Below, piece after piece: positions 1 through 62,477 of a DNA stretch of 62,477 bases. The first letter of the stretch is position 1, and each line of letters opens with the position of its first letter. The position numbers and the translations under genes are program-made. Below the pieces are notes generated by a model. The model did not search any database. It saw only the letters and a list, made by a program, of their open reading frames with translations, and was not told the origin of the DNA. Source of the stretch: a virus; the IMG/VR virus record IMGVR_UViG_3300010430_006910, positions 1 through 62,477 of that record, one strand, 5' to 3'.

Positions 1-1208
1 GCAATCACCTCCGCTTCAGTCATCCTCGATTCCCTTTCCTCTATATCAACCAGATTCTCAAGTATATTCAATTGACCGGCTTGGATGCTGGTAGTGATAT
101 TCCTGATTATCCAATTCTCGGTATTCGCATCCGCATACTTTTTATAAATGTTGCCGTCAAGTGGAATCAAAAAGTTGTGCCCAATGAAACTTACAACTGG
201 GTTATAAACATCTCCATCATCCGCACCCGCCCACTTTGCATGTAATAAAAATATCAGATTAGTATACCATGGTATCAAATATCCGCTTTTTGCACCATAA
301 CTATAAACCTTATCGATACTATTCGCCGTTGTATTATTAAACTCACTCCTGGTCAAACTGGCACTTACACTAACCCTGTAGTTCGGTTCACGTTTTTCTT
401 CGGTACTTTCAGAATAATCCCACTTGTTATCGTTGCCAACCCCGTACCCGATATATGTTTCACTGTTTTTTCTATACAGATAATATGACGATCCTTCATA
501 TTTCAAGAATAAACTAAAGTAACTGCATATTCTCTTGAAGAAAGAAAAGAAAGTAATTTTCTGTCCTTGGCTGTCGTAGCTGCCAATATCATTACTCTCT
601 ATTTTTGTGTGGTTTATAGCGTAACTTTGATTGATAGCATACAACATATTTTCATCAAGCCTGATATCTTCCCAGTTAAAATCTTCCTGAGTTGTTGTTA
701 CCAGGTCATTGACATACTTGTTTGTAGCTATCGATAATCCTGTCAGATTCGTTGTATCCAAGCTGAAACCGCATTGGCTAAACATTACTTGTAACAGCCA
801 GTCAAGTCGTAAATTTGGTAATGATTCATTATCGCTTGCTCGGTAAAGCAAATCATTACCGGCACCCGCCAAATCGGAATGCAACTGATCATAATCTATA
901 AACTTCTCTTCAAGCTTCATCACACCATCTTCAATTTCTATCTTATGATAGTTGGTCCCGAATTCTTTCTTAGTTACCTTCGGCTGCCCAATAAATTTTA
1001 CAACATCATCAAGCTTCAAACGGCACCTGCTCATACCTACCACTTTAGATATATCCGGACACGAGCTCCAGACCTTCATGGTAAATCCTTTACCTGTGGG
1101 CTCATAATCCCGGTTCCGGCTAACTATCGGGACCGGGGTAATGCTGCCGATATAATCTGAAATATCATACCAGGTAATTCCATATTCTATTTCAATTTTA
1201 ATAGTCAT
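1..1208 (-). CDS. Phage B tail tip/baseplate protein, partial (runs off the left edge)
   Basis: An open frame of at least 402 codons starts at the ATG 1208-1206, which overlaps the end of the tape measure gene by 11 bp, and continues to base 1 without a stop. The N-terminus (IEYGITWYDISDYIG) and the beta-rich domain after it (KLDDVVKFIGQPKVTKKEF) look like a distal tail or tail-hub protein, and the gene follows the tape measure gene as such genes do. The start of the large tail protein of the Mu-like phage (9216-13346) has a similar layout. No catalytic motif is visible. The family assignment is by context and style. Confidence 0.6.
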   Translation of the reverse strand, partial: MTIKIEIEYGITWYDISDYIGSITPVPIVSRNRDYEPTGKGFTMKVWSSCPDISKVVGMSRCRLKLDDVVKFIGQPKVTKKEFGTNYHKIEIEDGVMKLEEKFIDYDQLHSDLAGAGNDLLYRASDNESLPNLRLDWLLQVMFSQCGFSLDTTNLTGLSIATNKYVNDLVTTTQEDFNWEDIRLDENMLYAINQSYAINHTKIESNDIGSYDSQGQKITFFSFFKRICSYFSLFLKYEGSSYYLYRKNSETYIGYGVGNDNKWDYSESTEEKREPNYRVSVSASLTRSEFNNTTANSIDKVYSYGAKSGYLIPWYTNLIFLLHAKWAGADDGDVYNPVVSFIGHNFLIPLDGNIYKKYADANTENWIIRNITTSIQAGQLNILENLVDIEERESRMTEAEVI

Positions 1209-3396
1209 TTACCTTAAAATTCTGTTTATCTAATCTGCTTTTGGTTTTTTCATTCCTGATAACCTTTGCTCTAGTATCATCCTCACCCGGTATTACAGTT
1301 ACACTATAATCCTTTTCAGCAGTCGTGGCGGTTAAGGCCTCTACACGGCTAATCAGTATCGATAATAGTTTTGCCTCTTCCCCTACCTTACCGGCTGGAG
1401 TTACTTTCAAATCTTCCCCCGCGCCTACTCTTATTGGCAAACCGTCATGAGGATATTTTGATGGAACTATACCCCGCACACCCTTTGAAAATTTTGGCAT
1501 ACTGTTATAGTTCACATACGATAACCGCCCGTTCCGGTTTGATACTCCCCCGCCGTCTTTTAGACCGAACAGTGAACTGCCGAGACCCACGATTGAACCA
1601 ACAAAAGGAATCAATCCTGCTAAACCTTTCATCATATTAGTACTGCCATCGCTACTATCATTTATCGAATTCATGATCTGCGAGAACCTTAACCCCATGT
1701 TGATGGCCTGCTGCAAATAGCTCAACAAAGTGCTCTTGCCTTCAGGATTTAGCGCATTAAACATTGCATCGTTCAACTGCATCGCCGCAGACATCCTTTC
1801 ATCATGTAATTGTTTGGATGCATCAAATTCAGCTTGAAAAACTAACCTGTTTGCTTCAATTCGTTTCATCGTTTCTTCATCGATTGCAGCCATGCGAAAT
1901 GTCACCACGCTATCGTACCACTCGGGCAACAACTCTTTTTCCTTTTCCATGGAATCTTTGGCAATAAGGTCAAAACCAGAAGGAGGCGCCCCCGGTTTAG
2001 GGGGTGCGTTACTTGCACCGCTTGCGGGAAGTGTACCGGCTTCCGCACCAACTTTACTATTTAATATCTCCTGAAATTTTATATTCTCCTGTATCAAGGC
2101 ATTTTTCTTTTCAATTGCCATAATGATATCCATGTAAGATTCATACTCAACCTCATACCTCGAAACAAGAAATTCTTGCGACTTGAGCTGCTTATCTGTT
2201 GTCGTTGACGTTCCTTCTAACCTGCCAAGTATTTTAAGATGTTCTTTGTAGGATTCAGCAGTCGCCTCAAGTAATGATTTTTTCCTTTCCAGAGGAACAT
2301 TTTCATCCCTGAGCAATTCGATATTAGCTCTCAACTTTTCGTTAAATTTTGACTCTGCTTCAAATCCATTAAAATTAGCTAATGCGGAAAAACTATTTTT
2401 CAAACGCTGCAATCTACTTTCTAAATCGTTCGCACCGGAAAATCCGAATAAACCACCCTCTCCTTTTATTTTTTTACTTAAATCATTTATTTCTTTTTGA
2501 TTCTTTACAATATTATTCATTGCTTCCAAATCAGCAATATCTTTTGAAGCAAGTCCTAATTCCCGCAATTTTCTGATTGTTGTATCTAAATCAGTCTCGG
2601 TTAGTATCTGGAAAAATTTTATCGTTGCATCAGTAGCAAGCCCAAATACAGGAATAAGCTTTTGCCCAATAGTTTCAGACAAATCTTTCAAGAGTGCATC
2701 TCTTCTTTTTTCCCGGTTGGCTAAACTATCGGCTGTCCTGATGGCATCCCCATGCGCATCAGTAGTACTTTCCATGATAATTTTATATCGAAGCTGTGCT
2801 TTTTCCAAGTTGGTTAATTGATTGAAACTTTTATTATAACCTTCATCCAGCGCTTTTTGCTTTAAGGTTGTCTCGGTAATAACAATTCCATATTTTCTTA
2901 CAGCCTCGTGGTTTCCAACGATTGCAGATGTAAAGGCATCAATGGTTTCCGCATCGCTTTCATTGTTGAATGAAGCTACGTCCACCGCAAGTTGTGTCAA
3001 TTCTTTACTTAACCGGGCCGATTCCTCACGGGCAAACCCGAGCGGAACAAATGTATCCTGCAAAGTACTCATCCATTTTTCAACATCCTGCCGGGCACGT
3101 CCGACACTTGAAGCAAAATCATTTGCCCAACGCCGGGCTTCATCTGTCATATCTTTGAATACAGCATTGAACTTTGATCTTATCTCATCCCCGTCCTTGG
3201 CAATATCCTTGGCTTGTCTGGATAAGTCTAATGCTTTATATGCCGCCGCTACGCCACCAACAACTGCGGTTATTGATGACAAAGAGTTTTTTATTTTTGT
3301 TACTGCACTGCTAGTCCTCTGCTGAACATTTGTTAAGCGACTGTTTAACTTTTTCAATCTTAAATCAAACTCTATTAAAAACTCTCTTGTCGCCAT
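1198..3396 (-). CDS. Phage B tail tape measure protein
   Basis: 732 aa, mostly helical and Ala/Lys/Glu-rich. The N-terminal third has the usual tape measure signature: an early hydrophobic stretch (residues about 40-55, TAVVGGVAAAYKAL) followed by helices such as SAIVGNHEAVRKYGI. A second hydrophobic, glycine-rich stretch (GLAGLIPFVGSIVGLGSSLFGL) lies near residue 610. Its ATG abuts the stop codon of the frameshifted tail chaperone (TAAATG), the standard G/T-H arrangement. It sets tail length and is passed into the cell during infection in this family. Confidence 0.85.
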   Translation of the reverse strand: MATREFLIEFDLRLKKLNSRLTNVQQRTSSAVTKIKNSLSSITAVVGGVAAAYKALDLSRQAKDIAKDGDEIRSKFNAVFKDMTDEARRWANDFASSVGRARQDVEKWMSTLQDTFVPLGFAREESARLSKELTQLAVDVASFNNESDAETIDAFTSAIVGNHEAVRKYGIVITETTLKQKALDEGYNKSFNQLTNLEKAQLRYKIIMESTTDAHGDAIRTADSLANREKRRDALLKDLSETIGQKLIPVFGLATDATIKFFQILTETDLDTTIRKLRELGLASKDIADLEAMNNIVKNQKEINDLSKKIKGEGGLFGFSGANDLESRLQRLKNSFSALANFNGFEAESKFNEKLRANIELLRDENVPLERKKSLLEATAESYKEHLKILGRLEGTSTTTDKQLKSQEFLVSRYEVEYESYMDIIMAIEKKNALIQENIKFQEILNSKVGAEAGTLPASGASNAPPKPGAPPSGFDLIAKDSMEKEKELLPEWYDSVVTFRMAAIDEETMKRIEANRLVFQAEFDASKQLHDERMSAAMQLNDAMFNALNPEGKSTLLSYLQQAINMGLRFSQIMNSINDSSDGSTNMMKGLAGLIPFVGSIVGLGSSLFGLKDGGGVSNRNGRLSYVNYNSMPKFSKGVRGIVPSKYPHDGLPIRVGAGEDLKVTPAGKVGEEAKLLSILISRVEALTATTAEKDYSVTVIPGEDDTRAKVIRNEKTKSRLDKQNFKVNDY

Positions 3397-3642
3397 TTAC
3401 AAATCCCAGCCTCTTCGTTTCAATTCATCAACTTCTTGCAATGCTTTTTTATTCAGATCTTCCCTGTTCAACAATTCCAGTTTTGAACCCAACTTCCACC
3501 CGGTTATGTTAAAGGCATTTGAGAGCAACTGTATATATTCCCGCCTGCTCAACTTCCCAAGCTTTTCTAAATCATATCTTCCGTATGTGGCAAGAATAAT
3601 TGCTTCTGCAACCTCCCTGCTTATTATCGGAACTTCCTCTTT
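3397..3642 (-). CDS. T extension of the phage B tail chaperone, reached by -1 frameshift
   Basis: This frame has no plausible start of its own. It is open from the A-run at the end of the G gene to a TAA directly before the tape measure ATG and encodes about 81 residues (for example LEKLGKLSRREYIQLL). The zero frame reads ATA AAA AAA AAG; slipping back one base on the A9 run (+ strand T's at 3640-3648) gives AAA GAG GAA and enters this frame. In lambda the equivalent gpGT fusion is made by a -1 shift and is needed for tail assembly around the tape measure protein. Confidence 0.75.
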   Translation of the reverse strand, partial: KEEVPIISREVAEAIILATYGRYDLEKLGKLSRREYIQLLSNAFNITGWKLGSKLELLNREDLNKKALQEVDELKRRGWDL

Positions 3643-4127
3643 TTTTTTATTTCAAGATTTTGCTGAAGATACTTGTACAACTTTTTCTGATTACTTTTGA
3701 TGGCAGCCAACTGCTCTTTAGTTATTTTCAACTCTTCAATAATTTCTTCATCCTCAACAACTTCATCTTTCTCCAATTCCGATACAACCATGATAATTTT
3801 ATCAATATCCCCCGGCATCAATAACCCTTTGAATTCCTCATACCCGCATTCAGGATTTTTCACCTTGAAACTATCATAAGCAATATGTTCAGCAAATTCC
3901 GGATCTGAATACAAACCGATTAAATCCTTATCAGAGTATATTTTATCAATCTCAAGCTGCAACATCGCCAGCTGGTTATCCTGGTCAACAACATTCTCCT
4001 GAATAAACCTAAATCTTTTAGCCCTGAATTTCTCGATTGCTTTTACAGGGTTCACATCTTCTTCATATCTTTCAGAAAAAATGTAACTTTTCCCTTTCAA
4101 TATTATTTCTGCTGTTCGCTTCATCAT
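3624..4127 (-). CDS. Phage B tail assembly chaperone (gpG-like)
   Basis: 167 aa, acidic and helical. It lies between the major tail protein and the tape measure gene, where tail assembly chaperones are found. It ends in a lysine-rich tail (EIKKKRKFR) encoded by an A9 run that is the likely slippery site for the T extension at 3397-3642. There are two adjacent ATGs (MMKR), so the exact start is uncertain by one codon. Identification rests on position, size and frameshift rather than on residue motifs. Confidence 0.75.
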   Translation of the reverse strand: MMKRTAEIILKGKSYIFSERYEEDVNPVKAIEKFRAKRFRFIQENVVDQDNQLAMLQLEIDKIYSDKDLIGLYSDPEFAEHIAYDSFKVKNPECGYEEFKGLLMPGDIDKIIMVVSELEKDEVVEDEEIIEELKITKEQLAAIKSNQKKLYKYLQQNLEIKKKRKFR

Positions 4128-4147
4128 GTTACCGTTTTAAGTTTGAA

Positions 4148-4174
4148 AATATTAAAGCCGCCGGTTAAGGCGGC
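4148..4174 (-). terminator. Rho-independent terminator after the major tail protein
   Basis: On the minus strand the stem GCCGCC / GGCGGC (4157-4174) with a 6-nt loop is followed by TTTAATATTTT. It lies 30 bp after the stop of the major tail gene, so it would attenuate readthrough and leave the abundant tail protein in excess over the chaperone. Confidence 0.6.
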
Positions 4175-4204
4175 TCAATGGAAGATAGTAGTTATGTGAA
4201 TAAG

Positions 4205-4813
4205 TTAAGCTGTGCCGTCGGATCTGGTCCATTCGCCGGTACTCTCAAAATCTGTAGGTATTCTCACGGTATCGCCACCACGCACGGTTACCGCTTCTGA
4301 CTGATTTGTGATGAAAGCATTTCCCTCACGATAAATGTCGTCATTAACGTTCAGTCTTAAAAGAAGCTCTCCATCATCCGCTGTCGGGAAAGGCACCCCG
4401 GCTCTCACGTGTATGGCAAACGATCCGGACCCTTCTTTCCAACCATCCTGCACTTTTTCAGCCCAATCCCCGGACATGTTATCCGTCCCATCTTTTGTTG
4501 GTGAACTTTCGCTCCAGCTCCAATCCACGATTGGCACGGTTTTTTTTATCGTACCACCGCTCGTGTACGTCTGGCTGGTTGTTTTAGATATGGTAAAAGT
4601 ATCATCAGTGGGCACGCTGATAATCCGGAATTTATCGTTAATATCAGTCATTCCCACCACCCCGGAAATATCATGATATTGGCCAACGCTTAACCCGTGA
4701 CCTACCGCGGTTATGGTTACAACTCCTGCTGCATGCGCCGCCCCGGTAATTGCAATACCTGCACCATAAAGTATTTTTCCATACTTTCCGTTAATCGCGT
4801 CACCTTTTCCCAT
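4205..4813 (-). CDS. Phage B major tail (tube) protein
   Basis: 202 aa with a strong ribosome binding site (GGAGGAAGC before ATG). Residues about 30-88 form a separate beta domain (VVTITAVGHGLSVGQ ... TDDTFTISKTT) of the kind often inserted in phage virion proteins, between the two parts of the tube fold. The C-terminus (VTVRGGDTVRIPTDFESTGEW) is typical of tail tube subunits. It precedes the tail chaperone and a terminator. A head decoration role is less likely from position. Confidence 0.7.
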   Translation of the reverse strand: MGKGDAINGKYGKILYGAGIAITGAAHAAGVVTITAVGHGLSVGQYHDISGVVGMTDINDKFRIISVPTDDTFTISKTTSQTYTSGGTIKKTVPIVDWSWSESSPTKDGTDNMSGDWAEKVQDGWKEGSGSFAIHVRAGVPFPTADDGELLLRLNVNDDIYREGNAFITNQSEAVTVRGGDTVRIPTDFESTGEWTRSDGTA

Positions 4814-5045
4814 TGCTTCCTCCGTAACTTAATTTTTCCATCTTGTCTAATATATTTTTTTCAATTTCATTTAACTTTTCAAGTATCTCAACTTTGTCAT
4901 ACTTTTGCTTCAGCGATTCTTCAACAATGGTAATTCTTTTATCGATCTGGCTGTAAGCAGCGCCTATAATAAATATGGCGGTTATTAGCTTAAGGACAAA
5001 TGTCCAGAACGATGAATCAAACACTTCCTTCGCTTTATCCGTCAT
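4800..5045 (-). CDS. Small membrane protein with coiled coil, phage B lysis region
   Basis: 81 aa from the ATG at 5045 (MTDKAKEVFD), which lies one base after the stop of the holin-like gene. One hydrophobic segment (FVLKLITAIFIIGAAY) is followed by a charged coiled coil (IVEESLKQKYDKVEILEKL). It overlaps the start of the major tail gene by 14 bp. The build resembles spanin-like or XhlA-like lysis accessory proteins, but no diagnostic motif is visible. A similar protein occurs in the Mu-like phage at 18643-18969. Confidence 0.6.
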   Translation of the reverse strand: MTDKAKEVFDSSFWTFVLKLITAIFIIGAAYSQIDKRITIVEESLKQKYDKVEILEKLNEIEKNILDKMEKLSYGGSNGKR

Positions 5046-5046
5046 A

Positions 5047-5304
5047 TCAACTCTTACTCCCCTTTTTTCCCGTGAGTCCATCAGGCACCTTATCAAGTGT
5101 CTTACTTAGTCCCGATGGTAAATTATTCGATTGGTATCCTTGTCTTAATCCAAAAACACTTAAACCTATGCCAACTAAAACACCAACTTTATAGCCAACG
5201 GTATGTGGCGGAGCGAACAATTCCAATCCTGCACTAACAACCGTCAAGGCTCCGCCCCATATTTCCTTTCTTTTATACCAGCTTATTTTATTCGCTTCGC
5301 TCAT
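5047..5304 (-). CDS. Holin-like small membrane protein of phage B, separated from its ribosome binding site
   Basis: 85 aa from ATG 5304-5302 (MSEANKISWYKRKEIWG). Two weakly hydrophobic segments (GALTVVSAGLELFA and VGVLVGIGLSVFGL) fit a small holin, and in the unbroken phage it would follow the amidase gene (38074) closely. The open frame continues upstream into the Mu-like end, but that part is not native. Directly before the ATG there is no Shine-Dalgarno now. In the rejoined sequence AAAGGA (from 37623-37628) would sit 5 nt before the ATG. It is probably poorly translated in the present state. Confidence 0.65.
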   Translation of the reverse strand: MSEANKISWYKRKEIWGGALTVVSAGLELFAPPHTVGYKVGVLVGIGLSVFGLRQGYQSNNLPSGLSKTLDKVPDGLTGKKGSKS

Positions 5305-5306
5305 AC
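5303..5306. repeat. Target-site duplication ATAC, right-end copy
   Basis: ATAC lies directly outside the TG terminus at 5307 and recurs directly outside the CA terminus at 37614-37615. Mu-type transposition usually duplicates 5 bp, so 4 bp is slightly short. The fifth base differs on both sides. Confidence 0.65.
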
Positions 5307-5364
5307 TGTACGTTTGCAAATTAGTTGCCAACAATTATTGCGTTTTAGTTGCCAACTTTTCATT
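5307..5364 (+). repeat. Right end of the Mu-like prophage: two transposase-type end repeats
   Basis: Reading inward from TG at 5307, repeat R1 (5312-5336) and repeat R2 (5340-5364) share the core TTAGTTGCCAAC at a 24-bp period (5321-5332 and 5345-5356). R1 matches the inverted left-end repeat at 37531-37555 in 20 of 25 positions. Paired, phased repeats at an end are typical of transposase binding sites in Mu-like phages. Confidence 0.75.
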
Positions 5365-5375
5365 TTGCCAAAATG

Positions 5376-6200
5376 TCAGATCAATTTCAAAGAATCAAAA
5401 AGGTCAAAGGCTTCGCCAATTATCACATCATAGCGATTCAATTTGTATTGTGAGCCATTGTATCCTTTCGCAAACTCAGCCCATCTGCCATTGATTAGTG
5501 ATTCTTTTAGACCTTTATAAATAATGAATTCGACGAACATTTCCAAGTGATTCGATTCTGATATTTGGATATCATATAAAAAGTCAATCAATCTGCCATA
5601 TCCGCAGCACTCATGGTTAAAACCCATAATCTGATATTTACCCCAGCTGGCTGACTTCAATGCCGCCTGTTCGTGAATAGTCCGGGCAATGTTCAATCTT
5701 TCATATTCATCATCAATATTTATGGTTTTAGGCTTGCCATATCCCTTGTAATGGGTCTTGTCCCACTTTGGATAAATCAAGTCTGGAAATTCCTTCCGGT
5801 ATGCCTCAGGGTCAAGTCCTGCCTCTTCCAACCTGTCATAAAATATATGTCCCTCAAAAAGAATACGTGGCCGTCCATCCGGGAAAAACCCACTTCCGGG
5901 AGACTCAACTTTGGAGACTGCAAGTATTGATTCAATACGACAGCCCAACCTCTTTGAAGCACTTTCATAATCGCTGTACTTTAGCAAGTAACTTTGTAGT
6001 TCAATTAGTCCCCATGTTACACCACCAACAATCGAATCCGGCTTTAACCCATTGGCCGCCTGGAAGAGTTTCGTGGCTTTTACAGTTGACTCATCAAAAA
6101 CACCGGAAGGTGTTTGATTCAGATATTCCAAATCAAATAGAAATGACTGCCATCTCAGCACATTCGGATGTTGTGAGTTTTTTCTAAGTGTCTGCATAAG
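5376..6200 (-). CDS. Endolysin: peptidoglycan-binding domain plus N-acetylmuramidase (DUF3380-like)
   Basis: 274 aa from ATG 6200 with GAGGGA seven bases upstream; a longer frame to 6248 lacks a ribosome site. Residues about 1-85 resemble a PG_binding_1 domain (GVFDESTVKATKLFQAANGL ... GGVTWGLI). Residues about 90-270 match the muramidase family with the glutamate in AVSKVESPGSGF as candidate catalytic acid, and the motifs RILFEGHIFY and ASWGKYQIMGFNH. It is the last gene before the right end of the Mu-like prophage and would degrade the cell wall at lysis. Confidence 0.8.
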   Translation of the reverse strand, partial: LMQTLRKNSQHPNVLRWQSFLFDLEYLNQTPSGVFDESTVKATKLFQAANGLKPDSIVGGVTWGLIELQSYLLKYSDYESASKRLGCRIESILAVSKVESPGSGFFPDGRPRILFEGHIFYDRLEEAGLDPEAYRKEFPDLIYPKWDKTHYKGYGKPKTINIDDEYERLNIARTIHEQAALKSASWGKYQIMGFNHECCGYGRLIDFLYDIQISESNHLEMFVEFIIYKGLKESLINGRWAEFAKGYNGSQYKLNRYDVIIGEAFDLFDSLKLI

Positions 6201-6217
6201 TCCCTCGTAATGGAAAA

Positions 6218-6239
6218 GGCGGGAAAAGTTTCTCCCGCC
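6218..6239 (-). terminator. Hairpin between the Dam and endolysin genes
   Basis: A 7-bp stem GGCGGGA / TCCCGCC with an 8-nt loop is followed on the minus strand by a short TTTT. It may be a weak terminator or attenuator upstream of the endolysin gene. Confidence 0.4.
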
Positions 6240-6244
6240 AGTTT

Positions 6245-7039
6245 TCAAAAGTTTTTAATTAGTAATTCCATTCCCCTTGGCTTCTTCTTTATATTATTAG
6301 TCCGGTTAATTCCGCACGAGTGTTTTGCGGTTTCCTTGCTAATAATATTGTAAGATTTGTATAGCTCCCGGATCAATGGATGATCGTAATAACTAAGAAC
6401 AAATTTCCCCTTTATTCCTGAAAGAATCTCGGCAAGCCTGAGATGGTCTTCCGGTTTGAAATCTACATTCTCTTTTTTGTAATAATGCTCGGCTTCGACA
6501 TACGGTGGATCGCAATAAAACAATGTGTAAGGTTTATCGTATTTCTCAATACATGCTCCAAAATCAAGGCTTTCAATTTGCACCTTTTTTAATCGTGCGT
6601 TAATTAGCTCAAGTCTTTTCAGAAACGGCAACCATTTACCGCTGATAATCTTGTCTGCAGTAATTTGATATCCCCAGGAGTTTCCGGAACCACTGAATGA
6701 TTGGATTTGAGCTATTGCATAACTCATTGCCCTTTCAACTTCATTCAGGAATTGGTCATCAGCCAGTTGTTTTCGAGCTTCCGTGTACATTTCCCGACTG
6801 TGTAATGTCCAAGTAGCCTTGTGATTAAACTCCTCGAAATTGTCCTTTATAACAGTAAACAAGGTTACCAGATTTTTATTGAGATCATTGTATATCTCAA
6901 CAAATGATGGTTCCTTTTTGAAAAGAACCCAGCCTCCACCTCCGAAGACTTCGCAATATGTTAATTTTTCGTGCCCCTCTGGAAAGTTGCCAATCACCCA
7001 TGATGACAAATAACTCTTTCCGCCGATGTATGGAATCAT
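6245..7039 (-). CDS. dam: DNA adenine N6-methyltransferase (Dam-like, D12 class)
   Basis: 264 aa. The N-terminal motif IPYIGGKSYLSSW, the SAM-binding motif CEVFGGGGWVLF (residues about 29-40) and the catalytic DPPY (177-180, FYCDPPYVEAEHYY) are all present in the order of the Dam/DpnM class. Such enzymes methylate adenine in short sites such as GATC. In a phage the enzyme may protect DNA from host restriction or affect packaging and expression. It sits between tail fibre genes and the endolysin gene at the right end of the Mu-like prophage, a common place for accessory genes. Confidence 0.9.
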   Translation of the reverse strand: MIPYIGGKSYLSSWVIGNFPEGHEKLTYCEVFGGGGWVLFKKEPSFVEIYNDLNKNLVTLFTVIKDNFEEFNHKATWTLHSREMYTEARKQLADDQFLNEVERAMSYAIAQIQSFSGSGNSWGYQITADKIISGKWLPFLKRLELINARLKKVQIESLDFGACIEKYDKPYTLFYCDPPYVEAEHYYKKENVDFKPEDHLRLAEILSGIKGKFVLSYYDHPLIRELYKSYNIISKETAKHSCGINRTNNIKKKPRGMELLIKNF

Positions 7040-7140
7040 TTTTTTCCCCTTCGATTATAAGAAATTAGTATCTTTGCGAGGGGTAATTCCCGGAGGCATC
7101 TTGGGGTATGATGATAGTGGCTTTGTATGGTTCTATTCAT
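7036..7140 (-). CDS. Possible 34-aa leader ORF coupled to the Dam gene
   Basis: An ATG at 7140 with GAGGGG eight bases upstream opens a 34-codon frame (basic, one Cys, ends in RRGKK) whose TGA overlaps the ATG of the methylase gene (ATGA). The same DNA can form a stem between GAGGGGTA and TACCCCTC (7079-7086 with 7146-7153). It could be a translated leader, or only a structured untranslated region. No homology is recognised. Confidence 0.35.
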   Translation of the reverse strand: MNRTIQSHYHHTPRCLRELPLAKILISYNRRGKK

Positions 7141-7221
7141 CAATACCCCTCGTGCCTTGTTTATACCGGAACTAATTCCGATATAAATTTTTCCACTCCA
7201 TATTTGTAATAAATCAGTTAT

Positions 7222-7437
7222 TTAATCATCCCAATCAGGTGTATAATCAATCAAGCTGTCATGATATTCTTCAGCAATCAAATGCTGATCTGTATCAATT
7301 AAAACAGCCCATTTGTCAAGTTGAGGATGTTTTTTCCATCCCCACATATATTTAGTTTCATTTCCCTCTGATTGAGGTAATACCGAGGCTGAGAATTGTT
7401 CAGCTTCAGCTTCATTTGAAAACTCGATTATCTTCAT
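7222..7437 (-). CDS. Small acidic hypothetical protein, tail fibre region
   Basis: 71 aa from the ATG at 7437, which overlaps the stop of the fibre gene (ATGA). It is acidic, Trp-rich at the centre (YMWGWKKHPQLDKWAVLI) and ends in DWDD. Position after a fibre gene suggests a fibre assembly or accessory protein, but nothing in the sequence proves this. Confidence 0.6.
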   Translation of the reverse strand: MKIIEFSNEAEAEQFSASVLPQSEGNETKYMWGWKKHPQLDKWAVLIDTDQHLIAEEYHDSLIDYTPDWDD

Positions 7438-8651
7438 GTATTTACCCAATAATCATTGATATTTTCACGGATATTCAGATAGTCCTTAAATTTGCTTTTT
7501 GAATAAAGCAATACTTCAGAGATATAACCGGAGCTGTCACCTCTTGTTAAATCGTTACCAACATAGAGGGCGGATTGCGTATTAGTTGCAATAATTTTTG
7601 TGTATTGAGAGATGGTTGAACCGCCTTTATAAAACTTGCATGTTGTTTGATCAAATTCTAACCAGACCAAATTTGTCCCTTCATAATTAACCAGTGAGCC
7701 ATATCCTGAAGTATCATAAAAACCACCTCCGGTAACTGATATTGAAAACCTGGGCTCACCGAACTCGAGGACATAATCAGCACCACTGCCATTAACACCG
7801 AATTGCATCATGATCACCGATTCAATTTTGAAGATTCCGGATTGTCTTTGCAATCGTGCCTGTGTGGTGTGGAAATGTATTGCAGGCATATTGTTGCGAG
7901 TTATTACAGTTCCGTTTGACACAATCATTGGCTGATAAGCGGCAGTAGATTCGTATAAGTTCCTGCCCAGTTTACCCTGATCATAAATAGTTGCAACAAA
8001 TCCATCACAGTTTTTCTCTGTAACACGGACATTCTTGATATAGAACTTCTCACCAGTACCCGAATATGCTGATGTTCCTTCTGAATCAATTGCGGTGAAC
8101 CAAAGTGGATCACCCGATACAGGATTAAATGAATTGAATACTGCTTCTACCCATTCACCTTTCACAAAGTGGTCACTTGCACCATCGTTAAAAACACCGT
8201 TCCAACATCTAACCCCTTCAAGTGCAGAGTTCGTGTTTGGGATGTAATACTCAAACCTGATTTCATAGTTCTTTAAAGTATTGAAAGTGCCATTTCGTCG
8301 GGCGGAATGATGGGAGACTGTTGCGTTATCTTCCACAGACATTACATCATCATAACCGTTGACTCCAGACTCGGAAGTAATCACCGAATTAGTATTTGTC
8401 CATCCGGTTAAATCGGCATAATCTGATATATATTTATTGCCTTCAGCAAGAATAAAACTCAGCAAACCAGAGGTATCGAGATCGTTCCCGGCAAAACCAA
8501 TATTCTGTTCGGAGTTATCAGAACTTCGACGGACTCTAATCAAATTACTATTATACCCATAAACCCGTCTTAGGCTGTATGCGCTGACCAAATCAGGTGA
8601 AACTATTGGGAACAGGCTTCTTCTTTTATTTCCTAAAAAAAGTAAATTCAT
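7434..8651 (-). CDS. Tail fibre/receptor-binding protein with lectin-like fold
   Basis: 405 aa. The central part (YEIRFEYYIPNTNSALEGVRCW ... GEKFYIKNVRVTEKN) looks like a carbohydrate-binding beta sandwich. The C-terminal part (YVLEFGEPRFSI to EVLLYSKSKFKDYLNIRENINDYW) resembles the concanavalin/LamG-like domains found at the end of fibre proteins of phages in this host group. It follows the large tail protein and two small genes. A role in host recognition is inferred from position and fold style. Confidence 0.6.
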   Translation of the reverse strand: MNLLFLGNKRRSLFPIVSPDLVSAYSLRRVYGYNSNLIRVRRSSDNSEQNIGFAGNDLDTSGLLSFILAEGNKYISDYADLTGWTNTNSVITSESGVNGYDDVMSVEDNATVSHHSARRNGTFNTLKNYEIRFEYYIPNTNSALEGVRCWNGVFNDGASDHFVKGEWVEAVFNSFNPVSGDPLWFTAIDSEGTSAYSGTGEKFYIKNVRVTEKNCDGFVATIYDQGKLGRNLYESTAAYQPMIVSNGTVITRNNMPAIHFHTTQARLQRQSGIFKIESVIMMQFGVNGSGADYVLEFGEPRFSISVTGGGFYDTSGYGSLVNYEGTNLVWLEFDQTTCKFYKGGSTISQYTKIIATNTQSALYVGNDLTRGDSSGYISEVLLYSKSKFKDYLNIRENINDYWVNT

Positions 8652-8658
8652 GACTCAC

Positions 8659-9000
8659 CTATAATATTGGTCTTGCGATCAGGATCAATTCTCTTTCGGA
8701 TGTCTGGGCAACTGATGATACAAACTTGATGTTTTCAAGACTGACCAACTCACCCACCGGAATGTTAATAAAGACATCTGCTGTTGCGTTCATGGTGAAG
8801 GAACTGCCATCTGTGTTTTTTACAGTTTGATAATTAACCTCGCCTTGTACTGCATTTTTAATAGTTAGATCAGCAGTTTCAAAACCCACGGGAATTGAAA
8901 TTCCTATAAGAACCTTACCACCGAGTTCTTTTGTTTCACTCTCAGTTTGTCCTGCCGGAATCTTTACAAGAAATTTGCTATTTACTACGACAGTTCCCAT
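8659..9000 (-). CDS. Small beta-rich virion-associated protein
   Basis: 113 aa, beta-rich (VVVNSKFLVKIPAGQTES ... GGKVLIGISIPVGFETADLTI), no membrane segment or cysteine. It lies between the large tail protein and the fibre gene and shares one base with the preceding stop, so it is part of the tail operon. It resembles small structural proteins that sit beside fibre genes. No family is recognised. Confidence 0.6.
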   Translation of the reverse strand: MGTVVVNSKFLVKIPAGQTESETKELGGKVLIGISIPVGFETADLTIKNAVQGEVNYQTVKNTDGSSFTMNATADVFINIPVGELVSLENIKFVSSVAQTSERELILIARPIL

Positions 9001-9215
9001 TATTTTTCCTCCTGTTTGATTGTTATTATTCCGTTATCGAGGTCGTATCCTTCCACTTTTTCCGGAGAAGTATTGTTTTGTTTTAACAAATCCAGAAACA
9101 AGCTGTCATGACTTGATTGAACCTCTTTTAATTGCATAGCCAGTACCTGTTTTCTTAAATGCAGGTTCTGGAGTCTGAGTTTGTTATTTTCAGAAAGTTT
9201 TATTGTATTACTCAT
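9000..9215 (-). CDS. Small coiled-coil protein, tail operon
   Basis: 71 aa, largely one amphipathic helix (KLRLQNLHLRKQVLAMQLKEV), starting directly after the large tail gene. Function unknown; possibly a fibre chaperone or trimerisation helper, from position only. Confidence 0.55.
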   Translation of the reverse strand: MSNTIKLSENNKLRLQNLHLRKQVLAMQLKEVQSSHDSLFLDLLKQNNTSPEKVEGYDLDNGIITIKQEEK

Positions 9216-12200
9216 TTATGTGTCCCAAGCATCAATTGTTGAATTATTGTATTTAAGCTCCAGTCTTGATTTTATTGTGACTCCATCCCCGGCGAGATAG
9301 AACGAGGGAACAAACTTGAATCCGGAAAGATTTATGGCATTGGTCTTTACTTCAGGTACATTCAGGGTAACGCCGGAATTCGATAACTCCACCTCTGAAA
9401 GTGGTGAGTTATACATCCTGAATCCGTCCTTATTCAATTCGGTAATTGTCCTGTTATAATAGACTCCGGTGAAGTTTTGCACCTCAACCGTTGACATGGC
9501 CGGATTGCTGTTATAAGCAAGTATCAATTTTAACCGGGCATAGGTGATTGAAGCTGGCAAGTTTGCAGAGATGGAAACATTTGTCCAGGACACCGGAGTT
9601 TGAACCGATGCCGGGGTAATATTTACAAGACCAAAAGAGCCTGCATCCGTTTCAATTACTGCAGTTACATTTATCAGGGCATCACCTTGAGAATTTTCAG
9701 TTTCAGCTATCTGAAAGTCGATCTTAATCGATTTCCCTTTAACTGTATTCACATCGAGCGATTTATATACTTGTGCCATAAACTGAGTATAACCTGTCGA
9801 TGCAGTCGGGTAGAAACTTCCGGAGGCTATTGTAAAAATTGTCGGGTGCGAGTTTGAACCAGTAACCCAACCTGCCGGGATACTGAAAGAAGCAGTACTG
9901 TAACTTTTTGCAGCTCTGGTAAAATCACCAACTTTTAGGATATCTGTGCCGGAAGAGTTTTTAACTGCCAGTCCTTTGAGGCTCGAAGAGCTTTCAATTC
10001 TTGTATCACTGTTGAAGAGTTTGGTCTCGTCAAAATTCCATGCTGATAATTTGTGAACCGATTCAGACATTACAAAATAGGTTTTACTATCATAGGCAGA
10101 GTGGTTAATAATTCCCATTTGTCCGGCTCCGGGAAGCCCGGCAGGTATTTTACCCATAAGAGTGAATATACCGTCTCCGAACATATCCTGACCATAACCG
10201 GAAAGAAAATACATGCCATCAGAATTCATCTCCATGACGCTGAATCCGGATTCTTTTTTAATTCCGGTTGTGGTAATATCATGTCCGGCAATTTTCCCGA
10301 AACTAGCAACGATTCCCCCCTTGAGGTATGCGTTTGTGGCATATAAACCATAGCCTTGCAGATTGCCCAAATCGGGATCGGTTAATCCTGTCAATTTCCC
10401 AAGTCTGGTTTTTACCTTTGAGAATTGACCAAGTGAGTCATGGCTTGTAAGTCCGTCAAGTATATCAATAAAAGGTGAATCAAGATCATCCGAGGTAAGG
10501 TAAATCAATCCCTGTCTTGATGTGTCCGTTGGGTGTCCGGTTCTGAAAAACTCTTTACCCTTGAGAAGTTCGATATTGGTTTGCTTTTGGATTTCTGAAA
10601 GCGGCCCGATTTGTGATTCCCAACCTGATATATTAGGGATGCCTATTGTCTTGGCAGAAAATCTCTGTAAGGTTGAGACCCAGGTAACCTGCATTTTTAT
10701 TTCATAAACTACCTCAACACCATATTCACCTGAGATATCGCCACCGGAAGGAGTACCGCTGAACCGGGTTCTTTTACACCTGATTAAATCGCCAACCTTA
10801 AACCCATGAAAAGCGTCATCTGCGGTTTCCATGATATAATGCTGTTCTGTATAACTTCCGGAGTACCATTCTGCTGAGTCAATTTTGCAAGCGGACGTGA
10901 CAAGTAAAGAACCGTTTGTACCCCTGATCTGGTTGATAACAAGCTCCCAAATGTTCATGCTGTTTCTCACAGTCAGATTATCAAGAACCATAGAATACTT
11001 GTCGATTTCGCCCCAGAGTTTTATTCCGGAACCTGAAAAAATAGAAGTGTTATTCCCGGAAAACCCAATACTTCCAAAAGTAAAATTATCTTTGAGATTT
11101 ACATCGAAAGGAGAACTTACAGTACCTATTTTTAATCCGGCAAATTGAACGATCGAGTCGGTATCGATATCCTGCGGAGTTGATAATATCAGGTTTGAAC
11201 CAACAATCTGACCAGTACCCGTTACATTTACCTGCTTTGCTGTTCCGAAAACATCTCCGGTTGTTAGTCCGAGAGTCCAGGAACGATTACTGAGTAAATT
11301 CAAAACACTCGAATTATTGATTGTTAACGGCGCAGTGGTAGTGAATTGTAGAGTCCGTCCAGCAATAACAGCCTGATTTACATTTGCCGGAGAGCCGAGG
11401 TTAATCTGACTAAAACTCGGTGTATTTGTGGTTGCCAGTTCCTGATTTATAACATCCAATAAAGACTTGTTTGAGTGACTATGGCGCAAATTGATTGCGT
11501 CACTGATTAGCGCATTTGTATTGGTATAAGTATCGAGAAGCGATTTGTTCGAATGGCTGTGTTTAAGCGAAACAGCCGAATCATAATCGGATTTTAATTC
11601 AACCGTAAATGCTGCGGTGATATTATCAAGAATCGCAAGGTTAACATGCGAATGCCCGGTTGTACCTCCACCGGAACTGCTGATTACTGTAGAGCTTGAA
11701 CCACCTGAATTAAACATCCCTGAAGCTCTGCCAATGTGAATCCCCCTCGCATCATAAGTGTAACCGATAACACTTACTATCTCGACATCGATTTTTTTTG
11801 ATGTATTGTCGGTATCTATTGAAAGGATAAAATACATTTCCTCTTCGATATTAACCCAATCAGTCAACTTCCAGAGGATCGTATTTGTATCAAGGTCAAG
11901 ACTCAGTTTATTGTATTTATGCCTCTTACCGTAAAAATCCATATATGCCACAGCTTCATTATAAGCTACAGCATTTAATGCCTGAGAATCAGAAGCGGTC
12001 GGGTCTGAGCAAAGAAGAGTTTTTTTGAGAACGTTTTTAGGTTTAATATCACCTTTATAGAGTGAAGCGAACCCGCTAATCTCGTCGCCGTTCTCATCCT
12101 TTAGCCAGCTCTTTACTGTTATCTCAACACCGTCAACAAGTTTGTCCCATGAGTATTTCGGGTCTTGGTCATAAATCCGGGTAGAACCAATTGTCCGCTC

Positions 12201-13346
12201 CGTTCCGGCAAGTGTGCCGATGTTTGATTTACTCTGGATAACAAGCTCATCATCCTGATTTAACATGATATAACACTTCATGGTATCAGCAAGATAAACG
12301 AGCGCATCAAAAGGATGTTCCCCGAAAGGATTCTCACCAATCAACTCAGTGAAAAATGAAAGCGGAACTTCGAAATCTGTATCTCCGGTTCTGTTGACAA
12401 CTGTTATCCCGCTCCATTGCTGTTTTACAATTGCCTCAATCAGTTTTATACCATCAAAAGCGTAAATCTCCCAACCGGAGACATATTCGGTTTGTGGACC
12501 CGGATGGATATATTTCGTTATTGGATAATCATTGTCGCGATATCTCTTCAGGTAGATATCCTGATTATAAAAAAGAGAGCTGTACCATTCGGTATCGGTT
12601 CTGACTTTCTCATCTGCAGTTCCCGTTGCATCTGCATCCGTTGTTGAAGCGTAAAATCCTGTATTCTCAGAGTGTATTCCGTAAAATACCCTGCCATTGC
12701 TGAACGCTGAATCAAAGTGTTTGAACGTTATCAAACCAAGATGATCCGGCAGATCTCCTGAAGATGGGTCTCTAAGAAAATCAAGTTTTAATATCTCTCC
12801 GAGATCCGGAGTGTTTTCGTCAGTTGTAGTTGTAACGAGCATATTACTGCGGGTATATCTGAACTGAATGTCATAAGTATTCCAGAATTTAGTATAGTTT
12901 ATCCGGTCAGCTGTTCCGGTGTAAACATTCGTAAATACTGTTCCCTGAGTTCTGATATTCTGTTTGACGAGTTTATTGATGGCTGACAATCGGTCAATTA
13001 CATCAAAGGATATTTCTTTCTGATAGAAAGGAGTTTTAATTGAACCGATATCGACGATACCCTCTAATTTTTCATGTTTGACACCGATGTTATCCGGAGC
13101 GGATATTTCGAATATGAAGCGTGTTTCTGAAGTAAGGTCTCCGGAGAATACTTCATAAGGACGGATGCCCGGTTCATATCTGAGTATAAGGTTGGCTGTA
13201 TCAAACGCAATCACACCCGGCAGTCCAGGCGATTCTGATTCTATTCTCTCGGAATAGTCAGGAGCTTCAATTAACCATTGGCTCCAATCCTCCCATATCT
13301 CGGTGGAATAATCCTGAAACCGTATTCTGAATTCGCCCTGGTACAT
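9216..13346 (-). CDS. Large multidomain tail tip/receptor-binding protein of the Mu-like phage
   Basis: 1376 aa, the longest gene in the window. Residues about 1-130 are distal-tail-like (FRIRFQDYSTEIW ... GIVDIGSIKTPFYQ). Residues to about 540 form a tail-associated (hub-like) region. A linker with three HSH-containing repeats (GHSHVNLAILD, KHSHSNKSLLD, RHSHSNKSLLD) resembles metal-binding HxH motifs of trimeric fibres. The rest is beta-rich, with a probable jelly-roll near residues 1190-1320. It follows the tape measure gene, so a tail tip plus fibre fusion is the best reading. Confidence 0.7.
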   Translation of the reverse strand: MYQGEFRIRFQDYSTEIWEDWSQWLIEAPDYSERIESESPGLPGVIAFDTANLILRYEPGIRPYEVFSGDLTSETRFIFEISAPDNIGVKHEKLEGIVDIGSIKTPFYQKEISFDVIDRLSAINKLVKQNIRTQGTVFTNVYTGTADRINYTKFWNTYDIQFRYTRSNMLVTTTTDENTPDLGEILKLDFLRDPSSGDLPDHLGLITFKHFDSAFSNGRVFYGIHSENTGFYASTTDADATGTADEKVRTDTEWYSSLFYNQDIYLKRYRDNDYPITKYIHPGPQTEYVSGWEIYAFDGIKLIEAIVKQQWSGITVVNRTGDTDFEVPLSFFTELIGENPFGEHPFDALVYLADTMKCYIMLNQDDELVIQSKSNIGTLAGTERTIGSTRIYDQDPKYSWDKLVDGVEITVKSWLKDENGDEISGFASLYKGDIKPKNVLKKTLLCSDPTASDSQALNAVAYNEAVAYMDFYGKRHKYNKLSLDLDTNTILWKLTDWVNIEEEMYFILSIDTDNTSKKIDVEIVSVIGYTYDARGIHIGRASGMFNSGGSSSTVISSSGGGTTGHSHVNLAILDNITAAFTVELKSDYDSAVSLKHSHSNKSLLDTYTNTNALISDAINLRHSHSNKSLLDVINQELATTNTPSFSQINLGSPANVNQAVIAGRTLQFTTTAPLTINNSSVLNLLSNRSWTLGLTTGDVFGTAKQVNVTGTGQIVGSNLILSTPQDIDTDSIVQFAGLKIGTVSSPFDVNLKDNFTFGSIGFSGNNTSIFSGSGIKLWGEIDKYSMVLDNLTVRNSMNIWELVINQIRGTNGSLLVTSACKIDSAEWYSGSYTEQHYIMETADDAFHGFKVGDLIRCKRTRFSGTPSGGDISGEYGVEVVYEIKMQVTWVSTLQRFSAKTIGIPNISGWESQIGPLSEIQKQTNIELLKGKEFFRTGHPTDTSRQGLIYLTSDDLDSPFIDILDGLTSHDSLGQFSKVKTRLGKLTGLTDPDLGNLQGYGLYATNAYLKGGIVASFGKIAGHDITTTGIKKESGFSVMEMNSDGMYFLSGYGQDMFGDGIFTLMGKIPAGLPGAGQMGIINHSAYDSKTYFVMSESVHKLSAWNFDETKLFNSDTRIESSSSLKGLAVKNSSGTDILKVGDFTRAAKSYSTASFSIPAGWVTGSNSHPTIFTIASGSFYPTASTGYTQFMAQVYKSLDVNTVKGKSIKIDFQIAETENSQGDALINVTAVIETDAGSFGLVNITPASVQTPVSWTNVSISANLPASITYARLKLILAYNSNPAMSTVEVQNFTGVYYNRTITELNKDGFRMYNSPLSEVELSNSGVTLNVPEVKTNAINLSGFKFVPSFYLAGDGVTIKSRLELKYNNSTIDAWDT

Positions 13347-15910
13347 TATGACATACCCCTGCTTAGTGATGATATTCCTTTCTTAATCAGTTCTTTTGAT
13401 TTGCGATCATCTAGGACAGCGAGTGCGGGTCTGCCAAGATACTCAGTCAGTAGATCGTTGGTTTTTTGGACAGCCTTCAATAACAAGTTATCAGAGTAAA
13501 ACTGTGTACTTACTCCTCTGGAGCCCAAAGCATTTTCTACGGCAAGTATTAAATCAACCATCCCGGAAGCAAAGTCCCTTGCAGGAGCTATAATTTCAAC
13601 ACCTTTCTCCCCAACAAGCGCACCGCCATGTTCGTAGGCAGTATATTGTGGAACATCCTGACTTGCTATTTCCGATACTTGAGCTAATCCTTTGGCAATT
13701 ATTCCTGCCATCAAAAGTGGACCCAAAATCGGACCCGCTCCAACCGGGGGAGGAGCAATCGCCGCTGCTGCACCTTCGTAGGTATTTATCATCGCCATAG
13801 CCACCGCCATCCCTTTTGCAACGGTGGTACTTTCGTTCAGCATGCTTCCCATAACAGACAAAGTTTCTTTCACCTTTCCGACCTTAAACTCTGTTTCAGC
13901 TTCTGATATTTTTTCCCGCTCCTTTGAATATATTTTATCAATCAGAGTTTTCGCTTCAGCATCATCAGCATACAATTCAAGTTCTCTTTTTTTCCAGAGG
14001 TCAAGTAACCTGTATTCTTCCTCAAATTGATTATTCCTGATATCCGCCTGACTTTTCAAATCTCTGGTGGTCTCTTTATCTGACAGTTTAAGGTCGGGTA
14101 ACTCGATATCATTTAAATCCTCATCAATTGCAATATCAATTCCGATACTTCCTTTTGCCTGATATTCTAACAATCCCTCGATGGTACTCTTTTCTTTTTT
14201 CAGTTTTGTTATTTGTTTCTCAAGTTCAATTAACTCATCAAGATTCCCGGCAAGTATTTTCTTGTTGTTTAATTCGGTGATCTGTTTGTCAATCCCTGAC
14301 AATAATCCGGAACTTGCATTCTTAATAGCCTCGGCACGTTTTGCATTATAGATTGTCGTGAGGTCGGTCAGTTTGTTTTGATATTCCTCTTCAGAGAGCA
14401 ACTTCAGGGCTAATGCTTCATCAAGGAGAGATTTTTCCTGATCATAAGTTTGTCTGAGCTTAACAAGTTGTTTATCCTTGTCGGTTTTCTGGATTTCGAC
14501 TTCAATACGTTTTTTGAGAGCTTCGACCTGCTGCTCCACGCTCTGACGGATTTGGTCTTCTTTTTCTTTCAGCTTTTCAACAAGCGTAACGCTGTACTCA
14601 CGCAGATTATTGGCGTTTTGAACTGCAAGGTTATACGTATTCTGGAATCGCCGGAGTTGTTCGATTGAGTTGCCGTTTCGTTCTATGTACTCAACATCCT
14701 GCTTCCTCTTTGAAACAATATCATCGAGTTCTTTTTGGTATTCTTTGACCTGGCTTAATTCATCACGCAGATCATTGAGTTTCATGCTACCAAGTTCGGT
14801 ATTCAGCTTCTCTTGTTTTTCCTGATAATCCTCCGTGGAATCCGCTATTAAATTGATGATTTCGGCGAGTGCTGTTAAACCGAGAATTGCCCAACCGATT
14901 GGGCCTAGTGAGGCAAAGAATCCTTTTGTTGCTGTTGCTGCAGCTCTCATACCTCCTGCATAAACCAAACCGGCTCTTTGACCTGCGATCATGTTGATTC
15001 TTGCCGCAGATAATGAGCCTATTAACACGTTATGATTAAATATTAGTGGAAGTATCCCGGTAGTTTTCAACACTATCATTGCTGTTGTCATAACCCCAAG
15101 TGTGCCGATTGTCCCGGTAAGCGCAGGAGATGCATTATTTACCGAGGTTATAAGCTCATTCAGGTGCCGGACAAATGGTAATATCCCGGTAGCGACTACC
15201 TCGCCAACTTTTTCCTGAGAATCACCAAGTGTATTATTGAATTGCTCTAAAGCTCCGGTAGTTGTTTTTGCCATAGCTTCAGCTTGTCCGCCGATCTTTG
15301 AATTTAGCATCTCCATGATTGCATCAAGATCACCTGACTTAACAACCGCTTCATCGAGTCCTTTTACATACCTGCCGATCATTCCGATATTGCCATTGAA
15401 TAAATCAGCCATGGCTCTGGCGGCTGTATTCAAGTCGACTTTCATTACTGCCGCCAGATTCTGGGACTGCAACGTTGCCTGTTTAATCTGATTTTTTGAT
15501 AAACCCATTACCGTCAATTGTGCCATGACTCCAAGTGTCAGTTCATCTCCAAATGTGGTGGCTTGTTGAAGGGCGGAGGCATATTGTTTTAGTTCCTCAT
15601 AATTCTCCTTTGTGTATTGTCCTGTTGATTTTAAGGCTTGTTGGAGTGATACTTCGGATTGTTCCTGGACTTTATAAGCACCCACGGTTCCACCGAAAAT
15701 ACCACGCAGGATATTGTAACTTTCCCGAATACCCTGTATTGAATTTCTGGCATCCTGCAAACCTGATATAAGATTTCTGGAATAAGTACGGGAAGCCTCA
15801 TCTGCACGATTGACACTACTGACAATTTTTTTTATATTGCCATCAGTCAGGGAAAGTGTGGCATTCGATTCTTTCCCGTCAATTGTTAACTTTAATTTGA
15901 CTTCGTACAT
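13346..15910 (-). CDS. Tail tape measure protein of the Mu-like phage
   Basis: 854 aa, mostly helical. The N-terminal third has tape measure features (SLQQALKSTGQYTKENYEELK, ATLQSQNLAAVMKVDLNTAARAMADLFNG). Hydrophobic segments lie around residues 265-345 (GTLGVMTTAMIVLKTTGILPL; FFASLGPIGWAILGLTALAEII), followed by long coiled coils (about 360-600) and a glycine-rich hydrophobic stretch near the C-terminus. It follows the frameshifted chaperone gene. It determines tail length and is probably delivered into the envelope with the DNA. Confidence 0.85.
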   Translation of the reverse strand: MYEVKLKLTIDGKESNATLSLTDGNIKKIVSSVNRADEASRTYSRNLISGLQDARNSIQGIRESYNILRGIFGGTVGAYKVQEQSEVSLQQALKSTGQYTKENYEELKQYASALQQATTFGDELTLGVMAQLTVMGLSKNQIKQATLQSQNLAAVMKVDLNTAARAMADLFNGNIGMIGRYVKGLDEAVVKSGDLDAIMEMLNSKIGGQAEAMAKTTTGALEQFNNTLGDSQEKVGEVVATGILPFVRHLNELITSVNNASPALTGTIGTLGVMTTAMIVLKTTGILPLIFNHNVLIGSLSAARINMIAGQRAGLVYAGGMRAAATATKGFFASLGPIGWAILGLTALAEIINLIADSTEDYQEKQEKLNTELGSMKLNDLRDELSQVKEYQKELDDIVSKRKQDVEYIERNGNSIEQLRRFQNTYNLAVQNANNLREYSVTLVEKLKEKEDQIRQSVEQQVEALKKRIEVEIQKTDKDKQLVKLRQTYDQEKSLLDEALALKLLSEEEYQNKLTDLTTIYNAKRAEAIKNASSGLLSGIDKQITELNNKKILAGNLDELIELEKQITKLKKEKSTIEGLLEYQAKGSIGIDIAIDEDLNDIELPDLKLSDKETTRDLKSQADIRNNQFEEEYRLLDLWKKRELELYADDAEAKTLIDKIYSKEREKISEAETEFKVGKVKETLSVMGSMLNESTTVAKGMAVAMAMINTYEGAAAAIAPPPVGAGPILGPLLMAGIIAKGLAQVSEIASQDVPQYTAYEHGGALVGEKGVEIIAPARDFASGMVDLILAVENALGSRGVSTQFYSDNLLLKAVQKTNDLLTEYLGRPALAVLDDRKSKELIKKGISSLSRGMS

Positions 15911-16009
15911 TATGACTACTACAATCTTAATTATTTGCGGATTAGTTGCTTACTTTTTTGCCAGTCGGTATTGGAATCCCGGAAGGTCTGATACTAAACT
16001 CGACCGGGA

Positions 16010-16177
16010 CTAATAATTCTTCCGCCCCGATTTCGTTTTCTTTTCTAAAAATTCAAGATGTTTTGCCTGCTTAATTTGCTCTGTTAGCCAGAGTGCTACC
16101 AGTTCATTATATCTGCACGAACAATACTCAGTCTGAATCAGATTTAATTTTGCAGGGTCTTTTCCTGCGATGATGTA
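16010..16177 (-). CDS. T extension of the Mu-like tail chaperone, reached by -1 frameshift
   Basis: No start codon with a ribosome site exists in this frame. It is open for 55 codons after the heptamer G GGA AAT (minus strand; + strand 16177-16183), which fits X XXY YYZ and differs from the lambda G/GT slippery site G GGA AAG only in the last base. The shifted frame continues GGG AAA TAC ATC and ends at TAG 16012-16010, 100 bp before the tape measure gene. Residues such as SCRYNELVALWLTEQIKQAKH look like a genuine coding segment. Confidence 0.75.
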   Translation of the reverse strand, partial: YIIAGKDPAKLNLIQTEYCSCRYNELVALWLTEQIKQAKHLEFLEKKTKSGRKNY

Positions 16178-16590
16178 TTTCCCAAGTTGAGAGTATTCAT
16201 GCTTTGAGAGATAAGCTCCGGCATTGAACGTAAAATCGCTTTTGCCTTCTCTACTTCTGAAGCAAGCATTTCTTTGTTGGATGTCAACAACCTCACGATA
16301 GCATTCCTTTTGTACAGTAAAAAAAAACCGTAAACCTCAAGGAGAGTATCATAGTCCTGTTTTCTCCAGATAATCTTGTTGTCTCCGAGTTCCAACAGTT
16401 TCGGGAAATCAGCCTCTACATCTTCGAGCGATATATTTAACTCGATATCTGTTTGATTAAGAAGATCATCATATTCGCCGAATCGGTTTTTGAGAACATC
16501 CTCGACTTCAAAGCAGTACTGCTTATTTGTTACTTCGATTGATTCTCCCTCACTATTGAGAAACGTAAACCTTTTAGTTTTGTGTGTCAT
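16144..16590 (-). CDS. Tail assembly chaperone (G-like) of the Mu-like phage
   Basis: 148 aa from ATG 16590 (MTHKTKRFTFLNSEG). It is acidic and helical and lies between the tail tube candidate and the tape measure gene. Its last 12 codons overlap the T-frame extension through the slippery heptamer at 16177-16183. Mu and lambda both make a chaperone pair by -1 frameshift at this place. The longer open frame to 16626 overlaps the preceding gene and is not needed. Confidence 0.7.
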   Translation of the reverse strand: MTHKTKRFTFLNSEGESIEVTNKQYCFEVEDVLKNRFGEYDDLLNQTDIELNISLEDVEADFPKLLELGDNKIIWRKQDYDTLLEVYGFFLLYKRNAIVRLLTSNKEMLASEVEKAKAILRSMPELISQSMNTLNLGNTSSQEKTLQN

Positions 16591-16831
16591 CTTTCTTGGT
16601 TCCTTTCTCCAGCTTCCCGGATGCAATTACCTTTTTGCCGGATACATCCTTCAGTTCGAACTCCTTACCGATATGTTCATCCGGAACTGCAATTATAAAA
16701 CCGGTACTGGTCACTTTTATTTGACCCAGACGGGAGGATGAGTAAAAGTCTACCTGATTGTCTTTGCCGAATACCCTGAAGGCAACTGAATCAGGCTTTT
16801 CTTTGCCTTTTTTTATGATTTCAAGTTGCAT
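16574..16831 (-). CDS. Small tail-operon protein, function unknown
   Basis: 85 aa, basic, beta-rich in the middle (LGQIKVTSTGFIIAVPDEH), ending in a charged tail. It lies between the tail tube candidate and the tail chaperone and overlaps the chaperone start by 17 bp. No family recognised. Confidence 0.6.
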   Translation of the reverse strand: MQLEIIKKGKEKPDSVAFRVFGKDNQVDFYSSSRLGQIKVTSTGFIIAVPDEHIGKEFELKDVSGKKVIASGKLEKGTKKDDTQN

Positions 16832-16832
16832 G

Positions 16833-17789
16833 CTAGTATCCTATTTTTAGAGTTCCGCCAGTTGCTCCGGCATTATCATCAACGACACCGCCGTTGCCGT
16901 CACCGAACAAAAACTCGGTTTCATAAATCGGGATTTTACCTGCAAATTTTACCATGATGATTCTTTGCTCATCATCAATGGTTATCTCTTCGGTTTGATT
17001 CAAAACGCCTTCGTTAAAATCAAAAGCATCATAAATCGACGGGTCAGCGCCATTCTGTTCTTTCCAGAGAATTGAAGAGGTTATTCCTTTATTGAGCATT
17101 TCCACCACTTTAGAGATTGAAGCTTCCAACGCCGTGATTGACAATTCAGCTTTCAAATAATGGGCAACAAGTTTGTTGTAACCGTCCTTGGCTCCTTCAA
17201 TTGATAGCTTTAATTCTCTGGAGAGAATATCAGACTTTGTGAAAAGATCGGTTGTTTTTGGCGCCTGAAAAGTCAACATGAATGGGTAGTGATAATAAGC
17301 TTTATTTATTCCTTCTCTTGTCGCAAATCCGAGGTCGACCGCCGTTTCCGAATCTGCCGCATCAATAAGTGTCTTGGCAGTATCGTACTCAAGTGCTCCC
17401 TCGAATGTCGGGGTAAGTGAACGCTTATCATCATTGATCAGGTACTCGAATCCGATTCCAAGTTTGTTGTTACCTGTAAACTTGAATACATCTTCCGAGT
17501 TAGCAGAGGCATTTTGTTTGTTGGTAATTATCTGGATATCGGCATTGAGGTTAATCCACCCGAACATTTTTGATAACATCTCCATCGTGCCCTGGAACGA
17601 TTCTCCGGAGACATTGAAATTAGTTTTGTTCCGGAGAGAACGATCGAGGTAGTCAGTCTGATTCTTGAACGGAGTTATTTTCAGGGGTGTATTACCCCTG
17701 TAACCGAGCGCAAGTGCATTTACCGGGGCCGTTGCTAAAGTCCCGGCATTACACAATCCAATTTGTTTTAATCCGGCAATACTTTTCAT
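16833..17789 (-). CDS. Probable tail tube (major tail) protein of the Mu-like phage
   Basis: 318 aa, beta-rich, no membrane segment (KITPFKNQTDYLDRSLRNKTNF; EEITIDDEQRIIMVKFAGKIP). The order capsid - membrane genes - this gene - small gene - chaperone - tape measure places it where the main tail subunit is expected. The C-terminus is glycine-rich (GDGNGGVVDDNAGATGG). Assignment is by position and composition; a tail terminator or other virion protein is possible. Confidence 0.55.
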   Translation of the reverse strand: MKSIAGLKQIGLCNAGTLATAPVNALALGYRGNTPLKITPFKNQTDYLDRSLRNKTNFNVSGESFQGTMEMLSKMFGWINLNADIQIITNKQNASANSEDVFKFTGNNKLGIGFEYLINDDKRSLTPTFEGALEYDTAKTLIDAADSETAVDLGFATREGINKAYYHYPFMLTFQAPKTTDLFTKSDILSRELKLSIEGAKDGYNKLVAHYLKAELSITALEASISKVVEMLNKGITSSILWKEQNGADPSIYDAFDFNEGVLNQTEEITIDDEQRIIMVKFAGKIPIYETEFLFGDGNGGVVDDNAGATGGTLKIGY

Positions 17790-18175
17790 TTCTTTTCTCC
17801 GGTCTTAAGTCCAAGAAACACGAGAATTGATTTAATGAATTGCCAATCGTATAGACCGTTCGCAATTAATCCGGAAGCCAGTCCATAAATGAAAATGTAC
17901 ATCCACTCTACGTTGAAATAAATCCCAATATTTAATATCCATCCGACAATCGAAAGCAGGAATGCGATTCCCCAACTGATATATTGGGAATTTACATTCA
18001 CAAGAAACGAGAGTTTTTTTAATACCGGAGTCAGCAAAAGAACAAGTGCTGCCAATGCGGGTATGCTGATAAAATACTCAGATATTGCACCACCACCTCC
18101 GGAACTCTGCGCCGACAAGGTTAATGGAATTACGGCAAGAAAAATCAAAATCATAATTACATGAATAAGTTTCAT
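17786..18175 (-). CDS. Membrane protein with signal peptide, holin-like
   Basis: 129 aa. It has an N-terminal signal-like segment (MILIFLAVIPLTLSAQS) and then three hydrophobic segments (IPALAALVLLLTPVL, YISWGIAFLLSIVGWILNIGIYF, WMYIFIYGLASGLIANGLY). It overlaps the tail tube start by 4 bp and forms a membrane-protein trio with the two genes before it, between head and tail modules. A holin or antiholin role is inferred. Confidence 0.55.
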   Translation of the reverse strand: MKLIHVIMILIFLAVIPLTLSAQSSGGGGAISEYFISIPALAALVLLLTPVLKKLSFLVNVNSQYISWGIAFLLSIVGWILNIGIYFNVEWMYIFIYGLASGLIANGLYDWQFIKSILVFLGLKTGEKK

Positions 18176-18190
18176 GAGTCACCTCCAGTT

Positions 18191-18646
18191 TTATTTTTTA
18201 AGAAATTTTTCAAGAAGTGGAGCGGCGTTCTGGAACGCTCTTTCTCCGAAGTAAAAAATCAGAATAATTAGGTTTATGAGCCAGAATGCAGAAGTGATTG
18301 TCTCGTCCTGAAGCTTCCATCGACCTGAAAAAACCATTACATCGATGTAAGCCAACCCGTAAGAAAATAGTGGTCGAAATGCACCTCTTAGAAATATCAC
18401 GATCGGACCCAAAATACGAACTGACTTCAAATCCTTTGCAGTTCCTTCAAGTTCTTTAATCCGGGAATTGAATTCTGCTTCTCTTCTAAGTTCAATCTCC
18501 TGAAGCTGAAGCATTGTTGAGTTTTTCACTTCCAATAATTTTCTTTTTGCATCAGACTTCTCCTCGTCGGATGTGTGAAGCTCATCAATTATCTTTGCGC
18601 CGGAATCGAACAGATCACCAATCCAGTTTAATATTGACATTGTCAC
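18191..18646 (-). CDS. Holin of the three-TM type (gene-transfer-release holin-like)
   Basis: 151 aa. The N-terminal helix contains LHTSDEEKSDAKRKLLE, followed by a charged helix and then hydrophobic segments around residues 80-140, with the pattern RGAFRPLFSYGLAYIDV. A DEE-K region followed by an R-x-x-RP motif before membrane segments is typical of the 3TM holin superfamily. It overlaps the next gene upstream (18643) by an ATGA-type junction. It probably forms the membrane lesion that lets the muramidase at 5376-6200 reach the wall. Confidence 0.65.
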   Translation of the reverse strand: MTMSILNWIGDLFDSGAKIIDELHTSDEEKSDAKRKLLEVKNSTMLQLQEIELRREAEFNSRIKELEGTAKDLKSVRILGPIVIFLRGAFRPLFSYGLAYIDVMVFSGRWKLQDETITSAFWLINLIILIFYFGERAFQNAAPLLEKFLKK

Positions 18647-18969
18647 TTCCTTTGGATTTTATAAAATTCAAGTACTTCTGTATTAAATTTGTCGAGTTGC
18701 TCCTCAACACCATCAAGACTTTTGGTCAGAGAAATAATCTTCTCATTTAGTACCTTCAGGTCACCATATTGAACTTGAAGGTTTTGAATATCCTCCGAAT
18801 TCTTTTCTATCTTGATCTCGTTCTTGATGCTTTTAGCCTCGACGTTCGAAATGGTACTAAGCGTCATACCGAGATTGATACCCAATACCACAAAAAATGC
18901 GATAACGGTTATCACCAACCATCCAACATTCAACTTTGTTTCAATCCAATTTTTAATTCTTCCGCTCAT
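18643..18969 (-). CDS. Single-TM coiled-coil protein, lysis region of the Mu-like phage
   Basis: 108 aa with one N-terminal membrane segment (VGWLVITVIAFFVVLGINLGM) and a long coiled coil (NEIKIEKNSEDIQNLQVQYGDL). The topology fits an inner-membrane spanin or a holin partner. It is translationally coupled to the 3TM holin gene. Compare the protein at 4800-5045 in phage B. Confidence 0.6.
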   Translation of the reverse strand: MSGRIKNWIETKLNVGWLVITVIAFFVVLGINLGMTLSTISNVEAKSIKNEIKIEKNSEDIQNLQVQYGDLKVLNEKIISLTKSLDGVEEQLDKFNTEVLEFYKIQRK

Positions 18970-18989
18970 TTCGAACTCACTTTTTTTAA

Positions 18990-19019
18990 TTAAAGCCGGG
19001 AGGGGGTCAACCTCCCGGC
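18990..19019 (-). terminator. Terminator-like hairpin after the major capsid gene
   Basis: A 9-bp stem (GCCGGGAGG / CCTCCCGGC, 18995-19019) is followed on the minus strand by TTTAATT. It lies 40 bp after the capsid stop, mirroring the terminator after the major tail gene of phage B. Confidence 0.55.
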
Positions 19020-19057
19020 ATACGCTGATTTGTTACTGGTACACAGGAGAGAATAGT

Positions 19058-20038
19058 TTACAGTCTGATACGGCTCAATCTCTTCAATTTTTTCATATCT
19101 TCGATCTTGTGGTTACCCGTAAAGGTCAACCTAGATTTACCCGATGGTTTTGTTTCAAGCTCTTTGAAATCGGTAAACTTGAATCCGGAGTTTGTTGCAA
19201 CTCTCAAACCATCAACCTCGTTATATTCCGCAAGGAAAATTGAACTACAGTCGTTATGAGTCCCATCACTTTCAGTCTGGGGTAAATACTTTAATGGTAC
19301 AGGGATCATCTTCGTGTTACCAAAAGTATCGATGGTCTTTCCAAATGCGGTCTCAACCTGACCGTAGAGATTCAGTTTTTTTGCTATGGCAGTATGTCGG
19401 GCGAACATGTAATTATTCATGATCAACACAGGGTTACCTCCCATATCGGATATTTCACGAGTAAGCGTTTCCTCATAAGCTCTGAGTGTAGCTTCATCAC
19501 TTAGTGATAATTGGAGTCCAACCTGTACTAGGCTTGCATGAATCTGATCCACGGTTAAACCTAAGAATGAAGACTGACCGGATGAGTCCGCAACATCCTT
19601 GATCATGTTTTTAAACCCGAGAATTTTTGGACTCACACCATCCCCGCCGAAGACGTCCGTCAATAAATCGCCACCCACTTTTTTAGCGAGTCTGATTTGC
19701 TCGTTCTCGATTCGCCTTCTCAAAGCTTCGTTGGTGATGTTTCCCAGTTCGAGGTCATTCAGGTAAACCTCATCAATATCGTACTCGAATCCGTAGGCTC
19801 TCTGAGTTTCGCCACCCTTGCTTGGAGCATACACGAATTTTTTAAGTTCGGCGTTAATTGCCCTGGCGGAGTTGTCGGCATCACCAACATCTTCTTTTAC
19901 AGGGTACGACGTGAAATCAAACGGTTCAATCCCGAATTCCATTATTTGAAAAATCACGAAGTTCTGGAGAATAAAAGAGAGTATCCTTTTCCCTTTATCT
20001 GTTCCCATTGAAGCGTTTGAAGCTTGATAAATATTCAT
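19058..20038 (-). CDS. Major capsid protein of the Mu-like phage
   Basis: 326 aa, soluble, following the scaffold gene by 30 bp and followed by a terminator-like hairpin. The arrangement of an N-terminal arm, a long helix (ALRRRIENEQIRLAKKVGGDLLT cut in two by its Gly-Gly) and C-terminal beta strands (FLAEYNEVDGLRVATNSGFKF) suits the HK97 fold used by Mu-like phages. Size is in the usual 300-340 aa range. Assignment is from gene order and sequence style, and no decoration protein gene is seen nearby. Confidence 0.75.
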   Translation of the reverse strand: MNIYQASNASMGTDKGKRILSFILQNFVIFQIMEFGIEPFDFTSYPVKEDVGDADNSARAINAELKKFVYAPSKGGETQRAYGFEYDIDEVYLNDLELGNITNEALRRRIENEQIRLAKKVGGDLLTDVFGGDGVSPKILGFKNMIKDVADSSGQSSFLGLTVDQIHASLVQVGLQLSLSDEATLRAYEETLTREISDMGGNPVLIMNNYMFARHTAIAKKLNLYGQVETAFGKTIDTFGNTKMIPVPLKYLPQTESDGTHNDCSSIFLAEYNEVDGLRVATNSGFKFTDFKELETKPSGKSRLTFTGNHKIEDMKKLKRLSRIRL

Positions 20039-20068
20039 AACTTATCCTGATTAATTTGATTAAAATTG

Positions 20069-20617
20069 TTAGTTGCTATCCATCTTGGTCATGGCTTCAA
20101 CCATTTTGGAATCTGCCCCGAGAAGCGGGCCCTTGTAAGCAGGAGGATTAGAGCTACCACCGGAATCGCCGGATTTATTATCCGTTTTGAGTTTCGGATC
20201 AACAGCCAAATCGGAAAGGATCGCATCAAACTGATCCGGGTTTTTTTCCGCAATCGCCTTCCACTTCGCTTCCCAGGTTGCTTCAGTGATTCGACCTTCT
20301 TTGATTCCTTTGGTTTTTAGATCGTCAATTTTCTTTTTTGTATCGGCTTCCATTTTTTCCTTTTGTGCCGCTACAGATGCATCGCGATCCTTTTTCATTT
20401 CGCCGACGAGGTCTTTCAAATCAGTTACCTCTTTAGTTAGGGCTTGTATGGTAACCATCGCCTCGGCAAGTTCCCCTGTCGGCTTTTCAAGAGGTTTCGA
20501 TTTGTCCTCCGTTTTAGATGTCTCAATTTTCTCGAATTCCGTTTTGAGCTGAGCCTCCTGCTCCTGTTCTATTTTGAGCCCTATTTTCTTAAATAGTTCA
20601 AGAATCTTTTCAAACAT
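20069..20617 (-). CDS. Capsid scaffolding protein (C-terminal part of the Mu protease/scaffold type)
   Basis: 182 aa, charged coiled coil (residues about 10-110) and a C-terminal module (EGRITEATWEAKWKAIAEK, DQFDAILSDLAVD) like the scaffold half of the Mu gpI protease/scaffold protein. No serine protease domain is visible in this gene or beside it, so this phage may use a scaffold without a linked protease. It directly precedes the capsid gene. Confidence 0.7.
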   Translation of the reverse strand: MFEKILELFKKIGLKIEQEQEAQLKTEFEKIETSKTEDKSKPLEKPTGELAEAMVTIQALTKEVTDLKDLVGEMKKDRDASVAAQKEKMEADTKKKIDDLKTKGIKEGRITEATWEAKWKAIAEKNPDQFDAILSDLAVDPKLKTDNKSGDSGGSSNPPAYKGPLLGADSKMVEAMTKMDSN

Positions 20618-20743
20618 GTTTTAAATCTCCTTCTTTTTTATTGTCACAATTCAAATCTACATTCCACAAATCTTAATTCTTACTAACCCGTACCGGTTAG
20701 ATAAAAGCTGAAATATTTATTGCGATATTTGATTTGAACAATA
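20618..20743. promoter_or_regulatory. Divergent intergenic region between scaffold (-) and gp36-like gene (+)
   Basis: 126 bp between divergently read late genes must hold promoters in both directions. The region is AT-rich (TTTTTTATTGTCAC; TATTTATTGCGATATTTGATTTG). No clear repeat is seen. It is the switch point between the plus-strand packaging block and the minus-strand capsid/tail block. Confidence 0.45.
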
Positions 20744-21142
20744 ATGGAGGACAGATTGGGATTTGGAAGTATTGCGATTTTATCGGCAAGAGTTATTGAC
20801 TCAGCCGATTTTCTAAACTCAGTAACACCGGAACAAATTGCAGAAGTGGATGCAGAAGTAAGTGATCATATTTACCAATGTTCAAACTACTTACCTCCTT
20901 CAAATCCTGCCGATGCACCGGGAATTTTACGAGGAATTTGGGCAGACATCGTTTTATTCAAAATAATCAAGTGGCAAAAGAACCTTTCTGAAGAGGAGAT
21001 TAAACGCCGCACAATTCTGAAAGAGGATGCATATAAGCTGCTTGATAAAATTCAATCCGGACGTATAACTGTTAAAGTTGATTCTAGTACTTCACAGAGT
21101 TTGTTTTCAGTTTCCGGCACGAAAAGAATTTCAACACCATAG
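20744..21142 (+). CDS. Mu gp36-like protein (DUF1320), head-tail region
   Basis: 132 aa. The pattern of an N-terminal helix, a core with SVTPEQIAEVDAEVSDHIYQCSNYL, and a helix with ADIVLFKIIKWQ followed by a C-terminal segment (DAYKLLDKIQSGRITV) matches the gp36 family of Mu-like phages, which sits at the head-tail junction. The ATG at 20744 overlaps a GGAGGA sequence. A TTG at 20756, spaced correctly from that sequence, could be the true start. Confidence 0.7.
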   Translation: MEDRLGFGSIAILSARVIDSADFLNSVTPEQIAEVDAEVSDHIYQCSNYLPPSNPADAPGILRGIWADIVLFKIIKWQKNLSEEEIKRRTILKEDAYKLLDKIQSGRITVKVDSSTSQSLFSVSGTKRISTP

Positions 21143-21149
21143 GAGATTT

Positions 21150-21617
21150 ATGGAACCTTCTGATGTAACAAAGGCGGCTGTCGCCAAGTTGAATTTAATC
21201 AAGTCCGAGTTTGATTACGGAGACAAATCAATAAAAACCATAGCTGAGATAGCAAGAAAACCAGACCCGGACAATGGATTTACACCTCCATATCTTGCGG
21301 TTGCCTATGTTTATGATTCGGAAGGTCAGCCCCTTTCCGGTGGTCATATTCATAAAGTCCCGGTTACTTTAATTGTGCTATGTGGAAGCTCTCCCGGATA
21401 TGCCTCGGAAACAGAGTCCCTGAAAGAATCTGTTTCTTATGCCCGAACGGTTGTAAAAAACCTTGTCGGCGAATTGGAAATTAACCTCGGAACCGAAGAG
21501 GAACCGGAACCCGGGCTCATCTTTTTAAGAGCGTCAAAAAAGCCAATCGAGATACTTGAAGCAGACCCCGATTTGTCACTGGTCGCCGCCTATCTGGAAT
21601 TTGAGGATATAATATGA
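21150..21617 (+). CDS. Mu gp37-like protein (tail terminator candidate)
   Basis: 155 aa from ATG 21150 with GGAG seven bases upstream. Two-layer alpha/beta pattern (TPPYLAVAYVYDSEGQPL, KVPVTLIVLCGSSP, ESVSYARTVVKNLVGELE) as in gp37/DUF1834 proteins, which cap the tail tube. It follows the gp36-like gene, as in Mu and its relatives. Confidence 0.65.
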   Translation: MEPSDVTKAAVAKLNLIKSEFDYGDKSIKTIAEIARKPDPDNGFTPPYLAVAYVYDSEGQPLSGGHIHKVPVTLIVLCGSSPGYASETESLKESVSYARTVVKNLVGELEINLGTEEEPEPGLIFLRASKKPIEILEADPDLSLVAAYLEFEDII

Positions 21618-21740
21618 CCCTGAAATATTCAAAATACGCACACACGGGCGTTTCCCAACGTTTCCCAAAAATAAACGAGTATTATATCGACCGTGGGTAC
21701 AAAACGGCTTAAAATTGATTTTCTTATTAAAGGATATCTA

Positions 21741-22037
21741 ATGATTTTTTTATTAACAATCGTCACATTTTTTACACAGCTAATTTTTATTGGTACTCGC
21801 ACCTGGAACGTTCAATCTGTTTCAGAAGGGAATATCCCGGAAGCTATATTTTCCGGATTTTTTGTAAACCTATCATGGCTCGCCTCAACCGCCATCGGGA
21901 TTGACGGGACTGTCAGGGTAATCAACTTGCAATATGATTACCTGCCAGTCGTTATTGGAAATATTGCGGGGGGACTTGTCGGCACTTATATAGCCATGAT
22001 TATTAAAAAGAGGAGTAACAATGGCAAAACTGGCTAA
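21741..22037 (+). CDS. Small membrane protein upstream of gp27-like gene
   Basis: 98 aa from ATG 21741 with AAAGGA upstream. Hydrophobic segments MIFLLTIVTFFTQLIFI, IFSGFFVNLSWLASTAIGI and VVIGNIAGGLVGTYIAMII. It overlaps the next gene by 17 bp. Mu-like phages carry small membrane proteins of unknown role here. The preceding spacer contains a tandem CGTTTCCCAA CGTTTCCCAA (21649-21668). Confidence 0.6.
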   Translation: MIFLLTIVTFFTQLIFIGTRTWNVQSVSEGNIPEAIFSGFFVNLSWLASTAIGIDGTVRVINLQYDYLPVVIGNIAGGLVGTYIAMIIKKRSNNGKTG

Positions 22038-22551
22038 CAGATTAACAGCATCTAAAAAGAAAAAGATACATTCCCTTTTTTATAAACAGAGCCTTACCAT
22101 CCCTGAAATTGCCGAACTGGAGAATGTAACTTACTGGCAGGTTTATCGCATAATTAACGGACAAACCAAACTGGATGGCTCACCTCGCAGAGATAAAGGA
22201 AAATCGAGATCATCGGTTGATGAATCCGGAAATATTGATTCCGTGGATTCAAAGTGGTCTCTCGGTGATTTTAAGGATTTGGATGACTTCCAATTATTCC
22301 TGTTGATGGATACCCTTCAGGATGTTGCGGTCATGAACATGAGCCCGGGAGAAAAGGTAAAGATTGTCAAGGATATTGAGGTGATCCAGACCAAGATAGC
22401 CGCTAGACAATTGAAGAATAACATCCGCCGTCCGGATGCGGAGGTGATAGCAAGGATTATCCGGAGGTTCAAACCTAAAGTTACCAATCAGGAAATAGTC
22501 CAAATCTATAAAGAGGAGTTGGAAATGTGGCAGAGGAGCAAAGATGGCTGA
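22021..22551 (+). CDS. Mu gp27-like small terminase subunit
   Basis: 176 aa. N-terminal helix-turn-helix (residues about 10-45: SLTIPEIAELENVTYWQVYRI cut by a single residue), a linker, then helices (GEKVKIVKDIEVIQTKIAAR) and a C-terminal acidic helix. It directly overlaps the large terminase gene by 8 bp. A DNA-binding packaging recognition protein is expected at this place in Mu-like phages. Confidence 0.7.
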   Translation: MAKLANRLTASKKKKIHSLFYKQSLTIPEIAELENVTYWQVYRIINGQTKLDGSPRRDKGKSRSSVDESGNIDSVDSKWSLGDFKDLDDFQLFLLMDTLQDVAVMNMSPGEKVKIVKDIEVIQTKIAARQLKNNIRRPDAEVIARIIRRFKPKVTNQEIVQIYKEELEMWQRSKDG

Positions 22552-24184
22552 TTCAGATTTTTTGATGCGGTTTCCCTTGCAGACATTAAGCGAGCTTCAG
22601 TCTCATGCCGATCTAATGGATTCGATCAAAAAGAAAGAAGAGCTAAAGAATGCCCTTCTGAAAGTCAAACCATTCTCCAAGAACGAGTCAACAAAAGAAG
22701 CTGTTGCCAATCGTATTGAGAGGGCTAGGGACTTCTGGTATTTCGACCGAGTCTATTTTCCTAAGACTATGTACGATGCGGATGATTACGCTCCTCCCGG
22801 CAAATTCCACAAAGAGATTGTTGCCCTTTCAGATTTGCATGATCAGAAAGCTCACCTGATTCTCGGCCCCCGTAACCATGCGAAAACTGCCATGCTCAAA
22901 AAGAAAGCAGTCCATACTTTTTTATATGGCACACGCAAATTCATGGCGATCGGTTCTGAAACTCTGGAAACGCCAAAAAGCTACCTGTTGGATATCATCT
23001 ACATGATTGATTACAACGACCGTATCCTTAATGATTTTAACTTGCACTGGCATGAAAAGTCCACCGAAAAACTTTTTGCAACAAGCGATATTAATCCTGG
23101 AGGTACTTTCGTTACAACCCTTTCCGAGGAGAAAAGCTCCAGAGGTAAACAACGGTTAATGAACAGGTTGGATTTTATCCTGTTAACGGATTTTGAAAAT
23201 CTGACCTCTTCATTAACTGCAGAGGCTCTTGAAAAAAGAGTTGACAGGATAAATGAAATGAGGGGTTCTCTTACAAAAGACGGAACACTTGTCTGGGAGG
23301 CTAACAATACTCACGTCGATTATCTATCAAATCAGTTACTGGAGGAACAGGATAACGGATTAATTTCCGAGAACTTTGTTGTGCATCTTTATGCGGCTTG
23401 GGATGAGTCACGACATGCCCGTCAAAAAGCTCTCTGGTACTCACGCTTTCCGGCAAATACAGAAGATGAACTTAAACAAATGCTCAAACCAAAGGATGAT
23501 CTTGATTGGTCTGGGAACTTCCAGCAACGACCACGCCGTAAATCGGGTGACATATTCCCGGATACTTATTATTCAGAATGGGAAGTTTTACCGGATGATG
23601 TTCAATCGGTTATTTGGACAGACCCAAATACATCCGAAAAAGGAAAAGGTGATACAACAGCCATGCCCTGTCTTGGTTTTAGTTCTTCAATGCAAAAATA
23701 CTACGTGACAGATGCACGCTGCAGGAGTTACTTCCATAGTAATGAATTACTCACCGATATTATTGAATTGCAGGACAGGCAATCAAGAATGGGGGTACTT
23801 GTAATAACTCTCGGAATGGACGGAAACGTCAATCAGGAATCTAACTGGAAAAACAATATTTTCAACTTTACACAGATTCATAAAGTACCATACCCGACAG
23901 TTTTATTCAGAAAGTACAAGGTCGATGCCTTGGCCGTGAATCTTGAATCGGTCTGGAAGGAGAATCGAATCCTGTTCCCTCCCGGTTTTGCCAAAACCGA
24001 AGAGGGCAAAAAATTTCTAAAACAGTTTTTTGGATTCAGGTTAAAAGTTGCAGGTAAAAAGGATGATGCTCCGGATGCAATGATATGCGCCTATACATTA
24101 TTGATAGAACTAGGCATCGGGTTTATACTTGATGATACACCGTTAATAATCACCTATTCAAACCGCAAGGTAAGGAGAGTTTAA
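22544..24184 (+). CDS. Large terminase subunit (Mu gp28-like)
   Basis: 546 aa. Walker A-type motif at about 106-116 (LILGPRNHAKT, with Asn-His-Ala before KT), Walker B at about 209-217 (LDFILLTDFE), then a nuclease domain with IWTDPNTSEKGKGDTTAM and a C-terminal KKDDAPDAMICAY carrying acidic residues. It cuts and pumps DNA into proheads; in Mu-like phages packaging starts at an integrated copy and is headful. It lies between gp27-like and portal genes. Confidence 0.9.
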   Translation: MADSDFLMRFPLQTLSELQSHADLMDSIKKKEELKNALLKVKPFSKNESTKEAVANRIERARDFWYFDRVYFPKTMYDADDYAPPGKFHKEIVALSDLHDQKAHLILGPRNHAKTAMLKKKAVHTFLYGTRKFMAIGSETLETPKSYLLDIIYMIDYNDRILNDFNLHWHEKSTEKLFATSDINPGGTFVTTLSEEKSSRGKQRLMNRLDFILLTDFENLTSSLTAEALEKRVDRINEMRGSLTKDGTLVWEANNTHVDYLSNQLLEEQDNGLISENFVVHLYAAWDESRHARQKALWYSRFPANTEDELKQMLKPKDDLDWSGNFQQRPRRKSGDIFPDTYYSEWEVLPDDVQSVIWTDPNTSEKGKGDTTAMPCLGFSSSMQKYYVTDARCRSYFHSNELLTDIIELQDRQSRMGVLVITLGMDGNVNQESNWKNNIFNFTQIHKVPYPTVLFRKYKVDALAVNLESVWKENRILFPPGFAKTEEGKKFLKQFFGFRLKVAGKKDDAPDAMICAYTLLIELGIGFILDDTPLIITYSNRKVRRV

Positions 24185-24185
24185 G

Positions 24186-25409
24186 ATGTTCATAAATTCA
24201 GATTTACAAAAAAGAGTCATGGTTGAGTCAATTGATAAAATTGTAGAGTATTACAAGAAAGCAATTTATATCGATCCGAAAGTACGGGACTTAAGGTATT
24301 TTCTCTCGTTTCTTACAAGGTTGCCACAGATTGATCCGCACTTGTTTTCACTTATATATTTTCGTAAACAGGCCGTCCAGAGTTTCTCTTATACAATCAA
24401 ATTTCCGGATGAGTATATCCCAACCGAATCAGAGAAAAAACAAATAATGGAAATGAAAGAAAGATTTGCAAAATCAAAACTTCACAGCTTGATTGAAACG
24501 AGCATGAACGGCAGGTTGATGGGAATGTCTGCGGTAAAGCTCATGTGGGAACATGATGGGATTTACAAGCATCATATAGCGAATAAAAAGAGTTATCATC
24601 TGACCGAATTAGATTTCGATCTGGAAAGTGATGAGAAACTGATTTTTGTTGAAACCGATACTAAAACCCAGAAATCCAAACGTGAACCCATCGACACAGA
24701 AACCCACTTTGATGTAAGGTTTAACCCGTTATCCGGAATTGAGAATGATTATCCGGGAGGATTTTTAAGAGTTAATTTCCTGAGAGTTATTATAAAATAC
24801 TGGGACTTCTTTGCATGGTCAAAGAATAATGAAAAGAGCATGATATATGCAAAATATGATGAGCAATTCAAGGCAAGACTGAATGAAATAATGGAACAGC
24901 TTTACAACATCGGCGAGAACTCAGTGGGAGCTTTTCCTAAAGGCGTTGATGTTAATGTTTTAGATTCTCTTAAATCTGAAACCCTTAACTCTCACAAGGA
25001 ACTTGAGCAAAGTGTAAACAGGTCGACCAGTTTATCAATTGCAGGGCAGTACACGGCAACTGATCCCGGTGACGGGCATTCTTATGCGGCTTCAAAAGTC
25101 GGGTATAATATAGCTGCAGATGTCACTTTAAGCGATCTTGTATTTGCTGAACAGCAAATCTCTAACCAGTACCTAATGAAAGATTATCAACTTAATTATG
25201 CGAGTGAACCGAGAAACGCATTTCCAAAATTTGAGTTTAATAAACGCAAGTTTACAGATGCTGAAGCGATGGCGAGAATAATAACTGATTACGCCAACGC
25301 CGGAATCCCTGTGGTCAAAGATGATGTTTACGGTCTTGTTGGCTTACGAATTCCTAAAGAGGGTGATGAGACTATCGTAGCAAAATCATCCGGGATGTTC
25401 GGGGCATGA
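24186..25409 (+). CDS. Portal protein (Mu gp29-like, DUF935)
   Basis: 407 aa, directly downstream of the terminase gene. The features DPHLFSLIYFRKQAVQSFSYTIK, LIETSMNGRLMGMSAVKLMW and KYWDFFAWSKNNEKSMIYAKYD match the DUF935 portals of Mu-like phages. The portal dodecamer forms the DNA entry pore of the head. The stop overlaps the start of the gpG-like gene. Confidence 0.85.
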   Translation: MFINSDLQKRVMVESIDKIVEYYKKAIYIDPKVRDLRYFLSFLTRLPQIDPHLFSLIYFRKQAVQSFSYTIKFPDEYIPTESEKKQIMEMKERFAKSKLHSLIETSMNGRLMGMSAVKLMWEHDGIYKHHIANKKSYHLTELDFDLESDEKLIFVETDTKTQKSKREPIDTETHFDVRFNPLSGIENDYPGGFLRVNFLRVIIKYWDFFAWSKNNEKSMIYAKYDEQFKARLNEIMEQLYNIGENSVGAFPKGVDVNVLDSLKSETLNSHKELEQSVNRSTSLSIAGQYTATDPGDGHSYAASKVGYNIAADVTLSDLVFAEQQISNQYLMKDYQLNYASEPRNAFPKFEFNKRKFTDAEAMARIITDYANAGIPVVKDDVYGLVGLRIPKEGDETIVAKSSGMFGA

Positions 25410-26011
25410 TCGACCGGATTGTTGATGACGTTTTTTTAAGCAAGGTCGGGAACAAGACCTTGTTTATTATTCGCCGTAGAACCAAGAGGGGTGAGTTCCT
25501 GCCGGGTTCTTCGAGCGGTGCAGGGGATTATAGTAAAAACCCTTTTGCCATGCCTCTCGGTGCAGCTAATAAAACACTTGGCGGGCGTATAAAGAAAGCT
25601 TCCGGCAACAAGGGTAAATATAGGGATCCTGAAAACTTCCAACTTTTCCAGACCAAAGCAAATGCCTTGTGGGTACTTGTAAAGGGAGGTTATTCAGGAC
25701 TTCGGAAACTTGCCGGAAAACAAAACGATAATGTTACCATGAACTGGTCAGGTAGTTATCTTCGTGATCTGGGGGTTCTGAGAACTGAAAGCGATAACAT
25801 CATCTTGGGTTGGAAAAGCAGGGAAATTCAGCAGTTGGCATATTGGCATGAAGTATCGGGTGCTGGTAAGTCGAGGAGGATTCACAAGATTTTAGGGATA
25901 ACAAAAGCCGAAGGGAAAGAACTCCTTCCGTTAGTGGAAAAAGAGTTCTTGAAACGTGTTGATAATTATTTCAAAGAATACCTCAAGAAGGAATCAATTT
26001 CAGTCAGTTAA
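25406..26011 (+). CDS. Virion morphogenesis protein (Mu gpG-like)
   Basis: 201 aa, basic. The central MNWSGSYLRDLGVLR and C-terminal HEVSGAGKSRRIHKILGI followed by helices (LLPLVEKEFLKRVDNYF) match the phage virion morphogenesis family, which acts late in tail or head-tail completion. It overlaps the portal gene by 4 bp and ends 12 bp into the oppositely oriented gene at 26000-26209. Confidence 0.75.
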   Translation: MIDRIVDDVFLSKVGNKTLFIIRRRTKRGEFLPGSSSGAGDYSKNPFAMPLGAANKTLGGRIKKASGNKGKYRDPENFQLFQTKANALWVLVKGGYSGLRKLAGKQNDNVTMNWSGSYLRDLGVLRTESDNIILGWKSREIQQLAYWHEVSGAGKSRRIHKILGITKAEGKELLPLVEKEFLKRVDNYFKEYLKKESISVS

Positions 26012-26209
26012 TCCGAAATGTTCAATTGCTTTTTTATAACCGATCTCCTTTCTGTTTTCGTCAATACCTCTGGCCGCAAGTTCTTTTTTTGCCAGTAAAA
26101 CCACGTCAATTTCACCTTTTACTATTTGCCCAAGAAGTACGCTTGCAATACCCTGTAAAAGATAAATAGGGTTTAAGTCATCATCAAGTTCGATTGTTTC
26201 GTTGTGCAT
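26000..26209 (-). CDS. Small conserved-looking protein, antisense end of the packaging block
   Basis: 69 aa, helical and acidic (LLQGIASVLLGQIVKGEIDVVLLA). It has AGGAG upstream of its ATG. Its gene is convergent with the gpG-like gene (12-bp overlap) and divergent from the TPR gene. Function unknown. Confidence 0.6.
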   Translation of the reverse strand: MHNETIELDDDLNPIYLLQGIASVLLGQIVKGEIDVVLLAKKELAARGIDENRKEIGYKKAIEHFGLTD

Positions 26210-26378
26210 TTTTTGTCTCCTGTGTTATAAAATTTACATACACAGGGTGCACTATCCTGTCTCGAATAGCAAGTCTTATCTGATTACGATTGCAATTTAG
26301 TTGCCAACTTTTTATTATATTTAAGTCCTAAATTTAGAGTTTAAGTGACACAACAAAATCAAATTAAACGAGGCGAAT
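26210..26378. promoter_or_regulatory. Divergent promoter region of the TPR gene, with internal end repeat
   Basis: The 169-bp spacer holds the Mu-end-like repeat at 26292-26316 and AT-rich DNA (TTATTATATTTAAG) upstream of the TPR gene. An autonomous promoter for the TPR gene is likely, since the neighbouring phage genes point the other way. No -35/-10 pair can be named with certainty. Confidence 0.45.
26292..26316 (+). repeat. Internal copy of the Mu-like end repeat
   Basis: This 25-bp stretch matches R2 (5340-5364) in 22 of 25 positions, with 17 identical bases in a row (TTTAGTTGCCAACTTTT). It lies between the divergent genes at 26000-26209 (-) and 26379-27194 (+), in the same orientation as the right end. 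It could be a third transposase site, a regulatory site, or a relic of an earlier rearrangement. Confidence 0.7.
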
Positions 26379-27194
26379 ATGATCGAATATCCAAAATTGA
26401 AATTTGTTGTTGATGGTAGCATAGGATGGTTTCATTTAGATGATGACACCGAAGAAGGAAGTTCTTTAAAAGGCAAGTTTAAAATTGCAAGTGACTTACC
26501 CGCATATGATTCACAAAAGGAGGAGTTCCTTGAGGAAATTATTATGGAAGATCCAAATTTTGTTGATGCCTATTTTCAAATAGGACTGATTAATTTCAAG
26601 AGATCTAATTTTGGGAAAGCTGAAGAGTATCTTGATAAAGCATATAGAATCTGTATTAGTTTACTCCCGGAAAACTTTCATGGTATGATCCCGTGGGATA
26701 TTGAGAGCAACCACTCATTTCTGTTGTCTCTTTATTATTTAGGTCGGACTGAAATGGCAATCAAAAAATATCGTGAAGCCATGATTTCTTTAAATGCAGT
26801 TCTAATGTATAATCCTTCTGATGAGTTATGCGCGAGGTTAGAGATAATCCATAATTCACTTCTACTCGGAGATTATAATAGGATTATCGCTCTGGGTAAA
26901 ATATACCTACAAGACCAAAGGGTTGAAAGTTATTATGGGCTGGTGTTAGCTTATTTCAGGAAAGGTAATCTTGTAGCTGCAAGAAACGCATTTAATGAAG
27001 CGTATGAATTTAATGCAGAAGTTGCAGAACACATTTCTCTTTTGGATATTGACTATCTTGAGGAGTTCATAGAGAACACCGATGATGATGTTTATAGTGA
27101 TGCTCTCATTTATATCATTGATAACGAATTTTTTTGGGTCGATAAGGCTATTAAAAATTTTGTTATTTCTAATATTGACAGGTTAAAGCAGTAA
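26379..27194 (+). CDS. TPR-repeat protein, probable moron (cargo) gene
   Basis: 271 aa, soluble, acidic. Several TPR-like helical pairs can be seen: DAYFQIGLINFKRSNFGKAE, LYYLGRTEMAIKKYREAM, SYYGLVLAYFRKGNLVAARN. The gene is AT-rich, has its own upstream region, and is flanked by genes of opposite direction, all signs of an independently acquired gene. TPR proteins bind other proteins, so it may act on a host or rival phage target, but no partner is visible. Confidence 0.65.
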   Translation: MIEYPKLKFVVDGSIGWFHLDDDTEEGSSLKGKFKIASDLPAYDSQKEEFLEEIIMEDPNFVDAYFQIGLINFKRSNFGKAEEYLDKAYRICISLLPENFHGMIPWDIESNHSFLLSLYYLGRTEMAIKKYREAMISLNAVLMYNPSDELCARLEIIHNSLLLGDYNRIIALGKIYLQDQRVESYYGLVLAYFRKGNLVAARNAFNEAYEFNAEVAEHISLLDIDYLEEFIENTDDDVYSDALIYIIDNEFFWVDKAIKNFVISNIDRLKQ

Positions 27195-27203
27195 TGCTAA
27201 TTG

Positions 27204-27971
27204 TTATCCTTGATGAGCCGGGTTATAAACCTCTCCCGGTTCTTTACGTTCATATCCGATTAGAGCAGTTAAAAAATGTTGACAGCGGTAACCACCGAGT
27301 GAGGTTGTTACAGGAAGTCCCTGCTTATTATCCATTGAGGCAAGTTCTGCAAGTGTATAAACTCTCCCTATATGTGAACGGCAAAAGGGTCGGGTGTTTT
27401 CTGAAGTGTCACCATCGTAAATGTAATAGACCACTCCTGCTTGTTTGGCAACCTCAACATGATAGGCATTATCAAACTGTGCCAGGGCGGTTCTGGTAAG
27501 GTTCTCAGCTGTGTAAACACCAAGTCCCGTGTTTTGAAGTTTTTTACTTATTGAATTAAAACCGTATTCACCCTTTATCGCACTCCGGACTTCCTTCAGA
27601 ACCTTATTCCTGACCTCCGTTTCAACCGGGGTAAAATCGACCTGGTACAATGCATGCATCTTGTCGATATCGGCTACACTAAAGCTCCCTCCGGTAGCAT
27701 TCCCGAAGTACTCGTTCCAGATACCGGATATCTCCTGTTGTGAAGTATAAACCTTTTTTATTATCTCGTTTTTGAAACCATCAGGAACTTTAAGGTTTCG
27801 CTTCAGGTCTCTGGTTAATTCCTGAAGGTCAATACTTCCATCGGTCGAGTTCCGGAGGTAGATGCGTTCAATTGAACGTATAATCGAATGTTTATACTGG
27901 TTCTTTCCGGAGAGGATGCCGGAAGTGATTCCGGCTTTGATTTTTTCGATTTGTTTACGGGATTTATTCAT
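27204..27971 (-). CDS. Head morphogenesis protein (Mu gpF-like)
   Basis: 255 aa from MNKSRKQIEKIKAG; a longer frame to 28001 overlaps the previous gene. The C-terminal half has the family signature: YYIYDGDTSENTRPFCRSH, IGRVYTLAELASMDN and TTSLGGYRCQHFLTAL. Mu gpF is a minor head protein needed for assembly. Here the gene is on the minus strand and separated from the portal gene (+) by the TPR gene, unlike the usual portal-F order. Confidence 0.85.
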   Translation of the reverse strand: MNKSRKQIEKIKAGITSGILSGKNQYKHSIIRSIERIYLRNSTDGSIDLQELTRDLKRNLKVPDGFKNEIIKKVYTSQQEISGIWNEYFGNATGGSFSVADIDKMHALYQVDFTPVETEVRNKVLKEVRSAIKGEYGFNSISKKLQNTGLGVYTAENLTRTALAQFDNAYHVEVAKQAGVVYYIYDGDTSENTRPFCRSHIGRVYTLAELASMDNKQGLPVTTSLGGYRCQHFLTALIGYERKEPGEVYNPAHQG

Positions 27972-28311
27972 TATTATCGAACAAATCCGGTTGTCCGCCA
28001 TTTAGTTTGAGCTTCAGATTTATGTTCTTATACTTCCGGAACTCTTCAAGCAACCCTTTCTTTTCGAGAAAAGACCAGTAATCATTAAATGTATAAAGAA
28101 GTTTTTCGTCTTTAATTACCTCGGTTTTGTGAAATAGATTTCCGGTACAGACCAACATGTATTCCATGACTTTATTGCAATTTGGGCATAGTTGACCCTT
28201 TATCATGTACGGCATCATGTAGTGATCAAGCGGCCCGAAAACCTTCCTTTTCGAACCCTTGATTTTCTGGTATGTATCGGAGAAATCTTCTCCACAGAAT
28301 CCGCAAACCAT
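27964..28311 (-). CDS. Zinc-ribbon protein, unknown function
   Basis: 115 aa with CGFC near the start and CPNC at about 42-45, a likely four-cysteine zinc site, followed by a helical region. It overlaps the gpF-like gene start by 8 bp. Likely a nucleic-acid-binding or structural accessory. Confidence 0.6.
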   Translation of the reverse strand: MVCGFCGEDFSDTYQKIKGSKRKVFGPLDHYMMPYMIKGQLCPNCNKVMEYMLVCTGNLFHKTEVIKDEKLLYTFNDYWSFLEKKGLLEEFRKYKNINLKLKLNGGQPDLFDNNE

Positions 28312-28312
28312 T

Positions 28313-28558
28313 TTAGATACCTATTTTGCTAAATACTTGAGTGTATGAATAATTCCTGTGTTTGGTTTTAACCTTTTCTGAAGCAGATAAATATGCTTCA
28401 CGCTCATCATCCTTTTCCGTTTCAACCGTGATTTTCTCTTCGATTGGTTTTTTAGCTTCAGGATCATAAATCTTGAATTGGAACTCCCACCTGAAATTCA
28501 TCTTTTTTTCAGGGGTGGTTTGTTCGATTGGTTCGTTTTTTTCTGATTTGTGTGCCAT
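28313..28558 (-). CDS. Hypothetical protein, charged
   Basis: 81 aa. It has an acidic/basic N-terminus, then a beta-like stretch (MNFRWEFQFKIYDPEA) and an alternating charged region. It is packed between neighbours with 1-2 bp gaps, so it is probably expressed as part of the operon. No family recognised. Confidence 0.55.
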   Translation of the reverse strand: MAHKSEKNEPIEQTTPEKKMNFRWEFQFKIYDPEAKKPIEEKITVETEKDDEREAYLSASEKVKTKHRNYSYTQVFSKIGI

Positions 28559-28560
28559 TG

Positions 28561-28809
28561 TTACCTCAAATTTATGATGATTATGTTTTTGTTTTTTTTA
28601 AGTCTTATGCCGTTTTTGGTTATCAGGAACGGTTTCGGCTCACTAGCTTTCTTTCTTTTTTTAACCCGGACTAGCTGATGCATTTGCCGGAGTTTTTCTT
28701 TTGCTATCCTGTCAAACCTTCCGGCTTTATAATGGCTTATTTCGTAAGGAGCGAAGCCGGAAGCTTTAAGTGTTTCAAGTTCTCTTTTTGTCAACTTTTG
28801 TCTTGGCAT
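28561..28809 (-). CDS. Small basic helix-turn-helix-like protein
   Basis: 82 aa from MPRQKLTKRELE. The segment LTKRELETLKASGFAPYEIS may form a short DNA-binding helix pair, followed by a basic stretch (RVKKRKK). It overlaps the end of the upstream gene by 35 bp. Function unknown. Confidence 0.5.
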   Translation of the reverse strand: MPRQKLTKRELETLKASGFAPYEISHYKAGRFDRIAKEKLRQMHQLVRVKKRKKASEPKPFLITKNGIRLKKNKNIIIINLR

Positions 28810-29155
28810 AGGGCGAATGGGAGTCCCTCTCTCCGTTTGCATAATCAATCAGACAATCAGTTATCTCAGAATGCATCCAAATTTCAAATGCGGGATAATG
28901 AATCTCATCCGGTAGTGATTGGCTGACATGATCATGCAATCTGTTTATTATCAGATTTACAAGTTTCTGGTCATCCTCTTCCGATATCAAAACACCCTCC
29001 TCTTTGCCATCAGTTTTACGGAGAGTCAGGTATAACCTCCTGATATCGGAGACGGGCATTGAAAAGGAAACAGGATAGGATAAACTGAAATCCTCTTCCT
29101 CTATCACACCTGGCATTGCCCGTTCAACTACTTCCTTAAACTCTTCAGCTTTCAT
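28775..29155 (-). CDS. Hypothetical early/middle gene product
   Basis: 126 aa, soluble, acidic (VIEEEDFSLSYPVSFSMP; EEDDQKLVNLIINRLHDHV). It lies 2 bp after the DUF3164-like gene stop. No family recognised. Confidence 0.5.
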   Translation of the reverse strand: MKAEEFKEVVERAMPGVIEEEDFSLSYPVSFSMPVSDIRRLYLTLRKTDGKEEGVLISEEDDQKLVNLIINRLHDHVSQSLPDEIHYPAFEIWMHSEITDCLIDYANGERDSHSPYAKTKVDKKRT

Positions 29156-29157
29156 TT

Positions 29158-29760
29158 TTACACTGCAGAGAAATTAAGTTCTACATTCTGGAATTCTCCA
29201 GACTTATCTTTTTTCCAGATGCGGTGGTACATCTTCCGGTATGCCCTCTCAGTTCCTTCCAGTAACAAATCGCATCCTTCAGAATATAAATTGTTATTTA
29301 CACGGCTTCTGTATTTAAGAAGAGTCGTGGCTTTCCGTATATCGAACTGACCAGTACTGGTTTGTATAAAATCAAGAACGAGAGCTTTTGCAAACTCGTT
29401 ACTCGCTTCAATTGAGTTGTCGAGGAACTCTTTGAACTTTTCTTTTGCGGCGTTGATCAGCGCATCATCATACGCAAGTTTCTCAGAGTGAATTCTCTCG
29501 ATTTTAATCGAACGGTCGAGATTGTAGATTGTGAGGTTTCCTTTATTCTTTGAACCATCCACTCCACTTTCCAACATTTTCGCATCATAAATTTCTTTCG
29601 AACGCCTCTCAACCTCCTCTTTGAATTCAGCAAGAAGTTTGTTGATTCGTTCAGCTTTTTTAATCAAGGTTGCCGTGTGCCTTTCGGATAACCGTTCGCT
29701 CTTTTTTAGCTTGTCAGGAGGTATTACAATCCCGGCTTCAGTTACAAATTTTCGTTTCAT
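29158..29760 (-). CDS. DUF3164-like protein of Mu-like phages
   Basis: 200 aa, helical, charged. The pattern of a long N-terminal coiled coil (TATLIKKAERINKLLAEFKE), a central GNLTIYNLDRSIKIER strand and a C-terminal RKATTLLKYRS with AYRKMYHRIWKK fits the DUF3164 family, found near the transposase in many Mu-like phages. The biochemical function is unknown. Confidence 0.7.
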   Translation of the reverse strand: MKRKFVTEAGIVIPPDKLKKSERLSERHTATLIKKAERINKLLAEFKEEVERRSKEIYDAKMLESGVDGSKNKGNLTIYNLDRSIKIERIHSEKLAYDDALINAAKEKFKEFLDNSIEASNEFAKALVLDFIQTSTGQFDIRKATTLLKYRSRVNNNLYSEGCDLLLEGTERAYRKMYHRIWKKDKSGEFQNVELNFSAV

Positions 29761-29780
29761 TTTCTTTCTCCAATTTATTT

Positions 29781-30152
29781 TTAATACCTGTATTCCAGAT
29801 TTCTACTCTGGGTCAAAAGAGCCTGCATCTCTGACCTGGCTTCTTTTTTTGTGTTAAAACTCTTATGTACCGCCCACCCGTGCGAATGCTGACCTTTTGT
29901 GCATCTTTTGATTGTTTTCTCATCAGCCGATAGACTGAAAATTGAAAATCCTGCCGACATTAGTTTGTGGACTTCGAACAGTCTTCCGGATGTCTCGTTT
30001 AGGGAGTTTACAATCTGATCGCCGTATCTCTCGGCATCGCCATATTTTCCTGAAAACCCCAACTCGGTTTTATCATATACCCTGCATACCGTTGTTCTGG
30101 TCTGCTCATCGATGATCTGTTTTGTTGCCGGATTGAAACTGAATCTTGACAT
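29781..30152 (-). CDS. Hypothetical protein, early region
   Basis: 123 aa, basic (KRCTKGQHSHGWAVHKSFNTK cut by its Gly). No membrane segment. It has a GGAGG upstream. Function unknown. Confidence 0.5.
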   Translation of the reverse strand: MSRFSFNPATKQIIDEQTRTTVCRVYDKTELGFSGKYGDAERYGDQIVNSLNETSGRLFEVHKLMSAGFSIFSLSADEKTIKRCTKGQHSHGWAVHKSFNTKKEARSEMQALLTQSRNLEYRY

Positions 30153-30164
30153 TTATTACCTCCG

Positions 30165-30383
30165 TTAATTTTTCCTAAACGTGAAAATCTCTAATAATTC
30201 CCGTGTTTTTTGTATCTTTTCAAGTAACTCCTTTTTTGCAGTAAGGTGTTGACGATACTTTAGAATTACTTCCATCCTGTTAAGATTGGATTTTAATGCC
30301 GTGTGCTCATTATATCCGGGATAATTCAATTGTGCATCAGTAAGCACACCGATAAACCCGACCTCGTAACTACCTGTTTCCAC
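30165..30383 (-). CDS. Small hypothetical protein
   Basis: 72 aa, helical C-terminal half (YRQHLTAKKELLEKIQKT). It overlaps the upstream GemA-like gene end by 14 bp. Function unknown. Confidence 0.5.
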   Translation of the reverse strand: METGSYEVGFIGVLTDAQLNYPGYNEHTALKSNLNRMEVILKYRQHLTAKKELLEKIQKTRELLEIFTFRKN

Positions 30384-30855
30384 TTTTCTCTCTCGATTTT
30401 TTATAGTTTTTTACTTCCCATTTTTCAAGGCGTTCAATCGAGTGATGCGCCTCGGCTATTGTTAAATCATAAAGGAATACTTTCCGGTCGATTGTCTTTT
30501 CGATGTACCGCTTTAAGTCCTTGTCCGTGATTTTTAGCTTGTAAATTCCAACCGCCTTGATTTTTGCCACCTGCGATTCGGTACATCTTAAAACCTGCCT
30601 ATCGGAATCCAACTGCGGGTATCTCTTCTTAATTCCTGCAATCGCCACGTTCTTTGTGATTTTATTAAGTCTTGTTTTTGCCTCTTCCAATTTCGCTCCG
30701 GAGAGGGCTCTCGATGTTTCCACTTTAAAATGTGACCACAAGTACCAACGTTTGAATGCCTCGACGAGATACGAGCTTGTACACAATCCAAGTCTTGTCA
30801 TTCTCCTGATTATCTGCTGATGCAGACTTATCCTTAAAGATACCAGTTGTTTCAC
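30370..30855 (-). CDS. GemA-like regulatory protein (Mu gp16-like), tentative
   Basis: 161 aa, basic and helical. The N-terminal half carries conserved-looking helices (LHQQIIRRMTRLGLCT). The C-terminal KVFLYDLTIAEAHHSIERLEKW resembles the LTxxEA ending of GemA/DUF1018 proteins, which modulate host gene expression in Mu. The position a short distance after the transposase also fits. The match is partial. Confidence 0.45.
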   Translation of the reverse strand: MKQLVSLRISLHQQIIRRMTRLGLCTSSYLVEAFKRWYLWSHFKVETSRALSGAKLEEAKTRLNKITKNVAIAGIKKRYPQLDSDRQVLRCTESQVAKIKAVGIYKLKITDKDLKRYIEKTIDRKVFLYDLTIAEAHHSIERLEKWEVKNYKKSREKSGNR

Positions 30856-30876
30856 TTCTGTTTGTTCCAGGACCCT

Positions 30877-31263
30877 TTAACTCCTTTTTGAAGTACCTAA
30901 AAGTTTCTTAATATCAGTTGTTCCAACCTTACCGCCGAGTGCCCTTATCTGGCTCATGTATGCAGTACGTTCACCGAGAACCATCATTCGGCGTTCCGAT
31001 ATTGCTTTCAATGTTTGCCGTAAATCTTTCTGTCGGCTTTTCAGACTTTTTGTTAACTCAGCAATCTCTTTTTTAATATCAGTCAACTCCTCCTGGCTTT
31101 CAGCTTCCAATTGTGCCAGTTCCGAGATCAAATTGTTTACCGCATTGTATTTTGCAGAAAGAACCTGAATGGGTTGGGGAGTTTTATTTGATTTTCTTTC
31201 CATATCCTCACCTCCTATAATTCCGGTTTCACTTATCGCGATATCTGAATATTCCTGTGCCAT
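30877..31263 (-). CDS. Coiled-coil protein downstream of the transposase
   Basis: 128 aa, or 108 aa from an internal ATG at 31203; both starts have strong ribosome sites (AGGAGGCAGT and AGGAGGTGAGGAT). Nearly all of it is coiled coil (LAQLEAESQEELTDIKKEI) with a basic C-terminus. It occupies the place where a MuB-type ATPase would be expected but has no P-loop. Possibly a transposase partner. Confidence 0.55.
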   Translation of the reverse strand: MAQEYSDIAISETGIIGGEDMERKSNKTPQPIQVLSAKYNAVNNLISELAQLEAESQEELTDIKKEIAELTKSLKSRQKDLRQTLKAISERRMMVLGERTAYMSQIRALGGKVGTTDIKKLLGTSKRS

Positions 31264-31271
31264 ACTGCCTC

Positions 31272-33182
31272 CTAATTTGGGTTTTGTGTAAAATCGATTA
31301 TTGATACATTGAATATTTCATTATCAAAGTCATCTGTCTCAGGTTCGTACCCGAAGCTGATTTCGCCTGATTGTAGTTCCTGCTCCTGTTCCTCTTCCGG
31401 CATCGGTTTCGGACGTTTCTTTTCATACTCGAAGATTTTGATATCTTCGAACTTCTGAATCCTGTCGGCATTCTTGATAATCTGTTTATTAAGTTTTGTT
31501 TGCTGTCGTTTTAGTTTACCGAGTTCATTTGCACGATCTCGGCTGACTGCTCCAAACTTGCGATGATCCTGTGCTTCTGTTAATAATTCGCCGTCAGGAC
31601 TGAAAATCCACCCGTGATAAATGTCGTACTGATTAACTATCACAATAAGTTTTGAACCTTCGTATTCGTATAGTTTCTCAGGTTCTGCCGGAACATAGTT
31701 CAGTTTTTCGAGCGATGGTTTGTATGTGAATGTTATAGCACCTGCAGTGTATTTAGCTTTATACTTTTCGCCGTAGAGGTATGCGAGGCGAAGCGGATCA
31801 ACTTTGTCTGCTTCATATTTTTGATACGCTAATTCAAATGCCTGCCGGATAGTTCTTGGACGAGCCTTATTGGTTTCATGCGCAGGAGATAACATCCGGT
31901 TATGGAACATGATCCTTTCTCTGTCAAGAAAATCATTCTCCATGAATCCGAGCAGGTCGTAACGAAGCTCTTCAAAAGTCCTGTGAACACCGGGGTGTGC
32001 CATACCGAGTTCCGGTTTTCGGCTGTCAAACTGGTTCGGCGAATAACTTGGTGAGTAAGCACAAAACTCATCCTTGATTATTCTGAAAGTACGTTCAATC
32101 GGTTTACCTTCAGGGTGATTGGGTGTAGTTCTGATGATTTTATCATTAGAGTATTCAATAGTTTTTAACTCATCAAGATCGAGGAATTCAATCGGGTGAA
32201 GTGACGGTGAGGTTAATTCACCATCATACAGACCGAGGATAAATCTCAAAAATTCTGTATTGTTCCAGGTCTTTTGATTCTCAAAAATCCATTGTTTCGG
32301 GCGACCCCAGTCACGAATTAACTGCATCGCCGCTTTAACAGTATCTGCTGTCGTAATTGAACCGGTAGTAATTTGCATCGACAAGGGATAACGGGTTTTC
32401 ATATCAATGAACATTACGATATATGCCATCGCTTCAATTTTCTCATAACCTTCGGACTTCCAGTGTACCCAGACACCTTTCTCATCAACCTTCCACTCGT
32501 CGGCAACAACGCAGTCCAGGAAGTTTTCATATTCACTCCACAGGTCTCTGATGATGTGCGGTGTTTTTCTGCTTAAAAACTTGTGCATGTAATGCTTTTG
32601 AAGATGTGCTCCGGAGAGTTCCCTTGCCCATTTGTATGCTTTTCGCTGTGGAATTTCAATCCCGGTATTTTTGAAAACCTTTTCAATGGTTAGTTTTACA
32701 TTACGCTGGACGTTTGCCAAAAGCAGGACTGTAAAATGCTGTTTTGCCTCTTTCAATTCTGCTTTTGTCAATTTCCGGCTTTTACCCTTGTCTGACCGGG
32801 ACTGGTCAGGTGACTTGTACATTCCTGTAAGGTATCGAACCAATGTGTCATAATGAACTTTACATTGGTTCGCTATCTTGCGTTTGTTCGGTTTGCCATT
32901 GGGTTTATAAAAATCCCTGTTTGTAAGGCATCTGGTTATTTCAACAATTTTTTGAGGAGGCAGTTTTGACGGGTTTATATATTCCGGTTTCTGCTCCTGC
33001 TCGACCTTTTCTCTTAATATTACTCTCTTGCGTGGTGACAGTTCTACTACACGAAACCCGTTAGGAAGGGATTCTCTTTGAATCATTTTTTTTACACCCT
33101 CGTAGGAAATGGCGAGGTAGCTCGCAAACTCCTGAATCGTGAATTCGTTTTGACTGTCCTGTATTTGGGTAATATTATTCAT
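31272..33182 (-). CDS. MuA-like DDE transposase
   Basis: 636 aa. An N-terminal winged/helical DNA-binding region (EFTIQEFASYLAISYEGVKK) is followed by end-binding helices and a catalytic core. Candidate triad: D228 (CVVADEWKVD), E301 (IFENQKTW, where most relatives have DN) and E363 (EGKPIERTF). After the core come a beta barrel-like part (about 480-540) and an acidic tail. It cuts and joins prophage ends during integration and replicative transposition. It is located in the early region, as in Mu, without a MuB gene after it. Confidence 0.85.
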   Translation of the reverse strand: MNNITQIQDSQNEFTIQEFASYLAISYEGVKKMIQRESLPNGFRVVELSPRKRVILREKVEQEQKPEYINPSKLPPQKIVEITRCLTNRDFYKPNGKPNKRKIANQCKVHYDTLVRYLTGMYKSPDQSRSDKGKSRKLTKAELKEAKQHFTVLLLANVQRNVKLTIEKVFKNTGIEIPQRKAYKWARELSGAHLQKHYMHKFLSRKTPHIIRDLWSEYENFLDCVVADEWKVDEKGVWVHWKSEGYEKIEAMAYIVMFIDMKTRYPLSMQITTGSITTADTVKAAMQLIRDWGRPKQWIFENQKTWNNTEFLRFILGLYDGELTSPSLHPIEFLDLDELKTIEYSNDKIIRTTPNHPEGKPIERTFRIIKDEFCAYSPSYSPNQFDSRKPELGMAHPGVHRTFEELRYDLLGFMENDFLDRERIMFHNRMLSPAHETNKARPRTIRQAFELAYQKYEADKVDPLRLAYLYGEKYKAKYTAGAITFTYKPSLEKLNYVPAEPEKLYEYEGSKLIVIVNQYDIYHGWIFSPDGELLTEAQDHRKFGAVSRDRANELGKLKRQQTKLNKQIIKNADRIQKFEDIKIFEYEKKRPKPMPEEEQEQELQSGEISFGYEPETDDFDNEIFNVSIIDFTQNPN

Positions 33183-33184
33183 AT

Positions 33185-33853
33185 TCAGTTTAATAGTTTT
33201 CGATTTTGTTCTGAGTTCAAACCTTGCCGTATGTTGGTGTTAAATCCCGAGGCAAAACCACGGGACATCGCTGTTTTCGCTTCATTTTTCGGCACGACTG
33301 ATTCATTTTTAAGATTATTGAACCTTTCATTTTTGTAGTCTTCAATCTCGGAATTGCGGTTGCTGAGTATTAACCCTTCCTTTTCGCCGAGCAGGTGATT
33401 TGCCTGATTTAACTTGTAACATATACCCACGTACATGCCGTACATGAATGATTGACGGCTCCTGAGTCTGCCTCGTTTGGTCTTCCACTCGTGGCGGAAG
33501 TGAGTGATAAGGAAGTCGAAGACATATTGGGCAATGTCGATATCGGTTCTCGTACCGATAAATACGATTGCCTGTTTACGAAATCCGCTCGAAATTGATT
33601 TGACGTTAAAAAATTGTTGAACTATCACTGCCGAGTATTTGACTTCCGATTGTAGTCTTGATTTTGGGTCTCCGGATTGCCTGTGAGTTATAGGCTCACG
33701 TTGATCACCCTCATCAACAGAGTTCAAATCGATGTTGTGTTTATCAGCGAGCTTTTTTGCGAGGTACAACGCATTTTCAATTTCGCCCTGAGTCCCTCCG
33801 TTTTTCATTCGGAGAAGCTTTTTGATTTTTTCGATTACTTCATTATTCTGCAT
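33185..33853 (-). CDS. DUF2786-type protein, early region
   Basis: 222 aa. The N-terminal MQNNEVIEKIKKLLRM with a following helix (NALYLAKKLADKHNIDL) is the DUF2786 signature; a second domain (residues about 75-150: FFNVKSISSGFRKQAIVFIG, DIAQYVFDFLITHFR) is typical of its C-terminal partner. Frequent in Mu-like and other temperate phages, role unknown. It lies 3 bp before the transposase gene. Confidence 0.7.
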   Translation of the reverse strand: MQNNEVIEKIKKLLRMKNGGTQGEIENALYLAKKLADKHNIDLNSVDEGDQREPITHRQSGDPKSRLQSEVKYSAVIVQQFFNVKSISSGFRKQAIVFIGTRTDIDIAQYVFDFLITHFRHEWKTKRGRLRSRQSFMYGMYVGICYKLNQANHLLGEKEGLILSNRNSEIEDYKNERFNNLKNESVVPKNEAKTAMSRGFASGFNTNIRQGLNSEQNRKLLN

Positions 33854-33860
33854 ATCCGCC

Positions 33861-34334
33861 TCAGCTCACGAGTTCTTCAGTTCTGTCAATTATTCGTTTA
33901 ACAATCCCGTAAACCTGTTCCGGCGTGCGCCCGATCTCGTCATCGTACTTGAATTCAGAAACAAAACTGGAGTAAGTGGGAACTTTATTGTTTTCCCTCA
34001 TCCACTCCTTGTACTCGTTGGCAATTTCAAGGCATTGATTCACGAGTTTTTCTTTTAACGCTTTTTTCGTGTTTACCCTCCGGTACTCGTTAATCATTTC
34101 AACCTCGGGCCCCGTGAGTATTGCCGTGAATGATGGAATTTCAGGATTGAACTCGTGAGCAATCTCTTCCATTTCTGCCATTTCCCTCGTGAAAATCAAA
34201 TCTTTCAGTTCGTTGTAACTATCATCACATGCCTCGTTATGAGCAAAAAGAAGCTCCGGAGTGTTTGTTATCGGGATATCCCCGAGGAGTTTTGCGAAGC
34301 CTTTAACCTGTTCAATTATTTCTTGTTCTATCAT
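33861..34334 (-). CDS. Hypothetical early protein
   Basis: 157 aa, acidic and helical, no cysteine cluster. It has a short spacer to the DUF2786 gene. No family recognised. Confidence 0.5.
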   Translation of the reverse strand: MIEQEIIEQVKGFAKLLGDIPITNTPELLFAHNEACDDSYNELKDLIFTREMAEMEEIAHEFNPEIPSFTAILTGPEVEMINEYRRVNTKKALKEKLVNQCLEIANEYKEWMRENNKVPTYSSFVSEFKYDDEIGRTPEQVYGIVKRIIDRTEELVS

Positions 34335-34335
34335 T

Positions 34336-34617
34336 TTAATTCTCCTGTAATGATGTTTTTTTAGCGGCAGATTTTAACATCGGGGTGATGGTTCTCTGGA
34401 TACATACACCAACTTTACGGCGTGAACTATCAGCAGTTTTCTCGTCGATGATGCCTCTTAACAGCAATCTGGTGATTGCCTTGTCATCTTCATCATGCCT
34501 GTTGATTTGTTCGGAGTTTAATCCGCTATCTTTTAATTGATCTGATATCGGTGGTTGAGTTGCCCCGAAGTGTAATACCCTCTGACCTTTAAGGGTCGTG
34601 ACCTTGTAACTAATCAT
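34336..34617 (-). CDS. Hypothetical early protein
   Basis: 93 aa from the ATG at 34617, which overlaps the preceding stop (ATGA). Basic C-terminus (ITPMLKSAAKKTSLQEN). Unknown function. Confidence 0.55.
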   Translation of the reverse strand: MISYKVTTLKGQRVLHFGATQPPISDQLKDSGLNSEQINRHDEDDKAITRLLLRGIIDEKTADSSRRKVGVCIQRTITPMLKSAAKKTSLQEN

Positions 34618-35036
34618 ACTATCTCCATGTGTTGTTTGGGAACGAGTTTTATGCTTTCGCAATTTTTTTTTAGGTGATTTGCTAGCCGTTTCGGGCTGTT
34701 CCAGATGTGAGTCATGTAACTGTATTTCTGTTGGGGATCGACACCGACTTCTTTTAGGATACCCTTTCGGACTTTCGATAATCTTTTCCGCTCATTCGGT
34801 TTATGAATAAACCTGCTGATTACCGGATAAAACTTTGAGTATTCAGCTTTCAATTCGGGATTTTTATTAACATCTAACAGGGACTTTGCGCCATGCAGTT
34901 GAACGAAAATGCCGTATTTTAGAGTACCTGTTTTAATGGTAACAAAATCAACGGTGTGTCCATCCGCCTCGATGGTGACCAAACCATAAGGATAGCTCAA
35001 TGTTTTTTCAAATTTTTTCCATTCCTGTGCTGTCAT
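34614..35036 (-). CDS. Hypothetical early protein
   Basis: 140 aa. An N-terminal mixed alpha/beta part (YGLVTIEADGHTVDFVTIK cut by its Gly) and a basic helical part (NERKRLSKVRKGILKEVGV). Coupled to the next gene by ATGA. No family recognised; nucleic-acid binding is possible from its charge. Confidence 0.5.
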   Translation of the reverse strand: MTAQEWKKFEKTLSYPYGLVTIEADGHTVDFVTIKTGTLKYGIFVQLHGAKSLLDVNKNPELKAEYSKFYPVISRFIHKPNERKRLSKVRKGILKEVGVDPQQKYSYMTHIWNSPKRLANHLKKNCESIKLVPKQHMEIV

Positions 35037-35039
35037 TTT

Positions 35040-35732
35040 CTACTTTTGCTCCTCGTTATTTTTGCTCTTAGTACCTAATGTCGTCACATCATCAAGTGAC
35101 TGAGTGAATTTGAATATCATTCCCCATCTCCAAAAATGGACAATCGCGATAAAACAGAAGATGGAGGTTTGGGACAGGTGAAACAGCATTTCCGGCTCAG
35201 TCCAATCCATCTGCGCCTTTGATTGTATTTGCAATATTTTGGAAATGATCGTTGCGATAGCGATGGCATTAAAGATTACCTGAAATATTACTGAATTGTA
35301 GATATACCAGAACCAGTCCTCTTTATTGTCTGGCACATAAAAGAACTTTTTGATAATTTTTGACATAAGTTTCTCTCTGCTGTATTTAAATAGGTAGGTT
35401 ATATGCTTAAGATTTTCGCATTTATCGGTCTCGTGAGTGCAATTCAGGCAATCCTCAAAAGCATTGTAATCATGCGTAAACGCCGAAATCGGTATTTCTA
35501 TAAAAGTTACATTAAGAGTTTGGTTCGTCTGGATAATTGGTTGTGGATTAACTATTTCATTCTCTTTATTGCCGCTGTTCTGGAAACTTTCAGGATTCCA
35601 CCACTTGCCTATCTTCCTCCAGAATGTGAATTCGGGCCCCTTACAATTATTTTTGCAATACTTTTCAGCGTTCACCTTCTTCTGTTCGAGGCACTCAGGA
35701 AAAAGAGGATTATGTTCGATGATCCCGATCAT
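35040..35732 (-). CDS. Cysteine-rich membrane protein, early region
   Basis: 230 aa. Cysteines cluster in the N-terminal half (YCKNNCKG; CLNCTHETDKCENL) and two membrane segments occupy the C-terminal half (SVIFQVIFNAIAIATIISKIL; LFHLSQTSIFCFIAIVHFW). It overlaps the stop of the upstream gene (ATGA). A membrane protein in the early operon could act in superinfection exclusion, but this is a guess. Confidence 0.5.
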   Translation of the reverse strand: MIGIIEHNPLFPECLEQKKVNAEKYCKNNCKGPEFTFWRKIGKWWNPESFQNSGNKENEIVNPQPIIQTNQTLNVTFIEIPISAFTHDYNAFEDCLNCTHETDKCENLKHITYLFKYSREKLMSKIIKKFFYVPDNKEDWFWYIYNSVIFQVIFNAIAIATIISKILQIQSKAQMDWTEPEMLFHLSQTSIFCFIAIVHFWRWGMIFKFTQSLDDVTTLGTKSKNNEEQK

Positions 35733-36211
35733 AAATCTAGCTCCAATTGATTTGTGGCTCTCTTGTCGATTGTCTTTTTTACCCTCAAGGTATCTTGCAC
35801 CATGTGGGTAAACTTCTTTTCAAACCTTTGATACGTTTCAGGGCTTAAATCCCCAATTACATCCAGTAACGCCCGAACGGCATCCGTGGCTGATTTCTGG
35901 TAATCTGCCGCCATCTGGTTATCATCTCCCTTGCACATCGCTACTTTTTTAGGAAGTGGAACAATTGCAAATCCGCACTCCCATGCCATCAGTTGCAGGC
36001 AGTCAAAATTCTGTTTGAATTTCATGGCAGGGATTAATAGCTCGGAAGGAAACGGCAGATCTTCATTCAGCGAGCTTATCCGGCAAAGGTAAGAATGTGT
36101 TTTACATACATGGTCAGCAAGTTCATAAACTGTTTTATTCTTGCCGGAATTGCGTCCTTTGCCGTGGACAAGCTCGTTTTGTTTGATTTTAAAGGTTGAC
36201 TGGAAACTCAT
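35729..36211 (-). CDS. CII-like regulatory protein, early region
   Basis: 160 aa. N-terminal helix-turn-helix-like part, central conserved-looking FDCLQLMAWECGFAIVPLP, and a C-terminal ATDAVRALLDVIGDLSPETY followed by a coiled coil. The pattern is that of phage regulatory CII-type proteins. First gene of the long early operon, just after a 9-bp inverted repeat. Confidence 0.5.
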   Translation of the reverse strand: MSFQSTFKIKQNELVHGKGRNSGKNKTVYELADHVCKTHSYLCRISSLNEDLPFPSELLIPAMKFKQNFDCLQLMAWECGFAIVPLPKKVAMCKGDDNQMAADYQKSATDAVRALLDVIGDLSPETYQRFEKKFTHMVQDTLRVKKTIDKRATNQLELDL

Positions 36212-36253
36212 TACAATTTCTCCCGAAAATTATAATGGTTTTTTGCCCTGCGG

Positions 36254-36290
36254 ATTGTTATATTCAGTATATGTAATTGCGTATAACAAT
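36254..36290. promoter_or_regulatory. Inverted repeat upstream of the early operon
   Basis: ATTGTTATA (36254-36262) and TATAACAAT (36282-36290) form a perfect 9-bp inverted repeat with a 19-nt spacer, between the Ner-like gene and the first early gene. Likely an operator for the repressor at 36611 or the Ner-like protein. The TATAAC half resembles an attC core by chance. Confidence 0.5.
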
Positions 36291-36294
36291 ACAT

Positions 36295-36507
36295 CTAGGC
36301 TGCCCTTTCGGTAAGTCTAACAATGTGTGAATATAGCTTCAGGATTGATTTAAGTATCCGGCGCAGTGCATTTTCGTTCTTACGTTTGTTATCAGGGTCT
36401 AATAGCATTGAAACATAGGCTTGCGTGTAGCCAGAGTCCCTTGCTATTTCCGAAGTGTTAAGAAGACGACGATCAATTTCGTACTCAAATATTTTAATGA
36501 TTTTCAT
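36295..36507 (-). CDS. Small helix-turn-helix protein (Ner/Cro-like)
   Basis: 70 aa from MKIIKIFEYEIDRR; a longer frame to 36564 includes untypical sequence. Helix-turn-helix LNTSEIARDSGYTQAYVSML. It is divergent from the repressor gene at 36611, the position of Ner in Mu, where it shuts down early transcription. Confidence 0.65.
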   Translation of the reverse strand: MKIIKIFEYEIDRRLLNTSEIARDSGYTQAYVSMLLDPDNKRKNENALRRILKSILKLYSHIVRLTERAA

Positions 36508-36610
36508 CGATTGTCTTTTTTTTATTAAATAATTGGTTATAAATCTATAACTCAATATATACAATTGTAGCTAATATGTCAAACAATTTTATATATAATT
36601 ATATATAATT
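36508..36610. promoter_or_regulatory. Divergent switch region between Ner-like gene and repressor
   Basis: 103 bp, very AT-rich. It contains TATATAATTA repeated in tandem just before the repressor ATG (36588-36608) and several TATA/ATTGTA stretches. Promoters and operators of the lysis-lysogeny switch are expected here. Confidence 0.5.
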
Positions 36611-36937
36611 ATGAAAATTGAACTGGATAAAGACCAGATTGGTGAGAGATTAAGGGAGTTTGGGGTTGCTAAATTTGGTAACGTGACAGGCTTTGCAAAA
36701 GCGATGGGGCATACACCTTCTTCATTCCAAGCGGCATACCTCAGCGGAAGAAGTTTACCCGGTTCACCAATGATTGCTCATTTATTGAAGCTAGGTTGCG
36801 ATATACATTGGCTGTATTTTGGTTCCCCATCTCCGGGAAACAAGGTCGATCTTGATTTAGAAGCTGTAACGAGGAATTTATTGGAGAAAAAATCGCAATT
36901 AGAGAGGATTCAAAAGATTATTTCAGAAGGAATATAG
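36611..36937 (+). CDS. Repressor of the Mu-like prophage (HTH_XRE type)
   Basis: 108 aa. N-terminal helix-turn-helix with the ending LLKLGCDIHWLYFG, shared with the regulators at 58735 and 60106 of phage B (GCDxxWLLxG). The C-terminal part is a short coiled coil for dimerisation. Small size suggests no peptidase-type cleavage domain. Divergent to the early genes; it should keep the transposase silent. Confidence 0.7.
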   Translation: MKIELDKDQIGERLREFGVAKFGNVTGFAKAMGHTPSSFQAAYLSGRSLPGSPMIAHLLKLGCDIHWLYFGSPSPGNKVDLDLEAVTRNLLEKKSQLERIQKIISEGI

Positions 36938-36957
36938 CGGTCAATAAGACCGCAACC

Positions 36958-37143
36958 CTAAGTATCTCCATTTATTTTTTTCAATTTTTCGCAAATTATA
37001 ATTAGTGATTCACTAATAGTTGGGGATAGAGAGTGCTCCTCTTCAATATATTGTTGTGCCATTGCTATTGAATTAAGAAGTATGGTAATCTCTCTTATTT
37101 TATTTCTTCTCTTTTCTTTCCTATTCACCCTTGTTTCCTCCAC
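36958..37143 (-). CDS. Small helical protein at the left end of the Mu-like prophage
   Basis: 61 aa from a GTG at 37143 with AGGAGGT six bases before it. Helical, basic N-terminus (VNRKEKRRNKIREI). It converges on the repressor gene. No family recognised; it is the outermost gene at the left end. Confidence 0.55.
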   Translation of the reverse strand: MEETRVNRKEKRRNKIREITILLNSIAMAQQYIEEEHSLSPTISESLIIICEKLKKINGDT

Positions 37144-37615
37144 AATTACCTCCTGATTTTGATAGTAAACTTATTCATATTGGTGATTCCCTCAAAACGA
37201 TTCACCTACAAATACATATTTGGAACGATTGTCATTTATGCCCTTGCGTTTGCCATTATGGCGCAGTTTTATATGCATTAGGGGACATTTTTAAGGGGAC
37301 AAATTTTGATTTTGGCTAATTTTCAATGTCCCGATATGTCCCCTTAGCAATTTTCTCGTATAATTTAGTGTTGACAGTGTGTTCCCGGCTTTTTTAGATG
37401 CGGTAAGCATTGAAAACGGCTCATGTATTTGCAAAATAAGACTTATACGCCGTTCAGGGTGGTTTTGTTGCCGGGTTTTGGTGTGGTAAGTAATTAAAAA
37501 TAAAAATCTTACGAGAACGGGCATTTTTAGAAAAGTTGGCAGGTAATGTGCAAACATCCCTGCGAAAACGCCCTGTTTTTCAATGAATTGTTTGCAGTTA
37601 ATTAGAGATTGTTCA
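37144..37615. other. Non-coding left-end region of the Mu-like prophage
   Basis: 472 bp without a supported gene. It holds nested inverted repeats: GGGGACATT / AATGTCCC (37281-37289, 37325-37332) and AAGGGGACA / TGTCCCCTT (37293-37301, 37337-37345). Farther out are the end repeats L2 and L1 and the CA terminus. Open frames here are judged to be chance. Confidence 0.6.
37531..37615 (-). repeat. Left end of the Mu-like prophage: two inverted end repeats
   Basis: On the minus strand, TG at 37615-37614 is followed 12 nt later by L1 (37586-37603; 15 of 18 positions match R1). L2 (37531-37555) is further inward and carries the TGCCAAC core. They are in inverted orientation relative to the right-end repeats at 5312-5364, as required for transposon ends. 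The wide L1-L2 spacing resembles the uneven L-site spacing known in Mu. Confidence 0.7.
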
Positions 37616-37619
37616 ATAC
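37616..37619. repeat. Target-site duplication ATAC, left-end copy
   Basis: Partner of the copy at 5303-5306. On the minus strand the duplicated bases read GTAT and include the AT of the start codon of the holin-like gene at 5047-5304. Confidence 0.65.
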
Positions 37620-37634
37620 CATTCCTTTAATCCG

Positions 37635-37663
37635 CTCCCTCACACCGGAAGATGAGAGGGAGC
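37635..37663. terminator. Hairpin before the Mu-like insertion
   Basis: Stem GCTCCCTC / GAGGGAGC is followed on the plus strand by CTTTTACTTTTATTTTT, so it could stop transcription leaving the Mu-like prophage toward higher coordinates. On the minus strand it lies between two phage B genes. Confidence 0.4.
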
Positions 37664-37672
37664 CTTTTACTT

Positions 37673-38041
37673 TTATTTTTTGAATACACTGTATGTTTGA
37701 ACAGCCGTTAAAATTGTCTTCAATATTTGACGATACTTTTCAGCTTTTGCGCCCAGCTCAAATTCATCCGATAAATTAACAAGCGTTGCTATCTCAGAAT
37801 CATCCAACTCCATGAATTCCGCTTCTGCCTGTTTATACCCGTCGAACGCGCTAAACAGGTTCATCACAAAACCCCCTGCGTTCACGAGATCAGATGCTGA
37901 TAATAACCCATCCGCCATTGATTTTTCGTAAGCTTCCGCAGCCGAATAATAAGCACGAACTACATCCTCGGCTTCTTCAATTCCATAAATTCCCACCTCT
38001 TTGGGAATATTCACCGAGTTCAACACGACCGGTATTTTCAT
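37673..38041 (-). CDS. Hypothetical helical protein of phage B, before the insertion
   Basis: 122 aa from ATG 38041 (MKIPVVLNSVNIPKE) with AGAGGCG upstream. Helical (EDVVRAYYSAAEAYEKSMAD), acidic. Last phage B gene before the Mu-like insertion, between the amidase and the holin-like gene. Function unknown. Confidence 0.6.
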   Translation of the reverse strand: MKIPVVLNSVNIPKEVGIYGIEEAEDVVRAYYSAAEAYEKSMADGLLSASDLVNAGGFVMNLFSAFDGYKQAEAEFMELDDSEIATLVNLSDEFELGAKAEKYRQILKTILTAVQTYSVFKK

Positions 38042-38073
38042 AACGCCTCTTTCTCTTAAATCCAATTTACACC

Positions 38074-38652
38074 TCACTTCTTTGGTAAATAAATATTATT
38101 ATCACTGAAACCGCTCTTTTTCAAAAAAGACGGTACATCAAAACTTGGGCACGCTTTATTTGCAAACTGGTTATGCCCTCCAATTTGTATATGCGGATGG
38201 CGCAAAACCATATATTTCAAGTACACGAGTAAAGATTTAATTTGTGCTTCAGTTCTGGTATCTTTAGGATTTAACTTTTCATCAACACCTCCGGCATACA
38301 CAACATGCCTTGCATGGCTATTTTCGCCGGCGACGCCCCAGGTCATTTCATTATAATCAACGTATCCATCTGTATTGAATGGTTGGATGTTCACAAGCTC
38401 CCCGTCGAGTCTGATTAAATCGCTGTAACCCGGTCGGTCCCAACCACGCCCCTTTAATTTTTTTACATCCGTTCCGGCAATTCGTTCCTTTGGAAGACAA
38501 TCACGGTTAGGGTAAATATTTCCCCTATATTTTACTTTACCGTCTGGCATATCACAAGGTCCCATGTGCCATTGAAGAATGTGCGAAATCCCCGTATCAT
38601 GCTTGGGCGGTGTAGCCGTGCAATGTATAATCAACAATTCAAGTTTTTTCAT
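38074..38652 (-). CDS. N-acetylmuramoyl-L-alanine amidase (endolysin, Amidase_2 type)
   Basis: 192 aa. Zinc ligands are visible at H10 (LLIIHCTATP), H160 (IQIGGHNQFANKACPSFDV) and C168, with GRGWDRPGYSDLI in between, as in T7 lysozyme-type amidases. It cleaves the bond between muramic acid and L-alanine in peptidoglycan. No signal peptide, so a holin is needed, and the holin-like gene at 5047-5304 would follow it two genes later in intact phage B. Confidence 0.9.
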   Translation of the reverse strand: MKKLELLIIHCTATPPKHDTGISHILQWHMGPCDMPDGKVKYRGNIYPNRDCLPKERIAGTDVKKLKGRGWDRPGYSDLIRLDGELVNIQPFNTDGYVDYNEMTWGVAGENSHARHVVYAGGVDEKLNPKDTRTEAQIKSLLVYLKYMVLRHPHIQIGGHNQFANKACPSFDVPSFLKKSGFSDNNIYLPKK

Positions 38653-38666
38653 TTCATTACCTTCAC

Positions 38667-39152
38667 TTAAAACACTCTTTCATCAAGTTCATAATATGGT
38701 AACCATCTGTGACGAAAAATATAATTCAACTCACCTGCAACAATCAGCGTATCCGCCTGTTCAACTTCATATTCATCACTGTCGTATATAAATTCACATG
38801 TACCATATTTAGAAACAAAAGCAGTTATCGAATTTTCCAATAATTTTTTTATATCATTGATTAACCGGGCGGCTGCTATTTTCGGATTCTTTTTTGTTGT
38901 ACTTTGCCGGAGACCAAATGTTATAATCAAATCAAGATCCTCGTGATAACCATCATCATCGTAAACACCACGGTTAATACCATCTATAATATTCACAAGC
39001 AAAGTTGTTTCTTCCGGGATATCATCTTGCCACATGTGTTTTACATCACTTTCAAGAACGTCACTGTAATAATCGTTTTCAGTTCTTATGGTTGCCAAGG
39101 CAGCGATTACATCTTTTATAAATGATTCTCTGAATTCCATATCAATATTCAC
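38667..39152 (-). CDS. Tail terminator-like protein of phage B, tentative
   Basis: 161 aa. Alternating helix and strand with LDLIITFGLRQSTTKKN, a helix (AARLINDIKKLLENS) and a closing strand (GELNYIFRHRWLPYY) resembles gpU-type minor tail/terminator proteins. The position after the FII-like connector also fits. Assigned by style and order. Confidence 0.5.
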   Translation of the reverse strand: MNIDMEFRESFIKDVIAALATIRTENDYYSDVLESDVKHMWQDDIPEETTLLVNIIDGINRGVYDDDGYHEDLDLIITFGLRQSTTKKNPKIAAARLINDIKKLLENSITAFVSKYGTCEFIYDSDEYEVEQADTLIVAGELNYIFRHRWLPYYELDERVF

Positions 39153-39468
39153 TCACGATATGTTCACGAAGAATTAAAAGAGTTATTTTTGTACTGTCTC
39201 TTTTTGGCTCGGTTACTTTATAATCAGAGCTGCCAATTGTTATCACGACCGAACCGATGTCAATCCCATCAATATCATCCTGGTTAATCATTATGCTTGG
39301 TTTGCCCGCTTCAAAACGATGATCTTTCATGTTGTATGATTCATGCTCACTGATAAAATGAACTTCAACACTCTTGTTAGCTCCACCGGTATTGCTTAAA
39401 ACTGCTGTTGTTTCAAGCCCGGTGTTGAAAAACAATTCATGGATATCATCATAGGCGGGCATGGTCAC
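39142..39468 (-). CDS. Head-tail joining protein (gpFII-like), tentative
   Basis: 108 aa, beta-rich (VEVHFISEHESYN; IGSVVITIGSSDYKVTEPK; TLLILREHIV). The strand pattern ending in a Y-x-V turn before the final strand is typical of FII-type connectors. Overlaps both neighbours by short junctions. Confidence 0.5.
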   Translation of the reverse strand: MTMPAYDDIHELFFNTGLETTAVLSNTGGANKSVEVHFISEHESYNMKDHRFEAGKPSIMINQDDIDGIDIGSVVITIGSSDYKVTEPKRDSTKITLLILREHIVSEY

Positions 39469-39956
39469 CTATCCACTTTTACTTGTTTCAGTTTCATCGG
39501 AATTGAAATTGTCGTCTTATCCGTGGTATCAATCACTGTTTGCGTTCGGTAAAACTGGTATCTTTTTTTATCATATATGCTACTGGCAACTGACACGCTG
39601 TCACTGGTTGTTAATGTTGTTAATGTGTCAATATTGAATATGTTGGACTTATCATCCGTTCCTTGGAAATAGACTTTTGCATTTAACGTATCAGTACCGG
39701 GTTTTATATAATCCGCTGGATCCGCTGTTAAAGTAAAAGGATAGTCATACCAGCTGAAATCATCGCATTTCCAGAGTGTAAACCATTCTGTATTTTTGAC
39801 TGCATTCTGGCTGTCGGATTGAGCGACCACCGTCCACTCTGCAATAAATAGGTTTTGATCTTCACTAACTTCCGTGGATACTTCCGCCTGCCCCCATGAT
39901 TCTCCGAATATAACAAGCGCCATCAATAATACTAACAAGCCTCTATGCTTACGCAT
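39465..39956 (-). CDS. Exported protein with signal peptide in the head-tail module
   Basis: 163 aa from ATG 39956, which overlaps the preceding stop. The N-terminus MRKHRGLLVLLMALVIFGES followed by WGQAEV is a clear signal peptide; the rest is beta-rich and rich in Thr, Ser and Asp. A secreted protein is unusual between capsid and connector genes. It may be a cargo gene affecting the cell surface, or a misplaced virion protein. Confidence 0.55.
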   Translation of the reverse strand: MRKHRGLLVLLMALVIFGESWGQAEVSTEVSEDQNLFIAEWTVVAQSDSQNAVKNTEWFTLWKCDDFSWYDYPFTLTADPADYIKPGTDTLNAKVYFQGTDDKSNIFNIDTLTTLTTSDSVSVASSIYDKKRYQFYRTQTVIDTTDKTTISIPMKLKQVKVDR

Positions 39957-40233
39957 CTTCTCCCCCTTCCCCGGTTTTATCAGTGTTTTTCGATTTTGAT
40001 GTTTTGCTTCCACTGGAAACCAATTTTTTGATCGCTGGACTGTTTTCTTCGCAATGAATAATCGCACGACCGGAGCCGACTAATACTTCTTTATCATGCC
40101 CCGAAACTGTCACAACATCACCGGGTTCACACGGCATCGCTGTTTCTTCACCATGCCCTTTAACCCTGCATTTTTTAGTGATAACTACCTCCTGTGGCAG
40201 TGTTTTTTTCTTCATACCTGCGTATGTAATCAT
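39949..40233 (-). CDS. Small protein downstream of the capsid gene
   Basis: 94 aa. An N-terminal basic part (KKKTLPQEVVITKKCRVKG) with a beta-like segment (EPGDVVTVSGHDKEVLVGSG) and an acidic, disordered tail (TGEGGEDA). It could be a head decoration or completion protein from its position. Not recognised. Confidence 0.5.
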   Translation of the reverse strand: MITYAGMKKKTLPQEVVITKKCRVKGHGEETAMPCEPGDVVTVSGHDKEVLVGSGRAIIHCEENSPAIKKLVSSGSKTSKSKNTDKTGEGGEDA

Positions 40234-40254
40234 TTAATTTGTCTCCTGTTTTAT

Positions 40255-42177
40255 TTATGCAACAGCGTTGCTTCCAATTGAGAATGATAATGGATACTTT
40301 GTAACTGCGTCAACATGAACGAAAATTGTTATTTCAACATTTCCTGCATCGCTACCCGCTAATTTATCATTGACCATTATTTCGTACATACCCCAGTCGC
40401 ACAATATCAGTTGCTCCCAGGCTCCAAAGAATAGGTGATGAGCACTAACATTGTTTGTGGATTTTAGCGGGTAACCGTTTACTTCACCATTATTCATGAT
40501 AAACATCGGATAACCGTCAACAATTGGTGTTGTTTTTAATGCCCCTTTTATCCCCGGAGTTGTTACCCATTGCATTGTGCTGATATCCGCGTCTGCGGTT
40601 TCAATGTCAGTTTCAAATTCTACAATTTTATTCCAAGTTAAGGAGCTGATATTAACACTCCCAACGCCAGACGTATTTGCTAACCCCTGTGGCTGGTTGT
40701 CTGCACCTGTACCGTGTAAAAGTGCGGTTTCAACACCATTTCTTGCTTTCCCTAGCAAATCTTTCATTACAAGAAGTTCAATGGAAGGAGCAGATTGCAA
40801 CATCATTGTTTTTGTATACTTTCTTTGACCGCGTCCAAATTTTGGGGAAGCTGTTTTGTTTGTGAAATTCATATCGGATGCAGATCCGGCATCACCTTCT
40901 TCACCCCATGCAAATCCACCTTCGCTGGTCTGTACAGGCAAAGATATATCAGATTTCAAACCCGATAGAATTGTGATACCAGCTTCACCCAGAACTGATG
41001 CGGCACGAAGATATTCAATAAATCCGTCCTCCATGTGCTCAACCCCAACAAGAGCGGCACCAGTGGTTGATCCGCTTGTCTTCATTGTCCTTTGGTTTAA
41101 TATTCTGGCAGCGAATCTGTTAAATACTTTTGGGTGAATAAAAAAGCTGTCTTTTCGCGGAGCAACTTTAAGAACTTCTCTTACCGCTGTGTCATACTCG
41201 CGTTCAATACCGGCTTCTTCCCGTTTCCCTGAAATGATTGATTGAATCATCCGCAAAGGCGAATAATCGTCCATTTCCTTACCGGTTAAATCCAAGTCCG
41301 TTGCTGGTGTTTCAACCGGTTTACTTTTATCCATTCTTTCCCAGCATCTTTCCTTGAATTCCAGAACGCTTATTCCTGATGAACGCGCTTCTGAAATCAA
41401 TTCATCCACCTTGGGGATGCTGTTGCCGAATCTTTTACCCCATTCTTCGATTTCCGAGACACGTTCACGTTCTTCGCGAACTGCATCCTCTGCATTCTTT
41501 TCAGTTGGTTTCATCTCACTTCTCTCCTTGATAGTTATCGTGACGTCACTTAATCTTTTATTTTGCTCTGCAAGCCCTGCTTCAATAAGTTCAATTTTTT
41601 TTAGAACATCTTCTGAAGGGTTCAATTCACTTCTCATTTTCGATCTTTGGTCGGCACCGATTGGCGTAACCGAGTCTTCCATCGGTTTCCATTTTTTCCT
41701 GATAATCAGGTCCATACCATCGGCATAATCATTTCGGTAAACTTTACCATCAATATTTGTTTCTTCTCCGGGGGCAAGTCTTATGCTATGCTCACTATAT
41801 GTCCTGTAACCTACGCTGGTATCGGTTACATGCCCTTCCCTTATTTTCGTCCATAAGTTAGCCTCAACCTCAGAGATGAAATTTCTGCCGGTAAGTATGT
41901 CACCTTCAACTGTAAGATTACGAGTTGAGCCAACAACATCCTCATCACTCCATCGGCTGTGATTTCGTAACAATGGTATTTGTTTCGATTCCGGTAATTC
42001 AACCCCGGACATGAGAAGAATTTCACGAATAGGTTCCCATCTTGCCCAATCAAATACAACAGTAGGATCTTCAGTCGCTACAATATTCCCTATACTTCTC
42101 TCTTCCTCATTTATACCCTTATTCCCTTCGCGGATTACTACTGCCGACCGGGAATATATTCCTTCAAATTTACGCAT
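40255..42177 (-). CDS. Fused prohead protease and HK97-type major capsid protein
   Basis: 640 aa from ATG 42177 (MRKFEGIYSR) with AGGAG upstream. Residues about 1-175 are an S78-type prohead protease: H73 (PLLRNHSRW) and S121 (GHVTDTSVGYR). Then follow a coiled-coil scaffold region (about 185-270) and an HK97 capsid domain (about 300-640: AASVLGEAGITILSGLKSDIS, LHGTGADNQPQGLAN). The single chain would self-cleave during maturation. It overlaps the portal stop. Confidence 0.9.
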   Translation of the reverse strand: MRKFEGIYSRSAVVIREGNKGINEEERSIGNIVATEDPTVVFDWARWEPIREILLMSGVELPESKQIPLLRNHSRWSDEDVVGSTRNLTVEGDILTGRNFISEVEANLWTKIREGHVTDTSVGYRTYSEHSIRLAPGEETNIDGKVYRNDYADGMDLIIRKKWKPMEDSVTPIGADQRSKMRSELNPSEDVLKKIELIEAGLAEQNKRLSDVTITIKERSEMKPTEKNAEDAVREERERVSEIEEWGKRFGNSIPKVDELISEARSSGISVLEFKERCWERMDKSKPVETPATDLDLTGKEMDDYSPLRMIQSIISGKREEAGIEREYDTAVREVLKVAPRKDSFFIHPKVFNRFAARILNQRTMKTSGSTTGAALVGVEHMEDGFIEYLRAASVLGEAGITILSGLKSDISLPVQTSEGGFAWGEEGDAGSASDMNFTNKTASPKFGRGQRKYTKTMMLQSAPSIELLVMKDLLGKARNGVETALLHGTGADNQPQGLANTSGVGSVNISSLTWNKIVEFETDIETADADISTMQWVTTPGIKGALKTTPIVDGYPMFIMNNGEVNGYPLKSTNNVSAHHLFFGAWEQLILCDWGMYEIMVNDKLAGSDAGNVEITIFVHVDAVTKYPLSFSIGSNAVA

Positions 42178-43732
42178 TCGTTTTCGCTCCTTTTTTTCCT
42201 TCTTGATCATCTATCAATATCGGTTGAACCGGCATTGGGCTAAACACTATACCCGCTTCAGCTAATGTTTCTTTTTCATATTTAACCTGCTCGATAAATT
42301 CCTCAAAATTATACCCTCTTTTCCCCAATATTTGAGTATGAGTCTCAAGACCTTTTTCTAATGCCAGGGCATCTGCATTATTTTCTTTATATTGATCTAC
42401 CCATTCCCCCCTGTATCCAAAAAATTCGGGTTTATTGAGAGAGTCCATGTCTTTAACTTTTATATCTATTTTATTTTTTAAGGCTGCATACTCAAACCAT
42501 TTCCTACGCACCGGCGTGAGAAGATGATCATCAAGGTAAGTTTGTATCTTTTTATACGTTAAGCGGGTATCAAGCAAGGCCGATCTTGAAGATGTATAAT
42601 TTACATCCGCATGATCGCTTGACAATGTTGGGTAGTCCAAATCAAACCCTGAAGAAAACCCTCTTAATATTAATTTACTGAACGATCCCATTTCAGCTTG
42701 CGGGAATGTCGGGTCAAACGATGTAAAATCATATCCATCCGGTACTACATATACTTCACCGGGTGAAATATCCCTTACAATATCTCCGTCCTCATTTTCT
42801 TCGCCTTCATAATCAGAAGCTACATCTGGGTTTTGTAACGTCTCACCCATAACCCCTTCTTTAGGTTTAAGCACGGCGGTTTTCATCGCTGCACTTCGGC
42901 TATTTATGAGAACCGCTTCTTCGTAACTTTTATAAATATTTAATCTGTAAGCAGAAGGAGCAAACCAGCTTATTCCACGTAATTGTCCAACAAAATTTTG
43001 ACGGTACAAATGGTACACTCGATCGGCTGGAATTCTAATGTAGTCTTTTATATCTGTGTTGTATAGCTGATCAGAACTTGTTACTTTCTTAAAATAATAA
43101 GCAACGGGTTTCCAAACTTTATTATACTCTATACCCATCACCACCTGGTTCCCATTACCAAGAACCTTGTTAAACATTTCATCGCAATAAGCCGAGGGAA
43201 CACCTTGCAACTGGTAGCCATATTTGCCGGTATAATTTTCTACAATAAACATTTCGCCATCTGTTACGATGGTTTTTAGTATTGCCGATAAATTTTCATT
43301 AAATGAACGCTGCTCATCAAGAAAACAATTATCCGGTTTGCAAAAATCTTTCCACAATTCGTTGATCGTGTAATTTATATCCTGTTGATATTCACGCTCG
43401 TACTTGCCATCCTTTTTAATTAGGTTAAACGCTTTATTTCGATGGGTAAAACCGGACGGCCCCAACACATTTTTATCAATCATTGATACAGCTTTCGAAG
43501 CATAAGTATCATTTATCACCAGATCACGAGCTCTAGCCATCAATATCCGCCGTCCGGCTCTTATATCTGCATTTATATTCTTATAACCGGTAACCCACGA
43601 ACTGGATAAACGGCTTCGATCGGCAGCTATAAAACTCCGTTTTTTTACTTTTGTCGTAGTTCTCTTTTCAGTTAAAGGAATAATTCCTTTTGTAGGCGTG
43701 CTCAATATGTCTAAAGTTCTCGCGAATCCCAT
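42170..43732 (-). CDS. Portal protein, lambda family (gpB-like)
   Basis: 520 aa. N-terminal basic region, then ARDLVINDTYASKAVSMIDK, and the family patterns YQLQGVPSAYCDEMFN, RIPADRVYHLYRQNFVGQLR and GISWFAPSAYRL. ATG 43732 shares one base with the preceding TGA. The portal ring is the docking site for the GpA-type terminase at 49952. An unusually long distance of 6 kb separates them, because of the HNH gene, small genes and the cassette array. Confidence 0.9.
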   Translation of the reverse strand: MGFARTLDILSTPTKGIIPLTEKRTTTKVKKRSFIAADRSRLSSSWVTGYKNINADIRAGRRILMARARDLVINDTYASKAVSMIDKNVLGPSGFTHRNKAFNLIKKDGKYEREYQQDINYTINELWKDFCKPDNCFLDEQRSFNENLSAILKTIVTDGEMFIVENYTGKYGYQLQGVPSAYCDEMFNKVLGNGNQVVMGIEYNKVWKPVAYYFKKVTSSDQLYNTDIKDYIRIPADRVYHLYRQNFVGQLRGISWFAPSAYRLNIYKSYEEAVLINSRSAAMKTAVLKPKEGVMGETLQNPDVASDYEGEENEDGDIVRDISPGEVYVVPDGYDFTSFDPTFPQAEMGSFSKLILRGFSSGFDLDYPTLSSDHADVNYTSSRSALLDTRLTYKKIQTYLDDHLLTPVRRKWFEYAALKNKIDIKVKDMDSLNKPEFFGYRGEWVDQYKENNADALALEKGLETHTQILGKRGYNFEEFIEQVKYEKETLAEAGIVFSPMPVQPILIDDQEGKKGAKTNA

Positions 43733-44262
43733 CAATAACGCTCCAATAATCTGGGAATTCGCTTTTTGCCTGAAAGCCCGCGCCTTTCCTTCATAACAAG
43801 CTTCTCATAATACCGCTTCATTCTTGTTAATTCAGCAATTGACAACAACGATACTTCGTTCCCGTTAAATAACTTTGTGCTTTCCTGCTCTCTGGTTGCC
43901 CTCTTTTCAAGCACTGCCGTGATGGATTCCAGCACTTTCTCGTTATGAGTCTGCACATCTCCTGACAGACTCAACAATGGTTCAATTTTTAAGTATCCGG
44001 AAGTTATCTCCGTGTACTCATCGTCATACTCTGCAAGCATTTGATAACGATAACTACCGGGTGTTAAAAGCTCGGTTTCTGATTTTGGTTTTTGAAAAGT
44101 AAAAGTGTCACCATCTTTGTCACCGGCAACCACTATAGCAGTATTACTGCCCAATTTCATTATCACCTCAATTGAATAATCAGCATCTGAATATTCTGGT
44201 AAAGTTTCTGTCCATATCCATTTTGATCCTTGGTAAAACCTATATTGAGAGATGTTGTACAC
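43732..44262 (-). CDS. gpW-like head-tail joining protein with N-terminal extension
   Basis: 176 aa. The C-terminal third (SLLSIAELTRMKRYYEKLVMKERR) resembles lambda gpW, which joins tails to heads and lies between the terminase and portal genes. The N-terminal two thirds is a beta domain (WIWTETLPEYSDADYSIEVI, ITSGYLKIEPLLSL) of unknown role. Confidence 0.6.
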   Translation of the reverse strand: MYNISQYRFYQGSKWIWTETLPEYSDADYSIEVIMKLGSNTAIVVAGDKDGDTFTFQKPKSETELLTPGSYRYQMLAEYDDEYTEITSGYLKIEPLLSLSGDVQTHNEKVLESITAVLEKRATREQESTKLFNGNEVSLLSIAELTRMKRYYEKLVMKERRGLSGKKRIPRLLERY

Positions 44263-44507
44263 TTATCACCATAGTTAGAATTTAGCACAAAGATGTGAAA
44301 GTGGACGGTGTAATGTTAGTTATTTGTTTTTAACTTAAATAAAGAATATTTAGCGGTTGCCCCTTGCTATTACTTGCGTTGCGGTTTTTTACGAGTGACT
44401 TTTTTTTACACTATTAAGTGCTAGCCGGTCCCCCGGCTAGCTGCTTCCAATTCCTGTTCCTTTTTTTCATCAGCCTTTTATTCTCTCAAATTAGACCTCC
44501 TTTCTCC
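44263..44507. other. Intergenic region with a perfect hairpin
   Basis: 245 bp without a supported gene. A 9-bp perfect stem with a 4-nt loop (GCTAGCCGG / CCGGCTAGC, 44420-44441) lies in its centre. The plus-strand flank ends in a T-run farther off, so it may act as a weak terminator in either direction. Confidence 0.45.
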
Positions 44508-44747
44508 TTAACTTCCATAAACTATTTTATGAATTGAGTCAACGCCCAGGGAAAATTTTTCCCCGAGTATTTGCTCAACATCTTCAATCGTTTGCTTGTC
44601 CTCAGATTCACGTAATTTATAGAACTCTTCCCGGATACAATAATCCCTATATTTTCTCTGATCCAAAAAACCATACTGTTCAGCCAGAGCCGCAATAATA
44701 TGTGGACTATTCTGCTTTGCCTTTTCCAACCGTTCACGCCTATTCAT
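44508..44747 (-). CDS. Small phage B protein at the downstream side of the cassette array
   Basis: 79 aa, helical and charged (YCIREEFYKLRESEDKQTIE). It lies just outside the last attC-like site. It may be a phage gene that was separated from its neighbours by the cassette insertion. Function unknown. Confidence 0.55.
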   Translation of the reverse strand: MNRRERLEKAKQNSPHIIAALAEQYGFLDQRKYRDYCIREEFYKLRESEDKQTIEDVEQILGEKFSLGVDSIHKIVYGS

Positions 44748-44825
44748 GGAACATCCTCCATTCCCTCCCCAAAATGTGATATACTGAAAACTTTTTCATA
44801 ACCTATTATTTTACAACCACTTACC

Positions 44826-44878
44826 AACTAACCCCAAAAGTGATATATAGAATTATTCTATATATCACCTTGTTATAC
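44826..44878 (-). repeat. attC-like site a (end of array)
   Basis: First core GTATAAC (minus) at 44878-44872 contains the stop codon of the 44873 gene. A perfect 14-bp hairpin (GTGATATATAGAAT and complement) follows. The last core is GTTAGTT, which departs from GTTRRRY, as expected if this half belongs to the insertion target. Confidence 0.6.
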
Positions 44879-45247
44879 CTCAGGTTTGTTCAACCTATAG
44901 TATTTAACATATTCAAGTGGGTAGTTGACATAATGACCACCCGTTTTGCTCTCGTGCTTTTTGCAAGGGTCAAATCCATTACCAAAAGCCCAGTATTCCA
45001 CATCTTTCTTTATAATGCCGTCATCTAATATTATATCGTAATGTCCCTCGTCTTTTAGCGGTTCAGGGTGGTTTTGTTGCCATCCTTCACAAACCTGCAC
45101 CGCTTCGCTGGTATAACAACCCGTTCCACCGGAATTGCGGTACTCTTGGGCGGTTTCGTTCCATACTTGTAGCAGTGCTTGCTGTATCGTCCTGTTATTT
45201 GGGTACCCAGTTTTATCCTGTATCTCTTTTATCCTGTCAGTATTCAT
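44873..45247 (-). CDS. Cassette 8 protein, unknown function
   Basis: 124 aa, soluble (RTIQQALLQVWNETAQEYRN; YWAFGNGFDPCKKHES). Three cysteines, many aromatic residues. AGGAG precedes its ATG. The stop codon is the TAA inside the attC core GTATAAC. Function not recognised; the style is common among chromosomal integron cassettes. Confidence 0.7.
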   Translation of the reverse strand: MNTDRIKEIQDKTGYPNNRTIQQALLQVWNETAQEYRNSGGTGCYTSEAVQVCEGWQQNHPEPLKDEGHYDIILDDGIIKKDVEYWAFGNGFDPCKKHESKTGGHYVNYPLEYVKYYRLNKPEV

Positions 45248-45305
45248 TTATTCAATCTCCTAATTATTATAATTTCTATTTCCGCAATCCGGTGAACTCT
45301 GTTCA

Positions 45306-45312
45306 GTTATAA
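45306..45312 (-). repeat. Degenerate attC remnant b
   Basis: TTATAAC followed by TGAACAGAGTTCACCGG on the minus strand resembles the left half of site d (GTATAACTGAACAGAGG). The right half and final core are not present, so cassettes 7 and 8 may now move as one unit. Confidence 0.5.
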
Positions 45313-45318
45313 AGAAAA

Positions 45319-45594
45319 TTATTCTTCTGTATTCCTGTTAAACTGATTTTCAAATTCTTGTGTTATAGTTCTTTTCAACTCTTCTTCCGTAATATCACAT
45401 TTTTCATTGGGACACCAGAAGAAGAAACCTGCTCCACTACATTCAGTACATTCGTGGTACTCATCTGGGTCAAACATAAGTGGGTCTTCGTCATAATATG
45501 ATACCATACCATCATCGCAGTTGTCGCAATCACGGGTATGGATTGGAGAACCACATTTTGGGCATTCATAATCTGATATTTCGTAATCTTCCAT
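45319..45594 (-). CDS. Cassette 7: zinc-finger protein (DnaJ-type cysteine pairs)
   Basis: 91 aa with CPKCGSP, CDNCDDG, CTECSGAG and CPNEKCD, eight cysteines in four pairs that can bind two zinc ions. Acidic, soluble. GAGGAG precedes the ATG. It may be an RNA- or protein-binding module. Confidence 0.7.
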   Translation of the reverse strand: MEDYEISDYECPKCGSPIHTRDCDNCDDGMVSYYDEDPLMFDPDEYHECTECSGAGFFFWCPNEKCDITEEELKRTITQEFENQFNRNTEE

Positions 45595-45618
45595 TTTCTC
45601 CTCAATGTTTGGTTTTCT

Positions 45619-45670
45619 TTATAACAAACGCATCCAGCGGATTAACCGCTGATGCACCGTCACGTTATAC
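45619..45670 (-). repeat. attC site c
   Basis: 52 bp. On the minus strand, core GTATAAC (stop codon inside), stem GCATCAGCGG against CCGCT-G-GATGC with one unpaired G, then TGTTATA at the other end. Unpaired bases on one side of the stem are the hallmark of attC. Confidence 0.85.
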
Positions 45671-45940
45671 AGTATTTTGGGCTACCTTTGATTCTTTTTT
45701 CTCGTCCTCAATTTTAGTCCCACAAAATGGGCAAAAGCTATGAGTAATTTTTTGAGTAATTATTTTCTTTTGTCCTTCTAATTCAATATCAACATTGCTA
45801 TAAGTCTTTTGAGTCAGTTGCTCCCCAAACATGATTGCTGATTCGATACTCACACTTTTTACAGGTTTATTGAATCGTTGGTTTTTTGTAAACGCTTCTT
45901 TCATCTCTGTTTCAAGTCTTTTAATACAACCACACTTCAT
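45665..45940 (-). CDS. Cassette 6: small Cys-containing protein
   Basis: 91 aa. N-terminal MKCGCIKRLE, central helix and a C-terminal HSFCPFCGTKIE zinc knuckle, giving four cysteines in two pairs. Stop TAA is inside the attC core. Function unknown. Confidence 0.7.
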   Translation of the reverse strand: MKCGCIKRLETEMKEAFTKNQRFNKPVKSVSIESAIMFGEQLTQKTYSNVDIELEGQKKIITQKITHSFCPFCGTKIEDEKKESKVAQNTV

Positions 45941-45983
45941 TTTTGTATCTCCTATTTTATTAAATAATTTACGCCCAAAATCT

Positions 45984-46037
45984 GTATAACAACCCGGTCA
46001 AGCCGAACTCCGTCGGCTTACCTCTGTTCAGTTATAC
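45984..46037 (-). repeat. attC site d
   Basis: 54 bp. GTATAAC at one end and GTTATAC at the other, with the inner stem AAGCCGA / TCGGCTT. Lies between cassette 5 and cassette 6; contains the stop codon of cassette 5. Confidence 0.85.
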
Positions 46038-46262
46038 GGAAAGCTCACTTTCCATTTCTTCTAATTCAGCAGAATTCTTTATGATCTGATTGTTGAGTTC
46101 TTCCACTTGTTGCTTATTTTTAGGTATCGACCACCTCAAATATGTCAATCTGAATGATTCAACTGAATCTTTACCCCAAGGTTCGCCACCGCATACACAA
46201 GAATCATTCAAATGCACTGTCCTGCCACATTTTGAGCAATCTCTATAATATTTTCGACACAT
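46032..46262 (-). CDS. Cassette 5: small zinc-ribbon-like protein
   Basis: 76 aa. N-terminal CSKCGRTVHLNDSCVCGG provides four cysteines; the C-terminus is a coiled coil (QQVEELNNQIIKNSAELEEM). GGAG lies before the ATG and the stop is inside attC site d. Unknown function. Confidence 0.7.
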   Translation of the reverse strand: MCRKYYRDCSKCGRTVHLNDSCVCGGEPWGKDSVESFRLTYLRWSIPKNKQQVEELNNQIIKNSAELEEMESELSV

Positions 46263-46287
46263 TACTTTTTCTCCATTTTATTTTTCC

Positions 46288-46339
46288 GTATAACAAACGC
46301 ATCAACCCGACTCACGGGTTATGCATCGTCACGTTAGGC
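46288..46339 (-). repeat. attC site e (best match to consensus)
   Basis: 52 bp. On the minus strand it begins with GCCTAAC, a textbook RYYYAAC core, followed by GTGACGATGC, stem AACCCG / CGGGTT with an unpaired G, and GTTATAC at the end. Confidence 0.9.
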
Positions 46340-46342
46340 ATA

Positions 46343-46879
46343 CTATTTTTTCTCATAAATTTCTGGCAATCTGTTTCTTACGTGGAGCCGCCGCAACGCT
46401 GAATACATCATTTGTCTTTCATCATTCACGCTTTTTTTACAACGTTTCCATAGATAGTATATATTGCCTTGCCCAAATGGGTTATAAGTTGTAAAAGCTT
46501 TGCCCTTTTCGTTAACTTCAATCAAACCCCAGTTTTCAGGTAATTCGTCTTTACTTATCAAACCACGGGGCGCAATGTAAAAACGCCAATCACCCATTCC
46601 CAATTCTGGCATCTGACGAAATAATTTATTTTTATCTTTCAAATAATCGCTGCGGCTTGCCTTCGCTTCGAGAAGAAATGAACCGTCTGAATTAAAGCCT
46701 ATTACATCAGGTATTTCACCAGATTTATTTAATACATTAAGTTCTTTGAATGCAAAACCACACTTTTTTAACACCCATTTGTAGCCAATTTCGACAAGCT
46801 CACAATGCGTATGCCTAACAAACGCATCAAACTGACCTTCGCTTTCAGTTACCAAATCATTTTTATTATCGTGTTTCAT
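46343..46879 (-). CDS. Cassette 4: PD-(D/E)XK nuclease-like protein (MmcB-like)
   Basis: 178 aa from ATG 46879 with AAGGA upstream. The core THCELVEIGYKWVLKK, then EIPDVIGFNSDG and FLLEAKASRSDYLKD give the PD...ExK pattern of the restriction-endonuclease fold, followed by RFYIAPRGLISKDELPENWG, typical of a family found in mobile DNA. The first about 22 residues are encoded in attC-derived DNA (GTTAGGC at 46819-46813), so the N-terminus is probably a recent extension. Confidence 0.7.
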   Translation of the reverse strand: MKHDNKNDLVTESEGQFDAFVRHTHCELVEIGYKWVLKKCGFAFKELNVLNKSGEIPDVIGFNSDGSFLLEAKASRSDYLKDKNKLFRQMPELGMGDWRFYIAPRGLISKDELPENWGLIEVNEKGKAFTTYNPFGQGNIYYLWKRCKKSVNDERQMMYSALRRLHVRNRLPEIYEKK

Positions 46880-46939
46880 TTTTATCCTTCGCATTGTTAT
46901 ATTCGTTTGCTCGGCAGTTTATGCATCGTCACGTTATAC
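46813..46939 (-). repeat. Possible long or chimeric attC site f
   Basis: GTATAAC (46939-46933) with ACGATGCATAAACTGCC can pair with GGTCAGTTTGATGCG before GTTAGGC (46819-46813). The distance of 127 bp is in the upper range of attC sites. It contains the start of cassette 4. Alternatively two attC halves were brought together by deletion. Confidence 0.55.
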
Positions 46940-46942
46940 GGA

Positions 46943-47212
46943 TTAAGGTTTCCCAAATCTTAAATATGGGGCATCGGGGTCACGATCGAGCATCATGGCA
47001 AAATTTGCTATATCCACTAAGTCTTTATGTGGGTTATCTGATGACTCTTGAGCAACATCTTGAGCTTTTAATGTCATTTTAACTGCTACATCATATTCAC
47101 GTTTCAAATTGTCCCAACCCGTGAACCCCTCATCCATTTTTTGGAATAGTCTTTTTTTCATTTTTTCAGCGAATGCGTCTACTGCTTTTTCAAGTTTTTC
47201 TTGCTCATCCAT
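46943..47212 (-). CDS. Cassette 3: small helical protein
   Basis: 89 aa from ATG 47212 (MDEQEKLEKAVDAFAEKM) with GAGGATAAA upstream; the upstream extension to 47284 would run into the attC site. Helical N-terminus, then TGWDNLKREYDVAVKM and a C-terminal NFAMMLDRDPDAPYLRF. Not recognised. Confidence 0.65.
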   Translation of the reverse strand: MDEQEKLEKAVDAFAEKMKKRLFQKMDEGFTGWDNLKREYDVAVKMTLKAQDVAQESSDNPHKDLVDIANFAMMLDRDPDAPYLRFGKP

Positions 47213-47250
47213 TTTATCCTCGTTGTTTAATTTTGATTTATTTTTAATCC

Positions 47251-47310
47251 GTATAACAACTGCATAAACCGAATTTGCAAGCAAATCGGTTTATGCTTGC
47301 TCAGTTATAC
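47251..47310 (-). repeat. attC site g
   Basis: 60 bp. GTATAAC and GTTATAC cores, a perfect 11-bp stem GCATAAACCGA / TCGGTTTATGC, and an additional inner stem ATTTGC / GCAAAT. Contains the stop of the cassette 2 gene. Confidence 0.85.
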
Positions 47311-47532
47311 GGATTTAGTTTCTATAAAAGTTTCTTTTATATTATTTTCGTTATTCTGAATCATAATATTATCCCAACCCTCCTCGGTGTTAAAATAACC
47401 GCATACAGGGCACTTTATAAATTCCCACTTACCGTCCTGAATCCATTCCCACGTTACATCTGATTTGCTAAGTCTATTCTTGCAACTGTTACATGGGCAT
47501 TCCAAGTATGTTTGGCATTTAGGGCATTTCAT
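47305..47532 (-). CDS. Cassette 2, second gene: zinc-ribbon protein
   Basis: 75 aa. CPKCQTYLECPCNSCKNRL and IKCPVCGYFNTEEGW give up to seven cysteines. It is a clear relative of the cassette 1 protein (same order ECPC-SCK ... KCPVCG-(Y/F)-TEE). AGGAG lies before the ATG. Stop in the attC core. Confidence 0.7.
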   Translation of the reverse strand: MKCPKCQTYLECPCNSCKNRLSKSDVTWEWIQDGKWEFIKCPVCGYFNTEEGWDNIMIQNNENNIKETFIETKSV

Positions 47533-47533
47533 T

Positions 47534-47632
47534 TCATCTCCTGTTCTCGTTCCATATTAACCATGCACCAAATCCAAGATTAGCCAATACCAATACTGCA
47601 TTTATGATTACTGTTAATGTATCTAAATCCAT
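47534..47632 (-). CDS. Cassette 2, first gene: 32-aa membrane peptide
   Basis: 32 aa, nearly all one membrane helix (TVIINAVLVLANLGFGAWLIW). GAGGATTT precedes the ATG. The stop lies 1 bp before the next gene, so both genes form one cassette. Small single-helix peptides may be toxins or regulators of membrane proteins. Confidence 0.55.
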   Translation of the reverse strand: MDLDTLTVIINAVLVLANLGFGAWLIWNENRR

Positions 47633-47657
47633 AAATCCTCTCTTATTTTTAACATCC

Positions 47658-47709
47658 GTATAACAACTGCATCAAACCGACGGTGCGGTTTATGCTTGCT
47701 TAGTTATAC
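47658..47709 (-). repeat. attC site h
   Basis: 52 bp. GTATAAC and GTTATAC cores and stem GCATAAACCG / CGGTTT-G-ATGC with the unpaired G. Follows the cassette 1 gene. Confidence 0.85.
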
Positions 47710-47718
47710 GGATTTAAT

Positions 47719-48036
47719 TTATTTAACCCATTCTTTTGCATCGAGTCTTAATTGCTCTTTGTCAACTACTTCAGGATACTTGGCGAGATGCTCATTTGCT
47801 ATTTGTTTATATTCAGGAATATCCTTTTGACAATCCCACATAATATCCGCCTGTATTTTTCCATGACACATAAAATCCATCCAATACTCTTCTGTATGCC
47901 AGAATCCACATACAGGGCATTTCATAATATGAATCCCGTTGTGATCCTTCGAAATCCATTTTGGCTTATTATTTTCCCAACCCTTGCATGATTCACAGGG
48001 GCAGGCTAAATCAATATTACATTCTGGGCAAATCAT
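47719..48036 (-). CDS. Cassette 1: zinc-ribbon protein
   Basis: 105 aa. CPECNIDLACPCESCKGWE and MKCPVCGFWHTEEYW are arranged as in the cassette 2 protein, a paralogue. The C-terminal half is helical (EYKQIANEHLAKYPEVVDK). CAGGAG upstream of the ATG. It is the first cassette after the upstream junction at 48065. Confidence 0.7.
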   Translation of the reverse strand: MICPECNIDLACPCESCKGWENNKPKWISKDHNGIHIMKCPVCGFWHTEEYWMDFMCHGKIQADIMWDCQKDIPEYKQIANEHLAKYPEVVDKEQLRLDAKEWVK

Positions 48037-48096
48037 ATTTTCTCCTGTTTTTTACATCCGTATAACAAACCCGCCAACCCGGGACCTACCCCTTTC

Positions 48097-48267
48097 CTAT
48101 TTCTTTTTATTATTAAACACTTTACGATAAGCCACCCCCAAGGCAATAAATGCCGCAATACCGGTTGCAACTAACTTAAAAGTTAACCCGATAGCACCCA
48201 TCATCCCTGCCACTACAGCAATTGCTATTAACGCTATCCCATAAAGAATCGTCCAGAGTACCTTCAT
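48097..48267 (-). CDS. Small two-helix membrane protein of phage B
   Basis: 56 aa: MKVLWTILYGIALIAIAVVA, then GAIGLTFKLVATGIAAFIAL, ending in a lysine-rich tail. ATG follows directly after the TAG of the gene at 48268. It is the last phage gene before the cassette array on this side. Possibly a second holin-like or a membrane exclusion protein. Confidence 0.6.
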   Translation of the reverse strand: MKVLWTILYGIALIAIAVVAGMMGAIGLTFKLVATGIAAFIALGVAYRKVFNNKKK

Positions 48268-48864
48268 CTAACCATTCCCCCTATTCTTTTTATAAACCTC
48301 GCCACTTTCCAAAGGCCGCTCCTTTTGTAACTCGCTTTTCCAGAATTCGCACATATCTTGCCATAGCACAGTCCAGAATCCATTACATTGCGGGTCATTT
48401 TCAAACTGTTCATAAACAGAGGAATAGTCTCCCAAATAAAATTCACCAAATAATTCTGTTCTAAATAACTCTGAATAAAACTCGCTTTTCACATCATGGT
48501 CAAGTAACTCGTTCAACTCATTGAAATATTCTCTGGCAGCCGTCTCTGTTATTCCATCATTCCGACGTGAACCCAAAACATCTTCTTTCATCACTGCGAC
48601 AGTCTTTTCAACCGAAAACCTCTGCCCGCTGGTTGTATTGCTGCTAGTCTTACCATAAAAATAACCATAATCAAGACTACATAAGAATTCACGAAGAGTT
48701 ATATCCCCTATTGAGCCCCATATATAATTATAATTTCCAAAACTGGATGTACATTGAAACGAACCGCCGCCATCCCATTCCTCAATAGTTATTCTAGCCC
48801 ACTCACCACCTTTATGAATGGTATAAACTTTTGCTTTATTTACTGCAACAATAGTACCTTCCAT
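48268..48864 (-). CDS. Hypothetical phage protein
   Basis: 198 aa, acidic and aromatic-rich (YNYIWGSIGDITLREFLCSL; LDYGYFYGKTSSNTTSG). No membrane segment. Proteins with this WGSIG...FLCSLDYGYF pattern occur in other temperate phages as an accessory gene near replication or packaging genes. Function unknown. Confidence 0.6.
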   Translation of the reverse strand: MEGTIVAVNKAKVYTIHKGGEWARITIEEWDGGGSFQCTSSFGNYNYIWGSIGDITLREFLCSLDYGYFYGKTSSNTTSGQRFSVEKTVAVMKEDVLGSRRNDGITETAAREYFNELNELLDHDVKSEFYSELFRTELFGEFYLGDYSSVYEQFENDPQCNGFWTVLWQDMCEFWKSELQKERPLESGEVYKKNRGNG

Positions 48865-48869
48865 TTCAC

Positions 48870-49253
48870 CTACCCCTTCCTCAACTTCTTAACATCAACA
48901 AGCACCTTTGCCAGGTTAATAATCGTTTGCGCCGACCTGTTAATCGCTTCCGCTTGCGGAATAAAATCCTTATCCTGTTTCAACTTCTCTATCCCCTCCA
49001 TGATAGTCCCCACCACCGAATGAACCGGGAATACCTCCCCCGTTAACACCACGCCCCTCTCCGTTTCATCCGCAACCGGCAGGAATTCCTTCATAACCCT
49101 GTCAACCTCACCCAACTTGAAACTCATAAACCCCTTGTCAGATACAACGTCAAACCCCGTCTCCGTCACACGCGTCTTCGCAACACTGTGCAAAACAGTA
49201 TTATACATCCACGTTTTCCCCTCGAGCTGCTGTAACCTTTCACTCACTTGCAT
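48870..49253 (-). CDS. Hypothetical protein beside the HNH gene
   Basis: 127 aa, mixed alpha/beta, no cysteine (MYNTVLHSVAKTRVTETGFD). It overlaps the end of the HNH gene by 14 bp. Noticeably richer in G+C than its neighbours, as is the HNH gene; the pair may have been acquired together. Confidence 0.55.
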   Translation of the reverse strand: MQVSERLQQLEGKTWMYNTVLHSVAKTRVTETGFDVVSDKGFMSFKLGEVDRVMKEFLPVADETERGVVLTGEVFPVHSVVGTIMEGIEKLKQDKDFIPQAEAINRSAQTIINLAKVLVDVKKLRKG

Positions 49254-49920
49254 ACTTTATACTCCTTTTTAATTTTAACTGGACCCTTTTTAACTCAACC
49301 AACTCCGGGAACTTCTCCGCAACCACAGCCGCGCTGTTTTTCTCCCCGGTAATACACCACGCCACATAATTGTCATTATCCAAATCCCGGAACTCACGCC
49401 GCATCTTCCGCTGGCTCGCCGCCATTTTCTCCCTGTCATAATTCCTGATTAAATTATCTGCCTGGGAGATCAACTCCATATTCTGCAACCTGCAATCAAA
49501 AGTATCCCCATTCTTAAACCGCAAAACCATACCCGAGGGGATGTCCCCATTCACGCGCTCCCAAAGATACCTGTGTAACGGTACCCACACCCGCAACGCC
49601 AAACGAATATGCAAATAAACCCTGCCCGATGTATCCCGCCGTGCCGAAATATACCCGTCACTTTTCGTATTTTTAGGAAGATGCCCTTTCCGGAACCACC
49701 CCTTTTCAGACCCGGCAGCCGTGTAACTCTTCCCCTTATTCCATGCAACCATCCCCTTCTTGAAACACCCGGAATTATCACTCTTACGCACACCCATTTT
49801 CTTCGCCATCCCCTTCACAGAACTTCGGGAACGCCCCAGCGCCTCACCAATTTCCCTGGCACACATATCCTTATAATTCCTAACCAAAAACTCCTTCTCC
49901 TCATCGCTCCAATAACTCAT
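49240..49920 (-). CDS. HNH endonuclease with N-terminal helix-turn-helix
   Basis: 226 aa. Residues about 1-50 form a DNA-binding helix-turn-helix (KDMCAREIGEALGRSRSSVKG). An HNH_3-type core HRYLWERVNGDIPSG followed by FKNGDTFDCRLQNMELIS carries the HNH residues. HNH genes beside the large terminase are frequent in siphophages, where they can cooperate in DNA cutting, or may be free-standing homing-type nucleases. Confidence 0.8.
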   Translation of the reverse strand: MSYWSDEEKEFLVRNYKDMCAREIGEALGRSRSSVKGMAKKMGVRKSDNSGCFKKGMVAWNKGKSYTAAGSEKGWFRKGHLPKNTKSDGYISARRDTSGRVYLHIRLALRVWVPLHRYLWERVNGDIPSGMVLRFKNGDTFDCRLQNMELISQADNLIRNYDREKMAASQRKMRREFRDLDNDNYVAWCITGEKNSAAVVAEKFPELVELKRVQLKLKRSIKYASE

Positions 49921-49951
49921 TACATCTCTTCCTTTATTTTATTACTTTCAA

Positions 49952-51904
49952 TTAAAAATCCATAACCTTATAAGTACCTGAACGTTTTAATTTCTTTTTC
50001 TTTTTCTTTTGTTGGATACCATATATCTTTATATCCTCTTCCTTCTTTTTCCTCTCCGCGATAATTTTATCTATTTGAATTTTTATGTTTTTCAAAAAAG
50101 GAGAACGATACATAAACCCGGCTAATCCATAATTTAGGAGATCAAGCTTTTCATTTCTTGCATTCTTTTTTTTCTTCTGATAAACAACATATTCAATCAT
50201 ACCCGATTTCTTTTTTATCGCTTCTTCGCTAACTACCTGCTCGATAAATTCGGCATCACAAAATGCCTTACAAAATATTATTGATTTTTTTGAACCTTTG
50301 GGAAGTTTGAGCCTGTTAAATAGTTCATGCTTACCATTATTTACCCCAAGAATAAGCAACCTCGTACGCCCCTTATCCACAAGGCTATGCCTCCTTGGAA
50401 GTATCGGATCGCTATAATTTCGGCTACCTTTAATCCCATAAATATTTTCAACATGCCTGCCTCTAATCCTCGGATAGACAACAGATTCGGCGCGGTAACC
50501 CGTATCAATAAATACTATACTGGGGTTAAGCTCAATACCGTCTTTTCGCTTCCAGCTTTGCTTGATGAATATCTCATGCTGGTCCCAGACATAATCATTA
50601 TTAAGATTACCTTCAAATTTTTGACTCCAGAGCACATATATGCGTTCATCTTCATCCATTCCAAGTACAAGTGACTCCAGCCAATGCTCCTGAACATCTG
50701 TAAATACTCCAACAACTAATATTTGATTTGGAATTAACGGGTTGTCTACATCTATATAATCTTCCACCTTATCAAACAATTCCAACGGATCTAAATCTTG
50801 CACATAAGATTTTTTGTAAGGCTTTCCAAAAACCGTGTTTGTTAAAGCTTCAATTTTTTCCTCATCATCACCCGCCTTAATAATTTCAGAAGCAACACGT
50901 TCAAACGATGATAATACCGATGATATCTCACCGATAAAAAAACCCTGGTGAGATATTCTTTCAGGATGTTTATGTACCCACCTGCCAGCTCTCAACATTG
51001 ATTTTCTTTTACTTTCATTTATTACAACACCGCAATTTGGACAGGCATAAAAAGCAGTTTCTGGATAATGCTGAGTAATTTTCCCAAAAGCATCCATATC
51101 TTTCTCCCAAACAAGATTTTCCGGTTCGAACTGGAATTCATGATCGCAATCTTCGCATCTTACATGCCACTCGCCCATACTGGATTTTTTATAATACTCA
51201 TGGATTCTGCTTTCCCGCTCCCGAGTTGGAGTTGATGATCGCCAGTTCAAATAGTCCGAGAAAGTCGTGGTACGTTTTTCCAAACGCGTCACAACATCAC
51301 CTTCAGGTGTCCCGACCGGGAATCCGTCTATATCATCCGCAAATGTTCTCCGCATGGAACGCTGACGGGTAGCAGATGGACTATTGCTAGTTGATATAAG
51401 TAAATATCCGCCAGGGAACATCACCCTAAAAGTGGAGGAATCATTACCGGCTTTTTTGCTTGCCTTAACTTTTTTCCTTAATGAAGTTGATGATTGTATA
51501 ACCGGACTTAGTTTATCCTTTGAAAAATCTCTTGCATCTTGCTCAGTTGGCTGCATTATCTGCATTGGGCCAGGTTGGAATTCTATACAATAACCAATAG
51601 CAATAATCAACGCAGATGTTTTGGCAATCTGTGACGATCCCATTATAGTTATTTCGTGAACTTTATTTTCACGTAGTGGTTCCAATATACCTGGAACATG
51701 TGGCGCATACTCGTTTGACCACGGACCGGATTTATCAGCAACTGTATCAGGTAGCACAATATACTTTTCAGCGTATTCCCCTAAAGTTATATTTGGAATT
51801 GGCTCAAGAACTTTTCTTCCACTTGTAAAGACATTATTCATATTCTTCAACAATACTTCAAGATATTCTTGGTCAAATTCGATATATGTTAATTCTTCAC
51901 TCAA
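49952..51904 (-). CDS. Large terminase subunit, lambda GpA family
   Basis: 650 aa. Probable TTG start overlapping the small terminase stop. Walker A at about 89-96 (GSSQIAKT), Walker B at about 190-193 (RTFADDIDGFP), two CxxC pairs in the middle (CEDCDHEF; CPNCGVV), then an endonuclease domain (VFIDTGYRAESVVYPRIRGR cut by its Gly). GpA-type enzymes cut cos and pump DNA. The basic C-terminal tail should contact the portal at 42170. Confidence 0.9.
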   Translation of the reverse strand: MSEELTYIEFDQEYLEVLLKNMNNVFTSGRKVLEPIPNITLGEYAEKYIVLPDTVADKSGPWSNEYAPHVPGILEPLRENKVHEITIMGSSQIAKTSALIIAIGYCIEFQPGPMQIMQPTEQDARDFSKDKLSPVIQSSTSLRKKVKASKKAGNDSSTFRVMFPGGYLLISTSNSPSATRQRSMRRTFADDIDGFPVGTPEGDVVTRLEKRTTTFSDYLNWRSSTPTRERESRIHEYYKKSSMGEWHVRCEDCDHEFQFEPENLVWEKDMDAFGKITQHYPETAFYACPNCGVVINESKRKSMLRAGRWVHKHPERISHQGFFIGEISSVLSSFERVASEIIKAGDDEEKIEALTNTVFGKPYKKSYVQDLDPLELFDKVEDYIDVDNPLIPNQILVVGVFTDVQEHWLESLVLGMDEDERIYVLWSQKFEGNLNNDYVWDQHEIFIKQSWKRKDGIELNPSIVFIDTGYRAESVVYPRIRGRHVENIYGIKGSRNYSDPILPRRHSLVDKGRTRLLILGVNNGKHELFNRLKLPKGSKKSIIFCKAFCDAEFIEQVVSEEAIKKKSGMIEYVVYQKKKKNARNEKLDLLNYGLAGFMYRSPFLKNIKIQIDKIIAERKKKEEDIKIYGIQQKKKKKKLKRSGTYKVMDF

Positions 51905-52377
51905 TCTAATATTTCCTCAATCTCAATATCCAAATTCAATTTACTCGTTAACTCCCTAACCTTTATGAAGGCTTTTTTTAGAATCTCATCTACTTCATCG
52001 CTGCCAACTAAATCCCGCAACTCTCCTTTAAGTGCTAATTCAGAAGATTCCAATATTCTTATAAAATTGATAGCTTGTGTCTCCCAGGCTAACTTCATTG
52101 CGTTCAGTGGGACCAACCTATTCATCTCTCTAAACAACTTTACTTTCCTCTGTTGGACCATGAGCTTTTCATTTTCACGTTTATATTTCATTAACTCATC
52201 ATCCCCACTTTCGAGATCCTTAACTTTTTCCTCAAGTATTTCAATTCGCCACTTCGCACACTCAACTAAATTATACTGATTCCGGCCATCTTTGGGCATA
52301 CCATCTTGTGCCCAAAGCTGAATAGTTCTCTCGGTTTTACCAAAATATTGAGCTACTTCTTTTATATCCACAATCAT
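51901..52377 (-). CDS. Small terminase subunit (Nu1-like)
   Basis: 158 aa. N-terminal winged helix (IKEVAQYFGKTERTIQLWAQ) and DGMPKDGRNQYNLVECAKW as in Nu1 and related proteins, then a long coiled coil. It binds cos in lambda and recruits GpA. It lies directly after the cosQ-like sequence. Confidence 0.85.
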   Translation of the reverse strand: MIVDIKEVAQYFGKTERTIQLWAQDGMPKDGRNQYNLVECAKWRIEILEEKVKDLESGDDELMKYKRENEKLMVQQRKVKLFREMNRLVPLNAMKLAWETQAINFIRILESSELALKGELRDLVGSDEVDEILKKAFIKVRELTSKLNLDIEIEEILD

Positions 52378-52447
52378 TGATTACTTACCAGTTACTAGTT
52401 AACGAAACGAAATACATATATTTTTTTAATATAAATTAGCGATCTTA

Positions 52448-52490
52448 TGCGCGCCTCACGGACTCGTATTAGAGGTATCAAGAAGGACCC
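52448..52490 (-). other. Candidate cos region (cosQ-like GGGTCCT)
   Basis: On the minus strand GGGTCCT (52490-52484), identical to the seven-base lambda cosQ, is followed 24 nt later by GTGAGGCGCGCA (52459-52448), a GC-rich patch in AT-rich DNA that could be the cut site cosN. The Nu1-like gene starts 71 bp downstream, the lambda arrangement. The exact cut is not known. Confidence 0.5.
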
Positions 52491-52491
52491 A

Positions 52492-53097
52492 TCACCCTCC
52501 GAGTTCTCTTTTTGACTCGTGATCGTAATTTTTATTGTATGCTGCAAAGAATATCCGTTCAACTCTGTCCATAATACTTGACATCTTAACAAGCTGCATT
52601 ATACTAGGTCCTGTTACCTCTTTTAACTTACCACCTCGTGGACCTTTCTTATCTTCGTCATAACGAATAACTGCAAATTTGGTATTAGGAAGTAAAAAAC
52701 TCCCTCTCTTATCATCCTTTGACCTATACAATTCTTTTGTTTTCCCTTTTACTATCCTAGCTTTAACTCCACCACCACGAACAATCCTTCCTTTCCCCGA
52801 TGGCGATGTTTTACTGATACTTCTCTTCGGTTTTGTTTGAGTCGCCGAGTAATACTTTATATTTCTATCTTCATGTTTTATTCTTAAAGTTACTTCAGGA
52901 TGGCTCCACGTTGCTTTTGATATTTTAATATTTTTACGTAACTCTGTTGCGGTAACATTATAACGTTTTGATATTATCTGAATCAGCTGATTACGAGCTG
53001 TGATTGCTGCTTTGTTTAATGCTCTAACAACAACCTTGTTATTCTTACGCTCGTAATCCCTGAATATCTTGGTTAAACTTTTTACTGGTGCACTCAT
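52492..53097 (-). CDS. Minor tail protein Z-like (lambda gpZ family)
   Basis: 201 aa, strongly basic. The helix-rich N-terminus (VVRALNKAAITARNQLIQII), a middle ITAR-type YNVTATELRKNIKISKA and a C-terminal GPSIMQLV with a following helix match prophage minor tail protein Z. In lambda gpZ is in the tail operon; here the gene lies upstream of cos and small terminase, an unusual place. Confidence 0.65.
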   Translation of the reverse strand: MSAPVKSLTKIFRDYERKNNKVVVRALNKAAITARNQLIQIISKRYNVTATELRKNIKISKATWSHPEVTLRIKHEDRNIKYYSATQTKPKRSISKTSPSGKGRIVRGGGVKARIVKGKTKELYRSKDDKRGSFLLPNTKFAVIRYDEDKKGPRGGKLKEVTGPSIMQLVKMSSIMDRVERIFFAAYNKNYDHESKRELGG

Positions 53098-53350
53098 GTA
53101 TATTCTTCCTTCTGTAGTCCCTTGTAGTCTCTTATAATTTACTATGTGACTACACTTACAACCCTTTAGTTTATTGGTCTATCATTATATTGTAGTCTGT
53201 AGTCTCTATCTTATAGTATCTATAAACATATTTATATAAGTTTTGCGATTTGTTGAAACTACAGACTACAAAAAACACTTTAAGCCGTCTTTACTGGCTA
53301 TATTCTTGTAGTCTCATGTTTATTTAATGTGACTACAAGAGACTACACTA
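53098..53350. other. Possible replication origin with TGTAGTC/GACTACA repeats
   Basis: Nine exact copies of TGTAGTC in the two orientations lie in 253 bp: direct at 53113, 53123, 53191, 53198, 53307; inverted at 53148, 53264, 53331, 53341. Between them lie AT-rich stretches (TATTTATATAAG). The region is next to the helicase and primase genes, as iteron-type phage origins are. Operator sites for a regulator are the alternative. Confidence 0.6.
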
Positions 53351-54679
53351 TTAAATAATATCTGTTTGATCGATAAAGCGCGGAGGAACAAAAGTCCCTT
53401 TTCTGACCCTATCCGCATCGTCTTTATCAATTTTCACTACTTCCCAAACCGGCAGTGGATTATGCTTACCATTAACCCCCCGCTTATTAACTTTATTGAA
53501 ACCTAAATTACGAAGGGCAATACCAAAAGCCCTTGTTGTAGAATTGTTTACATTGTATTTACGATATTCATCTTTCGACGCAAGACTATGCATAATATCT
53601 GAAGTAAATAAGTATAACACACTCCCAAGCCTGCGGTCAACATCAGTTGGTACTCTAAAATTAACCTTAATCATTTCTTCTTCCTGGCTAATGCGCCTGA
53701 ACCTATCAGTATGTTCATTCATGGTTTTAATCTCATCACGATCAAACCAAAACTGAAAGCCCTCTTTATACATGCCAACCGCCTGTGAATAAAGAAGTTC
53801 ATAACTGATTGGTGTCTTAAAATCAGCGCCTTTTACTTCGAACGGTAAAAACCGTCTATTTTCGTAATCAGGTAAAAAATTCTTTTCATTAGTGCTTCCA
53901 AGTAAACTAGCAAGGCGGGGTAATTTGATTGAAGCTCGTGCATAAGGACGTCGTACTTCAATTTTTGGTTGTGTCATAACTGATTTCAAGTTACCTAACT
54001 CCGGCTTATTTAAAGCATCCAAATCATCCATTGTTATCAGTATTTTAGTTCCAAGACACTCGTAATGGTCTTTGTTCTTTGGGTCCCAATGCCCAACAAA
54101 ATTGTAGTCCATGTATAAACTTGGCGGGCATAATTTTTCTAAAAAACTTGACTTACCAACTCCATGTTCAAAACTTTGCAAAATAAATGCAGTATGGTTT
54201 ATCACATGAACGTCCAAAATACTCCCCATCATGGCGACGAACCATTTCTTGAATGACCAAACAAGCAACTCCCGTTCAGACTCATCATGTAATTCGATTC
54301 GCTTCAAAAACTCCGGTATCCTGTCCTTACCATCCCACTTTGGTAAACTACCAATAAAATCACTTATAGGGTTATAACCCGTTGACACGAATTTACTCCC
54401 CAGCAAGCTGCCAAATCTGTCTTTCCCAAGTGAACAGTCATTTAATTCAAGCTCTATCAGTAAATTATCAAATTCCCGCTGTTCAATCTTACCATAACCA
54501 TCCTTTGTTTTTGCCTCAACCCACTTGGTAATTTCATTGAATCTAAGTTCATAATTATTACTGATATAACTTATCGCATCGATCAAATTATTCTTTGATG
54601 ATTTCCTGAATTCCTTTTTAGGCACAACTTCTTTTTCATCGGACTCATCGAATTTTTCTTTTGCTTTACCCTTAGCCAT
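53351..54679 (-). CDS. Replicative helicase of the VirE/D5-type P-loop family
   Basis: 442 aa from ATG 54679, which overlaps the primase stop. Residues about 120-300 show the VirE domain with Walker A FEHGVGKSS, Walker B TKILITMDDLDAL, and the sensor region RPYARASIKLPRLASLLGST. Such proteins unwind DNA at phage origins in partnership with a primase. The lysine-rich N-terminus is likely flexible. Confidence 0.85.
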   Translation of the reverse strand: MAKGKAKEKFDESDEKEVVPKKEFRKSSKNNLIDAISYISNNYELRFNEITKWVEAKTKDGYGKIEQREFDNLLIELELNDCSLGKDRFGSLLGSKFVSTGYNPISDFIGSLPKWDGKDRIPEFLKRIELHDESERELLVWSFKKWFVAMMGSILDVHVINHTAFILQSFEHGVGKSSFLEKLCPPSLYMDYNFVGHWDPKNKDHYECLGTKILITMDDLDALNKPELGNLKSVMTQPKIEVRRPYARASIKLPRLASLLGSTNEKNFLPDYENRRFLPFEVKGADFKTPISYELLYSQAVGMYKEGFQFWFDRDEIKTMNEHTDRFRRISQEEEMIKVNFRVPTDVDRRLGSVLYLFTSDIMHSLASKDEYRKYNVNNSTTRAFGIALRNLGFNKVNKRGVNGKHNPLPVWEVVKIDKDDADRVRKGTFVPPRFIDQTDII

Positions 54680-55874
54680 AGACTTCCAATAATTTATTTG
54701 CATCCTTTTCTTTTAATGTTTTCACTTTGAATGTTCTATCAAAATGGGCAAACAAAACTTTGAACTGCTCTACCAGATGATTCCCGGCATCATCATTATC
54801 CGCACACACCGTAATACTTAACCTTAACAACTGTCTGATAAGCTTTAACTCTGTAGTAACAACAATATATTTCTTATTTTTTTTATCATACTTAACTCCG
54901 GGCAAATTATTTACACCAGGAACTGCTATCGCATTGTGCTCAAATGATTCCACTACAAGTGCATCGAACTCACCCTCCAAGATGAACAACCGCTCACCAT
55001 TAACAAGGCTTTTAACGACGTCCCAGTTATAAAATCTCTTAGGCGAGTTCACACCCAAGCCATCATTTTTTAACCCGAGATACTTTCCATATCTCTTATC
55101 CTGTGGTGAATCGTTACCTTTCTCATCAAAATAGCGTCCACGGACATAAATTATATTATTATTATGCAGATATGGAATCAAAATCCTATAACTATAAAAA
55201 ATCAAATTCCCGCTTTCGCTAAAAAGTCCCGAGCGATATAAATCATCAATATCAAAACGTTTTTTTAGATGATTATTCAATTCATAATAATTATCCACAG
55301 TAGTAATCAACTTTTTATTCAGTATATCTTCTGGTAATTTCCTAGCCTTTGTGAGATATTCCCAGGCTAACCTATTACGCTTATGCCGTGTATAATCATA
55401 TATTTCATGATAAATCTCACTATTTTTATTTATTCTTTTCTGTTTCGCCAAAACCAAAGCCTTACGCTCTGAGGTAGCATCGCCGGAATCACTTAGGATA
55501 CCAAGACGCTCGTAATAATAATACTTCTCTTCTTCGCTCATTGCATCAAAAGGTGTAACTGATTGGCGTACGATTGGTTTTACTGCTGTTCGATTCACAT
55601 CTCCCGGGATAACATTATAAAGCTTTTGCAAATCTTTTAATGCATCAGCGTTGTTTAATCCATAAACGGCCATCCACCAATCAATAGGACCGCCATGATC
55701 ACCGGTTCCCCCGAAATCATGCCAGGTATTTGTATCAATGTTTATTTTTACCGATGGTATTTTTTCATCCCTGAATGGTGAAGAAACCATATTTCCGGAA
55801 TGGACCTTATAACCTGTGCGTATTACAAGGTCCATTATTGGTACAAGGTCGTTTATGTATTTCCACTCGTTCAT
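54672..55874 (-). CDS. DNA primase with Toprim domain
   Basis: 400 aa. N-terminal CHC2-like fold without the zinc cysteines (SPFRDEKIPSVKINIDTNTW, HDFGGTGDHGGPIDWW). A Toprim domain lies at about residues 290-380 (GERLFILEGEFDALVVESF; VCADNDDAGN). It would make primers at the origin and partner the helicase downstream. Start overlaps the upstream stop by 4 bp. Confidence 0.85.
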   Translation of the reverse strand: MNEWKYINDLVPIMDLVIRTGYKVHSGNMVSSPFRDEKIPSVKINIDTNTWHDFGGTGDHGGPIDWWMAVYGLNNADALKDLQKLYNVIPGDVNRTAVKPIVRQSVTPFDAMSEEEKYYYYERLGILSDSGDATSERKALVLAKQKRINKNSEIYHEIYDYTRHKRNRLAWEYLTKARKLPEDILNKKLITTVDNYYELNNHLKKRFDIDDLYRSGLFSESGNLIFYSYRILIPYLHNNNIIYVRGRYFDEKGNDSPQDKRYGKYLGLKNDGLGVNSPKRFYNWDVVKSLVNGERLFILEGEFDALVVESFEHNAIAVPGVNNLPGVKYDKKNKKYIVVTTELKLIRQLLRLSITVCADNDDAGNHLVEQFKVLFAHFDRTFKVKTLKEKDANKLLEVYG

Positions 55875-56689
55875 CGGGTAGAAATCTTAAGATCATTTAC
55901 ATATAACAATTCTCTATTCGTTGATTTGTACAACTTGAGGGCGCCGAAATAAACATTCCCAACATCACCAAACGAGGCACCCAATACTTCAATATGACGT
56001 TGATAAATTAAATCATCAATCCCGAAATTCTCAAACTGGAATTGCATTTCAATTATGCTTTCCAACTTGTGCCAATCAAACATTAAATCAAACTTTAATA
56101 ACACGTTACAATTATCAAAGCCTTTATACAGCGGCAACCGGAAACTTACTTCATTGGGGAACTGGTAATCCTGTGGCGATTGGTTTTCCGATTTCACGCT
56201 ATAATTAAAATCGCCCTTGCTGTTGCGATGGTTTTCAATACTTACAACCTTATTTACCTTCAAATTGTCTAAATCACTTAGCAAATCCAAACATGAATTA
56301 TCTGCTCCGTAGCTTTTTAATCTTCGCAAAAAATCTGCAAATGATTTAAGATTCATTTTAACACCTTTAAGCCCGAGTACCTCTAAAATTGCCGGATGGT
56401 AATCTATCCCGTATATCGCCACCTTATTCGAACTGTGGATTGATTTTTTGTCTTCATATACTTCAATCAAGGCTGCAAGAGAACCAAGTCCAAGTTCAAC
56501 AAAAACATTGTACCCTTTTTCATGCCCCTCACGTTTTTTCAATGCCTTTATGTAATCAACTAAACTATCACGACTTACAGCCTTAAAAGTATCGGTAGTC
56601 GTATCTTCCAGAGATATTATCTCGTTGCCGAGTAATATCGGTTTCCCCGGTTCTGCGGTTACGTTTATTACAAATCCTTCTTTATCCAT
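55871..56689 (-). CDS. DUF2303-like early protein
   Basis: 272 aa. DUF2303-style features: SLVDYIKALKKREGHEKGY, GIDYHPAILEVLGLKGVKMN and a beta-rich half with EVSFRLPLYKGFD. Common in early operons of temperate phages; function unknown. Coupled to the genes on either side by short overlaps. Confidence 0.6.
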   Translation of the reverse strand: MDKEGFVINVTAEPGKPILLGNEIISLEDTTTDTFKAVSRDSLVDYIKALKKREGHEKGYNVFVELGLGSLAALIEVYEDKKSIHSSNKVAIYGIDYHPAILEVLGLKGVKMNLKSFADFLRRLKSYGADNSCLDLLSDLDNLKVNKVVSIENHRNSKGDFNYSVKSENQSPQDYQFPNEVSFRLPLYKGFDNCNVLLKFDLMFDWHKLESIIEMQFQFENFGIDDLIYQRHIEVLGASFGDVGNVYFGALKLYKSTNRELLYVNDLKISTR

Positions 56690-57048
56690 TATTTACCTCC
56701 ATTTATTTGATGTAATTCAACACCTGGTATTTTCAAATCCAGGTCATACTGGTCAAGGTCAATCATCTTGGCAGCTGATTCAGTAACAAACCCCGATGAA
56801 TCAAATCTTGAGTAATATTTAAGTGATTTTTCTACCGGATATTTTTTCTTTATTGAATGAAATATTCTTCCGGTGTTTTCTCGTTGCGGATCAGCTGGAG
56901 GCTCTATCTCTATTTTTAATTCAAGAGTTGTAGTTCCTCTTTTTTGATACGCTACTTTACAACACTCTTCAAAAGCCTGTTGTAAATCACGAGCAAGATT
57001 ACCCTTCTGAAGCTCCCATACAGCCAGCTTCCTTACTTTTTCATCCAC
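56689..57048 (-). CDS. Hypothetical early protein
   Basis: 119 aa. N-terminal helix (AFEECCKVAYQKRG), beta segment TTTLELKIEIEPPAD, then an alpha/beta tail. Overlaps the DUF2303-like gene by 1 bp. Genes with this beta motif often accompany DUF2303 genes, but no function is known. Confidence 0.55.
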   Translation of the reverse strand: MDEKVRKLAVWELQKGNLARDLQQAFEECCKVAYQKRGTTTLELKIEIEPPADPQRENTGRIFHSIKKKYPVEKSLKYYSRFDSSGFVTESAAKMIDLDQYDLDLKIPGVELHQINGGK

Positions 57049-57077
57049 TTTTTTCTCCTTTATTATTGTTAATATTT

Positions 57078-57278
57078 CTATCTAGATGGTTCCAGCCTTG
57101 CTAAAACATTCATATTTCGGTCAACTATATAGCCTATGCCCCGGATTATTTTTGACTGCTGGTCAGATGTGGTAACTCTGTGAAGTTTGCGGGCATTTAT
57201 TATTCTACCCTTCTGCACGTCTCTAATTGACGAATAAACAACTTTGAATTTCCGGTTGTTCGAATCCCTGTTTGCCAC
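57078..57278 (-). CDS. Small basic protein, early region
   Basis: 66 aa, basic, overlapping the upstream gene by 56 bp in another frame. SIRDVQKGRIINARKLHRV could bind nucleic acid. Function unknown. Confidence 0.45.
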   Translation of the reverse strand: MANRDSNNRKFKVVYSSIRDVQKGRIINARKLHRVTTSDQQSKIIRGIGYIVDRNMNVLARLEPSR

Positions 57279-57687
57279 GTACGGCCTCCATTAAATGTTT
57301 ATAATTATTTCTATATACCTGTTCAGCAAACAGGTTATAAGTGATTAGTTCGGTGAAACTCTTTTGATCAACTATCATTAACACCAGCATTAAAGCGAAA
57401 TATGCTTCGTTTGGTTGGTGTTTACTCCGATACTTGGGTTTATAAACACCTAAACATTTCTCTAGTACAGGATATCTTGGAGTATAAACTAAGAATGATT
57501 TTTGCTCGAATAAAAAATGAAGATAATATCCCTTACTCCCGTTATATTCTTCTTCGTAATACCCTGTGCAATAAGCTACCGGCGCTATAAATCTCGATTT
57601 TATATCTTCGTAATAATGCTTACCAATAAATTTACTTTCTTCAAGCAGCACCAATTCCGGCAAAAGCATTTTAAGTTCACGTACCAT
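57223..57687 (-). CDS. Hypothetical early protein
   Basis: 154 aa from MVRELKMLLPELVLLEE (57687); the longer open frame to 57732 lacks a better start. Alpha/beta, aromatic-rich (YYEEEYNGSKGYYLHFLFEQ). It overlaps the neighbouring small genes on both sides. Unknown. Confidence 0.5.
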   Translation of the reverse strand: MVRELKMLLPELVLLEESKFIGKHYYEDIKSRFIAPVAYCTGYYEEEYNGSKGYYLHFLFEQKSFLVYTPRYPVLEKCLGVYKPKYRSKHQPNEAYFALMLVLMIVDQKSFTELITYNLFAEQVYRNNYKHLMEAVRGKQGFEQPEIQSCLFVN

Positions 57688-57892
57688 CACTATCCCTGTA
57701 TGGTGATAGCATGTGAGAGTCTCGCGGTGCAATTATTTTGCAATCTTCGTTATCCATTCTTTGCAAAGTGATATTATAGTCAGTGCTTAATATTATCTTG
57801 TAAGGAGCACCGGCATACATCACCTTTTGAAACGGCGATCTCACCGAGTATTTTTTTGAGCCCGATTTTGCTTTTAACTTTTTTTTCACCAT
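57677..57892 (-). CDS. Small basic protein overlapping the zinc-finger gene
   Basis: 71 aa, overlapping the 57780-58163 frame by 113 bp. It starts with ATGGTG at an A8 run (MVKKKLKAKSG) and continues as a beta-like segment (YKIILSTDYNITLQRMDNED). Both frames look partly natural, so a frameshift in one gene is an alternative. Confidence 0.4.
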   Translation of the reverse strand: MVKKKLKAKSGSKKYSVRSPFQKVMYAGAPYKIILSTDYNITLQRMDNEDCKIIAPRDSHMLSPYRDSDGT

Positions 57893-58163
57893 TACATTCC
57901 AGACAATTTTCTTTATAATTAGTCAGGGGGCTGTACAAGTACTTTCCCCTGAATTTATCGATCACTTCTTGAGGGATTATCCTATTTTCCCATTCTTTTC
58001 GAAATTCCTTCAATTCCTGCGGAACTACTTTCCCCGAACCGTGGCAATTATTGCACTCAAGAAAAACTTCAATCTCAGCTTTAATAAGATCAGCATCATT
58101 GTAATTGTAATATTTACTCTTTTGATTGATTTCTCTAATATTTCCCATAACCCCTGCAACCAT
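57780..58163 (-). CDS. Zinc-finger protein (DnaJ-type), early region
   Basis: 127 aa. CNNCHGSGK and CLECNGEK provide two CxxC pairs as in a DnaJ zinc finger; a third CRC occurs near the end. Residues 1-40 are helical. The tail after the second pair overlaps another frame. Possible single-stranded DNA or protein binding. Confidence 0.5.
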   Translation of the reverse strand: MVAGVMGNIREINQKSKYYNYNDADLIKAEIEVFLECNNCHGSGKVVPQELKEFRKEWENRIIPQEVIDKFRGKYLYSPLTNYKENCLECNGEKKVKSKIGLKKILGEIAVSKGDVCRCSLQDNIKH

Positions 58164-58202
58164 GTTATCTTATACTCTCGTAATAAATAGAATTGATTTA
58201 CC

Positions 58203-58376
58203 TTAATCTGGATATTCATCAAATCCTTGTAAAAAAATACCTGAAAAATGATAATCCTTCCGTTCTCTCGCTTTTTCATCAGCTTCCCATGATCTTTTCA
58301 TAGCAGATCCCAGGACCCACAAGATTATAAAAACCGCAACAAAGCCTATTATTAGTGCAATTATTAAATTCAGCAT
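58203..58376 (-). CDS. Small membrane protein, 57 aa
   Basis: One hydrophobic segment (LIIALIIGFVAVFIILWVLG) and a charged C-terminus (SWEADEKARERKDY). ATG lies 3 bp after the stop of the upstream gene, with a GGCGGGG-like ribosome site. Not recognised. Confidence 0.55.
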   Translation of the reverse strand: MLNLIIALIIGFVAVFIILWVLGSAMKRSWEADEKARERKDYHFSGIFLQGFDEYPD

Positions 58377-58379
58377 TGC

Positions 58380-58745
58380 TTACCCCGCCTTTTTTGTATT
58401 TTTATACCTGGTATTATTTATTATGAAACGCACTATCTCCCAAACAGGAATTTTTTTATTCTTCTGTGATAAAGCCGGTAATTTGGGGTTTTGGAAATAA
58501 CCCAATCCATGTTTTTCAATTAAGGTAGGTATTGCGTCACGCGAACAATCAAGTAAATACGGTTCCGATGCTTCGGTATAGGTGTAAAGCAACTTAAACT
58601 TCCCCTCCATCATTAAGGCACGTAAAGCCTTTTCAACAATCGCATCAGTATCAACGTATATCTGCAAAGCAGCTGCTTCCCTCTCAGCTTCAAGAGACTG
58701 AGCTGTGGGCATGTCACTAATGAACTTTAATCTGTCAGTCTTCAT
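58380..58745 (-). CDS. Hypothetical early regulator-associated protein
   Basis: 121 aa. N-terminal EREAAALQIYVDTDAIVEKALRAL cut by its Asp matches the ...VLEKALRVLMMEW region of the neighbouring HTH gene, so the two share ancestry in part. The C-terminal IPVWEIVRFIINNTRY is conserved-looking. Possibly a Cox/excision-type helper; unproven. Confidence 0.5.
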   Translation of the reverse strand: MKTDRLKFISDMPTAQSLEAEREAAALQIYVDTDAIVEKALRALMMEGKFKLLYTYTEASEPYLLDCSRDAIPTLIEKHGLGYFQNPKLPALSQKNKKIPVWEIVRFIINNTRYKNTKKAG

Positions 58746-59124
58746 CTGTGCCCCCGTAGTTTTTATTTACCATGCGTTCTATCCGGTTTAGCTGCGCCCT
58801 CGTTTCTTCTATCTCTTTTTTTATTGCCCGCCACTCCATCATCAAGACACGTAAAGCCTTTTCTAAGACATCACTGGTCTCGGGATAGCTGCTAATACTT
58901 TCACCAACAACTCCGTCTGGTTTATCTCCAAACAACAGCCATTCAACATCACATCCAACGTTTTTAAGACGTTCTATTAGCACAGCTCCCGGTTTACTAT
59001 TCCCGGCTACATATTGGGATAAAGATCTAACAGACATATTCATTCCACGTTCAAGATTTGCTATTGAGCCAAATCTTAACTTTGCAAATTGCTTTAGCCG
59101 ATCTGCAACAACCTTATTCTCCAT
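58735..59124 (-). CDS. Helix-turn-helix regulator of phage B (early side)
   Basis: 129 aa from MENKVVADRLKQF. N-terminal HTH with LERGMNMSVRSLSQYVAGN and GCDVEWLLFGD, closely related to the repressor at 60106. The C-terminus (EWRAIKKEIEETRAQL...) is shared with the next gene upstream through a DNA duplication of about 90 bp. Possibly a Cro-like or second repressor. Confidence 0.65.
   Translation of the reverse strand: MENKVVADRLKQFAKLRFGSIANLERGMNMSVRSLSQYVAGNSKPGAVLIERLKNVGCDVEWLLFGDKPDGVVGESISSYPETSDVLEKALRVLMMEWRAIKKEIEETRAQLNRIERMVNKNYGGTDED
58742..58836 (-). repeat. Direct repeat copy 1 (shared 3' ends of two regulator genes)
   Basis: About 90 bp that are nearly identical to 59122-59216, encoding the shared ending WRAIKKEIEETRAQL-RIERM. 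The two copies are in the same direction about 380 bp apart; recombination between them would fuse the two genes. Confidence 0.7.
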
Positions 59125-59713
59125 CTGTCCACCCACGGTATTTATTCGCCATGCGTTCTATCCGGTCAAGCTGAGCCCTCGTTTCTTCTATCTCTTTTTT
59201 TATTGCCCGCCACTCCCCCGCATCAATTATTTTATCATTAGCTAGAGCAATTTCCAAACTCTGGCCAACCTGGCTGCTCTCTGTATTTAACTTTATTGAT
59301 TCACGGTATAGTGAATTTATCAAATCATCGGTGACTTTTATCACGTCATCTGCTTTCTCTATTGCTTCTTCTGGTAATCTTCGCATACCCTCGCGATAAA
59401 ATGCAACTAGAGGACGCGCATCATTGATGATTTCGCAAATCATCATCAAATCATCGGCGCCCATTTTACTCTTTGTTATCGGGTCCTTTTCAAACCAGCT
59501 TGCGATTGTCGCTGCTCGTGGAGGTTGGCGGTATTCACTTTTCCAGATCCTGTCAAGTTCGCTTTCAAGATGTTTCCAAACATTAAATGTCCTTAATCCT
59601 TGCATCCTTATTTTATGCTCAAATTCTAGAACACAATCATGGGCTAACTCCAAATAGTCAATTTCCTGCTGGTTACCTGCCGGTTTTTTGCTGTCTTTTT
59701 TCCCATCTTCCAT
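59114..59713 (-). CDS. Phage early protein with shared C-terminus
   Basis: 199 aa. Helical, acidic N-terminus (EIDYLELAHDCVLEFEHKI), a central RAATIASWFEKDP with TKSKMGADDLMMICEIIND, and the C-terminal coiled coil shared with the downstream regulator. The central part resembles phage CII-type regulatory or DNA-binding proteins. Function not certain. Confidence 0.5.
   Translation of the reverse strand: MEDGKKDSKKPAGNQQEIDYLELAHDCVLEFEHKIRMQGLRTFNVWKHLESELDRIWKSEYRQPPRAATIASWFEKDPITKSKMGADDLMMICEIINDARPLVAFYREGMRRLPEEAIEKADDVIKVTDDLINSLYRESIKLNTESSQVGQSLEIALANDKIIDAGEWRAIKKEIEETRAQLDRIERMANKYRGWTDGE
59122..59216 (-). repeat. Direct repeat copy 2
   Basis: Partner of 58742-58836. Identity is high over the whole length, with a few substitutions, so the duplication is recent. 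Confidence 0.7.
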
Positions 59714-59741
59714 TATATTACTCCCGGAAACAAAATTTTAC

Positions 59742-59999
59742 TTAACTGGCTTTTTTTTCACTAACTGGTGTATCTTCAGCGATGATAGTTTCATTTATTT
59801 CATTTAATAAACGCGGGGCATTACCCTTAAAGGCATTGCCAATTGAAGCACGAGATACTCCAAGCTTTTTTGCGAGGAAGGCATTTAAGCCGGTCATTTT
59901 GTTGAATACTTTAATACCTCTGGTATATACTTCCATCGGGTCAAGTACTTTTCCGGATTCAACTTGCTTTCTTATTTCAGCATAATTATATTGATACAT
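59742..59999 (-). CDS. Cro/CII-like DNA-binding protein
   Basis: 85 aa from MYQYNYAEIRKQV. Helix-turn-helix LNAFLAKKLGVSRASIGNAF. Divergent from the repressor at 60106 across the operator region, as Cro is from CI. Probably opens the early operon by blocking the repressor promoter, or activates it. Confidence 0.65.
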   Translation of the reverse strand: MYQYNYAEIRKQVESGKVLDPMEVYTRGIKVFNKMTGLNAFLAKKLGVSRASIGNAFKGNAPRLLNEINETIIAEDTPVSEKKAS

Positions 60000-60011
60000 T
60001 GTTTTTACCAC

Positions 60012-60105
60012 TTACTTTGTTAATAGTTTTACATTGATTTACATCTTACTATGTAAACTTACATTATTATTACATAGTTGTCAAGTATAAAATACATATA
60101 ATATT
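60012..60105. promoter_or_regulatory. Operator cluster of the phage B immunity region
   Basis: TTACAT occurs at 60029, 60039, 60059 and 60070 and its complement ATGTAA at 60051, five copies in 47 bp, between the divergent Cro-like and repressor genes. Repeated operators at this place are typical for a lysogeny switch. Confidence 0.6.
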
Positions 60106-60522
60106 ATGGATAATGTTTCTGAAATAGGGGAAAGGTTAAAAGAATTTGCAAAAAGCAACTTTGCTTCGGTCGCAGCTCTCGAAAGAAAATTAAACCTAGC
60201 ACCAAATAGTTTAAGCCAATATACTAATGGGAGAAGCAAACCGGGTGCTAAACTCTTGGATAAATTAAAAGAGGTTGGGTGCGATATTGGTTGGTTATTA
60301 TATGGCAGCGAATCCGGCAAGATGGTTGGTGTCGTTCGTGAACACGGCAGCCACTATTCTATTAACTTTGTTGTCCCAGAATCAGTTGATGGTATGAAAG
60401 CAAAAATAGGGCAACTGGAAGCAACCATAAAGTTTATGGAAGTAAAAGAAAAAGAGTATATCGATGAGATTAAGAGATTAAACAAAAAATTATCGCAATC
60501 TATTGATCAATCAAATAAATAA
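60106..60522 (+). CDS. Phage B repressor (CI-like, HTH_XRE)
   Basis: 138 aa. HTH residues about 5-62 with NLAPNSLSQYTNGRSKPGA and GCDIGWLLYGS. The middle part (HGSHYSINFVVPESVDG) is short and lacks a visible Ser/Lys peptidase. A coiled coil ends the protein. It should bind the TTACAT cluster upstream and keep phage B silent. Confidence 0.75.
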   Translation: MDNVSEIGERLKEFAKSNFASVAALERKLNLAPNSLSQYTNGRSKPGAKLLDKLKEVGCDIGWLLYGSESGKMVGVVREHGSHYSINFVVPESVDGMKAKIGQLEATIKFMEVKEKEYIDEIKRLNKKLSQSIDQSNK

Positions 60523-60542
60523 TAACTAATCCGGAGGGCATT

Positions 60543-60689
60543 TTGGATTATTTAATGTGGTATATAATTGCTGCTATTATTATAATTTTCGCCGGGAGAT
60601 ACCTGTTTGCTTGGTACTTTGGCATTTCTGAGATCATCCACAACCTCGAAGAGATAAACAAAAAACTTGATAACCTGGTCAAAAAATAA
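60543..60689 (+). CDS. Small membrane protein, 48 aa
   Basis: TTG start with GGAGG upstream. One membrane helix (WYIIAAIIIIFAGRYLFAWYF) followed by a charged helix (IHNLEEINKKLDNLVKK). It lies in the region between repressor and integrase where lysogenic cargo genes are found. Function unknown. Confidence 0.6.
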   Translation: MDYLMWYIIAAIIIIFAGRYLFAWYFGISEIIHNLEEINKKLDNLVKK

Positions 60690-60720
60690 AGATAATTAAC
60701 TTATCGTTTGGAGGTAGAAA

Positions 60721-60939
60721 TTGACAAAAGAATGCCCTTATTGTGCCGAAGAGATATTAGTTGCAGCTAAAAAATGTAAACATTGTGGTGAATTCTTGGA
60801 TGATGAATTAAAAAAAAATTCTGAGCCGGAAGTTGAAAAAGAGTCCGTTGTTTATGTGAAACAAGAAAAAAACGGACTTGTAACTTTTTTAGTCATCTTG
60901 GGGATAATTGCTTTAATAATGGTAATAACAGGCGTTTAA
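60721..60939 (+). CDS. Zinc-ribbon membrane protein (UPF0547-like)
   Basis: 72 aa, TTG start with GGAGGT upstream. N-terminal zinc ribbon CPYCAEEILVAAKKCKHCG and a C-terminal membrane helix (GLVTFLVILGIIALIMVITGV cut at its first Gly). Probably expressed from the prophage. A role in exclusion of other phages is possible but not shown. Confidence 0.7.
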   Translation: MTKECPYCAEEILVAAKKCKHCGEFLDDELKKNSEPEVEKESVVYVKQEKNGLVTFLVILGIIALIMVITGV

Positions 60940-60974
60940 TCAATGTATGGGTTCCGTTTGCAATTCTTTTTATT

Positions 60975-61277
60975 GTGAATCAAATCATTGAAAAATTAGG
61001 GTTAAAGATTCAACTACTTTACTCTTATTTGGACGACCTATTGTTATTCCCTGTAATTATTCCTTTAATATCCCTATACTTTAGAATTGTAAGAAATGAC
61101 GAAAATTTCAATTTGCCTTTCTCGTGGATGTTTATTGCTTTTTTAGCTTTGTCCGTACTCTTTGAATTTATTATTACCCATTTCTTAAATAGTTCCACAA
61201 GCGATACAAATGACATAGTTTTTTACTTTTTGGGGTTGTTGTTAATAAATTATCTATTAAAAAAAGAAATAAGTTAG
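60975..61277 (+). CDS. Small multi-pass membrane protein, start uncertain
   Basis: 100 aa from GTG 60975. Hydrophobic segments LLLFPVIIPLISLYF, FSWMFIAFLALSVLFEFII and IVFYFLGLLLINYLL. The frame upstream stays open and encodes WVPFAILFIV, which looks like part of the same membrane protein, but no ATG exists there, so the gene may have lost its native start. Unknown function. Confidence 0.5.
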   Translation: MNQIIEKLGLKIQLLYSYLDDLLLFPVIIPLISLYFRIVRNDENFNLPFSWMFIAFLALSVLFEFIITHFLNSSTSDTNDIVFYFLGLLLINYLLKKEIS

Positions 61278-61289
61278 TACGGTTAAATT

Positions 61290-62477
61290 ATGAAATTTTA
61301 TTCAATATACCCCAAACGGGGAATATTATACCTAAAATTCAAAACTGCCGGGGGCAAATGGCAGGTGAAAACACTTAACCCGTTATCTGCCGGCAAATAT
61401 AAAAACGCTATTGAGGCGAAAGGTAGAGGTGATTGGGGTAAAGCCATTAAAATTGCTGAAGATATAATTGAAAATGAAAAACTTGTTGAAAAATACCCCA
61501 ATTCAGCTATAATATCAGCACAACGCCACCCCCTTTCATTAACCTGGGAACAATTTATTAAAAGCAAATCTCATCTTCGCCCTAAAACCATATCGGCATT
61601 TCAACAAGGCTACAAGTATTTTGAGCATTATTTTGGTAAGGGGAAATCAATACAAACAATAACAAAAAAAGACATACAAGATTTTGTGAATTTTCTTCGT
61701 AACATAAAATCATACAGGGGCAATCCGTTAAACACCGAAGATAAAACACCCGAACAACTTTCTGTTAATACAATAAATAATTACTTACGCCAGATCAGGA
61801 TGTTTTTTAATTGGCTTGTTGAAATGGATTATATAACCAAAAGCCCGGTATTGAAAAACAAAAACTACAATCTGATTTATCAGAAAAGAGTTCATATTGA
61901 TGTGCCGGAAAATGTAATTAACGATGTTCTGGATTATCTGGAGAATAAAGATTTATGGCAATACCGTGCAATACTCTTTATGCTTTTTACCTCAGTCCAC
62001 CCTATTGAAGTTTGCCATATTCGTTGGGAAGACGTTTTCTTTAGTCAGAAACATATAGTAATGAGATACGTTAAAACTAATACGGAGCACTTTTTCCCAC
62101 TCTATAAAGATTTAGAAAATTTTCTTCTTTCATTCCCACCCCGGAAAGGCAAAATATTCCCTTTCACCAATACAGATCAGTTCCGTTTTTGGAAAAGAGC
62201 ACTGGAAAAAACCGGGAATGAACATTACCCCATTAAACTTTTACGGAAAACCACTATAACCACCCTGATAAATATCATCGATCCCGATCTTACAGGTGTC
62301 TATTTTGATTTAATCCACACACTTTCCGGTCACACTGATCCCAAAACAACTTGGGAGCATTACCGGGTAGCCCGGATAAAAAAACATGCTGAATTACTTT
62401 CAAGATTAACAAGCTACCGGTACCAGGATGGTACCAAAATATATAATATTCCCACGCGAAACACGGCAAATCAGTAG
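61290..62477 (+). CDS. int: Tyrosine recombinase (phage B integrase) with unusual box I
   Basis: 395 aa, ending exactly at the window edge. N-terminal arm-binding region, core-binding region (about 80-190: TWEQFIKSKSHLRPKTISAF) and catalytic domain. Visible catalytic positions: K262, R319 (KLLRKTT), H348 (LSGHTDPKTT) and Y358 (EHYRV). Box I reads FTSVHPIEV, with H237 where most enzymes have the first catalytic Arg, and the box II His is replaced by K316. It may be inactive or belong to a divergent subfamily. Confidence 0.85.
   Translation: MKFYSIYPKRGILYLKFKTAGGKWQVKTLNPLSAGKYKNAIEAKGRGDWGKAIKIAEDIIENEKLVEKYPNSAIISAQRHPLSLTWEQFIKSKSHLRPKTISAFQQGYKYFEHYFGKGKSIQTITKKDIQDFVNFLRNIKSYRGNPLNTEDKTPEQLSVNTINNYLRQIRMFFNWLVEMDYITKSPVLKNKNYNLIYQKRVHIDVPENVINDVLDYLENKDLWQYRAILFMLFTSVHPIEVCHIRWEDVFFSQKHIVMRYVKTNTEHFFPLYKDLENFLLSFPPRKGKIFPFTNTDQFRFWKRALEKTGNEHYPIKLLRKTTITTLINIIDPDLTGVYFDLIHTLSGHTDPKTTWEHYRVARIKKHAELLSRLTSYRYQDGTKIYNIPTRNTANQ

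Follow-up and report, generated by a model that had tools for sequence, protein, structure and literature searches.

A lone transposase-end-type site in the cargo control region of a nested Mu-like element

Why should a Mu-like element carry, far from either terminus, a copy of the core of its own right-end sites? The question arises in a virus record (IMGVR_UViG_3300010430_006910), of which the whole stretch of 62,477 nucleotides was analysed and is here termed the window. The element occupies positions 5307-37615 in minus orientation and lies inside another prophage with a separate set of portal, capsid, GpA-type terminase and integrase genes. ATAC is present on both flanks, giving a target duplication of 4 bp, and joining the flanks without the element restores the ribosome binding site (RBS) and ATG start of an 85-aa ORF. 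The insertion point in the outer prophage falls between the RBS and the start codon of this ORF. The end sites and principal genes are as follows, with spacings compared to two relatives, M1 (G001:C370) and M2 (G040:C4).

5303 to 5306, no strand: target duplication ATAC, right side, from flank comparison
5307 to 5338, plus strand: right-end site R1, starting with the terminal TG and adjoining ATAC
5331 to 5362, plus strand: right-end site R2, 24 bp inside R1, the same spacing as at the right end of M2
20744 to 26011: inverted block with the terminase and Mu-type portal
27204 to 28001: Mu F-like gene (Phage_Mu_F, E 0.004, and minor-head PHROGs)
31272 to 33182, minus strand: Mu-type transposase (phrog_310, E 5e-21), presumed ligand of the end sites
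36611 to 36937: repressor-like gene
37529 to 37560, minus strand: left-end site L2, 55 bp inside L1, the same spacing as in M1 and M2
37584 to 37615, minus strand: left-end site L1, with the terminal TG
37616 to 37619, no strand: target duplication ATAC, left side, from flank comparison

The left end at 37615 is thus where the original prediction had placed it. As in Mu, with its L1-L3 and R1-R3 sites, transposase sites are found at both termini and the ends are of the TG...CA type. In addition to the transposase, the element encodes a Mu-type portal (Portal_Mu, E 1.9e-32), minor head protein and terminase (phrog_38, E 1.6e-41), as judged by profile matches. Unlike Mu, its target duplication is 4 bp rather than 5 bp; M2 likewise has 4 bp, whereas the duplications of known transposable phages are 5 or 6 bp (PMC8705779). 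The target preference appears RTAY-like (ATAC in the window, ATAT in M2). In size (about 32 kb) and in possessing repressor, transposase and Mu F-like genes, the element resembles the Mu-like fF4-like transposable prophages of Bacteroidetes, as described (PMC7761591); it differs from them in a weak match to GemA and in the inversion of its head genes. An ORF at 27194-27499, which probably runs antisense to the Mu F-like gene, was left out of the gene count.

M2 is a complete relative of 27.6 kb with TG termini, the 24-bp and 55-bp spacings and the duplication ATAT, and M1, from a Melioribacteraceae MAG, possesses the 55-bp L pair. Their transposases show about 36-37% (M2) and 53% (M1) identity to that of the window. 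In the DDE motif the expected second catalytic Asp is Glu in the window and G001 (FENQ, LENS) and Asp in M2 (IDNG). The structure model of the transposase is poor (mean pLDDT 49), and a PDB profile search gave no match. The core of the end sites has diverged, being CTGCAAAAAA in M1 and M2 and TGCCAAC in R1, R2 and L2 of the window. The sequence TTAGTTGCC is specific to the R sites of the window, the L sites carrying TTAMCTGC at this position.

The extra site is located in a control region between two divergent genes, the features of which are listed below.

26000 to 26209, minus strand: 69-aa gene (p69), starting 74 bp from the extra site, with homologues in two genomes of the order
26210 to 26378, no strand: divergent intergenic region of 169 bp, holding the extra site mid-way, a dyad and a promoter-like pair
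26283 to 26314, plus strand (R orientation): extra transposase-end-type site ATTACGATTGCAATTTAGTTGCCAACTTTTTA, core 26290-26308
26290 to 26318: promoter-like pair TTGCAA-17-TATTAT, pointing to the TPR gene and overlapping the extra site
26379 to 27194, plus strand: TPR-repeat cargo gene, starting 65 bp downstream of the extra site

The original prediction of a repeat at 26292-26316, in right-end orientation just before the TPR gene, proved correct in location, orientation (plus strand, as R1 and R2) and position relative to this gene, although the full match extends slightly wider than had been thought. The 17 bases said to be shared with R2 are an exact 17-mer (TTTAGTTGCCAACTTTT; 26296-26312 and 5344-5360). 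When scored with a matrix built from R1, R2 and L2 only, the extra site itself being left out, it matches all 17 of the columns that are invariant among these three sites and reaches 28.5 bits. It also carries the R-specific core TTAGTTGCC, including the R-specific GT. That so long a match is too much for chance was likewise borne out, as about 1e-6 such sites are expected in the window (i.i.d. background) and none of 400 dinucleotide shuffles of the element attained this score (maximum 20.4; E = 0.0).

Whether the site could act as an element end can be judged from its outer bases and its surroundings. The first two bases (26283-26284) are AT, in place of the TG found in R1, in L1 and at the M2 termini; a TG does occur two bases outward, but its use as a terminus would require an insertion. 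No partner site is found at the R spacing of 24 bp or the L spacing of 55 bp (scores of 0.1 at +24, -11.2 at -24, -12.4 at +55 and -15.1 at -55, compared to 17-36 for real sites), although at +24 the score ranks among the highest 1.5% in the window and may be a slight trace of an R2 site that has decayed.

We tentatively favour the interpretation that this is a lone transposase-binding-type site serving as an operator or architectural site for the cargo, a proposal drawn from sequence comparison. The putative ligand would be the Mu-type transposase of the element, or a regulator of the same specificity. In the lytic phase, when transposase would be abundant, it could occupy the site and thereby block or tune the TPR promoter; alternatively, the site may act as an accessory site that ties the cargo region to the end complex. 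It would escape cutting because the TG and the partner are missing. The retention of the core, when the parts concerned with cleavage and pairing are not retained, is what would be expected of a lone binding site. The distances of 74 and 65 bp to two divergent starts and the overlap with a promoter-like pair, of which the -35 element and spacer fall inside the site, would suit an operator. Against this, promoter-like matches are frequent in this region (9 found, 5.2 expected). A dyad, CCTGTGT-N14-ACACAGG (26219-26246), is located directly upstream of the 69-aa gene.

Further support comes from another contig of the genome that encodes M1 (G001:C508), which shows 46-60% identity in the portal, terminase and 201-aa gene and is probably a second contig of M1, forming one element with C370. 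This contig contains a lone core, CGAATTATCTGCAAAAAA (5099-5130), with 18 nucleotides identical to R1 of M2, in a divergent intergenic region of 138 bp that separates the portal/terminase operon from the capsid operon; it has neither TG nor partner. The 14-nucleotide pattern WTWAWCTGCAAAAA has only four matches in this 5.8-Mb genome, namely L2, the C508 site and two that are apparently coding, and reversed-pattern controls gave none in the same genome; the rarity of the pattern, together with the position of this core, argues for an operator. In each of two lineages, then, one core lies in a divergent control region, the loci being different. This favours a binding-site role over independent relics, with the qualification that n=2 and that C508 is assigned to the same element as C370 by inference. 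The C508 core is in the opposite orientation to the extra site and at another locus, which counts against the operator interpretation.

Two weaker sites in the same orientation, which did not form part of the original prediction, are also present in the window.

7568 to 7599, plus strand: weaker end-like site inside a virion-protein gene (E 0.015)
15928 to 15959, plus strand: weaker end-like site 18 bp upstream of the start of the tape-measure gene (E 0.02)

Two sites at this level did not occur together in any of 400 shuffles, and the pattern TTGCRNWTTAGTTGC, defined after the sites were seen, has five matches in the window, all on the plus strand and all within the element. The existence of weaker sites, one of them just upstream of the tape gene, is consistent with an operator role, whereas the location of the sites at 7568 and at 19658 of M2 within coding sequence fits this role poorly. 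The best internal match in M2 is inside its Mu F-like gene (E 0.16 when scored on its own matrix and 0.005 on the joint matrix). It is conceivable, if doubtful, that single uncleavable end cores are scattered by the lineage over divergent control regions, which would let the transposase regulate cargo and head genes and couple their expression to transposition. The regulatory site suggested in the original prediction is supported by its position (mid-way in a divergent region, overlapping a promoter-like pair, with a similar lone core in a relative), the function itself being putative.

Precedents for such an arrangement are partial. In Tn7 (TnsB), in IS911/IS1-type autorepression and at the P-element promoter, transcription can be repressed when transposase occupies end-type sequence within a promoter region; in those systems the end itself overlaps the transposase promoter, whereas the extra site in the window is detached from the ends and adjacent to cargo. 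The internal site of Mu is an enhancer near the left end that is bound by another MuA domain and is unlike the end sites. The internal site of the window, in contrast, is a copy of the end core within the control region of the cargo, 11.3 kb from L and past the early genes, which is not the placement of a Mu-type enhancer (IAS), found near L between the repressor and the early genes. MuA is established to bind an internal site besides the transposase sites at the ends of Mu (PMC5977238). Binding of the extra site would mean that a Mu-like phage uses its transposase to regulate genes distant from the ends, linking transposition to cargo expression. We know of no Mu-like phage in which transposase control of cargo expression has been observed.

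It is quite possible, though we would not call it probable, that the site is instead a relic of a right end. An R-end copy with R1 and R2 collapsed to one unit would then have arrived with the TPR cargo, either by nested insertion or by recombination between nearly identical elements, and would have shed its terminus and partner. In this case the presence of R-specific TTAGTTGCC in the extra site, R1 and R2, rather than the TTAMCTGC of the L sites, is accounted for, as is the resemblance of the extra site to the left part of R1 (TACG-TTGCAA) and the right part of R2 (TTTAGTTGCCAACTTTT-ATT), a hybrid with which it shares 32 of 42 positions, as would result from collapse of the 24-bp repeat. The faint partner score at +24 points the same way, and the low G+C content of the TPR cargo gene (0.34, compared to 0.40 for the element) suits recent acquisition. 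However, there is no target duplication, TG terminus or broken gene adjoining the site, both neighbouring genes appear intact, no copy of the TPR gene beside a right end was found, and the core is perfect while the rest of the end is gone. In composite and Tn21-type transposons a lone end-type repeat within a larger element is usually found where an insertion has left broken genes at its boundary, and nothing of the kind is visible at the extra site. A very old relic, predating the acquisition of the head genes, was rejected, since the site has the derived R core of the window and not the CTGCAAAAAA of M1 and M2; the ancestral right end envisaged in the original prediction is therefore possible only as a recent copy or relic. 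If it is one, the site records shuffling of right ends and cargo among such phages. Whether bound or relict, it lends itself to a simple and clean test of binding in a group of uncultured phages.

The two cargo genes fill a slot (26000-27194) between two convergent blocks, one with the Mu F-like gene and the other with the 201-aa gene downstream of the portal. Other genes occupy the slot in M2 (2.6 kb) and in a further contig, G040:C11 (3.2 kb), and G449 and G322 have a short one; its contents differ in every relative examined. The M2 slot contains no site comparable to the extra site. Absence from close relatives with the same gene order had been proposed as refuting the original prediction. 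The site is indeed absent at this position in the M2 lineage, but since the whole cargo slot differs there, this does not decide the matter.

A protein other than the transposase, such as a phage or host regulator or a nucleoid protein, might recognise TTGC-N7-TTGC, a sequence that the ends could also carry. The core does consist of a pair of TTGC half-sites with an 11-bp spacing, an arrangement common among operators, and lies in a control region with another dyad. We consider this improbable, as the core is arranged in tandem at both termini with a spacing that is conserved in relatives despite divergence of the core itself, which points to the transposase.

It is very improbable that the site is a usable alternative right end which, with L at 37615, moves 26283-37615 (11.3 kb). 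The orientation is correct, the core is perfect and the segment contains the transposase and early genes, but AT replaces the terminal TG, and the second site present at every mapped end is absent at 24 bp. In M2 and in a near-identical copy from IMG/VR, the element extends to the R1/R2 pair, and G764, the only other copy of the window DNA (identical, and probably from the same sample), has no junction at 26283. The 11-kb mini-element of the original prediction is consequently unlikely on sequence grounds, because the terminal TG and the partner site are missing and, in the M2 lineage, all 27.6 kb up to its own R1/R2 pair form the mobile unit. The IMG/VR copy (G763; L022/L023) consists of the M2 element and a further 31 bp at either end, where the flanking tetranucleotides differ (ATAT, GTAT), a mismatch that would be expected for mixed insertion sites or packaged DNA.

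Finally, a chance match is scarcely credible even in AT-rich sequence for which the whole window was scanned, given the expectation of about 1e-6 and the observation that the 19-nucleotide pattern never occurs exactly, and only five times with one mismatch, in 160 related genomes. Exact-pattern matches (L025-L027) and one-mismatch matches (L028-L032) recorded in the searches were single, with no 24-bp partner, and were treated as chance.

Only one element with ends of the window type is known: none was found in IMG/VR by portal, terminase or exact motif, nor in phage records by DNA or by transposase, and scans with the M1 and M2 transposases yielded no further relatives. A second, distant Mu-like element is represented in G040:C11 (L049/L066), where repeats of TGCAATTMTTGTGCAA, 31 bp apart, are located near its probable right end (about 41050-41100 of the joined piece); their left partner was not found and the ends could not be paired. 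Within the window, repeated GGGGACA/TGTCCCC motifs (37280-37350) lie between the repressor gene and the left end and are possible operators.
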